From Candidatus Pacearchaeota archaeon (GTDB lineage Archaea; Nanobdellota; Nanobdellia; Pacearchaeales; GW2011-AR1), in contig JAGVWZ010000011.1 of assembly GCA_018304045.1 (NCBI GenBank), positions 1 through 53,348 on the forward strand: a DNA stretch of 53,348 nucleotides, in the 5' to 3' direction. Under the pieces are notes generated by a model. That model saw only the letters and a list, made by a program, of their open reading frames with translations, searched no databases and was not told the DNA's origin. A program made the translations under genes and the position numbers. Below are positions 1 through 53,348 of the stretch, piece after piece. Within the stretch, counting starts at the first letter, position 1, and every line of letters starts with the position of its first letter.

Positions 1-64
1 TTGAATGACATGTTAATGTCAGCAATTTGAGGAGATGACTTGTTAGGAACCTAGGTTCATACGA

Positions 65-634
65 ATGATATTCATAATAAAAGTAACAACAAACAAAGAA
101 GATAGAGCATTAGAATTAATCTCTGCAAAAATTCACAAGCATGCTTTGCAAGTCTATTCATTAGCAAGGCCTCATGGACTTAGAGGATATATTTTTCTAG
201 AAGCTGAGAACAGGGAATCTGCAGAAGAAGCAGCATACAATCTTCCTTATGTAAAAGGCATAATTGGAAAAACAGTTGCCTATGAAGAAATAAAAAATAT
301 GATTGAACCTGTACTTGAGGAAATTAACATAGAAAAAGGAGATATTGTAGAAATTATTGGAGAACCATTCAAAAAAGAAAAAGCAAAGGTAATAAGAATA
401 GATAAAACAAAAGGAGAAGTTGTTGTTACATTGCTAGCAGCAGTTGTTCCAATACCAGTTACAGTAAAACTTGATAATGTTAAGGTAATAAGAAGAGAAA
501 AAGAAGAACAAGAAGCAAGAGATGCAGAAGAATTAAATGAATCCAAGGACGATGATAATAGAAATGAAGAACCAAAGATTAATAAAGAGACCTATAATGA
601 AACAGGTGGAGGATTAATTCCAGATGATTATTAA
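65..634 (+). CDS. spt5: Transcription elongation factor Spt5 (NusG-like, NGN+KOW) with acidic C-terminal tail
   Basis: N-terminal NGN-like sequence (VTTNKEDRALELIS...ARPHGLRGYIFLEAE) and KOW (GDIVEIIGEPFKKEKAKVIRIDKTKGEVVVTLL); directly upstream of L11. Confidence 0.93.
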   Translation: MIFIIKVTTNKEDRALELISAKIHKHALQVYSLARPHGLRGYIFLEAENRESAEEAAYNLPYVKGIIGKTVAYEEIKNMIEPVLEEINIEKGDIVEIIGEPFKKEKAKVIRIDKTKGEVVVTLLAAVVPIPVTVKLDNVKVIRREKEEQEARDAEELNESKDDDNRNEEPKINKETYNETGGGLIPDDY

Positions 635-1370
635 ATTATTAATAGAGGGCGGAGATATGAAACCTGGACCAGCAATAGCTCAGCAATTAGGTCCAATGGG
701 AATTAATATGGGTAAAGTTATATCTGATGTTAATAATTCTACAAAGGGATTTAAGGGAATGAAAGTTCCTGTTGAATTAGATGTTGATAAAAAAACAAAA
801 TCATTTACAGTTAAGGTATTTTCTCCACCAACAGCAGAACTTCTTAAAAAAGAAATGAACATAGAAAAAGGCTCTGCAAAAATAAGTGAGGAAAAAGTTG
901 GAAATGCTTCTATTGAAGACATAATAAAAATAGCTAAAGTAAAGCATCAAAATATGCTTGAAAAAGATTTGAAATCAGCTGTTAAATCCATATTAGGAAC
1001 AGCAAAAGCAATGGGACTTTTTGTTGAAAGCACTAATCCAAGTGAAATTATTCAAGAAATTAATAATGGGAAATTCGATAAAGAAATAAAAAATGAAGTA
1101 ACAGAAACAACTTCTGAAAAAAGATCAAAATTAGATACTTTCTTTAAAGATATAAAGAAAGCTCAAGAAATGAAAGCAGAGCAAGCTAAGAAAGCTGCTG
1201 AAGAAGCTGAAAAAGTAAAAGAAGCAACAGCAGCAACACCTGCTGCTGCAACAGCAGTCAAAACAGAAGGTGCAAAACCAGGTGCAGGTTCTACTGCATC
1301 AAAAACACCTGCTGCAACACCTGCTGCAAAGCCAGCAGCTGCAGTAAAGCCAGCAGCAAAGAAAAAATAA
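624..1370 (+). CDS. rpl11: Ribosomal protein L11 (uL11) with Ala/Pro/Lys-rich C-terminal extension
   Basis: EGGDMKPGPAIAQQLGPMGINMGKVISDVN and KVKHQNMLEKDLKSAVKSILGTAKAMGL motifs; overlaps the spt5 stop. Confidence 0.95.
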   Translation: MIIKLLIEGGDMKPGPAIAQQLGPMGINMGKVISDVNNSTKGFKGMKVPVELDVDKKTKSFTVKVFSPPTAELLKKEMNIEKGSAKISEEKVGNASIEDIIKIAKVKHQNMLEKDLKSAVKSILGTAKAMGLFVESTNPSEIIQEINNGKFDKEIKNEVTETTSEKRSKLDTFFKDIKKAQEMKAEQAKKAAEEAEKVKEATAATPAAATAVKTEGAKPGAGSTASKTPAATPAAKPAAAVKPAAKKK

Positions 1371-1415
1371 TTCCCATAGGAGAATTTTTAAATCCCCTGA
1401 TTTTAATAAACTCAA

Positions 1416-1489
1416 GGGGATATAGTATAGTCTGGTTAATATTCAAGGTTTGGGACTTTGCGACCCAGGTTCAAATCCTGGTATCCCCA
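1416..1489 (+). tRNA. tRNA-Pro (anticodon TGG)
   Basis: Folded by eye: acceptor GGGGATA/TATCCCC + A; D stem GTAT/ATAT; anticodon stem CAAGG/CTTTG with loop TTTGGGA; T arm CCAGG-TTCAAAT-CCTGG. Confidence 0.93.
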
Positions 1490-1576
1490 TCGAGACTTCG
1501 CGAAGACATCCGTTCAATAGTAGAGCGGGGTCGCGATGTCATTAAACTCAATAAAATTTAAAAAAATAAAACAAAA

Positions 1577-1801
1577 ATGGTAAAAACAAAGAAAGTAGGA
1601 GCAGCAGGAAGATTTGGAGCAAGATACGGAAGAAGTGTTAGGCATAAAATCGCAGAGATAGAATCTGTTCAAAGAAAAAAGCAAAAATGTCTTTTTTGCA
1701 ATGGAGTTGCAAAAAGATTAGCAAAAGGACTTTGGCAATGTAATAAATGCGATAGAAAATTTGCATCAAACACTTTTAACACAAAACCAGGAAAGGAATA
1801 A
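1577..1801 (+). CDS. rpl37ae: Ribosomal protein L37Ae (eL43), zinc ribbon
   Basis: GRFGARYGRSVRHKIAEIE...CLFCNGVAKRLAKGLWQCNKCDRKFA. Confidence 0.96.
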   Translation: MVKTKKVGAAGRFGARYGRSVRHKIAEIESVQRKKQKCLFCNGVAKRLAKGLWQCNKCDRKFASNTFNTKPGKE

Positions 1802-1831
1802 TTTTAAAAACTCAAAAAATAACAATATACA

Positions 1832-1969
1832 ATGGCAGTCTACAAATGTTTCAAATGCGGAAAAAAAATAACTAATAACAATCTAGAAAAAAGATTTTTA
1901 TGTCCTAGCTGTGGTTCAAAAATTTTCTATAAACCAAGAACACAACTTGTCAAAATAAAAGCAATTTAA
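1832..1969 (+). CDS. rpoP: DNA-directed RNA polymerase subunit P (Rpb12/RpoP), 45 aa
   Basis: Hand-translated, absent from the ORF track: MAVYKCFKCGKKITNNNLEKRFLCPSCGSKIFYKPRTQLVKIKAI; CxxC...CPSCG zinc ribbon; follows L37Ae. Confidence 0.93.
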   Translation: MAVYKCFKCGKKITNNNLEKRFLCPSCGSKIFYKPRTQLVKIKAI

Positions 1970-2051
1970 TTTCTAAAATTATATATTATCTACTTTAATT
2001 AATATGTTCTATGACATATATGTTTTTAAATGATTTAAAATTTCATTCGAA

Positions 2052-2681
2052 ATGAAAAAATCTACAAAAAAAGCTAACCCTCAAGTTTCATGGGGATTAG
2101 AAAGTTGGAAAGGCACTCAAAGAGCAGTTACTACTTCACCATTTGATTCAAGAGCACATGACTATTTATCTATTAGCATGTATGATACTCCAATTAAATT
2201 ATTAGAAATAGGTGCAACATTTAATGGTGGAAGACCAAGACCAGCATTATTAGAAGATGGATCTCAGTGGCTTTATGCTAATCCCAATAACAAACTTCAA
2301 GTTGTTGCAGATACAAGTTTAGCAATAGAAAGATTCATTGGAATGGATACTCCAACTCACGGAGAAATTATAAATGCTTATTTTAGCGATAAAAACTTAG
2401 TTGCAATTGCTGGAAATATGTCTGAACCATGGTATCCTCAAACAAGAACAGCTGTAATGGAAATGATGGACAGATATGATAGAGAAGGATTAGTCAAAGC
2501 ATTATGTCTAGAATTAAAAGGATATTCTACACAAGTAGGGTTTGAAGGAAGAAGTTCTCCTTTAGTTGTTTTAAAAAGAACCCTAAATGCTCCAAGCCCT
2601 CATGGAAGAGGATTGCACGAGTCTCATCGGGAAATGGTTGCAGGATTATTTGGTACAAATAATTATGAAGATAATTACTAG
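2052..2681 (+). CDS. Hypothetical soluble protein (209 aa)
   Basis: Intact ORF, no family recognised. Confidence 0.7.
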   Translation: MKKSTKKANPQVSWGLESWKGTQRAVTTSPFDSRAHDYLSISMYDTPIKLLEIGATFNGGRPRPALLEDGSQWLYANPNNKLQVVADTSLAIERFIGMDTPTHGEIINAYFSDKNLVAIAGNMSEPWYPQTRTAVMEMMDRYDREGLVKALCLELKGYSTQVGFEGRSSPLVVLKRTLNAPSPHGRGLHESHREMVAGLFGTNNYEDNY

Positions 2682-2775
2682 TTTTTACTCAATTTATTTT
2701 GTTAATAGTTCTTTGAAAAAAATATTCTAATAAAATAACAAGTTTTAAATATAGTGATTATTACCTAATCTTAAC

Positions 2776-3105
2776 ATGGAAATTGACAAAGAAACTCAAG
2801 AAAAAATTCAAGAATTGCAATCCTATGAACAGAACTTTCATAACCTTCTTATTCAGAAACAAGCATTTCAAATGGAATTAAATGAAACAGAAAATGCTAT
2901 TTCAGAAATTTCCAAATCTAAGGGTGAGGTTTTCAAGCTGATTGGAAACATAATGATAAAATCCAATGCAGAATCTCTGGAAAAAGAACTAAAACACAAA
3001 AAAGAACTCCTTTCCCTAAGAATAAAGTCAATTGAAAGCCAGGAAGAACAGCTTTCTAGCCAGGTTGAAGAGTTAAGAGAAGAAGTAATGAAAAAAATAA
3101 AATAA
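2776..3105 (+). CDS. pfdB: Prefoldin beta subunit
   Basis: Two coiled-coil arms around SKSKGEVFKLIGNIMIKS. Confidence 0.85.
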   Translation: MEIDKETQEKIQELQSYEQNFHNLLIQKQAFQMELNETENAISEISKSKGEVFKLIGNIMIKSNAESLEKELKHKKELLSLRIKSIESQEEQLSSQVEELREEVMKKIK

Positions 3106-3173
3106 TTATTTTTTTCTGCTTATTGTTTTGTAACATAGAAATATTTATAAACTAGATAAATTAATTTTAACCC

Positions 3174-3563
3174 ATGGTGTTCGATAAAATAAAAAGAGTG
3201 TTCAGTGGAAGCGATGAAGAGCCTGAATATGTGGAGATTGATCTTGGTAGGGAAATTAAAAAAGCAAAAGTTCTTGTAAAGCCTTTTGTTCTAAAAAGCT
3301 TTGAAGATATAACTCCTGTTCTAAATTCCTTAAGAGAAGGCTATACAATAGCAATAATTGATATAAAGCCCTTAAGATCAAAGGATGTTATTGAATTAAA
3401 AAGAGCAATATCTAAGATAAAAAAGACAGCAGATGCTTTAGAAGGAAGCATAGCAGGCTTTGGAGAGAATATAATAATAGTTACTCCCTCTTTTGCAGAA
3501 ATCCACAAACCTCAAGTTGAAAGACCTCATCATAATCCTAATGATGATTTAATGAGAGATTAG
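3174..3563 (+). CDS. sepF: SepF-like cell division protein
   Basis: KVLVKPFVLKSFEDITPVLNSLREGYTIAIIDIKPLRSKDVIELKRAISKIKKTADALEGSIAGFGENIIIVTP. Confidence 0.9.
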   Translation: MVFDKIKRVFSGSDEEPEYVEIDLGREIKKAKVLVKPFVLKSFEDITPVLNSLREGYTIAIIDIKPLRSKDVIELKRAISKIKKTADALEGSIAGFGENIIIVTPSFAEIHKPQVERPHHNPNDDLMRD

Positions 3564-3593
3564 TTCTTTTTACTATTTAATTTTATTAATTTT

Positions 3594-4247
3594 CTACAAA
3601 CTAATTACATCCTGATAATTAACAATTTTAGCATTATCATTAGCTAAACCAGGACAAGCAGTATTAACCCAAGAATCAATTGGAAAGTTTTCAAACTGAC
3701 ATAAGTCTATGTTATTAGATATGAATAAGAATACATTTTTACCTTTTTTCTCCAAATTCTCTTTTAATTTTAATGCGATTTTCATATTTTCTTGCCCCGG
3801 TTTAGTTGTTATTAATAATCCGATTTTCTCAGCCTTTAAAAAATTCATTAATGCAGCTTTTCTTTTCTTTTCAATTTTTTTAATATCTTCTCCAGGAATT
3901 TTTGTTATTCTGCTATTTTCTAATATATACACTACTGGAGCTTGAAGATAAAGATTAATAGCATGGAATCTTCCAGCACCTATTAATAATATGGGATCTT
4001 TTGTTTGTATTTTAGAACATCCTAAAACTTGCTGCATATTTGTTATTTTAATATTATTTGCTTCAAGTTGTTTTTTAATAAAAAGTGTAATATTTTTATA
4101 TTGAATACTATAGGCTAAGAATAATTTCTTTGGAAGTTTTTGTATTTCAGATTTATCTAAATTCAATTTTAAATTTTTTAGTTTTGATTCAATATATAAT
4201 ACTTTCATAAAAATATTAGAAAACCTAGATTTATAGAGGTTTTGCAT
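3594..4247 (-). CDS. dph2: Diphthamide biosynthesis Dph2-like protein, lacking the N-terminal domain
   Basis: VLGCSKI, LLIGAGRFHAI and WVNTACPGLANDNAKIVNYQDVI match domains 2 and 3 of Dph2. Confidence 0.8.
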   Translation of the reverse strand: MQNLYKSRFSNIFMKVLYIESKLKNLKLNLDKSEIQKLPKKLFLAYSIQYKNITLFIKKQLEANNIKITNMQQVLGCSKIQTKDPILLIGAGRFHAINLYLQAPVVYILENSRITKIPGEDIKKIEKKRKAALMNFLKAEKIGLLITTKPGQENMKIALKLKENLEKKGKNVFLFISNNIDLCQFENFPIDSWVNTACPGLANDNAKIVNYQDVISL

Positions 4248-4297
4248 ACTTCTCAGAAGAAAATAAAAATAAAAAAATACATAAAAAACAAAAAGAA

Positions 4298-4657
4298 TTA
4301 ATCTTTTGCTAAATCAAAAACTGATTTTAAAGCAACGATTATAGTTGTTGGAACAAACAAAATTAATAATGCATTCAATATGCCGTATAATTTGCTTCCT
4401 ACAAATGCAACAGAACTAAATGCACCCAATGCATTTTGCCCCATAGCAGCAACAATAACCAATGAAAGTCCTGCAAATAAGAATTTTTGAGATTCCTTTT
4501 CAGTAACATTAAGTAGTCCAACTAGTATTCCAGCAATAACAAGCAGAGCTAACCAAAGATTGCTTGCAGAGCCCATGAATCCAAGTACTACTGCTAGTAT
4601 CACTCCAATCAAGAAGGACCAAGGTCCAATCATTGCACCCATTGATTTTTTAGCCAT
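4298..4657 (-). CDS. Small integral membrane protein (about 4 TM)
   Basis: Hydrophobic segments; strong Shine-Dalgarno AAAGGAGGTG upstream. Confidence 0.75.
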   Translation of the reverse strand: MAKKSMGAMIGPWSFLIGVILAVVLGFMGSASNLWLALLVIAGILVGLLNVTEKESQKFLFAGLSLVIVAAMGQNALGAFSSVAFVGSKLYGILNALLILFVPTTIIVALKSVFDLAKD

Positions 4658-4808
4658 TTAACACCTCCTTTGTAATTATACAATAATAGGCATTTTAAGC
4701 ATTATAAATGTTTTTATTACTGGCTATGACGCTATTTTCTATTTTTGATTTATATTATTTAAAACCATAAAGTTTATAAAGCCGTTGTAACTACAAAATT
4801 ATAACAAA

Positions 4809-6503
4809 ATGAAATCGAAACTATTATTAGCTGTTTTATTGACAACATTTTTAGCATTGACATTAGTCAGCGCACAAGTTAGTGTTCTTACATCTACTCC
4901 TTCAGTTTTTACAAAAACTAATACTCAAACTTCTTTTAGTGTTACAAACACAGGATCAGACACAGTTAATATACAGATAACACTTCCATCAACAATAGAT
5001 GATGGGAGAGGTCATGTGCTTACAATATCTTCATCATCTCAATTAGCCTATAGTAATCTAGCTACAAACCAGAATACAGGCTTAATCAATATAATTTATT
5101 TAGGAGATACTACTAATTTTAAAATTGGAGAATCTTCTTCAAATATTATAGTTAGAGCAACTTCAACTCTAAATTCTAGTAATTTTACAGTACAAACAAT
5201 TCCATTAAAATTTGTAAACGACTTTTGTAAATATGGCCAGAATGGCAGTTCAATAACACTTTCTAATATAGACCTTCAAAATACAGATGGAGATGATCTT
5301 GAATGGAACCCTACTGATCATATAAAAATAAAAGTAGAAGTTGAAAACAATGGAGATGACAAAGTAAGCGGAGTTTATGTTGAAATGGGATTAATTGATT
5401 CTAAGGGAAAAAATATAGTTAATGATCTTAATGGATTGAGTGATAAAAAAATAGAAATAGGAACTCTTTCAGATGGAAAATCAAAAACAGTTGAATATAC
5501 TTTCCAAGTTCCAGCTGATTTTGATGAAGGAACTTATTCTTTAGTATTCAAAGCATACAAAAGTGGAAAAGAAGCTGCTATATGTTCTTCCTATTCTTCA
5601 GATTTAGAATCAAGTTATTTTCAATCAATTGATGGAGTAAGGCAAACAGAAGAAAAAAAGCAAGTTGTTGTAAGTAATATTCAAATTTCTCCAGAAGGAA
5701 TAGTAAAATGTGGAGAAAAAGTTCAAATCACAGCAGATATTACAAACATAGGTGATACAGATTATGAAAACCAAGTTAAAGTTACATTATACAATCAAGC
5801 TCTTAAGATAGATACAGAACAAATATTAAGAGGAGATTTAAATCAAGGAGATTCAGAATCAGTTGATTTTGAATTTGATATACCTGCTGATGCACAAGAA
5901 AAATCCTATACTCTAGAATTTAGAACATACTATGATTTCAATAGTGGAGATAGTTATGGAATAACCTCTAATGATAAATTTCTTCAAACAATTACAGTTA
6001 AAGGAGATTGTACTAAATCCGCAGATACAACAAAAGCAACTGTTCAAATAAATGCAGAACTTGATCCTGAAACACCAGAAGCAATTGCAGGAAAACAAGT
6101 TATAGTTAAAGCAATAATAAAAAATCTTGCAACAACTGATTCAGTTTATTCAATATCAGTGTTTGGAAATAGTGCATGGTCAAGCCTTGTTTCAATACAA
6201 CCAGAATCATTATCATTAAAAGCAGGAGAATCAAAGCAAGTTTCAATAGTATTAAATGTAGATAAGGAAGCAGAAGGAGATAAAGAATTCACAATAAAAA
6301 CTTCATCTGGAAGTTCTTCAACAGAACAAAGAGTCGCTTTGACAGTGACTAAATCATCATTACCATTAAGTTCAGTATCAGAACATCTAAAGAAAAACTG
6401 GTTTATTTATGTAATAATACTAGTTAACCTAGTTTTAATAATTGCAATAATCTTTGTAATAAGAAGAATGGTTTCTCCAAGAAAAAGAAGAGACTTTGAA
6501 TAA
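4809..6503 (+). CDS. Secreted CARDB-like/Ig-like surface protein with C-terminal TM and basic tail
   Basis: Signal peptide (LLLAVLLTTFLALTLVSAQ), repeated CARDB-like modules (KVEVENNGDDKVSGVYVEMGL; TADITNIGDTDYENQVKVTL), TM IYVIILVNLVLIIAIIFVI + RKRR. Confidence 0.8.
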   Translation: MKSKLLLAVLLTTFLALTLVSAQVSVLTSTPSVFTKTNTQTSFSVTNTGSDTVNIQITLPSTIDDGRGHVLTISSSSQLAYSNLATNQNTGLINIIYLGDTTNFKIGESSSNIIVRATSTLNSSNFTVQTIPLKFVNDFCKYGQNGSSITLSNIDLQNTDGDDLEWNPTDHIKIKVEVENNGDDKVSGVYVEMGLIDSKGKNIVNDLNGLSDKKIEIGTLSDGKSKTVEYTFQVPADFDEGTYSLVFKAYKSGKEAAICSSYSSDLESSYFQSIDGVRQTEEKKQVVVSNIQISPEGIVKCGEKVQITADITNIGDTDYENQVKVTLYNQALKIDTEQILRGDLNQGDSESVDFEFDIPADAQEKSYTLEFRTYYDFNSGDSYGITSNDKFLQTITVKGDCTKSADTTKATVQINAELDPETPEAIAGKQVIVKAIIKNLATTDSVYSISVFGNSAWSSLVSIQPESLSLKAGESKQVSIVLNVDKEAEGDKEFTIKTSSGSSSTEQRVALTVTKSSLPLSSVSEHLKKNWFIYVIILVNLVLIIAIIFVIRRMVSPRKRRDFE

Positions 6504-6716
6504 TTCTTTTTTTATTTTATCTTATTGACTGATTTATATCTATTAAATACCTATTTTTAGAGAAGATTCACCTATAATTATCTTACATTAGATAACAATT
6601 CAAGTATTCTGTTTGATAATATTTAAAATAGGTTTATTATCCATCTAAATCTTAGTAATATATATAAGATATTCTTCACCAGTTAGATATTTAAATCTAA
6701 TTTAACTCCCTATCTC

Positions 6717-7298
6717 ATGAAAAAGAGAAACAGTAAAAAACATAAAACATCTAAATTATTAAAAGAATCTAAAACACCTAAGAAGAATATTATTCTAATC
6801 TTTGTTAGATATTTAATACTCTTGGCATTAATGTTCTCACTTCCATTTATCTACTATATATTCACACCATTGACAGTCTATCCCCTAATTCTATTACTTA
6901 AAATATTTTTTACTAGCATAGTCTTAAAAGGAAGCATAATACTCATAAATAAAACCATTTTTATTGAAATAATACCTGCTTGCATAGCAGGTTCAGCATA
7001 TCTTTTGCTGTTGATATTGAATCTATCCACTCAGATTAATCTAAAAAAGAGAATCTATTCAATCCTTTTTACATTTGCCATATTTTTAATAATAAACATC
7101 CTAAGACTATTCCTTTTTTCAGTCCTATATATAAAAAATCAATCTCTTTTTGATTCACTTCACTATATTTTTTGGAATATAATGAGCACAATAATAGTCA
7201 TATTGCTCTGGTTTATTACTGTTAAGGTATTTTCAATAAGCTCAACACCTATTTATACAGATTTTAAGGATATAATCAATAGTATAAAAAAGAAATAA
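6717..7298 (+). CDS. Archaeosortase/exosortase-family protein
   Basis: Polytopic; ordered Cys/Arg/His: IIPACIAGSAYLLLL ... INILRLFLF ... SLHYIFWNI. Confidence 0.75.
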   Translation: MKKRNSKKHKTSKLLKESKTPKKNIILIFVRYLILLALMFSLPFIYYIFTPLTVYPLILLLKIFFTSIVLKGSIILINKTIFIEIIPACIAGSAYLLLLILNLSTQINLKKRIYSILFTFAIFLIINILRLFLFSVLYIKNQSLFDSLHYIFWNIMSTIIVILLWFITVKVFSISSTPIYTDFKDIINSIKKK

Positions 7299-7510
7299 CA
7301 ATTAAATCTCATTTGCTAATAGCAGAAGTGAAATTTTCTATCTTATTAGTAATGTCAATAGCCTTAAGATAAGTATATGCAATAATATTAATTAAAACAT
7401 AGATTTTTACAATCATTTCTCTTTATCAATTTTATATCTAATCAATATACATACCCTCACTAACTGAACATTTTATACATTACCGATAAAAGTTATTTAC
7501 AGCAAAAAAA

Positions 7511-8236
7511 CTAAATCCTTTCAAAATTATCCATATAATAAGTTAATATAAGCAAATCAAATTTTTCAGTAATCTGTATTATTTCACAGTCTTTATATGT
7601 AAGTTCATAGCAATTCTTGCTTTTTCTCTCTATTTTAGTTTCATTTCCATTTTTTATAAGTATGACTGTGTTGTTAGGATAAACTTCGCAATTTGCATAG
7701 GTTATATTTTGCTCTTTTGAATATTTCTCGTCATTAGTAGCACCCTTTATATCTAATTGGGAAAATCCATTCAAGAATCTGCCAAAATTAACAATTGCAA
7801 TTGTATTATCTTCACATGGCTTTATGTCTGAGGCAACAGACACATATGTTTTCTTATTTCTTAAAACAACTAAATCTTCTTTAGAAATATTAGCCTGGAT
7901 ATATTCAAGTTCTCTAGGATCACTTCTTAAATCCAAACCATAGCTTCCAACAACATTGCCATTGTCAATTACAAGAGGTATTTTAGTTGAATAAAACATG
8001 ACTTCCCCATATTTTTCTTTTTTAAAATCCAGGTTTATATAACTGAACTTATTCACATAATTATTCATAACATAAGGAACAAGAAATACAATTGCAATCA
8101 CAAATAACATTAAAAATATAGCCAATGCTATCTGACTATTCTGTCTCTTTTTAATATCCCTTTTTTTATTTTTATCTTCAAGCTCTTTTATTATTCTTTT
8201 TCTTTCTTCATTTTCCTCAATATTTTTTTTTGTCAT
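7511..8236 (-). CDS. Single-pass membrane protein with extracytoplasmic domain (hypothetical)
   Basis: Charged N-terminus, one TM (IALAIFLMLFVIAIVFLVPYV), multiple N-x-S/T sites. Confidence 0.65.
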   Translation of the reverse strand: MTKKNIEENEERKRIIKELEDKNKKRDIKKRQNSQIALAIFLMLFVIAIVFLVPYVMNNYVNKFSYINLDFKKEKYGEVMFYSTKIPLVIDNGNVVGSYGLDLRSDPRELEYIQANISKEDLVVLRNKKTYVSVASDIKPCEDNTIAIVNFGRFLNGFSQLDIKGATNDEKYSKEQNITYANCEVYPNNTVILIKNGNETKIERKSKNCYELTYKDCEIIQITEKFDLLILTYYMDNFERI

Positions 8237-8238
8237 TG

Positions 8239-8823
8239 TTATACGTTCAATAATTTAAACAAAAATGCATCTGCAAATTTTGTTTGATTATTATAATATG
8301 CCCTTATGAAAACACAATTTCTATCCTGACTAATCCCTTCAGATTCATTATTTAAAGGTTCTTTGATTATAATGATATTTTCATTAGAACAGCTTTTTGT
8401 AGGTAAATCATTTTTGCATTCGCTGTTTTCAAGGCAAGCACCATTTTGTTTTAATATAAATGGATAAACATTTCTATATATTTCGTTATTCGGTTCTCCG
8501 GATTCTGTGACAAAATACAGAACTTTCTCATTATAATCAGTCAATTTTGTCTTGATTGGAACAGTTATATTTTCTAATTCCTGGGCATTATATTCTGTTG
8601 CAAATTCCTGATTTTGAAGGATAAATTTCCAATAGATTCCATCTCTGATAAACTTAACTCCTTTATATTCAACAGAACCAGAACTTCCAGAATTTCCTTC
8701 ATTATTCATTATAGCATATCCTCCTGTGCTTAAAATCATTAATCCCACAAGAATAATTCCAATTATAAGCTGATTTCTTTTAGACTTTTTTTCAATTTCT
8801 CTCTTTGTTTCTAGTTTTTTCAT
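8239..8823 (-). CDS. Single-pass membrane protein with extracytoplasmic domain (hypothetical)
   Basis: One TM (LIIGIILVGLMILSTGGYAI); 2 bp upstream of the 7511-8236 gene, same topology. Confidence 0.65.
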   Translation of the reverse strand: MKKLETKREIEKKSKRNQLIIGIILVGLMILSTGGYAIMNNEGNSGSSGSVEYKGVKFIRDGIYWKFILQNQEFATEYNAQELENITVPIKTKLTDYNEKVLYFVTESGEPNNEIYRNVYPFILKQNGACLENSECKNDLPTKSCSNENIIIIKEPLNNESEGISQDRNCVFIRAYYNNQTKFADAFLFKLLNV

Positions 8824-8848
8824 TAGAAATATTAGATTTTATTCATTT

Positions 8849-8876
8849 AAAAATCTTCTGAATTCAGAAGATTTTT
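8849..8876. repeat. 28-nt perfect palindrome
   Basis: AAAAATCTTCTGAATTCAGAAGATTTTT. Confidence 0.85.
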
Positions 8877-9107
8877 ATTAATATAATGAATTATAGATTT
8901 GGATTTTCTACTAAAATATAGGTAATCTGTAATTTAGTTTAGAAGTTTACATGCTTACTTCTTTAATATGGATACTATTAATTTATACTGTATGATAATA
9001 AATATTCTTTTTATCAACTAACTCTCACTTTTTAACAAAGCTGACAAACAAACTTATCAGTAAACCATAAAATAAAAATAAAAAAATAAAAAAATAAAAA
9101 TTTATCC

Positions 9108-11462
9108 TTAACTTAATGCAGGACCTATTTCTTCAGCACCAACATCAGTTGAAACTGTTCCAGTTATTAGTTTAGCTAATGCAGCCTTTGTATCGTCAGC
9201 ATTATAACCAGCAACTAGAGTAGCAACCTTAGCAGCGTTGTATGGAGATGTATATGTTTTTACCATATATTTTCCAGCAACAACAGCAGAGTTAGTTGTC
9301 TTAGCTGTGAAAGCAGGACCACAAATTGGATCACTTGTTCCACCAAGCAGTTTAATAGCTACTTGATTTACACAACTTCCTCCAACAACTATAATATTCA
9401 AGTTTTCAAAAGATGTTTTCTCAGTGTCCTTAAATATTTTGACACTTGAGTCTCCACCTACTGTAGCACTTGAAGTTGTTAAAAAGAAATTACCATAAGC
9501 TTCTTCACCATGATATGTTATTGTAACACTATCTTGGTCTCCGCTTGTTTCTTTAAGATAACCTGTTGCAAGAGCAGAATAAACATAGTTTTGGTATGCT
9601 TCTGTGTCTTCAACTTCAGTTTCTGTTCCAGAATTAGCAGGAAGCATAGTTACACTTGTTACTTGAACTTCTGGTGTAGTAGTCCACCCAACTCTAACTG
9701 TTATATTCTTACCACCAACAGTACCAGGAACACCCCCTTTGTTTTCGTTTTTATCTTCTTCAGAAAAAACAATATCAAAAGTGGCATTATTATGTCCTGC
9801 AGGTTGATACTCTTCAGTAGTTACATTGATTGCTCCTGCAGCCACTGAATTATTAGTACCTAAGTAAGGCAAGTAAACAGCTATTCCTTCTTTTGAATAA
9901 AGCTTGTTAAAGTTTGTATTTGTAGAAGCAGTTAAATTAACTTGCTTTTCTGTATAGTTAAGCGAATTAATTGTTAGTTCAACATTTCCCCAGGAAACAA
10001 CTGAACCATTAACAGCATCTTTTTTACCCAAAGTATCTGACCATGCTCCATTATCCCTACACTTGATAGTTGTTTTGTTTAAACTGTCTTGATAAGTAAA
10101 TGTAGCAGTACATAGATAAGATTCAGCATCTTTTCCATCTGACCAAGATACAACGAAATGTTCATCAGTATCTCCATCAAAAATAATACTAGGTGTATTA
10201 CTTGTTCTTAATCTTTTTGTAGATTCACTTCCAATTCCAGCAAAAACTCCAGTTGAATTACCATATAACAAGGTTATTGTTTCTTCAGAATCTTTTAATG
10301 GGAATTTATCTAATACAATTTTATAATTGCCACTTGGTTTAACAGCAATTTTTTCATTTGCAGCAGTAGTAATCCCACCATAAGATAACTTTATTGATTT
10401 AAATCCAGGTAAAGTCAATGAAGCTCCATCAGCAGCAAAACCATCAGTATCTGTCTTCCATACTAATTTGATTTGACTTATCTTGTTAGCAGTAGTGTTG
10501 GTTATAAAACCAGTTAATCCTGATATTGAATCATCGTTTAATTCAACAAGAGAGTTATTAACTATTTTTAATTTACCTGCACCAATACTAATTTCAGCAG
10601 AGCCAATAGTTCCAGCAACATCCCTCATATTGATTTCTCTTACACCTAAGTAAGAACCATCACTTAATTTTTGTGTTTCAGCAGCACCTAACTTATTAGT
10701 TGTTTTGCCATCCACAATAAACTTTACATAAGGAGTACCAGCAGTTCCACTTAAAGATTCTATTTGTATAGAATAAATTTTAGAACCAACTGTTACTGTT
10801 TGAGCTTCTCCTTCTTTTACAGTTACTTTTTCAGCAGCATCAAGCAATGTTATAGATGAACCTTCTGATTGAGCTAAAATGTAATAACTTTTTCCCAACA
10901 TTTCAATTTCAGCAGTTGGCATATCAGCAGCTAAAGGGCTACTTGTGAAGTCTAATGTATAGTTTAATACATTATTTGCAGAAGCAACTTTAATACCTAA
11001 TGAAGGTATTTCATCTTTATAGTCACTATCTTCAAACATCTCATAGCTCAAATTTGCTAATAACAATTTTTGTGTATAATCAAAGTCATCATTATCATCA
11101 TCAGTAAATACGCCATCTTTCAGCATAATTGGAAGATTATCATCAGTAACAGTTCCAGAAACAACATCCCTTATACCATTTCCAAGTTGGAAAGCAGTTG
11201 AAGGTTTTTTTAACTGGTAGCTTTCACCACCACTTACTGTTGCAGTACCTGCAGTTACAGTTACTTTACTGTTCAAATTTGTTACCAAATCAGCAGCAGC
11301 CAAAGTATCCACACTCTGAGAGCTTCCCACTACTATTGCAACATCAGCAGCCCCACTTTTTACATAAGGTGCAGGATATGCAGCAGCAGCAAATCCAATT
11401 GTACTTGAAAGCATAACAACACTAGCTAATACCGAAGCTATTTTTTTATAATTAAATTTCAT
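9108..11462 (-). CDS. S-layer protein
   Basis: Signal peptide (KIASVLASVVMLSSTIGFAAAA), then AAYPAPYVKSGAADVAIVVGSSQSVDTLAAADL typical of archaeal S-layer N-domains; 784 aa; strong SD. Confidence 0.88.
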   Translation of the reverse strand: MKFNYKKIASVLASVVMLSSTIGFAAAAYPAPYVKSGAADVAIVVGSSQSVDTLAAADLVTNLNSKVTVTAGTATVSGGESYQLKKPSTAFQLGNGIRDVVSGTVTDDNLPIMLKDGVFTDDDNDDFDYTQKLLLANLSYEMFEDSDYKDEIPSLGIKVASANNVLNYTLDFTSSPLAADMPTAEIEMLGKSYYILAQSEGSSITLLDAAEKVTVKEGEAQTVTVGSKIYSIQIESLSGTAGTPYVKFIVDGKTTNKLGAAETQKLSDGSYLGVREINMRDVAGTIGSAEISIGAGKLKIVNNSLVELNDDSISGLTGFITNTTANKISQIKLVWKTDTDGFAADGASLTLPGFKSIKLSYGGITTAANEKIAVKPSGNYKIVLDKFPLKDSEETITLLYGNSTGVFAGIGSESTKRLRTSNTPSIIFDGDTDEHFVVSWSDGKDAESYLCTATFTYQDSLNKTTIKCRDNGAWSDTLGKKDAVNGSVVSWGNVELTINSLNYTEKQVNLTASTNTNFNKLYSKEGIAVYLPYLGTNNSVAAGAINVTTEEYQPAGHNNATFDIVFSEEDKNENKGGVPGTVGGKNITVRVGWTTTPEVQVTSVTMLPANSGTETEVEDTEAYQNYVYSALATGYLKETSGDQDSVTITYHGEEAYGNFFLTTSSATVGGDSSVKIFKDTEKTSFENLNIIVVGGSCVNQVAIKLLGGTSDPICGPAFTAKTTNSAVVAGKYMVKTYTSPYNAAKVATLVAGYNADDTKAALAKLITGTVSTDVGAEEIGPALS

Positions 11463-11892
11463 TATTTTTTAACCTCCTTTCATCAATATAAAAAATTACT
11501 TTATCCAAAGATCACTTCTTTGAATCTTTTTAACTGAAGTCGCTATTTGAAAAACTGTTTAATCTTGTTTATTACCCTTAAGGTAATATCAGACTATATC
11601 AAAATTAGTTTAAAAAGCTTTCTACATTTTATTCAATATTTTCTAAAAAATTACCTCTTTTTTAGGGTTTTATTTATAAAGCTTTTGGTGTCATTTATTT
11701 AAGGTATCTAAGAAAAAGGTTTTAGTTTAATAACCTGAATAAACAAAAATAACATTGATTATGAATAGGGTTTATTTTTAAACATATATTGAATAATCTA
11801 ACCAGTAAGAAAAATATACATATCCTATATATATGGAAAAATTTATATAGTATTGCTACTTTTATAGAATATAAAATATCATTTTATTAACA

Positions 11893-12243
11893 ATGGCAAA
11901 GCAAACCAAGGACATTTCCATATCAATAACAGAGAAAGAAGGAACCTTTTCCTCAATTTTCAGTAAAATAAGGGGAGAAAATAAAAATTCAGAAATATCT
12001 ATGTTAAGGCATCTCTTAAGCAATGAAAAAGCAAGACTTTTGCACATAGCAAAAACAAAACAACCTGATTCAATCTACAAATTAGCAAAGCTTCTTGGAA
12101 GAGACTTTAAATCAGTACGCCATGACATAAGAATCTTAGAAAAATTTGGATTTATTGAGCTTATTTCTAGCCATAAAAAAAACAGAGAATTGCTAAGACC
12201 AGTGGTTGATGCAAGCAAGGTGATAATAACAATAAACCTGTAA
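11893..12243 (+). CDS. Winged-helix transcriptional regulator (HVO_A0114/ArsR-like)
   Basis: SIYKLAKLLGRDFKSVRHDIRILEKFGFIEL HTH. Confidence 0.75.
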   Translation: MAKQTKDISISITEKEGTFSSIFSKIRGENKNSEISMLRHLLSNEKARLLHIAKTKQPDSIYKLAKLLGRDFKSVRHDIRILEKFGFIELISSHKKNRELLRPVVDASKVIITINL

Positions 12244-12281
12244 AAGTTACATTTTTATATATACTTTTTCTAATATAGGTC

Positions 12282-14315
12282 ATGGAAAAAAAGAAGCAAC
12301 CCAAAATTAAACTATTTTCCCCTAAAAAACTCTTATTTATCCTATTCTTACTAATAATATTGTTATTTTTATTTTTATTTGGAACAAAAATATACTTGTT
12401 CTATAATCTTCTAATAGGAAATGATGTTCTAGTAAGGGTTAACTTAGATAAGGAAAATCTGTTTTTATCCCATGACCAATCAGACTCAATAAAAATTAAA
12501 ACAGATATAATAGCCAATCCTTTTTGCACTGTTTACTGCAACTATACTTTTGCAGATTTAAGCTATAACCAAACAATAAAATCAGATAGTTTTTCATTAA
12601 AAACAATAAGTCCAATAACCAATGAGTTTACTCTGACTTCTCCAAAAACAGGCAAAGGCCAAAAATTATACAGATTTGAAATCAATTGCAATAGTAAAAA
12701 AACCTATTTATGCGATACAACAGAAGAAATCAAATCAAGAACACTTCTTATAACTCTTAATTATAATCTTACATCTGAAGAAATAGAATTCAAAGAAATG
12801 TCTAAAAATAAATTAATTTCAATGTTAGACTTATTAGAAGACATAATTCTCAATCAAATCAATTTTGAAAGCATAATAACTAAGTTCAATAATTCAGTAG
12901 ATTCTTCAACAATAAATAAATCCAATTATGTAAAAACCTCAGTAATAGAACTCAATTCTTCAATTTTCAATGCAATCTTTCTTTGGCAAGCCCAAGATTA
13001 TGAATCTTTGCAACAAGGATTGCCAAAATTATCAGAACTAGTTAACAGCACTTCTGTTAGCTTTAATTTACTTAAGTCTGAGATTTCAAACTTAATTTAT
13101 GACTATAATTATCAGATAAACCAGACAAACAAACTAAGGCAGAGAATAGCATTATTATCAACATCTAACTTTACAATGGAAAATATAACTGAAAATATCA
13201 GTTTGCCTAAGATTATTGCAGATTTCAATAATCTATCACTTTACTTTGATAATATATCAATAAATAATAGAAAAATCCTGATTTTTAGTCTAGAAAATAA
13301 AACATCTGAACTAGAAAAAATAAAAACTTCTAATGTTTCAAATGTTTCTGAAACAATACTTATATTCAACAGAACAATCATAATTATACCTCCAATAAAT
13401 TCAACAACCCCCATTATCATAAATGAACCAACTGAAAAATGCTGTTTATTTGGTAATTGCAAAGATTGTTGCGATGACACTTGTTCCAATAATCCATCAA
13501 AATTTCCAGTTGTCTTTATCCATGGTCATAAATTCAATAATGATATTTCTGCAGATTCTAATCTTCATGCTTTTGAAGACATTCAAAAAAAATTAGAAAC
13601 AGACTACATTAATGCAGGTTCTGTTTTTGTTTCAAAAAATAGCATTCCTGGAATATGGGGGAAGGCAAATTATCCCGTAACAATAACAACTAGCTATTAT
13701 TTTGATACTTTAATAGAATCAAAAGGAGAAACAATATTAGAATCTCAGCAAGACAGCCTAGACACCTATGCCTTAAGATTGAATGATTTAATAAAAGAAA
13801 TTAAAAAAAGAACAGGAAGAGACAAAGTAATAATAGTGAGCCACAGCATGGGCGGGCTTGTTGCAAGAAAATATTTGCAGATATTTGGGGAAAAAGATAT
13901 CTATAAATTAGTATTAGTAATGGTTCCAAATAAAGGCATATCAGGAGATATTTTAACCTATTGTAGTATTCTTGGGTCAAAAACCGAGTGCAATGACATG
14001 AACAAAGACAGTTTGTTCATGAATAAATTAAATAATGCAGATACTCCTAAAATACCTGTTTATAATATCATTGGAATTGGATGTGATATGGATGGAGAAC
14101 AAGGAGATGGTATTGTAAAAAATTCTACTGCCTATTTAGACTGGGCAAAAAACTATTATCTAACAGGAACTTGTGATAATAGGAGATTTGAGTATTTTCA
14201 TACAGAAATAACAAATCCAATAAAATATCCAGAATTCCTAAATATTATAAAAAAATTATTAAATACAACTGATTCTAATTCCATGGTTATCAGTAATAGT
14301 TCTGTAAGTTTATAA
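12282..14315 (+). CDS. Membrane-anchored extracytoplasmic alpha/beta hydrolase (lipase-like)
   Basis: N-terminal TM, coiled coil, CC-rich linker, VVFIHGH oxyanion region, nucleophile SHSMGGL, candidate Asp in GDGIV and His in YFHTEI. Confidence 0.82.
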   Translation: MEKKKQPKIKLFSPKKLLFILFLLIILLFLFLFGTKIYLFYNLLIGNDVLVRVNLDKENLFLSHDQSDSIKIKTDIIANPFCTVYCNYTFADLSYNQTIKSDSFSLKTISPITNEFTLTSPKTGKGQKLYRFEINCNSKKTYLCDTTEEIKSRTLLITLNYNLTSEEIEFKEMSKNKLISMLDLLEDIILNQINFESIITKFNNSVDSSTINKSNYVKTSVIELNSSIFNAIFLWQAQDYESLQQGLPKLSELVNSTSVSFNLLKSEISNLIYDYNYQINQTNKLRQRIALLSTSNFTMENITENISLPKIIADFNNLSLYFDNISINNRKILIFSLENKTSELEKIKTSNVSNVSETILIFNRTIIIIPPINSTTPIIINEPTEKCCLFGNCKDCCDDTCSNNPSKFPVVFIHGHKFNNDISADSNLHAFEDIQKKLETDYINAGSVFVSKNSIPGIWGKANYPVTITTSYYFDTLIESKGETILESQQDSLDTYALRLNDLIKEIKKRTGRDKVIIVSHSMGGLVARKYLQIFGEKDIYKLVLVMVPNKGISGDILTYCSILGSKTECNDMNKDSLFMNKLNNADTPKIPVYNIIGIGCDMDGEQGDGIVKNSTAYLDWAKNYYLTGTCDNRRFEYFHTEITNPIKYPEFLNIIKKLLNTTDSNSMVISNSSVSL

Positions 14316-14367
14316 TATTTAGGTATAACAATTACTAATCTAATGTGTTCTAATCTGATAACTCTTA

Positions 14368-14412
14368 AAAATCCAAATCAATGAGGATTTAAAATAATTT
14401 ATGAATTAATAA
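14368..14412 (+). repeat. Copy B of 45-bp spaced intergenic element
   Basis: AAAATC-N12-GATTTAAAATAA-N7-ATTAATAA. Confidence 0.6.
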
Positions 14413-14447
14413 AATGATACGATTTATTAGAGATGTAAGTTAACAAC

Positions 14448-15020
14448 TCACTCATTAAATGAACCATCACTAGCTTCTTTTACACTATCTGCTTCACTTG
14501 CTTTGCAAACAAGCAAATCAACACTAATAACTCCTGAACTATAGGTTCCAAGTGTAACAATATGGCTTCCACCTTCAACAGAACCACAATTAGTAAAAAT
14601 ACCCTTATTAATATCACTTATCATTCTAACAGGAGCCCTGTTTGTAATTCCTCTGAAATAAATGCTTAAATTATATGCCTTATTTTTAAATTCTTTTCCA
14701 GGTTTTAGACTTTCATCAAGAGCTTTTTTTAAATTTGCATCAAGTGCATCACAAACCAATCTACCATCTAAACATTTTTTATTAGAATCTTTATCACAGT
14801 CTGTTATCAAAACCTCAACTTCCCTAGGCTCATTATTAGTAGAATAACAATCAGTAGTATAATACATTGTAGCCTGCAATAGATTAGACATTAAATCACT
14901 CTGACTATTGCTGGATTTATTAACAAAAAGAACTAAAAATATAAGCCCTATAATGCTTACTATAATTACAATTAAAACAAATCCAACCATTTCATGCTGT
15001 GCTTTTTTATTTTTTATCAT
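14448..15020 (-). CDS. Archaeal type IV pilin-like protein
   Basis: KNKKAQHEMVGFVLIVIIVSIIGLIFLVLFV N-terminus. Confidence 0.72.
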   Translation of the reverse strand: MIKNKKAQHEMVGFVLIVIIVSIIGLIFLVLFVNKSSNSQSDLMSNLLQATMYYTTDCYSTNNEPREVEVLITDCDKDSNKKCLDGRLVCDALDANLKKALDESLKPGKEFKNKAYNLSIYFRGITNRAPVRMISDINKGIFTNCGSVEGGSHIVTLGTYSSGVISVDLLVCKASEADSVKEASDGSFNE

Positions 15021-15568
15021 TATGTTTTGCTTTTTGGATTTTTATATTCTGTTCCAGCTACAATCATTCCTATTTCACATTTATCATAACTTCTTCCTTG
15101 AAGATTTCCAAAATCCTGATATTCTTTTCTGCAAAAAGCAATAAAATTTGAAGATGCAATTTCTCCTGCAACTTTTTTGTCATAAATAGTTATTAAATCA
15201 CAGTTTGGATAATTTGCAATAGAGCATTTAATCATTTGATTATAGCCTTTATTAAAAGCAGAATACCTTGTTATTATTCTAAGACTTGTAAATGGCCAAA
15301 ATTTTACATAGTTAGTTTTATTTATTAAAGATATTGCCTTATCACCATCAATGCAGTTTGACTTAGAGGAAACACAGCTGAATTCAGGAGAATCAGCAAG
15401 AGCAACCATTGCCCCAAATGTTTTTTGATCAGCAAGCCTATTAGCTTCTTTATAAATGCCAGAATACAATATTCCCATTCCAATTAATCCAACTAATGAG
15501 AAAAATAACACCACCCCCACTAGCATAAACGCCATTTCCTGTATTCTTAATTGAGATTTAATATTCAT
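15020..15568 (-). CDS. Pilin-like single-pass protein
   Basis: Start reassigned to MNIKSQLRIQEMAFMLVGVVLFFSLVG; the ORF track extends to 15616. Confidence 0.68.
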   Translation of the reverse strand: MNIKSQLRIQEMAFMLVGVVLFFSLVGLIGMGILYSGIYKEANRLADQKTFGAMVALADSPEFSCVSSKSNCIDGDKAISLINKTNYVKFWPFTSLRIITRYSAFNKGYNQMIKCSIANYPNCDLITIYDKKVAGEIASSNFIAFCRKEYQDFGNLQGRSYDKCEIGMIVAGTEYKNPKSKT

Positions 15569-16571
15569 TTTTTTCTTGATTTTTATAAAGTTTGCATCCA
15601 GGGTCTGCACCTTCATTTATTGAATCAATATCTTCTGAAACCTTTGCAAGAATAGCTAAGTCTGCAGAAGAACTAAGTGTCTCTGCTCCAGTTATAAGTT
15701 GGTTTAATTTAGGTGCAACATTAGACTCACAGTTCTTTCTTTTAATTATTTCTATTTTATCCAAATAAATAGGCCCGAGTTGATTAAGTTTGTTCATAAG
15801 TCTTTTAACATTGCATTCATAGATTTCAGGTGAAGAAAATATTGCAGCATAGATAAGATTGCCATAGTAATACATTTTAACATCTTCTTTTATAACATAT
15901 TTTCCAGAAGTTGAAACCACAATATCACATTCAGCATTATTAGAAAAACAAACCCTCACCCCCTCACAAGCAGTGGTTTTATTTGGAAATAAGACATTAT
16001 TTAATTGCAATTGCTGTAAATCATTTTGAAGCTGTGCAGGAGCATCATAAAAACAATAATCTCTGTCTGAAAATATTATTAAATCTGCAATATGAAATGG
16101 CATAAAAAATCCAACAGAAAAAGGATAAAATCTCTTTCCCCTAAGTTGATTTTCAGTAAAAATATATTTGCTCCTTATTGCAACAGAGTAACCTATTTCA
16201 GAAGTCCTATCATTAAACATAATATCTGATGCAGAAACTGTTTGTTTTCCAAAAGGAAGCTCTAATTCAGCAGAACATCCAAAATACAAATTAGTATCAG
16301 TTCTGAATTGAAGTTCAGGAGGTTTTACTCCTGCTGCAAGTCCTGCTTCCCATGTTTCAAGTATATTTACAAAATTTTTAGCATTTAATGTATTTCCAAC
16401 AATAGATCCTGAATTTACTAATCTTCCAGCAGCATATATTGCTAAAAATAAAATAAAGCCGCCTGCAACAATTGCAAATAACCAATTAAAACCCATTTCA
16501 ATTCCTTTTTTATTCCCGCTGTATATTGGAATTAAATATCCAGAATTTGCATATCTTTTTTTTATTCTCAT
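15558..16571 (-). CDS. Pilin-like single-pass protein, large extracytoplasmic domain
   Basis: NKKGIEMGFNWLFAIVAGGFILFLAIYAAGRLV N-terminus. Confidence 0.68.
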   Translation of the reverse strand: MRIKKRYANSGYLIPIYSGNKKGIEMGFNWLFAIVAGGFILFLAIYAAGRLVNSGSIVGNTLNAKNFVNILETWEAGLAAGVKPPELQFRTDTNLYFGCSAELELPFGKQTVSASDIMFNDRTSEIGYSVAIRSKYIFTENQLRGKRFYPFSVGFFMPFHIADLIIFSDRDYCFYDAPAQLQNDLQQLQLNNVLFPNKTTACEGVRVCFSNNAECDIVVSTSGKYVIKEDVKMYYYGNLIYAAIFSSPEIYECNVKRLMNKLNQLGPIYLDKIEIIKRKNCESNVAPKLNQLITGAETLSSSADLAILAKVSEDIDSINEGADPGCKLYKNQEKNEY

Positions 16572-16582
16572 GTTAAATATGA

Positions 16583-17089
16583 TTAAGCTATTCTTACAAG
16601 ACCATCATTAAATCCCTTTAAAATTTGAATTTCTATTCTTCCTCTTGAAGCAGGAATGCAATAAGGATTGCTGTCTTTTATTATTAAATCCAAATTCAAA
16701 TGAGTTATTCCTTTTGTTGCTATGCAGGATTTTTCTCTTGGATAAAAAAACATATTATACCTGTTATCAAAACTTTGAAGCTTCATCCCAATATCAGAAT
16801 AAGAACCTTTCATTGCTTTTGAAAAATTTGCAAAACAAACATATTTTATATTAGTTGGAAGTGCTGCCTCAAAAGGAAAACTGCTCTGTTGTTTATTGAA
16901 TGCAACAGTGATTTCATCCTGAAAATTTTTTATAAATAATCCTACCTGTGAGCAATTCTTATAGTCTAGAAATTTAGTTATTGCATAAATCGCAACAATA
17001 AGAAATATAACAATTAAAAATATTGAGAATATCATTCCAAATCCCATTCCCAAAAATCCTTCTGCCTTCTTACTCACTCTCTTTTTCAT
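16583..17089 (-). CDS. Pilin-like single-pass protein
   Basis: SKKAEGFLGMGFGMIFSIFLIVIFLIVAIYAI N-terminus; same operon. Confidence 0.65.
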   Translation of the reverse strand: MKKRVSKKAEGFLGMGFGMIFSIFLIVIFLIVAIYAITKFLDYKNCSQVGLFIKNFQDEITVAFNKQQSSFPFEAALPTNIKYVCFANFSKAMKGSYSDIGMKLQSFDNRYNMFFYPREKSCIATKGITHLNLDLIIKDSNPYCIPASRGRIEIQILKGFNDGLVRIA

Positions 17090-17380
17090 ACAAAAAGAAA
17101 TAAAATATGATTAATAAATCTATCTTTGTAAAGCATATTTCTCTTAAACATAGGTTTAGTATCATCAAAATTTATCTGAGAAAGTCTTTTCATGAAAAGA
17201 TTTCCATGTATTTCTAAATAATATAAATTATAAATCCCTTTTAGGTATAAATAAAATTAAGCTTATCATTTAAAACTAATACAATTTTAAAAAACGAGTG
17301 TGCGAGTTTTGAATATCTTTTATAGATACTGATATTTATTAATCAACTTTTTAACATATTCCTCACCTATTGATAACCAT

Positions 17381-19807
17381 CTAAAAACCCAAAACTCTTT
17401 GAGTCCAACTTTCTCCATAGGTTTTTATTAAAAAGTTTCTAAAGTTCTGCATATCCTGAGCAGTTCTTATGCTATACAAAACATTATTTGGATAACTTAC
17501 ACCTGACATTGAAGGATTACTATTTAATTGAGCATATTTTTCCATAGATGTTTCAAGACTTTTTGCAAGATAGGCTTTGAATTGCTCTCCATCCTTACTA
17601 TCTAAATAACCAGGATTTCTATCCTGAAGCATCATTCCAACAAGAGCAGGTTGTAAAGACGCAGCCATTATTTGTCCAACTACATAAGATTCCAATGTTT
17701 TCCCCTCTGTTTCTAATGTATATGCAGATATATCTTCAAAAGCATGAACAGCATCCTTATTAGCATGTACTCCTAGTAAATAAGTATCATAAAATGATTT
17801 TGTTCCTCCACCGACCTGCTCAAAAGCAGTTGCTTGCCATAGGCTTTTTGATAAATATGCATAAGCCTCTGCTTTTCTAATTCCAGTATTTCTAATTGCA
17901 ACTTCCATTAAATTTCCATTATCATCAAATCCCTCTAAAAATACCCTATAGCCATCTGTTCTAGGGGAATAATCAGAATTAAATCCCCTAGCAGCGGTTC
18001 TATCATAATTAGCAAAATGAACTTCTTCATGGATTTTTGTACTGAGATCTCCACCACCACTATCTCTGCTACTTGTAAGTCTTTCAACAGAAGCAAGTAT
18101 ATCTTTATTTTTCGAAGTTACACCAGAATAATCTAATTTAACATTAGGTGTTAACTTTTTTATTTCTTCCCTTAATGTATCAGCATCAACACTAACTAAT
18201 TCCCTTTGCTTTTCAAGACTCATCAATCTTAATCTGCTCTGCTCTTCCTTTGTTAAACTATGAAAATTTGCTCTTAAGGAAGCCATATTTCCTAACTGCA
18301 TACTGACAAGTCCTTTTTCAAGTTCTTCTGCATTTCCAACACTTATACCATTTTTAGTAGTAACAACATCCCAATCATCAACTCTATTTTCAGAACTGTC
18401 TAATGTAACAACATGGATAAGAGGATTTTCATTTGAATCTGTAGAATCTTTAAATGGGCTTTCAACAAACATAGGCCCATTATATTTATCCTTGAAATTT
18501 TCTGTATAATGTAAAGCTTGTTTTCCAAAAATCATAATATATCCTCCGCCAGTAGAAGTTATTTTATAGGGAATTTTTCCATCTTCATCTATGTTTTCTA
18601 TTACTAACTTTCCACCCTCTGTTCCACCAATTTTCTGCAAAATAACAACCTTATTTCCATCAATATTAAAAAAACTATTGCCTTCTAGAAATTGAACACT
18701 AGGACTAGAACTTCCAGCAGCAGCCCCAATAATTAATTTTTTATCACCAAGTGAAAGATATGCAAAATTAGTTTTATGTTCTTCACCATCAAAAAACAAA
18801 TAATTTTTTACATCTTTGTTAGTTTTTTCACCAACTCGAAGTTTATTAATATCAAAATCACCATCAACAAAAAAAGCATCTTCTATTTCATCATAGTTCA
18901 ACTGGAATTTATTATTTCCCAATTTACTTAGTTCATATTCCCTATCATTATCCCTTATTTTTATTTTGCTCACCTCATCAGAATACACATATTCTACCCT
19001 AACATCAGCATCCTTTGAATCAGGTATTTTTACAGGTTTCTCAATTACTAATTCCTGATTATCTGGAAGTTTTATTGTCACCCTATCATCTTTAAAAGTA
19101 ACTTCAGAATTTTTTGGAGCTTTTATTTTTTTGTTGCCAAAACTATATTCAGAATCTCCTTCAACATTAAATCCTGCTTGAATAAGTTTTCCATTTTCAT
19201 CAAATTCAAATTCACCATTTCTTAAAGAATCAAATGATTTTTTATTTTCAGCATCATTTTCATTATAATAATTTAAATTTCCTTCTTTAATTGAAACACT
19301 TGTTTTTTTATTCTCAGAACCAAGTTTAGTATTGCTTTTAACTTCATAATAATTTCCATTTAAATAATAACTTCCTTGTTTTGTAGATTCAAAATATGAT
19401 TTAATAAGTTCTCCATTAGAATTAAAATAAAATCTTCCACCTGATTTTATATCTTTATAATCATAGAATTTCATTTTAACAGAATCCCTAAGAGATAATG
19501 AACCAGCTTCTTTAAATTCAATAAAAATTCCATCAGCCTGCTGTTTTATTTTAACATCCTTCATCTTGCCTATATAATTAATAGGATCTCCTTTTGCATT
19601 AACTCCTAAATATATTTGTTTTTCTTCATTTCCTATGTTTAATTCACCATTTGCATTAAAAGGCATTAAACTAGCTTTCATTATTCCTGTATTTTTATCC
19701 ATTTCATAGACATAAATACCTCCTGCAGCAAGAATTCCAACTATGCTAAAGCATAAAACAATACAAATTAAAGCAATTGTAAAAATTCTCTTTTTCTTAT
19801 TTTCCAT
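17381..19807 (-). CDS. Secreted/anchored beta-scaffold protein with C-terminal zincin-like domain (HEEVH)
   Basis: N-terminal TM; scaffold LSLGDKKLIIGAAAGSSSPSVQFLEGN shared with 23082-24830; KIHEEVHFANYD (HExxH). Confidence 0.72.
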   Translation of the reverse strand: MENKKKRIFTIALICIVLCFSIVGILAAGGIYVYEMDKNTGIMKASLMPFNANGELNIGNEEKQIYLGVNAKGDPINYIGKMKDVKIKQQADGIFIEFKEAGSLSLRDSVKMKFYDYKDIKSGGRFYFNSNGELIKSYFESTKQGSYYLNGNYYEVKSNTKLGSENKKTSVSIKEGNLNYYNENDAENKKSFDSLRNGEFEFDENGKLIQAGFNVEGDSEYSFGNKKIKAPKNSEVTFKDDRVTIKLPDNQELVIEKPVKIPDSKDADVRVEYVYSDEVSKIKIRDNDREYELSKLGNNKFQLNYDEIEDAFFVDGDFDINKLRVGEKTNKDVKNYLFFDGEEHKTNFAYLSLGDKKLIIGAAAGSSSPSVQFLEGNSFFNIDGNKVVILQKIGGTEGGKLVIENIDEDGKIPYKITSTGGGYIMIFGKQALHYTENFKDKYNGPMFVESPFKDSTDSNENPLIHVVTLDSSENRVDDWDVVTTKNGISVGNAEELEKGLVSMQLGNMASLRANFHSLTKEEQSRLRLMSLEKQRELVSVDADTLREEIKKLTPNVKLDYSGVTSKNKDILASVERLTSSRDSGGGDLSTKIHEEVHFANYDRTAARGFNSDYSPRTDGYRVFLEGFDDNGNLMEVAIRNTGIRKAEAYAYLSKSLWQATAFEQVGGGTKSFYDTYLLGVHANKDAVHAFEDISAYTLETEGKTLESYVVGQIMAASLQPALVGMMLQDRNPGYLDSKDGEQFKAYLAKSLETSMEKYAQLNSNPSMSGVSYPNNVLYSIRTAQDMQNFRNFLIKTYGESWTQRVLGF

Positions 19808-19841
19808 GGGTTAATTAGTTTTAGAATATTAATAAAGATAT

Positions 19842-20474
19842 TTATCTTCTTTTTTTCTTATTTCCACTTGTAAGATAATAGGCAATTAATGCAATTAATA
19901 TTCCCAAAAGTATTATTACCAATATTAAAGAATAATCAGAGAACTTATTGTTAACAAGAGTATTTTCTTCATAAACAATTTCATCAATAAATGTATTATT
20001 ATAAACCGAAGTATCAATATCTTCTTTTATCAAATTTAAGTTCTCATATTCTTGCTTGCTGTAAGTATTTGTAAATTCAATTAAACTATCACTTGTCAAT
20101 TCATTTCCAAGATTATCATAGAGAATTATGTCTTTGGCATAGGGAGAATAAGGAATAAATATTTCAAAATCAAAATTATTTTTTTCAATCTTTCCACCAC
20201 TAATTATTTCTCCTGTTTTATTATCAACAATATCAGAATATTGTTCTATTGGAACATTAAAATAAAATTCTTTTTCCCCAAGTTTAGCAACATAGGCTTC
20301 AGAATAATTAATAGTAGTTAAATCATAGTGAGAAAAAACAATTTCAATGTCCTTTATTGCTATGGAACTATCATTATAACTTATTTTAACATCATAATAA
20401 AATCCAGCATTTACCAATGAAATTAAAATAATAATATTCAAGCATATTAAAAAAATAATTATTTGTTTATTCAT
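19842..20474 (-). CDS. Secreted protein with signal peptide and C-terminal TM plus basic tail
   Basis: N-term IIIFLICLNIIILISLVNAGF; C-term YSLILVIILLGILIALIAYYLTSGNKKKRR. Confidence 0.65.
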   Translation of the reverse strand: MNKQIIIFLICLNIIILISLVNAGFYYDVKISYNDSSIAIKDIEIVFSHYDLTTINYSEAYVAKLGEKEFYFNVPIEQYSDIVDNKTGEIISGGKIEKNNFDFEIFIPYSPYAKDIILYDNLGNELTSDSLIEFTNTYSKQEYENLNLIKEDIDTSVYNNTFIDEIVYEENTLVNNKFSDYSLILVIILLGILIALIAYYLTSGNKKKRR

Positions 20475-22351
20475 AGAAAATCACCTCTAAAAATAATAAT
20501 CATTCCAAGAGTACCTACTGCTGCTTTTCCAGCTGCAATATATCTTTCCAATGAAGCAGAATCAGAAGGAAGTCCTGCTAAAGAAAATAGTCTTGATGCT
20601 TCTGATTGTGACATAAAACCATATTTAGTAAAAACAGCAATTCTTGCCCTGAATTTATCATGATATTTATAACCCTCGCTCAACCAATTTTTCCAAGGAT
20701 CATCTCTGTATACCATTTCTGCAAATGTAGAAGTGTCTTCTGCAGAAGTATATCCATAGTCATAGGTATGAGGTCCTGTGTTTCCCCCTATTGCCCTCCA
20801 TTCCTGATTAAACTTAGAATTATAACCAAATGTAAAATCATGTATATGTGTTAATTCATGCCTTATTATGCTTGGTCTAAATCCTCCATTTCCAACATTT
20901 ATATAAAATACACCATCACTATCTGCAAGTCCAGACCAGCCAGTCCATCCATCCATTATTATAAATTGATTTAACCCCCATTTTTTAAAATTATTTGTAG
21001 GAATACCTGCAAAAATATCCATTAACATTTGGATATTTTTAAGGTCTTTTGTAACACCTGTTTTATCTACAATAGAAACTCCTGTGAATTTATTTAAACC
21101 AGCAAGAGTTTGATCATAATTATAGACAAGGCTATTTGAAAATCCAGAGAATAATCCCGGAGCTTTTTTTTGTTTATAATAATCTGGAACATGGGTTTTT
21201 ATAAATTTAGGATCAGGCCCATATCCAAAATTATTCTGATTTCCAATACCCAACACATTCTTGTATTTTGAAATATCAAATTTTTGTCCATTAATTGTCT
21301 TATAGGGATGAACTTCTAATGGAGTTGAAAAACTATTTGCAGGAGATTTGCCAAATTCTTCTATAAGTCCGCCATTTGTGTTAAGATGAAGTTTGCCATC
21401 ATCTGTATTAAAATAAACACTCTTTCCATCTTCATCCATTACAAATTGATTCAATGTTTCAACATTAGGAACTTTTCCTTCTTTTTCCCTGTTTTGTATT
21501 GAAATATAACTTCCTTCTGAATTTCCAAGAGGTCTCATTGTAAAATAATCAGATTTTTCAATCTTGACTCCAAAAGCATTATTTTCATCAAGTTTTACAG
21601 AAGGACCCCTGACATCAATATTACATCCAACTGTTAATTTACCCTTTTCCTTATTAATAGAAATATATCCTGCTTTTAAATCAGGTTTTATTTCACCATC
21701 ATAAAAAATATAAGTTGGAACTTTTTCAGGATTTTTTACATTAATACTTCCAATTTTAGCATCAGAATCAAAGAAAAATCCTTCTTTGTATTTAAGAGTA
21801 CCTGTAAATTTATCTCCATTTTCAAGAGTAAAACCTTTATCAGATTCATAGCTGAGGGTTATATCTTCGCTTGCATCAGTAACACTTTCTATTTTTAAAG
21901 GTTTTTCAAGCTTCATTTCTCCAACAGGTTTTATAGTAGCAACACCATCTTTGTAAATAACATCTGCTCCAGCAGGAACAAAAAATTCCTGATTTCCAAG
22001 CCTGTATTTCCCATTTTGAGATGGAGTAAAATAAGCTTCTTTCATATTTCCAGATTTATCAAAAATAAATTCATTTTTCTTAGTTCCATCAAGACTTCCA
22101 TAGGTTCTAGAATCTCCCTTATAACTCACAGATAAAGTTCCACCACTTTTTACTTTAAAACTATTTAAATCACTGATTGTAGCAGGAGGTTCAACATTAG
22201 TTCCCCATGTAACAAGAACCTTGTCACTAAATTTAATCTGAGTACCTTCAATTAAAGGATCACTGATACTTGCTTCTGCAACAACAAAACTAATACCAAT
22301 TATTATCAAAAAAGCAAAAAATAAACAATCAATTTTTTTCATTTTAATCAT
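20471..22351 (-). CDS. Secreted beta-scaffold protein with C-terminal zincin-like metallopeptidase domain (HELTH)
   Basis: Signal peptide; SIIRHELTHIHDF and downstream SAEDTSTFAEMVY; start shifted inward from 22387. Confidence 0.72.
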   Translation of the reverse strand: MIKMKKIDCLFFAFLIIIGISFVVAEASISDPLIEGTQIKFSDKVLVTWGTNVEPPATISDLNSFKVKSGGTLSVSYKGDSRTYGSLDGTKKNEFIFDKSGNMKEAYFTPSQNGKYRLGNQEFFVPAGADVIYKDGVATIKPVGEMKLEKPLKIESVTDASEDITLSYESDKGFTLENGDKFTGTLKYKEGFFFDSDAKIGSINVKNPEKVPTYIFYDGEIKPDLKAGYISINKEKGKLTVGCNIDVRGPSVKLDENNAFGVKIEKSDYFTMRPLGNSEGSYISIQNREKEGKVPNVETLNQFVMDEDGKSVYFNTDDGKLHLNTNGGLIEEFGKSPANSFSTPLEVHPYKTINGQKFDISKYKNVLGIGNQNNFGYGPDPKFIKTHVPDYYKQKKAPGLFSGFSNSLVYNYDQTLAGLNKFTGVSIVDKTGVTKDLKNIQMLMDIFAGIPTNNFKKWGLNQFIIMDGWTGWSGLADSDGVFYINVGNGGFRPSIIRHELTHIHDFTFGYNSKFNQEWRAIGGNTGPHTYDYGYTSAEDTSTFAEMVYRDDPWKNWLSEGYKYHDKFRARIAVFTKYGFMSQSEASRLFSLAGLPSDSASLERYIAAGKAAVGTLGMIIIFRGDFL

Positions 22352-23078
22352 ATTGATTTGCAAAATAAAATACATATTCCTCCCCATTTAAATCATTTTC
22401 AAGGTCATAAACTCCAAATATAACATCTCCATGATAATCCATCATATTAATATAGAGATTGTTTTCAATTGCAGTATCTGCTATGCAATCAAGACAAACA
22501 TCACTGCTCTTCATCTGCATATCCATTATTTTTTTAATAGAATCATAGATTATTCCAAGCCTTATTTTAACACTAGTTTCAAAATCTTTAATTACATAGG
22601 TTTTATCTGCCTTTTTTATGCTCAAAGGATATTTTATTTTAAAATAAACACTATCATTCATAAATTCAACACTGGTATTCACTTCAGAACTTTTTACTTC
22701 ATAATCAGGAAAATCTACAAAATTTTTTGTGCAAAGAAAAATAGCATCATTCATAAATTCACTTAATTCATTTTTAACTATTTCTTTTGAAGGCATATAA
22801 TTTTGTTTATTGTAAAAATAATATGCTACTTTATTTTCAGTTGCAAGTTTAGGAACAATATAATATCCTCCAGAATCTCCGATGTAATAAACAGCATCAT
22901 CTGCACTTTTTTTAATGCAATTTTCAACAAAATCATTAATAGGTTTTACTTCAGGAGGAACTGTATTTCCAATATCTAAAACATTTATTTTAAATAAAAG
23001 AAATATAAAAATAAATGCAATTATTGTTATTCCAATTATTACAAATATGCTTATCTGTCCTCTATTTAATTTAATCAT
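22344..23078 (-). CDS. QITxF-type pilin-like single-pass protein (paralog P4)
   Basis: LNRGQISIFVIIGITIIAFIFIFLLF; paralogous to 24837, 29439 and 34267. Confidence 0.7.
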   Translation of the reverse strand: MIKLNRGQISIFVIIGITIIAFIFIFLLFKINVLDIGNTVPPEVKPINDFVENCIKKSADDAVYYIGDSGGYYIVPKLATENKVAYYFYNKQNYMPSKEIVKNELSEFMNDAIFLCTKNFVDFPDYEVKSSEVNTSVEFMNDSVYFKIKYPLSIKKADKTYVIKDFETSVKIRLGIIYDSIKKIMDMQMKSSDVCLDCIADTAIENNLYINMMDYHGDVIFGVYDLENDLNGEEYVFYFANQYD

Positions 23079-23081
23079 GAT

Positions 23082-24830
23082 TTATTTAATGCTCTTATAT
23101 TTTTCCCAAGCATAATTACATTTAGAAGGAGAAGTACAATCAGTTTTTCTATTAATGTAAATATCATTATTAACAACAGCTATTTGTTCAACTTTGATAT
23201 TTCCCCACGAGTTTGTGTTTACCTGGAATTGGCCATTGAAAACATATCCTTTTACTTTTTCTCCATTTGGAAGAGTTAATTCACCATAAACTCCATTAAA
23301 ACTCTGTTGAGTTGGATATTTGATTCCTGATTTTGTTACAGCATCCTTATATGTTTTCTTTTCACTATCTTTTAATTTATCTCCTTTTGTAGGTTGATTG
23401 CTATTATTTGTAGTTTTATTAAATGGAATAACAGTACCATTTCCAAGTTTTGTATCTGGCTTAACAGGTTCAACCTTGACTTCAGCAGGTATTTTTTTTA
23501 TTTCTTCTCTTAATTTATTAACATCAGAACCAACTAATTCTCTTTGTTTTTCAGGAGTTAAACTTTTTAATTTTTCCTGTTCTTCTTTTGTTAAACTATG
23601 GAAACTAGTTTTTATTGAAGTAACAACACCTTGTTTTGAAGTTGCCAATTGGTTTTCTAATTCTTTTGCATTTCCAGCTTTTATTCCATTATAAGAATCA
23701 AAAACAGCATCCCATTCACCAACCCTATTTCCAGTTTTATCTGTGGTAATAATCTGCATAGGAATACTTTCTTTTACTTTTGCATAATCAGCAAGAGGAT
23801 TTTTAGTCAATAACATCGGCCCCTTATACTTGTCTTTAAGTTCTTCATTATATCTTATTGCCTTTTCTCCGAAAAACATATTATAACCTCCGCCCTTAGA
23901 AGTTACCTTAGGAATATTTCCAGTAGCTCCTTGTTCAATTGTCAAATATCCACCATCTTTTCCACCAATCTTCTGCATCATAACTAAATTTTTATCAGTA
24001 ACTTTTAGAAATTCATTTCCAGGAAGGAATTGAACACTAGGACTATAATCTCCTTTTGCAGCTCCAATAATTAATTTTTTATCACCAAGTGAAAGATAGG
24101 TAGAATCAATTTCATGTTCTTTTCCATCAAAAAACAAATAAGTTTTTTCATCATTCTGGCTTTTTTCACCAACCCTAAGCCCCTTCATTTCAAACTTTCC
24201 ATTAACATAAAAAGCATCTGCTTTTCCATCATAGTTCAACTGGAATTTTTCATTTCCTAATTTACTTATTTCATATTCTTTTCCATTATCCTTTATTTTT
24301 ATTTTGTTTACATCATCTGCATATCTATACTCAACATTTACATCAGGATCTTTTGAATCAGGTATTTTTACAGGTTTTTCAACAGCAGAACTATAATCCT
24401 TTGGAAGTTGTATTGAAACCTTATTATCCTTAAAAATAACCTGTGAATCCTTTGGGATTTTTACCTTCTTATTTCCAAATATGTATTCAGAATCTTTTGA
24501 AACATTAAATTTAGCACTCACTAGTTTCTTATCTTTAAAACTAAAACTGTTCACCCCATTTAGATTTTTAAATTCTTGATTATTAAATTTTATAGAGCTA
24601 GCACCTCCTCCAAATGAGACTGTTTTTACATCTAAACTCTGATCTATAAAAGACATGACTACATTTTCCAGTACCACCTCATTATCATTAGTAAATCCTA
24701 ATTTTGTTCCAATAGCTCCAGATATAAACGACTGTTCTTCAACAGCAAGAATCTGAACTAGAAATGCAAATAAAAATATATTGAAAAATAGTAGCAAAAT
24801 AATTTGTTTAGTATTAAAATCATTTTTCAT
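23082..24830 (-). CDS. Secreted beta-scaffold protein (paralog of 17381-19807 without HExxH)
   Basis: LSLGDKKLIIGAAKGDYSPSVQFLPGNEF; HSLTKEEQEKLKSLTPEKQRELV block; different C-terminus. Confidence 0.7.
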   Translation of the reverse strand: MKNDFNTKQIILLLFFNIFLFAFLVQILAVEEQSFISGAIGTKLGFTNDNEVVLENVVMSFIDQSLDVKTVSFGGGASSIKFNNQEFKNLNGVNSFSFKDKKLVSAKFNVSKDSEYIFGNKKVKIPKDSQVIFKDNKVSIQLPKDYSSAVEKPVKIPDSKDPDVNVEYRYADDVNKIKIKDNGKEYEISKLGNEKFQLNYDGKADAFYVNGKFEMKGLRVGEKSQNDEKTYLFFDGKEHEIDSTYLSLGDKKLIIGAAKGDYSPSVQFLPGNEFLKVTDKNLVMMQKIGGKDGGYLTIEQGATGNIPKVTSKGGGYNMFFGEKAIRYNEELKDKYKGPMLLTKNPLADYAKVKESIPMQIITTDKTGNRVGEWDAVFDSYNGIKAGNAKELENQLATSKQGVVTSIKTSFHSLTKEEQEKLKSLTPEKQRELVGSDVNKLREEIKKIPAEVKVEPVKPDTKLGNGTVIPFNKTTNNSNQPTKGDKLKDSEKKTYKDAVTKSGIKYPTQQSFNGVYGELTLPNGEKVKGYVFNGQFQVNTNSWGNIKVEQIAVVNNDIYINRKTDCTSPSKCNYAWEKYKSIK

Positions 24831-24836
24831 TTTTAA

Positions 24837-25628
24837 TTAATTATATTTATTTACAAAATTAAATACAAATGCACTGTTATTAATTTTTGAATTTTCATCA
24901 GTGATTGTATAAATCATATCATCCTCATAATCAAGTGTTTTAATATAAACATCATTTTTTTTGCTAAGGTCATATAAACAACCAATGCAAATGCTTTCCC
25001 TGTCAATTTTTTGTTCATCTATTATTTGCTTAGCAATATCATAGACAAGACCTAATCTAACCTTGAATTCACTTTCAAAATTTTCAAGTTTGTAAACTTT
25101 TTCATTTTTTGTTATAGAAAGAGGATAAGTTACCTTAACACTAACTCTATCATTTTCTATTGTAACTCTTGAAGAAACTTCTCCTTCTTCTACTGAAAAT
25201 TCAGGAAGTTGTGAAAATTCATTAACACAGAAACTAAGGTCATTATTAATATACTTGGATATTTCTTCTGCAACTTTTTCTTTTGAAGGCATATAATCTT
25301 CATTTTTGTAAATATAATATGCAATTTCCATTTCAATTGATTTTTCAGGAGTATCATAATATCCTCCTTTTTTACTCACATAATCAACAGCTCTGCTCAA
25401 TGTGTCTCTAAGGCAAGTATCAACAGCAGAATAAACAGGATTAATATCCACAGGAACATTTTGTTTTATATTCAAAGGAGAAGTATCTTTAAAAACAAAA
25501 TATAATCCTATGCTTCCTAGAAGCACTAACCCAATTATAATAAATGGCGTAATTTGCGAGCGTTTTGAATCAGGGAAAATTAAATTAGGTAACTGATTCG
25601 AAACGCGAGTTGAGAGTTTATTTATCAT
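24837..25628 (-). CDS. QITxF-type pilin-like single-pass protein (paralog P3)
   Basis: DSKRSQITPFIIIGLVLLGSIGLYFVF; AYYIYKNEDYMPSKEKVAEEISKYI. Confidence 0.7.
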   Translation of the reverse strand: MINKLSTRVSNQLPNLIFPDSKRSQITPFIIIGLVLLGSIGLYFVFKDTSPLNIKQNVPVDINPVYSAVDTCLRDTLSRAVDYVSKKGGYYDTPEKSIEMEIAYYIYKNEDYMPSKEKVAEEISKYINNDLSFCVNEFSQLPEFSVEEGEVSSRVTIENDRVSVKVTYPLSITKNEKVYKLENFESEFKVRLGLVYDIAKQIIDEQKIDRESICIGCLYDLSKKNDVYIKTLDYEDDMIYTITDENSKINNSAFVFNFVNKYN

Positions 25629-27745
25629 AGTTCAATTGCTTGCATTATTGGTTCGATTTTTGAAGGTCTTGCTATTATTGAACAAGTATTTGGATTTGGT
25701 TGATTATTATAATTATCCATGCATCTTATATAATAGTTTTGGTTGAATTTCCATTCAGTTGTATGTATTTTTCCATTAAAACTAGTCATTTTTATTCCAG
25801 ATTCTATTTCAAAATTACAATTCTTTAGAGAATAACTACATTCAGCATTCTCATCAGTTATTATTTTTAATTCTCCAATATCCCTATAAACTCTTACAAC
25901 AACAGGTTCTCTTTTATCAGTATCAACTTTGAAATTAGTGGAATTATAAGCACTATTTCCCCCTAAATCAACACACTTGAAGTAATAACTATAATTTCCA
26001 GAAATAAGATCCTGTCTTTGATTATGATGACTTGAACTTGTATTGGCAAATAAGATATAATCTTCCTCTTTAGCAGGATTACCTTTTGAATAATAACATA
26101 AAGCTTCTCCGTCTTTATATCCATTATCTGTTTCAATTGTTAAGAATACTGGAATTGTATCTGTTGAACCAGATATTGTACTTCCTCTTTCAGGAGTTAT
26201 ACTCATTATATTCAATGGCTGAGTTCCAATTACAACATAATGATAGCTTTGTTGATTCACATTCCTGTCACCTTCACTTGCAAAAGGCTGGTCTTTGCAT
26301 CTGAAATAATAATCATTTTCTTTTCTGTCTTGTATTCCTGTTAAAACAGTTCTGCAAGTATAAACTAAATTATTATTCATTTCCCAAACATTTGTATCAC
26401 AAGTCATATTATTCTCCATATAATCATATCTTATGTCTGTTCTGCTCCATCTGCACTCACTAGGTTCATTAACATAGACTTCTAAATTAAGTTTTGTTTG
26501 ATTGAACAATATTGGTTTATTACTTTCTATATTTGTTCCAACTATTGCAGGAGCAGTTGTATCAGGTCCTTTTTGAACACAAAAATTAACTGAAAATGCA
26601 TCCACATTAAAATTTCCATTTGCATCCCTGCATCTTATATAAAGAGTATATTCTCCATTATTTTTTAAAACAGGTGCAACAGCATTTATTGCATCAGGAC
26701 CTGGAAGAGCTAATTTTTCAGTGTGATTATATGCATATAAATCATCACCTCCAACATAATAAGTCATGTCATCATATAAAGACTTAGAATTATTTGTTGC
26801 AGTTGTTGTTGTTAAAACATAATCAATCTTGCATTGTGAAGGTTCTCCAACACCAGTGCCAGTATCCAATGTCGTGAATGTGAATTCTAAAGGAGTATAA
26901 GCTTTTAAGCAACCATCACTAGATAATTGATTTTTTATAATAACTCCTGTAGCAGGAGGTCTTACAGCATTGTTAGGAACCCAGGTATGGTTTTTGCTAA
27001 CTTTTGTCATTTTTATTATTGGTGAATTAACATCATTTGGATTTTTCCAAATGCATTTTTGTTGAGGAGTTCCAGCATTTATAATATCACAAGCCTGTCC
27101 AAGGCTCTTGCAAGTATATTCAGAACATTCTTTATAATTATTACACATTTGGCAATAATCTCCTCCAACAGGAGCTTGCCAAGGAAGACAACCAAACTCC
27201 ACAACCTGAGTTGATTTCTTGTAATATGTTAATATAAAAATTATTGTAGCAACAGAAAGTCCAATTATGCTTGACCAAACAGGTCCTATGCCAAATCCTT
27301 CTGCTAATCCTGCAACAACACCTCCAATTGCTCCTGCAACACTTCCCCAAAGAGCTCCATTTTCTCCACCTGCTAAACTTCCTATTGTGCTAAAAATTCC
27401 AACACCAATTCCAGCTTTCATAATTATTGATTGAAAATTAATATTTCCAGTTCCCCATCCACCATTTATAGGATCACCAGTACCAGTACCAGTTCCCCCT
27501 GTTCCATCACCAGTATTTGTATTATCCGTGCCAACACCAGTTGAGTCTCCATTAGGATTATCATTGATAACAGTTCCACCTGGAATATTTGTATTTGTAC
27601 CACTTCCAGGAATAGTTGTTCCTTCATTATTTCCCATGTCAGTTCCAGTTGGAGCACTTATAATATAGCTAAATGCAATAATTCCTAAAATAACATTTAC
27701 AATCATAAAATATACCTTCAAGTTTTTTATCATATTTTTTTTCAT
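25625..27745 (-). CDS. Large surface protein: Gly/Thr-rich linker, glycine-zipper TM region, Cys cluster, Ig-like repeats
   Basis: AGIGVGIFSTIGSLAGGENGALWGSVAGAIGGVVAG; CQMCNNYKECSEYTCKSLGQAC; APAIVGTNIESNKPILFNQTKLNLEVYVNEPSECRWS. Confidence 0.72.
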   Translation of the reverse strand: MKKNMIKNLKVYFMIVNVILGIIAFSYIISAPTGTDMGNNEGTTIPGSGTNTNIPGGTVINDNPNGDSTGVGTDNTNTGDGTGGTGTGTGDPINGGWGTGNINFQSIIMKAGIGVGIFSTIGSLAGGENGALWGSVAGAIGGVVAGLAEGFGIGPVWSSIIGLSVATIIFILTYYKKSTQVVEFGCLPWQAPVGGDYCQMCNNYKECSEYTCKSLGQACDIINAGTPQQKCIWKNPNDVNSPIIKMTKVSKNHTWVPNNAVRPPATGVIIKNQLSSDGCLKAYTPLEFTFTTLDTGTGVGEPSQCKIDYVLTTTTATNNSKSLYDDMTYYVGGDDLYAYNHTEKLALPGPDAINAVAPVLKNNGEYTLYIRCRDANGNFNVDAFSVNFCVQKGPDTTAPAIVGTNIESNKPILFNQTKLNLEVYVNEPSECRWSRTDIRYDYMENNMTCDTNVWEMNNNLVYTCRTVLTGIQDRKENDYYFRCKDQPFASEGDRNVNQQSYHYVVIGTQPLNIMSITPERGSTISGSTDTIPVFLTIETDNGYKDGEALCYYSKGNPAKEEDYILFANTSSSHHNQRQDLISGNYSYYFKCVDLGGNSAYNSTNFKVDTDKREPVVVRVYRDIGELKIITDENAECSYSLKNCNFEIESGIKMTSFNGKIHTTEWKFNQNYYIRCMDNYNNQPNPNTCSIIARPSKIEPIMQAIEL

Positions 27746-29436
27746 TATGAATATTCCTCCAAACCATTTACAAATCCTTGTGTAATAGATTGTTTTTTAC
27801 CATTTACTTTCCAAACATAACCATCATCAGTATATACTCCTGCAATATTTGAATATGCCCCGCAATCTCCAAGACTAACACAGATTTGATTCAAATCCAT
27901 TACCCAACTAGGATTTAATGGTTCACAATTACTTTCACATGTTTTCTCTCCAAAAAAATCTTCTGTAAATTGAACAATTTGTTTTGAATTTCCAAGACTG
28001 CAAACAGCTTTTGCATCTCCACTACTCCAAAACTTTAATCCAGGAGGATAATATGGAAGACAGATTCCAGTTCCATTAGAGCCATTAGCTGTTTTCATTA
28101 TTCCAGTTCCTATGCTTTCATTTACACCTTCAGCTTTTTCAACACTTGCATTTGAATTCTGACTTTTGCTTCCATCATAGAAATAATTAGGATTCCAGAA
28201 ACAATCTCTCTTATCAAAATTTTCACAATCTTCCTGAGTGAATTGGTCTATGCAATCATTCCATCTATTGATTCTGCATCCAGCTTCTTGAAAGTTTCCA
28301 TAGGCAGAACTCATTTTTTCTTCTTTGCAAACTTCATTTCTAAAATCTGCGCAAGGTTCTATTGTCTCTTCTCCTTGAACACAAACATGCCTGAAATGTC
28401 TGCTTCCAACTAAATCTCTTCCATTTCCAACTTCTCCTTGATAAACACACCAAGATTCCCCATTTCTATAACTATTTCCATTTTCAGTATTATAGCAATT
28501 CAAATCTTTACATATATAATCTCCATAGGTTGCTTTCCCTTTTCCACAAATGCTTCCAGTTATATAATTGCAATTTCCACATGTTGCAGAATTTTTATTT
28601 GCAGTGCTTGATTTATATCCACAAGATGCAGATTTTGGAACTATTTTTTTCCAATATGAAGAGTCTTTTGCATAGACTTTATTTGCATCATAAATATTTG
28701 CAGGATTTCCACAAGTATCTTTAAAATAAACTTCATCTCTTCCACTTAAACACATTGTTTCAGTAGTTGGGCCGCAATTAGCAGCTAATTCATCAGCAGT
28801 GCATAAATAATCTTTAAAAAATTCTGTTTTTGACATATTGCTGCTAGCTGTCCTATTTGTATCCAAACATTCTTGTCTAGTTATAAATCTGCAGGTTTTC
28901 TGTCCATCAGATTCATAAACACAAGCTCCTTTATCCTGGGAATATGCAGTCATGATACAATCAGCTTCATTTTTAATATCTTTTTTAAAATTAGTATTTA
29001 ATCCATATAATGCAGAAATTTTTTTGCATCTTGTTAAAGTAGAAAAACTAGCCTGGTCACCTATAAGACAGCATCCAAGTGTACATTGAGGAACATTACA
29101 CTTTGCATCTTCAACCCAAGTTCCTTCTGAAATCTGGCAGACTCTCTGAGGAGAATTTTCCATGCATAATCCTTCATCAGAGTCTATACAACATCCTAGT
29201 TTACAATAACTTGTAGAATCACAACTTGTAGGTGTTGCCCTATAAGATGATTGAGTCAGTTCATCAATAGAAGTATCGCAATTTGATTCAAGGGAATTTT
29301 GACACCATGCATCATTTTTTGTTTTTTCACAGCAAAAATTATAAGAAGGCCATTCTACTGTTTCACTTAGAATCATTGCAATAGAATAACTAATAAGTAA
29401 GCTAGCAAAAATTATTAATATTATTTTATTTTTCAT
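27745..29436 (-). CDS. Large secreted Cys-rich protein
   Basis: Signal peptide; repeated CC motifs (CKLGCCIDSDEGLC, CTLGCCLIGD); VGSRHFRHVCVQGEETIEPCADFRNEVC. Confidence 0.72.
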   Translation of the reverse strand: MKNKIILIIFASLLISYSIAMILSETVEWPSYNFCCEKTKNDAWCQNSLESNCDTSIDELTQSSYRATPTSCDSTSYCKLGCCIDSDEGLCMENSPQRVCQISEGTWVEDAKCNVPQCTLGCCLIGDQASFSTLTRCKKISALYGLNTNFKKDIKNEADCIMTAYSQDKGACVYESDGQKTCRFITRQECLDTNRTASSNMSKTEFFKDYLCTADELAANCGPTTETMCLSGRDEVYFKDTCGNPANIYDANKVYAKDSSYWKKIVPKSASCGYKSSTANKNSATCGNCNYITGSICGKGKATYGDYICKDLNCYNTENGNSYRNGESWCVYQGEVGNGRDLVGSRHFRHVCVQGEETIEPCADFRNEVCKEEKMSSAYGNFQEAGCRINRWNDCIDQFTQEDCENFDKRDCFWNPNYFYDGSKSQNSNASVEKAEGVNESIGTGIMKTANGSNGTGICLPYYPPGLKFWSSGDAKAVCSLGNSKQIVQFTEDFFGEKTCESNCEPLNPSWVMDLNQICVSLGDCGAYSNIAGVYTDDGYVWKVNGKKQSITQGFVNGLEEYS

Positions 29437-29438
29437 AA

Positions 29439-30248
29439 TTAATTTCCAGTTATTCCCGGAGGCCTTACAAGACTCCTTGTTGCAAACATGAATTTATCTT
29501 GACTATTTCTGTTTGTAAGTATGTATATTTTTGTTCCTTCACTTCTCATTTTCTTTTCAACTTTTAAATCAGGATGAGAATACATGTAATTCATTGTTTC
29601 ACTATCACCATATCTTGCTTCCCAATTTGCAATAGAACTTCCTATTATAATAAAATCATATAAATTTGAAGCAACATCAATCTTAACTTGTTTATACAAT
29701 TGTGTATTTTCTTTTGTAAGTTCAAGATTTATATTTCCAGTAATCTTTACATTATAAGGTATTAATTCTACTTTAATATTTGGTTTATCCATATAAGCAG
29801 TATATCCTTTTTGTTCATAACTCTGTCTTACTTCTTCCATGCAATCTAGAGCAGTGCTTTCAATAAAGATTTTTAATTCATTTTCTATTTCAGATTTAAG
29901 CATAGGTTTCTGCATGACACAGGGAGAATAATACTGATTAATATAACACATATAAGCTACCTTGCTTCCATTATACATATAGAAATTTTTAGGATCCATT
30001 TCTCCACCTTGCATGCTTATAATATCAATACCCTCTTTTGCAGTACTGCTCAAACATTTTTCCATTGCCAAGGAAGGAGATTCTTTTGCAAATATAGCAA
30101 CAATATCTGATTTTTCTGTGAACAATAAAAATAACACAATTACAATGCAGAGTGCTAAAATAATAAATATAGTAATCTGACCTCGTTTAGATTCCGATTT
30201 CTTATTTAGAATTAAGCTGAATTCAAGTCTCTTTTTTTTATTATCCAT
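29439..30248 (-). CDS. QITxF-type pilin-like single-pass protein (paralog P2)
   Basis: SKRGQITIFIILALCIVIVLFLLF; AYMCYINQYYSPCVMQKPML. Confidence 0.7.
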   Translation of the reverse strand: MDNKKKRLEFSLILNKKSESKRGQITIFIILALCIVIVLFLLFTEKSDIVAIFAKESPSLAMEKCLSSTAKEGIDIISMQGGEMDPKNFYMYNGSKVAYMCYINQYYSPCVMQKPMLKSEIENELKIFIESTALDCMEEVRQSYEQKGYTAYMDKPNIKVELIPYNVKITGNINLELTKENTQLYKQVKIDVASNLYDFIIIGSSIANWEARYGDSETMNYMYSHPDLKVEKKMRSEGTKIYILTNRNSQDKFMFATRSLVRPPGITGN

Positions 30249-30285
30249 GTTTTTTTATAATGATAAGTTTATTTATAAATTTATT

Positions 30286-33200
30286 CTAATATTGGTAAGT
30301 TTCAAAAGGACTTGCCATTATCCTAGGTCCAGGATTTCCAAATTCATCCCTGCACTCAATATAATATACAACTCCAAATGTCCATGGAGCAAAATGTTCT
30401 ATTTTATCACTGGTTGTCATTTCAGTTCCATTACTAAAAACAAAATTCTTTTTTGTGCTATATCTGCATTGTGCAGGCTCATCAGTTGTTATTCTTAATC
30501 CACCATCATTGAAAACTCTTATTATAACAGGCCCCATACTATCAATTATTAATTTGAATAAAGTACTATTCTGTGCTTCATTTCCAGCAACATCCCAACA
30601 ATCAAAAGTTATATTATAGTTTCCTCTTGGAGCACTAGTCCAATTATAATCATGTTTATTAGTATAATCCCCTGTAAAAAAATCCCTGTTATAATCAACT
30701 CGATTATCATACCATTGACATTTTGAATCTCCATTTTCAGCTCCACCCTTTGTTTCAACTTTTAATACAACAGAAGCAGGATCTTGTCCAGATATTATTT
30801 CTTGGCCATTAACAGGCCTGAAGTCAATTATAGTTAAAGGACTTTGGCTATGTTGAATTTCATATATATAACTTTGAGTCATATTGTTTCTTTCTTCAGA
30901 AAGATCTTGGCATCTTATGTAGAATTTTGTTGAATTAGTTACATTAAGGTTTGCAAAACAAGGCAATCCATATTCAACTCGTATTTCACTGGCATTAACA
31001 CCAGGAATCATTAAACTTTCATAATCTGTTATAACATTTATACTGCAATTCATTTCATCATCCATATCATCAAAAGAAACATCTTCTATAGACCATCTGC
31101 ATTGAGAAGGTTCATCAACATATGTGATTATAGTCATATTAGTGACATTATATTTTACATAACTTCCTGTATTAGGAGTAACTGTTCTGATAACAGGAGG
31201 TGTTAAATCAGGTCCTGGATTTACGCAACTTCTAATATGATATGGATTTGGATTTTGCCTTCCACTTGCAGTCTTGCATTTTACAAATATTTCTGTTTTT
31301 GTTAATTCTTCTATTTCAGCTTCTGTTAAATTACAAGGTTGACAAACCATTGTTTTTTTACCATCAACATATTGTTCTTTACAAGGGTTTTGAGTAGTAT
31401 TGCATAATGTCTGTCCTGCAAAAGAATTTCTAACAGATTCTGGGCTTGGATACATTAAATCTAATTGATGGGCAGGTAGTATTTGTGCTCCTTTTAATCC
31501 AAATTCATAGAACATTTCTTCCCATTTTTTTGTAGGATCAGTATCAAATCTGCATTTTGCAAAAGGATCAACAGTTATTCCCATGTGTATCATTTTAAAT
31601 GGATCAACACATTTTCCATCAAGAGTTCTTATTTCAAAACCATCTTGACTTATTTCAGTGTATTTATATCCCTGAGTTATAACACTATAAAATGGTTGTA
31701 TCACTGGAAGAGATTCATTTTCTTCCAATGCTAAACATAATTCATCACTAGTCCCTTCATTTATAAATTTGCACAATTCACCTAAACTTTGACATCTGTA
31801 TTTTGTGCAAGGAACATCTATTACATTGCATTTATTACAATCTGCATTTCCAGAAGGCCTTTCCCACATTCCACAATGGAAATCAATATACACAAACATT
31901 ATCCACATTAATGCAAATAAATATGCAAGTAATGCTGCTAAAAATGCCATCATTATGCTTTGAGTTATAATATAGGCAATTAATCCAGCAAGCAATGCAG
32001 CAATCATTTCAAATCCTCCTGCTTTAATATCTTTTTGCACTATCTGCGCACTAATCGCAGCCCTAACACTTGAAAATGCATTAAAATAACTTCCAGCAGT
32101 AGTTGGATTTGATTGAACTTGGTTAAGTGAAGCTGGATCAAGAGAAGCATTGTCTTGGGAAATCATATACAAAAGTAAAGGAGATCCCATAGACCCTGCC
32201 ACTTGATTAAGTTCAGCTTGAAATGCATAAGGATCAATTGTTGATTCTGCAACTTCTAATTGACTAAGAATATCCAAATATTCTGCTTCCAATGCCATGT
32301 ATTCTGCAGAATATTGCTCTATACCTGCCTGATCTCCAGAATCTAATGCAGTTTGAAGATTTGCTTTTGCAATATTCATCTCTTTTTGAGTTTTTGCTAA
32401 TTCTTCATTAAGTTGAGTTATATTTGTAGAACTATTCATGCTTAATTCATAGGTTTCTAAATTTGTTAAATTTTCATCATTTATTGAATTAAAAAATTCA
32501 AAAGTTCCAGGATCAGCAGGTTTTGTACCTGCTCTTGCTTTATAAAATCCAATATATCCAGGACCTAATGTATTAGGCGGCGCTTCTTCTTCTCCTGTTG
32601 ATTTTGTTCCAATACCTCCCCCTGTCCATACATCAATATAATTTATCCAAGCTCCACAATCTCCAAGGCTTATGCAGAATTCATTCATTTCTTCTGTAAA
32701 ATAATCAGTATGGCATTTACAATTATCCACACACCAGCATCCAAATATTCCGCATATCCATGTTTCAGTGCATCTTTGAGTAGCAATGCTGCATAAAGAA
32801 TCTCCTGTAACAGTTACAGATTCTGATGTTTCATCATATAAATCAAATCCAGGAGGATATTCAGGAAGGCAAACATCAAATTTAAAACTTCCATCCATAT
32901 CAATATGTTTTACCCAGCAATCTGGATTTTTAGGGCACTTCTCCAGCATTTCAGATGTACTTTTTTTAGCATTTAATTCCAAACATTTTCCCCAATTATT
33001 AAATCTGCATGCAGCCTGTGAAAATTCAGTTCCATCATTTGCTGTTGCAGTGCTTGCAACACAAATATTATTTCTATAATCTACACATGGTTCAGTTCTT
33101 TCTGTTCCAAAATAACAAACATGTCTTACATGCCTGCTTCCAGCAGGATCTTTTCCTCTTCCAATAACATTATCATATTCACACCAAGATTCTCCATTTT

Positions 33201-34242
33201 TTCTTTCAACTCCATCAATAACACAATCAATATCTTTGCAAATATATTTTTTAGAATCATCCTTACCACAATAAGTTCCAGAAAATAAATCACAATCCTG
33301 GGCAACCCCTTCATGATTATTACAAGAATCAAACCAATAAACATCATCTTTGCCTTCAATACATCCTTTATGGTCTTTTGCTTTGCATGTTGTATTCAAA
33401 GAAGGGTCTGAACAATATTTTCCACTCACATCAAAATTAGTAGCATTTCCAGTTCTAACAATGCAATCATCAAGTGTTGTATAGACACATGTTTTATTTT
33501 TTCCAGAATAAAATACACAAGCACCTTCCTTGCTTCCCTGAACAGAATATTTACACTGAACTTCATTTGTTAATTCAGGTTTCCATTCTTTTGGAATAGT
33601 TGGATTTTGAGAATTCGCTAAAAAATCACATTGAGCCTGAGTTGTCAATTGCGCATCACCACTTCCTAATTGACAACAGCCTAATCTGCAATTAGGGCCT
33701 GCACATTTTTTATCATTTCCATCAAAAGTTCCATTAAGATCAATGCATGTCCCTTTTGAAGAAACAGGATTACATATTCCATCCTTATTGCTTTGACAGC
33801 ATCCTTTTTCACACCATCCAGCATCTACTTCAGAGCAATTTGACAAATATGTAACATAACTTGGATCAGATTTATCACAATTTATAGGTAAATCCATTTC
33901 ACACCATTTTCCAGATTTTGTTTTAGAACAGCATATTAACTGAGTTTCTGCAGCAGAAATTTCTGTAGATTTATAGATTAAATATGAAAAAGCAAGTAAT
34001 CCGATCATCAATGCAATTATTTGAAAACAACCAAGAGCAGCTGTTTTATAAATTTGAGAAGCAGTTTCAGTTGAATCTGTCTTTTTTTCTTCAGCTATAA
34101 TTTCTTTATTATTAGAAGGATTAGTATAAGAATATATTAAATAGGAAAAAGCAAATAATCCTATTATTAATATAATTATCTCAAAATAACTTATGCACGC
34201 TTTATTCAACATTTGTTTTTCCTCTTTTGTTATATCTCTCAT
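30286..34242 (-). CDS. Giant (1318 aa) Cys-rich/Ig-like surface protein, fusion of 563-aa-like and 706-aa-like modules
   Basis: N-half CEKGCCQSNKDGIC, AGSRHVRHVCYFGTERTEPCVDYRNNIC; C-half CNKCNVIDVPCTKYRCQSLGELC, TPPVIRTVTPNTGSYVKYNVTNMTIITYVDEPSQCRWS. Confidence 0.75.
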   Translation of the reverse strand: MRDITKEEKQMLNKACISYFEIIILIIGLFAFSYLIYSYTNPSNNKEIIAEEKKTDSTETASQIYKTAALGCFQIIALMIGLLAFSYLIYKSTEISAAETQLICCSKTKSGKWCEMDLPINCDKSDPSYVTYLSNCSEVDAGWCEKGCCQSNKDGICNPVSSKGTCIDLNGTFDGNDKKCAGPNCRLGCCQLGSGDAQLTTQAQCDFLANSQNPTIPKEWKPELTNEVQCKYSVQGSKEGACVFYSGKNKTCVYTTLDDCIVRTGNATNFDVSGKYCSDPSLNTTCKAKDHKGCIEGKDDVYWFDSCNNHEGVAQDCDLFSGTYCGKDDSKKYICKDIDCVIDGVERKNGESWCEYDNVIGRGKDPAGSRHVRHVCYFGTERTEPCVDYRNNICVASTATANDGTEFSQAACRFNNWGKCLELNAKKSTSEMLEKCPKNPDCWVKHIDMDGSFKFDVCLPEYPPGFDLYDETSESVTVTGDSLCSIATQRCTETWICGIFGCWCVDNCKCHTDYFTEEMNEFCISLGDCGAWINYIDVWTGGGIGTKSTGEEEAPPNTLGPGYIGFYKARAGTKPADPGTFEFFNSINDENLTNLETYELSMNSSTNITQLNEELAKTQKEMNIAKANLQTALDSGDQAGIEQYSAEYMALEAEYLDILSQLEVAESTIDPYAFQAELNQVAGSMGSPLLLYMISQDNASLDPASLNQVQSNPTTAGSYFNAFSSVRAAISAQIVQKDIKAGGFEMIAALLAGLIAYIITQSIMMAFLAALLAYLFALMWIMFVYIDFHCGMWERPSGNADCNKCNVIDVPCTKYRCQSLGELCKFINEGTSDELCLALEENESLPVIQPFYSVITQGYKYTEISQDGFEIRTLDGKCVDPFKMIHMGITVDPFAKCRFDTDPTKKWEEMFYEFGLKGAQILPAHQLDLMYPSPESVRNSFAGQTLCNTTQNPCKEQYVDGKKTMVCQPCNLTEAEIEELTKTEIFVKCKTASGRQNPNPYHIRSCVNPGPDLTPPVIRTVTPNTGSYVKYNVTNMTIITYVDEPSQCRWSIEDVSFDDMDDEMNCSINVITDYESLMIPGVNASEIRVEYGLPCFANLNVTNSTKFYIRCQDLSEERNNMTQSYIYEIQHSQSPLTIIDFRPVNGQEIISGQDPASVVLKVETKGGAENGDSKCQWYDNRVDYNRDFFTGDYTNKHDYNWTSAPRGNYNITFDCWDVAGNEAQNSTLFKLIIDSMGPVIIRVFNDGGLRITTDEPAQCRYSTKKNFVFSNGTEMTTSDKIEHFAPWTFGVVYYIECRDEFGNPGPRIMASPFETYQY

Positions 34243-34266
34243 TTTTTCTATTTATACTTTTGGTTT

Positions 34267-35031
34267 TTAATATCCAGGTGGAAGTGGACAACTTCTTAAT
34301 GCAAATTGATATCTATGTTCAGTTGCTCTTTCAGTTAAAACATAAATCCTATCAGATCTTCCAGTTATAGTTTCATTTATATCAAAACTAGGATTTATTA
34401 TCATATAACCCAAGGAATCAAAATAACAATATTTTGCTTGTTGATTTGCAGCTTCCATGGCAATATCTGCAAAATCATATATAGGATGTAGCATATTTAT
34501 TTTAAAATTATTAAAGTTTATTGTCCGGTCTTCACGAATTATTTGAAAATCTTTTTGTATTCTTATTTCAACATGTTTAGGATAAATATTTGTTGTTACC
34601 TTAATTCCAGGGGTATCAATAACATCTGTTGAGCTTTCTTTTAATTTAAATCTAAGTTTTTCAAAACAATCAGCTATCTTAGGAGTTATATACTCTGTTA
34701 TTTCTCTTTGGATATGTTCAACTAATAATGGTCTTTGATAAGCACAAGGTTTGTAATTCTCTCCACTATAACAAATATAAACTATTTCATCATTCATAAA
34801 TTGTACAGAATATCCAGGAGAAATATCTGCACCACTATTGCTTATTCTAGCAATAGCATCTTCAACAGCCATTCTAGTGCATGTTTCAATTGATCCTTGC
34901 GGATTTCTTTCATCAAAGATTTGAACAATTGGATTATCTTGGAATCTCCAAAATATAAAAATCAAAATTAAAACAACAATTATCAAAGCAAATATTATAA
35001 ATATTGTTATTTGACTTTTTTTATTTTTCAT
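34267..35031 (-). CDS. QITxF-type pilin-like single-pass protein (paralog P1)
   Basis: Start reassigned to MKNKKSQITIFIIFALIIVVLILIFIFW; VYICYSGENYKPCAYQRPLL. Confidence 0.7.
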   Translation of the reverse strand: MKNKKSQITIFIIFALIIVVLILIFIFWRFQDNPIVQIFDERNPQGSIETCTRMAVEDAIARISNSGADISPGYSVQFMNDEIVYICYSGENYKPCAYQRPLLVEHIQREITEYITPKIADCFEKLRFKLKESSTDVIDTPGIKVTTNIYPKHVEIRIQKDFQIIREDRTINFNNFKINMLHPIYDFADIAMEAANQQAKYCYFDSLGYMIINPSFDINETITGRSDRIYVLTERATEHRYQFALRSCPLPPGY

Positions 35032-35239
35032 TTTTCCACCATATCCAGGTTCCTTTTCCAGAACCCACTTGTTTACCTTTAATAGAATTTTCAGCCCTGA
35101 GATTAACAAGTCTGTAAAATATTTTTGTTCTTGTTACATTGGTTATAATTTTTTCTATTTCTCTTGTTTCAAGAGGCTCATAAGACTCTTTAATCAATTT
35201 AAGAATTCTATCACTCTCTTTGTCTTTTCCAATCCTCAT
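35021..35239 (-). CDS. Small winged-helix DNA-binding protein, first gene of the surface operon
   Basis: ILKLIKESYEPLETREIEKIITNVTRTKIFYRLVNLRAENSI; overlaps the start of the next gene. Confidence 0.65.
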   Translation of the reverse strand: MRIGKDKESDRILKLIKESYEPLETREIEKIITNVTRTKIFYRLVNLRAENSIKGKQVGSGKGTWIWWKNEK

Positions 35240-35274
35240 ATAAATAATTAGTATAATCTCTTTTTAAATATATC

Positions 35275-35317
35275 GATTAATACACTGAAAGATATATAGA
35301 TTAATACACTGAAAGAT
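35275..35317. promoter_or_regulatory. Tandem direct repeat (19 bp, 24-bp period) next to a TATA-like box upstream of the winged-helix gene
   Basis: GATTAATACACTGAAAGAT at 35275-35293 and 35299-35317; minus strand reads ...GTGTATTAATCGATATATTTAAAAAG. Confidence 0.6.
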
Positions 35318-35394
35318 GTATTAGTTAACTCATAGATGAATTAATACATAAATTCATAGATAGATTTATTGATTAATTTTTTGTAAAGAAAAAT

Positions 35395-36123
35395 TTAATC
35401 TTCGTTCTCAACCCTTGGAGCAAGAATAAAACTTAGTTCCATGAAAGGAGTTTCAAAATTAAGTTTTAAAGGATAATCATTTGAAAAGTTTATTTTAACT
35501 TTATCAGTGGTCTTTGTTGCCTTTATCATTTTTTGAAGATATTCTAAAGAATATTTTGATTTTGCATCTTCTGCAACAATACTCACTTCATCTCCAAATT
35601 CAGACTTAAATGAGTTTAAAGAACCCTTTGCTTGTATTATAAATTTGTTTGATTCAGATATAAAAGAACAAGCATCTGCAACCACACTGCAGTCTTCAAT
35701 TGCCTCTGAAAAATCAACAGAAGACATTTCTATTTTGCTGGCAAATTCTAAATTAGGAATCTCTTTTTCTTCTCCCTCAACATCAATTAATGCTAAACTA
35801 AACTCTCTTGTTATTTTATCTTTTATTTGTAGTTTAAGTTCATTTTCTTCTCTTGTAATAACTAAAATACTTCCACTATGTATCCTCTTAAGAACAGCCT
35901 TCAAATTTTCTAAATTAACTCCTAAAATTTCCTTTTCTTCAATTTCTAATTCTGAAAAAGCAGTATTTGGAAGTTTAAATGAAATCATAGCAACATTTGC
36001 AGGATCAATTGCAATTATTCTTAATCCTTCTTTACTAACTTTTAATCTGACTTCTAATACTAATTCAGATATAATACTTATAATCTCTGAAAATAGTTTT
36101 GGATGATCTAATTTTAATAACAT
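35395..36123 (-). CDS. pcn: DNA polymerase sliding clamp (PCNA)
   Basis: ISELVLEVRLKVSKEGLRIIAIDPANVAMISFKL; LEYLQKMIKATKTTDKVKINFSNDYPLKLNFE; PIP-binding C-terminus. Confidence 0.95.
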   Translation of the reverse strand: MLLKLDHPKLFSEIISIISELVLEVRLKVSKEGLRIIAIDPANVAMISFKLPNTAFSELEIEEKEILGVNLENLKAVLKRIHSGSILVITREENELKLQIKDKITREFSLALIDVEGEEKEIPNLEFASKIEMSSVDFSEAIEDCSVVADACSFISESNKFIIQAKGSLNSFKSEFGDEVSIVAEDAKSKYSLEYLQKMIKATKTTDKVKINFSNDYPLKLNFETPFMELSFILAPRVENED

Positions 36124-36302
36124 AATTTTCTCTTTTTCCTCTTGTTCTAAAAATTGATTTTATTTTTAAATATTATTATAGTCTACCAACATCTATAGAT
36201 TATCACCTATACCCTCTAATTTCATTCTTAAGTAACAAGACAATGATTATAAAACCCAAATACCTTCAAATTTTACCTTTTAATAAGGATTAATAATCTA
36301 CA

Positions 36303-37898
36303 ATGGAAAATAATTCTAAAACAGGAGAAAGGAGCTTTAAAGAAGATAGGGTAAGAAACATAGCCCTAATGTATTATTCATTGCCAGAAGTAAAAAAAGC
36401 ATTATTTGATTTTTCAAAAAACAGAGAGTCAATTCCTAGATATTTTGAAGGCTTTGGAAAAAGACCAGATGCATTTCAATATGATTCTGATATTTTAGAA
36501 TTTGTAAAAAAAGGAGCAACTTCTTTTCATTGCTCACAAGAGTTATGGAAAGACCCTCTTGAGATTTCAAATGAATTATCTAGAAAAGAATTTGATGAAT
36601 TAAGAACTGGTTGGGATTTATTGATAGATATTGATTCTCCTTATTTAGAATACAGCAAGATTTATGCAGAAATTCTTGTGGATACACTAAGGTTTCATGG
36701 AATAAAAAATATAGGTGTAAAATTTTCAGGAAGTAAAGGCCTGCATGTAATAATACCTTGGAAAGCATTTCCAAAAGAAATCTATAATCAAAAAACAAAA
36801 GATATGTTTCCTGAATGGCCTAGAATAATTTGCCAATATTTAGGAGAGTTAATCCAACCAAAATTAACAGAAAAAATATTGAAAGATGAAAATCTTAGTC
36901 AAATTGCAAAAAAAACAGGAAGAAAAGAACAGGAACTAATGATAAGAGAATGCATCAATTGTAAAAGACAAGTCACTAAAAAATTTTTAAGTAATTGGCT
37001 ATGTTCTTTCTGCAAAAATGAAATAACAACAACCGAGGGTATGTATAACAATAGAAGAAAACCAAAATGCCCTGAATGCAGAAAAGATCTAATAAAAAAA
37101 TCAAAAGAAGAAATATATTCCTGTGAATTTTGTAAAACTGATTCTAGAAAAAATCCTTATTTATTTGAACAAAAAGAAAGAGTTGCAACAGAAAAACTTA
37201 TTGATGCAGATCTTGTACTTGTTGCTCCAAGACACTTATTTAGAATGCCCTATTCTCTGCATGAAAAAACAGCCCTTGCATCAGTAGTTATTGATAAAGA
37301 AGAAATTAAAAGTTTTGATATTAAAAAAGCAAGGCCGTTAAATCTGCAAATAAAATCCTTTTATCCAGAATCAAAAGAAGAAGAAGCAAAAGAATTGCTT
37401 CTTCAGGCATTGGATTGGAGCGAACAAAATAAAAGAAAAGAAAAAATCAATAACTCAAGAATAAATTCTAATTTCAGCAGATTTAATTTTAATGATAATA
37501 AGGAAAATATAAAACCAGGAGATTTTAAAAAAACAATAATTCCAAACCCCTCTGAAGAAATATTCCCCCCATGTATAAAATTATTATTAAAAGGAGTTAA
37601 ACAAGATGGCAGGAAAAGAGCCTTGTTTGTCTTAATAAATTTTTTTAAGTCTCTAGGATTAATAGATTCTGAGTTAGACAAAAGGATTTATGAGTGGAAT
37701 GAAAAAAACTATCAGCCATTGAAAAATGGATATATTCAAAGCCAATTGACTTGGTTTAAAAGGAATAATTCCATGCTTCCCCCAAATTGTGATAAAACCC
37801 ATTATAAGGATTTAGGAGTATGCCACCCAGATGAATTTTGCAGACAAATAAAAAATCCAGTTAATTATGCTGTTAAAAAATATTATAAAAGATTTTAA
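36303..37898 (+). CDS. priS-priL: Fused DNA primase: PriS catalytic domain, zinc-ribbon insert and PriL C-terminal-like domain
   Basis: DLLIDIDSPYLEYSK, FSGSKGLHVIIPW, APRHLFRMPYSLHEKTALASVVI; C-term FPPCIKLLLKGVKQDGRKRALFVLINF...MLPPNCDKTHYKDLGVCHPDEFCRQIKNPVNYAVKK. Confidence 0.9.
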   Translation: MENNSKTGERSFKEDRVRNIALMYYSLPEVKKALFDFSKNRESIPRYFEGFGKRPDAFQYDSDILEFVKKGATSFHCSQELWKDPLEISNELSRKEFDELRTGWDLLIDIDSPYLEYSKIYAEILVDTLRFHGIKNIGVKFSGSKGLHVIIPWKAFPKEIYNQKTKDMFPEWPRIICQYLGELIQPKLTEKILKDENLSQIAKKTGRKEQELMIRECINCKRQVTKKFLSNWLCSFCKNEITTTEGMYNNRRKPKCPECRKDLIKKSKEEIYSCEFCKTDSRKNPYLFEQKERVATEKLIDADLVLVAPRHLFRMPYSLHEKTALASVVIDKEEIKSFDIKKARPLNLQIKSFYPESKEEEAKELLLQALDWSEQNKRKEKINNSRINSNFSRFNFNDNKENIKPGDFKKTIIPNPSEEIFPPCIKLLLKGVKQDGRKRALFVLINFFKSLGLIDSELDKRIYEWNEKNYQPLKNGYIQSQLTWFKRNNSMLPPNCDKTHYKDLGVCHPDEFCRQIKNPVNYAVKKYYKRF

Positions 37899-37945
37899 TT
37901 AGATAAAAAATAAAAGTTTAAATACCTCAATATCTTAAATTTTCT

Positions 37946-39772
37946 ATGGAACAAAAAAGAGTAGTATTATTTTTAATGTTTTTAGTGGTAGGCATTTTAT
38001 TCTCTAGTTTAATATCTGCTGCAGAGATTACTCAAAGTTCTGAAGTTGATAGGGCCTATAGTTGCTTAATTAGCACAATTGGCAGTAATTGTTCAACAAG
38101 AAATGTTCAGTTAAATGCCTTTAATCTTCTTGCAATTTCCTATGATGAAAGTCTACAAGAAAAATGTAAGGCTTCTCTTATTTCTAAGAAAAATACCAAT
38201 AATTGTTGGCCTTCAACAGAAGGTGGAAGTTGTGAAGTAAAACCAACTGCACTTTCAATAATAGCTTTGTTAAAAATAGATGTTGATGTTGAAAAAGAAA
38301 TAAATTGGACTTTGAGCAAACAAAAATTAGAAAATAGTTTAACTTGGTTTTTGGAAATAGATACTGCTAACTATAGTAAATGCGATATAAATGGGCAGCC
38401 AATAATTCTTGGAGAAGACAAAAAGATTATTTCAGGATCTCCTGATGGTCTGGAAAGGACATATAATAACTATTGGTTTAAAATTAAAAAAATTGAAAAA
38501 AATTATACAATTTCCTGTGATAAAGCATTCACAACTACTCTGATGTATCAAAAGCCTTCTAATAGTGCATACTATGTTTCAAGTAATCCGCATTCTGCTT
38601 CTGCAGGAGATGATACAGTTGAAAAAGTAGAATCTTATTGTTTTGGAACAGGTTCTGTATGCGAATATGAATCAAGCATTTGGGCAACACTTGCTTTATT
38701 AAAATATGGAAAAGATATTTCCCCCTATATGCCCTATTTATCAGCAATGTCAGATGATCCAAAAAATCAAGATTATCTTCCATCTGCATTTTTATTAATG
38801 ATAACTGGAATGAGTGAATATGAAGAAGAATTAAAAAGCCTTCAAAAAGAAGGAAGATATTGGGGGGAAGGAGCACTTTCATTAGAACAAACTCCTCTTG
38901 CAGTTGCAGCATTAATATCTGGAAATGCAGGAGGTTCTTTAGAAGTAAGTGAAGCTCAAAAATATATTATAGGAAAACAAGATAAAGCAACAGGTTGCTG
39001 GCAAGAGGATAAAACTTCCTATATACTCTATTTGATGTGGCCAAAATCTCCAACAACAGTTACTCCTCCTGGAACAAACATAACTACACCAATGACCTGC
39101 GAAGAAAGAAGTTATTCCTGTGTTCCTTCAACAAGATGTGAATTAGCTAACCAGGCATCAGGATATGAATGCAGTGGTTTTGCAGAAATTTGCTGTAAAA
39201 GTCCAATGGCAGAAGCTTCTTGTAAAGAACAAGGAGGAGAAGCCTGTGATTCTACTGAAGAGTGTTCAGGAGAAGTAGTAACTACAGATGATGAACCTAA
39301 TTGTTGTTTACAGAGTTGCATTTTACGAGAAGAACCATTACCTCAATGCCCTACAACAGGAGATTTCCTATGTAAAAGTAAATGTTCTACAGAAGAAACA
39401 CCTTCAAGTATTTATGCATGCTCAGGAAATATGCAGTGTTGCAGTAAAATTATTACGACTACAGGAAAAAATAATCTATGGCTTATAATCCTTTTAATAA
39501 TACTAATAATATTGGTTATTCTTGCAATAATACTTAGAAATCAATTGCAAATATGGTGGTTTAGAATTAAGAATGGATTTTCATCTAAAAAAGGACCTCC
39601 ACCAACAACAAGATTTTCACCATCTCCTCCATTTAGGCCTGTTCCTCCAAGACAATTAGTTCAGAGGCCGCAGAATCCTAGAATGTATGGTCGTATGCCT
39701 ATTTCAAGACCAAGTGAAAAAGATAAAGAATTTGAAGAGACAATGAAAAGATTAAAGGACATAAGCAAATAA
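37946..39772 (+). CDS. Secreted alpha/alpha-toroid-like protein with juxtamembrane Cys-rich repeats, TM and Pro-rich cytoplasmic tail
   Basis: Signal peptide; repeat-like LNAFNLLAISYDESL, PTALSIIALLKID, SSIWATLALLKYGKD, LEQTPLAVAALISG, ATGCWQEDKTSYILYLMW; two CC repeats; TM. Confidence 0.7.
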   Translation: MEQKRVVLFLMFLVVGILFSSLISAAEITQSSEVDRAYSCLISTIGSNCSTRNVQLNAFNLLAISYDESLQEKCKASLISKKNTNNCWPSTEGGSCEVKPTALSIIALLKIDVDVEKEINWTLSKQKLENSLTWFLEIDTANYSKCDINGQPIILGEDKKIISGSPDGLERTYNNYWFKIKKIEKNYTISCDKAFTTTLMYQKPSNSAYYVSSNPHSASAGDDTVEKVESYCFGTGSVCEYESSIWATLALLKYGKDISPYMPYLSAMSDDPKNQDYLPSAFLLMITGMSEYEEELKSLQKEGRYWGEGALSLEQTPLAVAALISGNAGGSLEVSEAQKYIIGKQDKATGCWQEDKTSYILYLMWPKSPTTVTPPGTNITTPMTCEERSYSCVPSTRCELANQASGYECSGFAEICCKSPMAEASCKEQGGEACDSTEECSGEVVTTDDEPNCCLQSCILREEPLPQCPTTGDFLCKSKCSTEETPSSIYACSGNMQCCSKIITTTGKNNLWLIILLIILIILVILAIILRNQLQIWWFRIKNGFSSKKGPPPTTRFSPSPPFRPVPPRQLVQRPQNPRMYGRMPISRPSEKDKEFEETMKRLKDISK

Positions 39773-39807
39773 TTTTATTTTTAACTATTAAACTTTGTTA
39801 GCTCCTA

Positions 39808-39852
39808 AAAATCTTCATGTACGAAGATTTAAAATAAATTTTACACTAATAA
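39808..39852 (+). repeat. Copy A of 45-bp spaced intergenic element
   Basis: AAAATC-N12-GATTTAAAATAA-N7-ACTAATAA. Confidence 0.6.
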
Positions 39853-39959
39853 TAAGAATTGTGATTTATAGGTTATTTATTTTTCAATATGATATTCTAA
39901 AATATTCATACATTCTAGTTTATAGTTAAATTTAAAACATCTGATTTATTATTTTATCT

Positions 39960-41270
39960 ATGGACATTAAAAAGAGGCAAATCTTCATTTTTCTATCATT
40001 AATGATATTTTTAATTTTAATTTTTATCCAACTTACATTATCATTAGAAATAAAAATGTCAAAAGATTCCTATCAACCAAGAGAAACCCTTCAAGCAGAA
40101 ATATCTGGAAATTTTATCTCATTAAAATCAGAAAATATAATGATATATAAAGAAAATAAAGTTCATTCAGAGCCAATAATCCAGGGTTTAACAAAACAAG
40201 ACAGAGTATATTATTACTATGCTGTTCTACCGAATCAAGAAGGAAATTTTTCTTTAAGAATAGAAAATGCAGAATACATAAAATCAGGAGATATTGTTTC
40301 AGATACAATAATAAAAAATTTTACAATAAAACAGACAAATGAATCTTCTCAATCAATAAATCCAGGTTTTATATTCACTAAAAAAGATTTCTCTATAAAA
40401 GTAAAGGCATTGAATAAAGATCAAGATATATCTATATCCTTTGAGAACTATACCTACAACATATTCTTATTTGAAGAATTTGAAGAATTAGTTCCATTTT
40501 CAATTGCAGGAATTACAACAAAAAAATCCATTTTAAAAATAGGAAACTATAATATTCCAGTTTTTATTGTGAACAATATTACAGAGAATATTACAAATCA
40601 ATCATCACCTATTTCTCAAATAGATTTTTCAATAGATAATCTAAACGCTATAATTTTTACAAATAGGACATATTTTTTTAGTTTTTATCTAGAAAATACT
40701 GGAGAAGCTAATCTGACAAATATAAATCTAACAAATAGTTTTAATGCAACAATCATTCCCTCAAAAATAGATTCTTTGAAAACACAGGAAAAAGCTCAGG
40801 TTAATTTAACAATATTCATCAAAGAAAAACAGAAAAAGAATATCTCAGGAGAAATAACTGCAAAAATTGAAAATTATTCTTTTTCAATTCCAGTATATTT
40901 TGAAATAACTGAGAATTTATCTAAAGTAACTCTTCCTGGAATAAATAATACAAATACCTTAAGTTGCAAGAATATAGGAAAAATATGCTTAGAAGATGAA
41001 GAATGCAAAGGACAATTAACTCCAAGTTTAGAAGCTGCCTGTTGTATTGGTGAATGTGTAAAAAAGAAAACATCTTCATCAGGAAACTGGATTTATGGAG
41101 TAATAATCCTTATAATTGTCTTAGCAGTAGTAGGATTTGTATTCTGGAAATACAAGCAGAAAAATCCAAGGTCAAAAACAATGGATGAAATAGTAAAGCA
41201 AAAAGTTGATTTAAAAAAGATAAATAGAAACAGACCAGGGCATGTTGAAGAAGATGAAGGAGAGTATTAA
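39960..41270 (+). CDS. Secreted single-pass protein with juxtamembrane Cys cluster
   Basis: Signal/TM at N-term; LSCKNIGKICLEDEECKGQLTPSLEAACCIGEC then TM IYGVIILIIVLAVVGFVFW. Confidence 0.7.
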   Translation: MDIKKRQIFIFLSLMIFLILIFIQLTLSLEIKMSKDSYQPRETLQAEISGNFISLKSENIMIYKENKVHSEPIIQGLTKQDRVYYYYAVLPNQEGNFSLRIENAEYIKSGDIVSDTIIKNFTIKQTNESSQSINPGFIFTKKDFSIKVKALNKDQDISISFENYTYNIFLFEEFEELVPFSIAGITTKKSILKIGNYNIPVFIVNNITENITNQSSPISQIDFSIDNLNAIIFTNRTYFFSFYLENTGEANLTNINLTNSFNATIIPSKIDSLKTQEKAQVNLTIFIKEKQKKNISGEITAKIENYSFSIPVYFEITENLSKVTLPGINNTNTLSCKNIGKICLEDEECKGQLTPSLEAACCIGECVKKKTSSSGNWIYGVIILIIVLAVVGFVFWKYKQKNPRSKTMDEIVKQKVDLKKINRNRPGHVEEDEGEY

Positions 41271-41275
41271 AAATT

Positions 41276-41809
41276 TTATTTCTTTTTCTTCTTAGATTTT
41301 CCAGCTTTCAAACTTTCCTTATTGTTTTTTTCTACCTTGTTTTCTTCTTTGTTATCTTCAATACTCTTAATTCCAAGTCTGTTAATAAAACCAGGATCAA
41401 CTTCTTTTAATCTTTTCAAAAACATTTCTCTTTCACCTGAAAGTCCTTTTGTAACCTCTTCATACTTATGCAATTTCATTGCAAGCTCAGAAATTATAGA
41501 ACCAAGTTCAAAATTATTAAAAACAAGTTCTTCAGGTTCAATTATTTCAATGTGTGACGGAAACATATTAAAGACTATTGAAAATAATAATCCCAGATTA
41601 TCAACTAAAACCTCGACTTCTGCAAATGTTGTAAATAAGCCTGCTACATCTTCTATTGGTTTTGGTTCATGGATTTTTTTACTAACTATTTCTATTCCAT
41701 TGACTTTATCAAACCCATCTAAAAATTTATTCATACCCTCAACAATGTATTCAGGAGGCCTTCCCATTATTTCAAATATCAGCATAGCCCTTATTTTTTC
41801 ATTTCTCAT
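41276..41809 (-). CDS. Hypothetical cytosolic protein with Lys-rich tail
   Basis: Intact ORF; family not recognised. Confidence 0.65.
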   Translation of the reverse strand: MRNEKIRAMLIFEIMGRPPEYIVEGMNKFLDGFDKVNGIEIVSKKIHEPKPIEDVAGLFTTFAEVEVLVDNLGLLFSIVFNMFPSHIEIIEPEELVFNNFELGSIISELAMKLHKYEEVTKGLSGEREMFLKRLKEVDPGFINRLGIKSIEDNKEENKVEKNNKESLKAGKSKKKKK

Positions 41810-41944
41810 GCAATAAAATAAAACTCAGGGTTTTTATATGTTTGTCTAAGAATTATTAGCAATTATTTTTTGTAATTATCATTAATGTGATAAGCAGGAA
41901 AAGTTACACAAGCAATTTATAATATGTGCATAATATCCTAACTT

Positions 41945-41989
41945 AAAATCTGAACCTGTGAAGATTTAAACTAATTATTGCACTAATAA
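41945..41989 (+). repeat. Copy C of 45-bp spaced intergenic element
   Basis: AAAATC-N12-GATTTAAACTAA-N7-ACTAATAA. Confidence 0.6.
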
Positions 41990-42131
41990 AATAAAGAACT
42001 ATTGTATCGCAATGTGTAATTAGAATATATTGCTTTTTATTTGTTTTACAAATACAATTATTATTCCCTAAATTCTATGTTCTAACACACCCACTAATAA
42101 AAATACTATCACATTACTAAACTCCTTTATC

Positions 42132-42566
42132 TTAAGGTATATTCAACAAATCACCATCAATATCTTTATCAATATTATTCAAATTGAAAAATTGTGCAAA
42201 TCTCTTGCCTTTTGTCCTAACTATTTCAAGATTAGCAACCCAGTTCTTTCCAGAATCTTCTAAATCACTTGGTTTTAAAAAAAACCATCCAAGTCTGTTG
42301 ATCCTTATTGCAATAACAGGTTCTAACCCAAAAATTTCAGAAAAAACCATAAAATTATTCATCTGCTCCTTTGTGATATATTTTGAAGTTTTTTTAGTGG
42401 ATTTAGCTTCAATAGCATATTTTCCACCAACCTTACCAACAAGAAGATCGCAATCAGAATTCTCCATTACACCGCTTCCAGCAACTCTAACAGCTCTAAA
42501 ATGATTATCTACAAACATTTGTAATAATTCTCTTTCAGCCTTGCTTCCTTTTGATTTATTTGACAT
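42132..42566 (-). CDS. hjc: Holliday junction resolvase Hjc
   Basis: SKGSKAERELLQMFVDNHFRAVRVAGSG...DCDLLVGKVGGKYAIEAKSTK; start placed at MSNKSKG (ORF track extends to 42611). Confidence 0.92.
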   Translation of the reverse strand: MSNKSKGSKAERELLQMFVDNHFRAVRVAGSGVMENSDCDLLVGKVGGKYAIEAKSTKKTSKYITKEQMNNFMVFSEIFGLEPVIAIRINRLGWFFLKPSDLEDSGKNWVANLEIVRTKGKRFAQFFNLNNIDKDIDGDLLNIP

Positions 42567-42621
42567 TTCTTGTTTTTGAAATGGCAAAGATTGAAAATCT
42601 TTGATTTTCAAGATTGCTCAT
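42556..42621 (-). CDS. Possible 21-aa leader/upstream ORF of hjc
   Basis: MSNLENQRFSIFAISKTRNVK*; SD-like AAAAGGTGAT; stop overlaps the hjc start (ATGTCAAATAA). Confidence 0.35.
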   Translation of the reverse strand: MSNLENQRFSIFAISKTRNVK

Positions 42622-42811
42622 TTTATCACCTTTTAAGTAGGTTAATAAATGCAATTGGCATTTTATAAATCTTGTTGAATTTTTAATAAAAATTAGAAAC
42701 ATAATTCATATTGTTTAAATTTATTCTTTAACAAAGATTTTTGAATTCTATCTTAGAATATGTAAGTTTTGGATAACTAATTGATAATATGCGCTATTGA
42801 TAACTAAGAAG

Positions 42812-42841
42812 TTTTTGCCTTGGATTTTGAACAGGCAAAAA
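42812..42841 (-). terminator. Hairpin between the DUF2238 gene and hjc
   Basis: TTTTTGCCT-N12-AGGCAAAAA stem just past the DUF2238 stop. Confidence 0.45.
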
Positions 42842-42857
42842 GTTTATGTGATAAATT

Positions 42858-43442
42858 TTAGAACTTCTTTTCCTTAACAAATTTAATATAAACAACAGCG
42901 ATTATTGCTCCAATTGTATTAAATACAATGTCCCACATTGTATTATTATAACCACCAACACCTGTTTTTGGTAAAGTTAAAACTAAAATAAATTCTACAA
43001 TTTCATTAAAAGCACCTAAACCCATTCCAATTAAAACAAGAAAAATAATCATAGACAAATTTAATTTTTCTTTTTTTAAACTAGGCTTTAAAATATAATA
43101 AGAAGCAAGAGTTGCAAAACCAAATCCAAAACAATGAACAAGCATGTCATATCTTAAAAAAGGCAATATCCAATAAGTATACAAAACACCATCACCTACT
43201 CGTAAATAACCACCCAACATATGTAGCAACCCCCATATTGACACTCCAATTAAAACTCCTTCACTAAAATTATACTTGGAATTCAACCATCCAATCAATA
43301 TCATAAAGAATACTAAAACACTAACATACATAATAAATTCATAATTTACTTTCTGCATATAAAAAATCCCAAATAGGATAATATAGATTATTGAAAAAAT
43401 TAGGATTCCTAATTTTATTTTTGTTATATTTTTAAATTTCAT
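42858..43442 (-). CDS. DUF2238 (YjdF-like) membrane protein
   Basis: Polytopic; HCFGFGFATLASYY; GLGAFNEIVEFI; NNTMWDIVFNTIGAIIA. Confidence 0.75.
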   Translation of the reverse strand: MKFKNITKIKLGILIFSIIYIILFGIFYMQKVNYEFIMYVSVLVFFMILIGWLNSKYNFSEGVLIGVSIWGLLHMLGGYLRVGDGVLYTYWILPFLRYDMLVHCFGFGFATLASYYILKPSLKKEKLNLSMIIFLVLIGMGLGAFNEIVEFILVLTLPKTGVGGYNNTMWDIVFNTIGAIIAVVYIKFVKEKKF

Positions 43443-43504
43443 CTTATATTAATTAATGTAAAACTCAGATTATATCTGTGAGATTAGTTATCACATTACT
43501 GATT

Positions 43505-43678
43505 TCATTCCCTATATCGATTTACAATCATTCCAGCAGCAACTATTACAAGAACAACAGGTATCCAAGGAATATTAATTGTTATAACCCTAAGTTCATT
43601 AAGTAACCATATCAATCCTACAACAAGTAAAATTACTGCAAATGTTGGAAACTTTCTTTTCTTTTTAAAAAATGTCAT
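43505..43678 (-). CDS. 57-aa small membrane protein (two TM)
   Basis: Hand-translated: MTFFKKKRKFPTFAVILLVVGLIWLLNELRVITINIPWIPVVLVIVAAGMIVNRYRE; SD AAAAGGAGGT upstream. Confidence 0.7.
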   Translation of the reverse strand: MTFFKKKRKFPTFAVILLVVGLIWLLNELRVITINIPWIPVVLVIVAAGMIVNRYRE

Positions 43679-43765
43679 TTTTTATTTTACCTCCTTTTGT
43701 TTTATTTCTTATTATAAGAGTTCTTTTTGAATCCTGTTCTACCCGAGGACTCTTTTAAGAGGGCT

Positions 43766-43951
43766 CTACAAATCTCTTGCAAGCAAAGTTCTTCTTTGAT
43801 TTGCTTTTGCTCTTTCAATTCCTTTTCTTAACATTCCCTCAACCTTTCTCTCAAGCTCTTTTTCAACTTCTTCAGCAACACTTGTTATCTGATTATCATT
43901 ATCAAGTTTTTTCACAACTTCCCTTATTTTTGATTTTATTATTAGTGTCAT
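43766..43951 (-). CDS. Minimal histone-fold DNA-binding protein (61 aa, short alpha3)
   Basis: KIREVVKKL...VEKELERKVEGMLRKGIERAKANQRRTLLARDL resembles the alpha2-loop-RKTVxxxDL part of histone folds. Confidence 0.7.
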   Translation of the reverse strand: MTLIIKSKIREVVKKLDNDNQITSVAEEVEKELERKVEGMLRKGIERAKANQRRTLLARDL

Positions 43952-43970
43952 AATATACCTTTTTTTCTTA

Positions 43971-44552
43971 TTATTCTAATCCAATATCGTTTTTAATTCT
44001 TTTCATAGCTTCAATGGCTACTTCAAAAAATTCATCAAGACTTATTCCAAGGTTCTCAGCCTCTTTTACTATATCTCTACTGATTGCAGCTGCAAATCTT
44101 TTATCCTTGAATTTCTTTTTTAATCCGCTAACATCCATATCACTTATTTTTTTGCCTCTCATCAATGCATATGCATGAATCAATCCAGTTATTGTCTCAC
44201 TTGCAGCAAGAGCATACTCAATTTTCTTCTCTCTCTTTTTATCTTTTAATCCAGCACATTCAAATCCACACCCATGAGAAACAATATTATTAATGAATTC
44301 ATCATCAAATCCTTGTTCTCTTAATATTTCAGGAGCCTTTGTCAAATGCTCAACTGAATTATTTTTAGTTATTCCCCAATCAATGTCATGCAGCAGTCCA
44401 AGCATTGCAAAATATTCTTCGTCTTCACCTAATTTTTTAGCAAGTTCTTTCATAACAGCTTCGCTTTCTAAAAAATGATTCCAATCAGAAACATCAGAAT
44501 TATATCTTTTTAAAAGTTCAATTGCCTGTTCTCTATTGATAGGTAGTTGCAT
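43971..44552 (-). CDS. HD-domain phosphohydrolase
   Basis: HFLESEAVMKELAKKLGEDEEYFAMLGLLHDIDWG; VSHG; start moved to MQLPINREQ (ORF track extends to 44636). Confidence 0.85.
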   Translation of the reverse strand: MQLPINREQAIELLKRYNSDVSDWNHFLESEAVMKELAKKLGEDEEYFAMLGLLHDIDWGITKNNSVEHLTKAPEILREQGFDDEFINNIVSHGCGFECAGLKDKKREKKIEYALAASETITGLIHAYALMRGKKISDMDVSGLKKKFKDKRFAAAISRDIVKEAENLGISLDEFFEVAIEAMKRIKNDIGLE

Positions 44553-44592
44553 GATAAAAATTATATTAAGTAGTATAAATAGATTGTGAAGA

Positions 44593-46224
44593 TTATTTCT
44601 TCTTAACCTTATCAACTTTTTTTGCAGCATTTCCAACCATTTTATCTATTTTTTCTTCAACTTTAGTTTCTTTTTTCTCTTTTTGAGTCTTGTTTTCTTT
44701 TTTCTCTTCAAAACCTTGTTTTGAACTTATTTTCTCTTTTACAAAAGGGCTCTCTATTCTCATGAATGGAAATAATATAACATCCCTTATTGATTCTTGT
44801 CCTGTTAATAATATCACCATTCTATCAATCCCAATACCCAATCCACCTGTAGGAGGCATTCCTGTTTCAATAGCATTGATAAAGTCTTCATCAAGAGGAT
44901 TTGCCTCATCATTGCCTTCCTTAAGCATTTTTTGCTGTTCTTCTAATAATTTTCTTTGCATAATTGGGTCATTTAATTCAGTATAGGCATTTGCAAGTTC
45001 AGTGCCCATGCAAAAGGGTTCAAATCTTTCAATTAACCTATTGGTTTTATCATTTCTATGCAATTTGCATAAAGGAGTTGTTTCAACAGGATGGTCTGTT
45101 ATAAAAATTGGCTGTTCTAGTTTTTCTTCGCAAAAATGTTCAAAAACACCCTGAACCATCCATCCCCAAGATTCATATTTAATTTCAACATGATTTTTCT
45201 TAACAAATTCTTTTAATTCTTTTTCATTCATTTTTAATACATCAATTCCTGCAAATTTTTTTATTGCTTCAGCCATTGTCATTCTTTTCCATGGTTTTTT
45301 AAAATCTATTTCCTTGCCTTTAAAACTGACTTTTGTTGTATTATTTGCTTTTAAACAAGCATTTACATACAAATCTTCTGTTAATTCCATCATATCATTA
45401 TAATCAGCATAGGCTTGATATATTTCTATCATAGTAAACTCAGGATTATGCCATCTGTCAATACCTTCATTTCTAAAATTTCTTGCAATAGTAAATACTT
45501 TATCATAACCTCCAACAATTAATCTTTTTAAATAAAGTTCAGGAGAAACAGCAAGATATAATTTCATATCAAGTGCATTAAGATAGGTTTCAAATGGTTT
45601 TGCACTAGCTCCCCCATATAATGGTTGAAGATAAGGAGTATCTGTTTCAACAAAACCTTTTTTCTTTAACAACTCCCTTATAGAGTCTATTATTATACTT
45701 CTTTTTTCAAATACTTTCTTAACTTCAGGATTCATTATCAAATCTAAATATCTTTTTCTATATCTTTCTTCTTTATCAGAAATTCCATGCCATTTTTCAG
45801 GTAAAGGAAGTAGGGATTTAGAAAGAACAACAATCTTTTTTGATAAAACAGAAACTTCTCCGGTTCTTGTTTTCATTACAATTCCTTCACATCCAATAAA
45901 ATCTCCAATATCAACATATCTTTTAAATAATTCAAAACTCCCATCTTCAGTTTCTTTCTTTTGTAAAATTACCTGTACTTTTCCTCTAGAATCTTGCAAA
46001 GTAACAAATATCAATTTACCTAAATCTCTTTTAGTCATCACCCTTCCAGCAATCTTAACATAATCTTTTGCCCTTTCATCATTCTTTAATTTAGAATGCT
46101 TTTCTTTAATTTCACTAGAATAATTTTTAGGTTCATATTTATGAGGATAAGAATCAATTCCTTTCTTTCTTAGTTCCTCTATTTTCTTTAGTCTTTCACC
46201 AACAATCAAATCTTCTCTTCCCAT
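44593..46224 (-). CDS. lysS: Lysyl-tRNA synthetase, class II
   Basis: OB-fold N-domain (VKIAGRVMTKRDLGKLIFVTLQD), motif 2 (FRNEGIDRWHNPEFTMIEIYQAYADY), motif 3 (TGGLGIGIDRMVILLTG); Lys-rich C-tail. Confidence 0.96.
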   Translation of the reverse strand: MGREDLIVGERLKKIEELRKKGIDSYPHKYEPKNYSSEIKEKHSKLKNDERAKDYVKIAGRVMTKRDLGKLIFVTLQDSRGKVQVILQKKETEDGSFELFKRYVDIGDFIGCEGIVMKTRTGEVSVLSKKIVVLSKSLLPLPEKWHGISDKEERYRKRYLDLIMNPEVKKVFEKRSIIIDSIRELLKKKGFVETDTPYLQPLYGGASAKPFETYLNALDMKLYLAVSPELYLKRLIVGGYDKVFTIARNFRNEGIDRWHNPEFTMIEIYQAYADYNDMMELTEDLYVNACLKANNTTKVSFKGKEIDFKKPWKRMTMAEAIKKFAGIDVLKMNEKELKEFVKKNHVEIKYESWGWMVQGVFEHFCEEKLEQPIFITDHPVETTPLCKLHRNDKTNRLIERFEPFCMGTELANAYTELNDPIMQRKLLEEQQKMLKEGNDEANPLDEDFINAIETGMPPTGGLGIGIDRMVILLTGQESIRDVILFPFMRIESPFVKEKISSKQGFEEKKENKTQKEKKETKVEEKIDKMVGNAAKKVDKVKKK

Positions 46225-46225
46225 G

Positions 46226-46579
46226 TTATATATTATTCTCCAAATTATTCTTTATTTTTAATATTTGTTCTTTTAAAATAGGAATATCATTTTTTAAAAC
46301 TTCCCAGATTAAGTTAAAATCAACACAAAAATATTGATTAGTAACTTTATCTTTAATTCCTATAAATTCTTCCCAGTTAGTATTTTTATATCTATCTTTT
46401 GTATCTTTTGATAAACTTCTAAGGGTCTCGGCTATAATATCTAATCTTCTTATGTTAGCATCTCTAATATCTTTATTTTTTAAAAATTTATCCTTAGAAA
46501 TATTATTTATTGATTCTTCAATATCTTTAATAATATCCAAAATATAATTAAGATAGGGCAAATCTAAATGGAAAGTCAT
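46226..46579 (-). CDS. hepT: HepT-like HEPN/DUF86 protein with degenerate RNase motif
   Basis: DIRDANIRRLDIIAETLRSLS...WEEFIGIKDKVTNQYFCVDFNLIWEVLKNDIPILKEQI. Confidence 0.8.
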   Translation of the reverse strand: MTFHLDLPYLNYILDIIKDIEESINNISKDKFLKNKDIRDANIRRLDIIAETLRSLSKDTKDRYKNTNWEEFIGIKDKVTNQYFCVDFNLIWEVLKNDIPILKEQILKIKNNLENNI

Positions 46580-46878
46580 ATTATTCTTATCTCATCAGAG
46601 AGTATGTATTTTTTTAAATGAGTATTAATTCCATTATAACTAATCAAATCTACCTTTATACCAAGTTCTTTTTCAAGTTCTAAATTTAGTCCAACAAATT
46701 TCAATCCCATGCCTTCTACAGGTTCAATTAAAATATCAATATCACTTCCTTCTTTTTGCTCTCCTCGTGCATAACTACCAAAGATTCCTGCTTTTTTTAT
46801 CCCTTTTTTTCTTAATATTTCAATTATTTTCGGCTTTAATTTTTCAATTTCACTTTCTTTGGAATTTTGTTTTTTCAT
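46576..46878 (-). CDS. mntA: MntA-like minimal nucleotidyltransferase (antitoxin type)
   Basis: GIFGSYARGEQKEGSDIDILIE (GSx10DxD); 4-bp overlap with hepT. Confidence 0.9.
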   Translation of the reverse strand: MKKQNSKESEIEKLKPKIIEILRKKGIKKAGIFGSYARGEQKEGSDIDILIEPVEGMGLKFVGLNLELEKELGIKVDLISYNGINTHLKKYILSDEIRII

Positions 46879-46994
46879 AATTATTAAGAATAAAACATGG
46901 TTTAAATAAATTACTATATCAACGGAAATAAATTTTCCCCATAATTTAAAAATTAACTTAATAAAATATCTTAAAAATTATTTATAACAAATAA

Positions 46995-47801
46995 TTAATG
47001 TTGTACATATGTTGTAGAGCTAGGTGGTATAGTAACATTATACTGGCTTGCCAGAGCTTCTAAATCAATATTACATTTTTCAGCAAGTTCTTCTACATCA
47101 TCAATATCATCTAATTCACATTCTTCATAGATAACTTCTAATGTAGGAAGAATTGCAGCAATTTCAGTAGCTATTCTTTGAGCCATTGCCTGTATTTCCG
47201 CCTGACTTTGGTTAAAAATAATCATTGTGTTTAATGTGCTTATATCAGTTATAACCATATTAACCTGAGCCTTCAATAGATTTATTTCTCTGACTTGTCC
47301 AGGACAGCACACAGTAAGATTATTTATTAAACTATCAATTATCTTTATAGTCTTATCAAGATTAGCAACAACTTCATCATTTAATGCTCTTCTTAAATCA
47401 TTTACAGCCTTTTTTATATCATTTGTATGATTTGCAATATATTTTAAAGCATCAACTCTTATTTGATTAATTTGTTGAATAGAAGTTGCATTTTGTATTT
47501 TTAATTCATAATTTTCTAAAGAAACAATAATCTTATCAATGTCGTTATTAATCAAAACCTTATCACTTTCATCAATTGGAGCACTAGAAACATTTTGTTT
47601 AAAAGCTTCTAAAGACGCAATTTTTTTGTCAAGATTTTTTATTATAGCCTCTTTTGTATTATTTAAGGCAGTTGAATTATTAGGGTTAGTTGTATTTGTT
47701 CCCCCAGCACTCCCCCTAACAGCAGCAGATGCAATAGCACAAAAACTTATTATAAATAAAAATAATAATATACTTACAATTATTTTTCTTTCTATTTTCA
47801 T
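46995..47801 (-). CDS. Secreted alpha-helical/coiled-coil protein
   Basis: Signal peptide IIVSILLFLFIISFCAIASAA; long helical repeats; start moved to MKIERK. Confidence 0.65.
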   Translation of the reverse strand: MKIERKIIVSILLFLFIISFCAIASAAVRGSAGGTNTTNPNNSTALNNTKEAIIKNLDKKIASLEAFKQNVSSAPIDESDKVLINNDIDKIIVSLENYELKIQNATSIQQINQIRVDALKYIANHTNDIKKAVNDLRRALNDEVVANLDKTIKIIDSLINNLTVCCPGQVREINLLKAQVNMVITDISTLNTMIIFNQSQAEIQAMAQRIATEIAAILPTLEVIYEECELDDIDDVEELAEKCNIDLEALASQYNVTIPPSSTTYVQH

Positions 47802-48094
47802 TATAAATCCTCTTCCCATTCAATATCTTTTACAACATTTGCCTGGTTTATCACCTTTAAATTTTGCTCTTGAATAGCTCTTAATGTGCTTAATCTTTGT
47901 TGTGTTCTTGGAGAAATAGTAGTGCCGTTTACAACTTTATCAGTATAATTAACCTGATTTTGAGTATTTCTATTTGCTAAAGAATCTTTAACATCTGTAG
48001 AAGAAGGTTTTTTATTAGATAATAATTCTATTGTCCCAAAAACTATCAAACCAACAATTATAACAACAACTGCAACAACCAAAATTTTATTCAT
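47801..48094 (-). CDS. Small single-pass membrane protein
   Basis: TM ILVVAVVVIIVGLIVFGTIELL; end overlaps start of the next gene; SD GAGGAATT. Confidence 0.65.
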   Translation of the reverse strand: MNKILVVAVVVIIVGLIVFGTIELLSNKKPSSTDVKDSLANRNTQNQVNYTDKVVNGTTISPRTQQRLSTLRAIQEQNLKVINQANVVKDIEWEEDL

Positions 48095-48199
48095 TGTAAT
48101 TCCTCTTTATAAAAAATAATCTACTAAGGTATTTAAATATTTCTATTCTTTTTTGTTTTTTTAACAAAAATATATAAATCAAGTTAATCTAAATTCATC

Positions 48200-50059
48200 A
48201 TGAAAAAGAGGAAAAATTTGAATTATTTATTTTTAATATTAACAATATTTATAATTTTAATATTATTTTTTTATTTTAGCAAATCAGCATTTATATCCGG
48301 TAATGCCATCTATACTACATATTCGTGCACAGATAGCGATGGTGGAAAAAATTATACAACAACTGGTATTGTTAATTACACAAATCTATTTTCAAAACAA
48401 TCCTTAAAAGATAAATGTTCAAGCAATCATAATCTAATAGAATATTTTTGTCAAAATAATAAAATATCTTTTACAAACTATAATTGTGGTACTGATAATG
48501 TTTGTGTTGGCGGAAAATGCCAGAAAAAACAATGCAAATATTCCCAACCATATCCAAATCCACAAAATTCATCTTATAATGGAGATCATGGAGATAGTGG
48601 TAATCAAGATAGGCAATTTTGTGATGGTCCTGAATTTGCACCAAAATTAAATTGGTCGGTTATAGATGGAACTGTAGTTTTCCAACCAATATCTGTCTCA
48701 GCAAATGGAACTCAGTTATATGCAACAATAATGCATACTGATATTCCAACTTTATATGCAATTGATACTAAATCCGGAAAAATAAACTGGTCAAGAGATT
48801 ATAGTGCTTCAGCAGCATTTGTAACCCCCCTGTCTGATGAAACTGGTTATGTTTATCTTGTTGGAAAAAAGAAAACTTCTTTAGAAAATGTTACTAGTAT
48901 TTTTTGCCTTTATCCCAATGGTACTGAAAAATGGGAAACTCCTCTTAAGGTTAATTCAACAGAAATAGTGGCAGGAAGAGCACCAGGTGGAATTCATTTT
49001 ACAGCTTCTGGTAAAATCGCAACAGTAACAAATGATGGATTGATATTCATATTAGAAAGAAATGGAAGAATTGTTTCAGTATATAATATTCCTCAAAAAC
49101 TCGGTTTTGTAACTCCAAAAAGTTCAGGTTCTAATACTTCTAAAAATTCTTTTAGTTCAATTAATGATAAAAAAGTTAATGATAAGAATAATTCAAGGGG
49201 CATAATGGCAAGATTTGAAAAAATATTAGGTTCAGGAGCAACAAGTATTCTAAGTGTATTAGACACTTCCTACTATTGTGACAATACAATAGCAGTTTCA
49301 TTGAAAAATCAGTTATTTGTTATTGGCGGAGGAACAGATGAAAATACAAGTGCACTAATAGCATTTAATTTCAACGATTTAACAAATTCAATAGAATTTA
49401 CTTGGTATATGCCATTCAATGGAGACAGTGGAACTTCTCCTTCAATAAATAGAAATGGAGATGCACTTGCAATTGAAGGGGGCGTAGAAAACAATGTAGA
49501 CATGTTCTACATAAACATTGATAAGTGCAATAAAAATATTGATTCAGATTCTAGACCTGAAATTTGCAAAGAATCTTGGAAATATCATTATCTTGGAAGT
49601 GGTTCAGGAGGATCTTTAGGATTTGATGAAAATGGAGTAGTTTATTTTTGGGATTCATCTTTAAAACCAGAAGATCCTGATTTTTATGCAATAGCAGATA
49701 GTAATGGAACACCAAAAGTTCTATGGAAAAAAAGCTATGCAAACAGCAATTTGAATGTGCAATTCACATCACTTGCAACTGTTCTTAACAATGAAATACT
49801 TGGAACAATAACAACCTTTGACCCCCTAATTAATACTGGTAGTCTTTATACTTTATATAAAAGTTCAAAAGATGAATTAGTTGGAATTGATAGGTATACT
49901 GGAGAAATCTTATGGAGAACTTATGCAGATGATGATTCTATTAATGCTCCAATAGTTGGAACAGATGGAGATATTTATTTACCCTATTTTGGAATGGCAG
50001 ATATAGTTAGTTTAAATGCAAGTGAATTCCATGGGGGAATTAGGAAATATATTGTTTAA
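48200..50059 (+). CDS. Secreted PQQ-like beta-propeller protein with N-terminal Cys-rich module
   Basis: YAIDTKSGKINWSRDYS, LVGIDRYTGEILWRTYADDDSINAPIVGTDGDIYLPY propeller blades; SCTDSDGGKNYTTTG Cys module. Confidence 0.82.
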   Translation: MKKRKNLNYLFLILTIFIILILFFYFSKSAFISGNAIYTTYSCTDSDGGKNYTTTGIVNYTNLFSKQSLKDKCSSNHNLIEYFCQNNKISFTNYNCGTDNVCVGGKCQKKQCKYSQPYPNPQNSSYNGDHGDSGNQDRQFCDGPEFAPKLNWSVIDGTVVFQPISVSANGTQLYATIMHTDIPTLYAIDTKSGKINWSRDYSASAAFVTPLSDETGYVYLVGKKKTSLENVTSIFCLYPNGTEKWETPLKVNSTEIVAGRAPGGIHFTASGKIATVTNDGLIFILERNGRIVSVYNIPQKLGFVTPKSSGSNTSKNSFSSINDKKVNDKNNSRGIMARFEKILGSGATSILSVLDTSYYCDNTIAVSLKNQLFVIGGGTDENTSALIAFNFNDLTNSIEFTWYMPFNGDSGTSPSINRNGDALAIEGGVENNVDMFYINIDKCNKNIDSDSRPEICKESWKYHYLGSGSGGSLGFDENGVVYFWDSSLKPEDPDFYAIADSNGTPKVLWKKSYANSNLNVQFTSLATVLNNEILGTITTFDPLINTGSLYTLYKSSKDELVGIDRYTGEILWRTYADDDSINAPIVGTDGDIYLPYFGMADIVSLNASEFHGGIRKYIV

Positions 50060-50073
50060 AAAATCAAAAAATC

Positions 50074-50346
50074 TTACAACTTGCTTATTTTAAAACCTTC
50101 AAAACCCTGATTTTTTATTTCATTAACTTCAATACTTCTGACAATTGCATGTTTTGTTCCTGCTTTGCACACATCCAACATCTGCCTGACTTTTTCATCA
50201 ACACCTTCCATAACAACTTCAACTCTTCCATCATCCATGTTTCTTACAAAACCTCTTACTCCAATAGCATTTCCCTGCTCTTCTAGATATTTTCTAAACA
50301 TGACTCCCTGCACAGTTCCAGATATGTAAACTCTAATTGATTTCAT
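50074..50346 (-). CDS. acyP: Acylphosphatase
   Basis: RVYISGTVQGVMFRKYLEEQGNAIGVRGFVRNMDDGRVEVVMEG. Confidence 0.95.
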   Translation of the reverse strand: MKSIRVYISGTVQGVMFRKYLEEQGNAIGVRGFVRNMDDGRVEVVMEGVDEKVRQMLDVCKAGTKHAIVRSIEVNEIKNQGFEGFKISKL

Positions 50347-50449
50347 GAATATTCATAGAATAAGAATTATTTAAGGTTTGTTATAGTAAATTTATTCAAT
50401 AGTTTTCTATTATAATAATGTTTATAAATTAAAAGTATTCTTTTATTAA

Positions 50450-50869
50450 ATGACACAAAAAGAATCTGATTTAGTATTATTAGCTCAGCTAAATGAACGG
50501 TTAGGTCAAGGTTTAAGAGATGCATCTTTTGCTGTTGCAACAGATAAACAACCTGCAAAAGTAAGAGCATTTAATAATTCAATAGAAGCAACACTATATG
50601 CTGGGGGTGTTGTAACAGTTCAATCACCAAGATCACCTAGAGTAGACATCAGGCTTGTTGATCCTCTTGATCCTAGTTTTTGTTTAGCTCCTAAAGGAGC
50701 AATCTATGAAATAACTACTTGTAAACCTATTGAAGGTGGTCCATTAGAAGCATTAAATTATCATATTGCTACAATCTATGTAACTAGCGAGGGCTTAGCT
50801 TTAAATTATGCTGGAGCAAGTAGGGCTGCAGAATTAATAAGAACAGGGAAAGTTAAATTGCCTGAATAA
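50450..50869 (+). CDS. Hypothetical protein
   Basis: Intact ORF, no family recognised. Confidence 0.65.
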   Translation: MTQKESDLVLLAQLNERLGQGLRDASFAVATDKQPAKVRAFNNSIEATLYAGGVVTVQSPRSPRVDIRLVDPLDPSFCLAPKGAIYEITTCKPIEGGPLEALNYHIATIYVTSEGLALNYAGASRAAELIRTGKVKLPE

Positions 50870-50872
50870 ATT

Positions 50873-51481
50873 TTATTCAATGCCCCTTCTATCCAACTCA
50901 TTTTGAACAATAGTTAAAGTCTGTGAAGCAAAATACATAGTATTTCCAACACTAACTTTTTTTATATTGACTTTTTTAAGTTTTTTCATTTCAAATTTAG
51001 GAATTCCTTCATGGTCCCCTAAAACAAAAACAGGATTTTCACCAATTTCTACAGTTCTTATGTCCTCTCCTTTTTTATCAAGAAGATAAACAGTACTTTC
51101 TTCTCCTAATTCTTTTATTACATCAATAAAACTCTTTTTTTCAATAAAATAACCAGGAAGAACCTCATTTTTAATTCCCTGTTTATATTTGTAAAGAAGT
51201 TTTTTAATTAATCCTGCAACATCTTTCTTGCTTATGTCTCTTTCATTTTCATCATCATCAGGATGTAGTTTTATTCCAGGAAAAAGTTCAAGATGCTTTG
51301 GAGCATCAGGAGGTCCATTAAAAATAAGGTGCAATTTAACATTGTTCCTCATATGATTTGAAATAAAAAATGCCATGATAACAATCTGGCATGCAATATC
51401 CATTCTTCCAGCTTTCATTAAATCATCTCCAAAATTGCCAGTTGTTCTTGCTTTTTGCGAAAAATATACAATATGTCTCAT
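50873..51481 (-). CDS. trmY: tRNA (pseudouridine(54)-N1)-methyltransferase TrmY
   Basis: FSQKARTTGNFGDDLMKAGRMDI...LIFNGPPDAPKHLEL...VFVLGDHEGIPKFE...VSVGNTMYFASQTLTIVQNELDRR. Confidence 0.93.
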   Translation of the reverse strand: MRHIVYFSQKARTTGNFGDDLMKAGRMDIACQIVIMAFFISNHMRNNVKLHLIFNGPPDAPKHLELFPGIKLHPDDDENERDISKKDVAGLIKKLLYKYKQGIKNEVLPGYFIEKKSFIDVIKELGEESTVYLLDKKGEDIRTVEIGENPVFVLGDHEGIPKFEMKKLKKVNIKKVSVGNTMYFASQTLTIVQNELDRRGIE

Positions 51482-51532
51482 AAATATAATTAGAAAAAAT
51501 AGGTTTATAGAATTAATGGTTAGAAAAAGTTT

Positions 51533-52479
51533 TGTGTTATCCCGAAACTATTTCATAAGGCTGGTTTAGTCAGGTCTATGAAATTGACACAAGCTAAGCT
51601 AACAGAGACACTTAGAAAGCTAGCTGATGGCAAGACAGTTTATCAAGCAAGAAAGACAGCGGGAATAAGCGTGAGAAGAGTCTATCAAGTGAAGGAGGCA
51701 TTTGATAAAACAGGAGAACTTCCGTCTATCGGAAAGTATGCTGGTCGTCCTCGAAAAGCCTTTGATGAATGGGAAATTAAAATAGTAAAACAAGCCTATG
51801 AAAAATATAGAGTATCAGCAGATACTCTAGAAAGATTGATTGATAGAGATTACAAAAAGCACATAGGCCATAACAGAATCCATCAGATTCTGGTCTATCT
51901 CGGATATGCCAAAAAGAAGGTCGGAAAGGACATCAGGAAGAAGAAATGGGTAAGATATGAACGAAGACATAGTCTAACAGCAGTTCACATTGATTGGCAT
52001 TATTGCAAAGGAACTTGGGTGTTTGGTGTTGAAGATGACGCAAGCAGAAAACTGCTTGCTTTGATTGAGACTAAAAAAGAATCAACAAATAACTCAATAA
52101 TTGGAATGGACTTGGCTTTAGAACATGGACAAATAAAACAATGCATAAGTGATCATGGTTCTACTTTCACAAGTAATTTTACCGACGCAGATTCAAGGTT
52201 TAGAGATTATCTTAAATCAAAAAGCATTAAGCAAATACTTTGCAAGGTTAAGCATCCGCAAAGCAATGGGAAGATAGAGAAATGGTTTCAGGCTTATGAT
52301 AATCACAGGAAGGCATACAAAACTAAAAAAGAATTTATGTTTTGGTATAATGATTTGAAACCGCATAGGTCTTTAAAGTTTGATGAACTTGAAACACCAT
52401 CAGAGGCATTCATAAGGAAACTTAAAAAATGAAGAATCAGAAAAATGTATCGTTGGGAAATAATAACGGGATACTACAG
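51533..52479 (+). mobile_element. IS481-like insertion sequence with imperfect TIRs and candidate 8-bp TSD AAAAGTTT
   Basis: Left end TGTGTTATCCCGAAACTATTTC; right end (rc) CTGTAGTATCCCGTTATTATTTC; AAAAGTTT at 51525-51532 and 52480-52487. Confidence 0.65.
51578..52432 (+). CDS. DDE transposase, IS481-like
   Basis: N-terminal HTH; VHIDWHY, CISDHGSTFTSNF, VKHPQSNGKIEKWF catalytic motifs. Confidence 0.9.
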   Translation: MKLTQAKLTETLRKLADGKTVYQARKTAGISVRRVYQVKEAFDKTGELPSIGKYAGRPRKAFDEWEIKIVKQAYEKYRVSADTLERLIDRDYKKHIGHNRIHQILVYLGYAKKKVGKDIRKKKWVRYERRHSLTAVHIDWHYCKGTWVFGVEDDASRKLLALIETKKESTNNSIIGMDLALEHGQIKQCISDHGSTFTSNFTDADSRFRDYLKSKSIKQILCKVKHPQSNGKIEKWFQAYDNHRKAYKTKKEFMFWYNDLKPHRSLKFDELETPSEAFIRKLKK

Positions 52480-52485
52480 AAAAGT

Positions 52486-52695
52486 TTATACTGATTCTCC
52501 ATCAGGAAATTCTCTTGTTATCCCAAAATATGTATAAACTTCAGATGAGCACATATTCTCTAATTCACCTGAAGCTTTTAATGCTTCAAATTCAGCCATT
52601 CTTCTTGTTCTAGCATATTTAGGATTAAAAAAATCATATACCTTTAGAACTCCCTGAAAGAATTCAGCAATACAAGCAGCAGCATAATCTATCAT
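52486..52695 (-). CDS. Hypothetical 69-aa protein ending at the IS boundary
   Basis: Intact ORF; stop lies in/next to the candidate TSD. Confidence 0.5.
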   Translation of the reverse strand: MIDYAAACIAEFFQGVLKVYDFFNPKYARTRRMAEFEALKASGELENMCSSEVYTYFGITREFPDGESV

Positions 52696-52793
52696 ACTCT
52701 TAGATAGATAATAGCCCTATTTAATAATTATTATACTTCATTAGAATAATCAATCTCATAAATATTTATAATCCTGTTAATATCATTAATTAA

Positions 52794-53237
52794 ATGAAAA
52801 GAGAAGATCGGTTTGACCCACATCATGAAAATTATGCTTTCTTAGCAATAAATGCTGCCATTGAAATTGACAATTCTAGAAGAGATGATTGGTCTAGATT
52901 AGACCATGTAAGAGAATTTGGAGAGCTATTGGAAAAAGCAGTAGCAGAAGCACAAAACAATCCAGATTTAGGATTTTACACAATAATTGAATTTAGAAAT
53001 ACATTTCAACAACCCTTAAGAGAATATGGATATGCAGTAGCAGAACATACACAAGTTGATGCATTAAGAGAAGATTTGATAAGGGGCCTATCAATTGCAG
53101 CAGACGAATTAAAAAGATTTGCCTACATGCCAAGAGAAATGCAAGCAAAAACAGATGGATTAATGATATTTTGCACTTCATTATCAAGCAAATTTTCTTC
53201 CATAAGAGACACTGGTAGAAGATATCTTGCTGCTTAA
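52794..53237 (+). CDS. Hypothetical alpha-helical protein
   Basis: Intact ORF, no family recognised. Confidence 0.65.
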   Translation: MKREDRFDPHHENYAFLAINAAIEIDNSRRDDWSRLDHVREFGELLEKAVAEAQNNPDLGFYTIIEFRNTFQQPLREYGYAVAEHTQVDALREDLIRGLSIAADELKRFAYMPREMQAKTDGLMIFCTSLSSKFSSIRDTGRRYLAA

Positions 53238-53253
53238 ATTCATCATCACCATG

Positions 53254-53287
53254 TGTAGGACCAAGACATATGTTACATAGTCCTACA
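53254..53287 (+). terminator. Hairpin downstream of 52794-53237
   Basis: TGTAGGAC...GTCCTACA 8-bp perfect stem just after the stop codon. Confidence 0.4.
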
Positions 53288-53348
53288 TTTACAAATCATA
53301 ATGTTTCTTATGCCTTCTATACTGAAAATAAACTACTAAAGGAGTTAA

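What the first reader, a model, noticed from the sequence alone, without database searches (positions are those of the whole stretch)
17381..35239. About 18 kb modular surface-apparatus operon: repeating [QITxF pilin-like + giant secreted protein] units
Seen: twelve consecutive minus-strand ORFs with short gaps or overlaps (for example 4 bp at 25625-25628, and an 11-bp overlap of winged-helix and P1). In transcription order: wHTH, P1 (34267) + 1318 aa, P2 (29439) + 563 aa + 706 aa, P3 (24837) + 582 aa, P4 (22344) + 638 aa, 210 aa, 808 aa. Each pilin-like paralog directly precedes a much larger extracytoplasmic protein. Inference: an undescribed cell-surface system (fibre, adhesin or processing machine) in which each pilin-like protein anchors, assembles or exports its cognate large partner. 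No secretion ATPase or platform protein is present in the window.
Basis: partly seen in the sequence, partly recalled or inferred. Interest (0 to 1): 0.78.

Follow-up and report, generated by a model that had tools for sequence, protein, structure and literature searches.

The report
Tip-protein operon of a pilus-like machine
In a tiny archaeon of a mostly host-dependent group, a run of 16 genes appears to encode the working end of a pilus-like surface machine, with four small starter proteins and several matched pairs of an anchor and a very large secreted protein; the same arrangement is kept across its phylum, suggesting a widespread, undescribed way for these cells to hold or attack other cells.

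Summary
In detail: 12 consecutive minus-strand genes (17381-35239), four of them 'QITxF' proteins (P), each directly before a large exported protein. The unit is longer than reported: four small class-III-signal proteins (14448-17089) belong to it. Across the phylum the order giant - p168 - p337 - p198 - p190 is kept in 12 of 12 sampled genomes. P occurs in 132 of 148 genomes (up to 14 copies); 86 of 106 P genes are followed by a large exported protein, against 46 of 476 background pairs. The P tree tracks partner family (9 changes versus at least 33 in shuffles), so pairs look cognate. Partners outside the Cys-rich core carry HExxH, trypsin, CAP, SLT-like or peptidoglycan-binding domains. The system persists in 28 genomes without a recognisable TadC platform; 146-147 of 148 genomes keep a 767-aa T2SSE-like ATPase and a divergent TadC-like protein. 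Best reading: a type-IV-filament-like machine whose tip is primed by four minor-pilin-like proteins and capped by exchangeable giant cargo, each carried by its own P. P has a prepilin-peptidase motif but Phe5 instead of Glu5, and a confidently predicted head without a match among solved folds, so it is not shown to be a pilin.

The parts
35021..35239 (-).
   Evidence: no Pfam match; a small ORF in the same position (between PCNA and P) in L047
34267..35031 (-). P1, 254 aa, class-III-type signal KKS|QITIF, TM helix, head of no known fold
   Evidence: AlphaFold pLDDT 90.4; no PDB or viral fold match at E<=0.001
30286..34242 (-). L1318, Cys-rich giant (70 Cys), internal hydrophobic pair at about residues 741-784; tip-protein candidate
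29439..30248 (-). P2, 269 aa, KRG|QITIF
   Evidence: groups with the P genes in front of N-half partners
27745..29436 (-). L563, homologue of the N-half of L1318; 43 Cys
   Evidence: AlphaFold poor (pLDDT 60.8)
25625..27745 (-). L706, homologue of the C-half of L1318; sub-threshold Ig-like (Big_13) match
24837..25628 (-). P3, 263 aa, KRS|QITPF; leader carries a ~64-bp palindromic repeat
23082..24830 (-). M582, shares its domain with M808 (56% over 355 aa); no HExxH motif
22344..23078 (-). P4, 244 aa, NRG|QISIF
20471..22387 (-). M638, M-type domain plus HELTH (zinc-protease motif)
   Evidence: motif by eye, no Pfam peptidase match
19842..20474 (-). S210, signal sequence plus C-terminal TM
17381..19807 (-). 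M808, M-type domain plus HEEVH (zinc-protease motif)
   Evidence: motif by eye, no Pfam peptidase match
16583..17089 (-). p168, minor-pilin-like, first of the conserved quartet
15558..16514 (-). p337, minor-pilin-like, second of the quartet; 318 aa as aligned from residue 20 of the longest ORF (15558-16571)
   Evidence: family in 117 of 148 genomes
15020..15616 (-). p198, minor-pilin-like, third of the quartet
14448..15020 (-). p190, minor-pilin-like, KKA|QHEMVG, fourth of the quartet

Best explanation
The locus (14448-35239) encodes the tip and cargo part of a type-IV-filament-like machine of this DPANN phylum. Shown by sequence: four small class-III-signal proteins in fixed order (p168-p337-p198-p190) follow a giant Cys-rich exported protein (directly so in relatives; in the window, cassettes are inserted between), and P genes stand directly in front of large exported partners. 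Inferred: prepilin peptidase trims P and the quartet; the phylum-wide 767-aa ATPase and the divergent TadC-like protein lift them out of the membrane; the quartet primes a short filament; P, which lacks Glu5, sits at the very tip (as GspK-type subunits are thought to) or next to it and carries its cognate large partner, so that the cell displays or delivers either the core Cys-rich adhesin-like giant or an exchangeable enzymatic cargo (proteases and others) against another cell. In this genome the module has been duplicated: P1+1318, P2+563+706, and M-type protease-like cassettes inserted before the quartet.
For: Giant-quartet order kept in 12/12 sampled genomes of many families. Quartet member p337 in 117/132 P-positive and 0/16 P-negative genomes (Fisher p 3e-13, not corrected for kinship). 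P-partner adjacency and P tree congruent with partner family: 9 changes, shuffles at least 33. Motif K-[RK]-[GSA]|Q-[IV]-T-[IV]-F in 109 P proteins, Phe5 in 102, Glu5 in none. Prepilin peptidase in 144/148 genomes, 767-aa T2SSE-like ATPase in 147/148, TadC-like 739-aa protein in 146/148. 58 of 81 complete partners have no hydrophobic anchor other than the N-terminal one. Precedent: four minor pilins plus PilY1 in Myxococcus (PMC7541494); tip subunits that lack Glu5 (GspK; PMC5207764); non-pilin tip-located effectors (PMC10191384).
Against: AlphaFold gives P1 a TM helix (5-31), a low-confidence gap (about 32-43) and an alpha/beta head, not the continuous pilin helix, and there is no PDB match. 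The platform assignment is weak: PF00482 below its cut-off, hhalign probability 32%, E 5e-4. No gene link ties P to that ATPase; most P-positive genomes also hold a classic TadC system. No PilY1-type domain was found in the partners. In several genomes the giant+quartet stands without an adjacent P. No filament has been seen; nothing is experimental.
Confidence: 0.5

Rival explanations
1. P is not a filament subunit but a membrane-tethered receptor: its TM helix holds it in the membrane, the flexible linker frees a folded head, and the head binds the adjacent exported protein so that it stays on the cell surface. No filament is needed; prepilin peptidase may merely trim P.
For: Predicted flexible linker and non-pilin head, no pilin fold match; most partners have no C-terminal anchor; P+partner cassettes stand alone at several places in the genome, away from machine genes; P persists in 28 genomes without a recognisable classic TadC platform.
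Against: The cleavage-site motif (G/S/A|Q) is kept in nearly all P; the locus also holds the quartet, whose layout resembles a filament priming set; the ATPase and TadC-like protein are near-universal in the same genomes.
Confidence: 0.25
2. A pseudopilus secretion piston: P and the quartet form a short type-II-secretion-like filament that expels each large partner into the medium or into a touching cell; P is the specificity factor for its substrate.
For: Partners include exported enzymes (trypsin, CAP, SLT-like, peptidoglycan-binding, HExxH), mostly without other anchors; GspK-like lack of Glu5.
Against: No outer membrane or secretin is expected in these cells (general knowledge), so a piston seems unnecessary after Sec export; the core giant L1318 has internal hydrophobic segments.
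Confidence: 0.15
3. Ordinary minor pilins and adhesins of the classic archaeal type IV pilus (the TadC/ATPase operon on contig 6 of this genome).
For: The genome has that operon with several pilins; most P-positive genomes also have TadC.
Against: 28 genomes with P (27 of them with p337) have no PF00482 match, and 15 of 16 P-negative genomes have TadC: the two do not go together.
Confidence: 0.1

Closest known systems
Bacterial minor-pilin/PilY1 operons (FimU-PilV-PilW-PilX-PilY1), e.g. the three clusters of Myxococcus xanthus
   Same: Four small class-III-signal proteins plus one very large non-pilin exported protein in one operon; clusters duplicated in one genome (PMC7541494)
   Different: No PilY1 domain found in the partners; extra P gene in front of giants; giant precedes the quartet; Cys-rich modules
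GspK-type minor pseudopilins, and TcpB/CofB with TcpF/CofJ
   Same: Larger than the other minor subunits; hydrophobic residue instead of Glu5 in GspK; a secreted protein that depends on a tip subunit (PMC5207764; PMC10191384)
   Different: TcpB has Glu5; the P head has no pilin or GspK-like fold match; P is multi-copy, each with its own partner
Archaeal type IV pili (2016 census of Makarova and colleagues)
   Same: ATPase, TadC-like protein, prepilin peptidase, class-III-signal proteins, large adhesin-like proteins near minor pilins; [quoted passage not shown]
   Different: No P family, P+giant cassette or quartet of this phylum was found described there by term search (supplements not read); the platform candidate is very divergent
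SPEARE proteins of Nanohaloarchaeota
   Same: Giant surface proteins of a DPANN ectosymbiont with protease and adhesion domains (PMC6642349)
   Different: Anchored by their own TM, restriction-enzyme domain inside the cell, no P-like gene mentioned; homology not tested

Membership tests
Type IV filament (T4P/T2SS) system | Class III signal peptide with prepilin-peptidase site | tested here: met
   109 P proteins: K-[RK]-[GSA]|Q-[IV]-T-[IV]-F; quartet by eye; cleavage itself not testable
Type IV filament (T4P/T2SS) system | Prepilin peptidase in the genome | tested here: met
   PF01478 at G000:C48; 144/148 genomes
Type IV filament (T4P/T2SS) system | Dedicated extension ATPase | tested here: inconclusive
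   Two T2SSE-type ATPases in the genome; the 767-aa one is in 147/148 genomes, but no gene link to P
Type IV filament (T4P/T2SS) system | Platform protein (PF00482) | tested here: inconclusive
   Classic TadC missing in 28 P-positive genomes; divergent 739-aa candidate: 22.4 bits, cut-off 25.2; hhalign E 5e-4, probability 32%
Type IV pilin (for P) | Long continuous N-terminal helix and pilin fold | tested here: not met
   P1 model: TM helix 5-31, low-confidence gap, other fold; no PDB match at E<=0.001; one model of one protein
Type IV pilin (for P) | Glu at mature position 5 | tested here: not met
   0 of 109; Phe in 102; Glu5 is also absent from GspK-type tip subunits
PilY1/minor-pilin operon | Four minor pilins with one giant exported protein | tested here: met
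   Gene layout in 12/12 sampled genomes; the four are pilin-like by signal only, their folds not tested
PilY1/minor-pilin operon | PilY1 domains in the giant | tested here: not met
   Pfam scans
Polymorphic effector/toxin system | Common N-part with exchangeable C-terminal enzymatic domains | tested here: inconclusive
   M-type domain with HExxH, trypsin or neither; most other partners are not detectably related to each other
Polymorphic effector/toxin system | Linked immunity genes | not tested
   not examined

The most novel reading that the evidence does not exclude
A phylum-wide, undescribed type-IV-filament-like grappling or attack machine of DPANN archaea, in which a dedicated adaptor family (P, new fold) loads exchangeable giant cargo (adhesins, proteases, wall-active enzymes) onto a tip primed by four minor-pilin-like proteins, driven by a near-universal ATPase/platform pair that had no known substrate.
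Probability: 0.35. Interest if true: 0.88.

Novelty: new variant of a known kind. Interest (0 to 1): 0.72.

Why it matters
How DPANN archaea hold on to and exploit other cells is a long-standing open question with few candidate molecules. Here a widespread, multi-copy gene module of one DPANN phylum is defined by conserved order, with a motif, a co-inherited quartet and a candidate motor. It also offers candidate substrates for nanoarchaeal secretion ATPases whose pilins a 2016 census could not identify (PMC4858521). The pairing rule (each P with its own large partner) makes candidate host-interaction proteins of these uncultured cells findable from sequence alone, and each step is testable with recombinant proteins.

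Tried and rejected
Pfam and NCBIfam on P and core partners: nothing over cut-off. PDB sequence search with P and L563 profiles: nothing meaningful. Foldseek of the P1 model against PDB and viral models: no E<=0.001. AlphaFold of L563: too poor to use. Apparent fusions of the giant with p168 (L158) and p337 (G134) would have been direct evidence of joint function, but both open frames run through N gaps, so they were rejected. 'P absent together with a diverged platform' was considered as a link; phylogenetic distance explains it equally well, so it is not used. The classic type IV pilus reading was weakened by the TadC-negative genomes.
Full report
Setting. The window is contig 12 of a 1.16-Mb, 55-contig genome estimated 86% complete. 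A gene at 6717-7298 matches NCBIfam 'pacearchaeosortase' at 4.8e-48 and the nearest named relatives of the locus are Candidatus Pacearchaeota, so the organism is a DPANN archaeon of that group.

Observation. The 12 ORFs are present as described. P1 most likely starts at ATG 35031. Reciprocal BLASTP of the proteins shows internal structure: P1 with P2 (31%, 5e-43) and P3 with P4 (37%, 1e-53); L1318 residues 74-554 with L563 and 747-1312 with L706; M582 with M808 (56% over 355 aa) and M638. The run therefore consists of two copies of one Cys-rich module, the second with its giant split in two genes, and of M-type cassettes. M638 and M808 carry HExxH motifs (by eye).

P family. A profile of ten own-genome P proteins finds 13 matches in the genome and matches in 132 of 148 sampled genomes of the phylum, 1-14 each. 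Among 109 P proteins the site reads K-[RK]-[GSA]|Q-[IV]-T-[IV]-F-[IV]-I. Phe is at position 5 in 102 and Glu in none. AlphaFold2 with 28 rows gives P1 pLDDT 90.4 and pTM 0.80: a TM helix, a low-confidence gap, then a mixed alpha/beta head. Foldseek finds no PDB or viral match at E<=0.001. P thus has the signal of a prepilin but not, on this evidence, the fold.

Conserved adjacency. In 112 P ORFs from fetched loci, the next gene is usually a large exported protein, most often overlapping by 4 bp. Counted: 86 of 106 against 46 of 476 other same-strand pairs. Elsewhere in the own genome P stands before an 899-aa, an 812-aa, a 750-aa (Trypsin_2, 9e-10), a 613-aa (CAP, 1e-8) and a ~2050-aa protein. 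In relatives, partners include sub-threshold SLT matches, PG_binding_1 (1e-10), LysM and HExxH proteins. A tree of 98 P domains, labelled by partner family for 64, needs 9 changes where shuffles need 33 or more and the minimum for seven labels is 6. Loci with several cassettes (L067, L091, L092) sort by partner type, not by genome. So P and partner have diversified together.

Core locus. In Pacearchaeota the order primase, PCNA, Pa + about 1250-aa giant, Pb + N-half, often then a C-half, recurs; the N-half family is aligned with 27 invariant columns, most of them Cys. Behind it, where the contig reaches far enough, stand small class-III-signal genes, first seen in L054, L090 and L114 and homologous to window 14448-17089. 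A search for p337 finds it in 117 of 148 genomes, none of them among the 16 in which P was not found (genomes absent from the printed match table are counted as negative). In 12 regions fetched around p337 hits from many families, a giant of 929-2700 aa (one joined to p168 through an N gap) is followed by p168, p337, p198, p190 in that order (in L159 a small ORF lies between giant and p168). In four of these 12 (L155, L156, L157, L159) a P gene stands in front of the giant; in others, mainly the TadC-negative family f13, it does not. In the window the M-type cassettes are inserted between the C-half and the quartet.

Machine. The own genome has a classic operon with ATPase, two TadC halves and pilins, and a second pair: a 767-aa protein with a T2SSE match (1e-11) and, 1.5 kb on, a 739-aa protein with a weak T2SSF match. 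The first is found in 147 and the second in 146 of 148 genomes, often as neighbours. TadC (PF00482) is over its cut-off in 112 of 148 and has no match in 29, of which 28 carry P and 27 of those carry p337 (nine of the 29 are inferred from their absence in the printed table). In those genomes the best PF00437 match is nearly always the 767-aa type (G030 has another as its best match, G011 and G102 are exceptions). P and quartet are therefore not tied to the classic pilus; the second pair is the natural candidate motor. This is inference: no gene linkage proves it, and the platform assignment rests on weak scores. The 2016 census noted nanoarchaeal secretion ATPases without identifiable pilins (PMC4858521); whether they are this ATPase was not tested.

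Mechanism. The layout resembles a bacterial priming complex: four minor pilins plus a giant tip protein, as in the three Myxococcus clusters (PMC7541494). Minor subunits without Glu5 are argued to fit only at the tip (PMC5207764). I therefore propose that P is a tip-level adaptor for its own giant, and that additional P cassettes offer alternative cargo. The flexible linker and unusual head of P leave a plain membrane-tether model open (0.25) and a secretion piston less likely (0.15).

Limits. Genes and genomes are related, so the p-values are descriptive. Gene calls are mechanical. P-negative genomes may hold P too diverged for the profile. The literature search covers only open-access text, so 'undescribed' means not found there. 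No biochemical or imaging evidence exists here.

Noticed in passing
window 25548-25635 (-); G000:C6:9489-9553; G000:C40:12218-12281; L045:7883-8008: A ~64-bp DNA repeat (88-92% identical; 14-nt inverted arms in the window copy) was found three times in the genome, each in the leader of a pilin-signal gene, before the predicted cleavage site; L045 has a 63-nt in-frame tandem in the same position. It looks like a palindromic element tolerated because the leader is cut off.
   Followed up: partly
window 6717-7298 (+): Pacearchaeosortase (NF033505, 4.8e-48); its substrates were not sought.
   Followed up: no
window 7511-11462 (-); L156, L157, L159: A ~780-aa S-layer-like protein follows the quartet in several genomes, with two small membrane proteins behind it in the window, L156 and L157; the locus seems linked to the S-layer gene.
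   Followed up: partly
L046, L048, L075: Small gene pairs resembling nucleotidyltransferase (MNT)/HEPN toxin-antitoxin pairs are inserted between Pb and its N-half partner (by eye).
   Followed up: no
G024, G048, G059, G076, G144: The 767-aa ATPase has ~1275-1420-aa open frames with the match split near residue 500, as expected for an intein.
   Followed up: no
L119:94-4567: The prepilin peptidase gene stands behind five more small pilin-signal ORFs, a second set apart from the window quartet.
   Followed up: partly
L132:9778-11618, L133:8683-10396: Three similar-looking small polytopic membrane proteins stand near the 767-aa-type ATPase in two TadC-negative genomes; possible extra machine parts.
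   Followed up: no
window 11893-14315 (+): A small regulator-like ORF and a 677-aa alpha/beta-hydrolase (DUF915/lipase-like) with an N-terminal hydrophobic stretch sit on the opposite strand between quartet and S-layer-like gene.
   Followed up: no
L102:4482-7979: A P partner of this genome ends in a Hint-like domain (2e-4, below cut-off), perhaps self-processing.
   Followed up: no
L012:3273-11316 and L064, L066, L074, L077 and others: A long P form (~620-780 aa) followed by ~1000-2650-aa giants recurs across the phylum and in a contig labelled Aenigmarchaeum (L074); possibly the ancestral module.
   Followed up: partly
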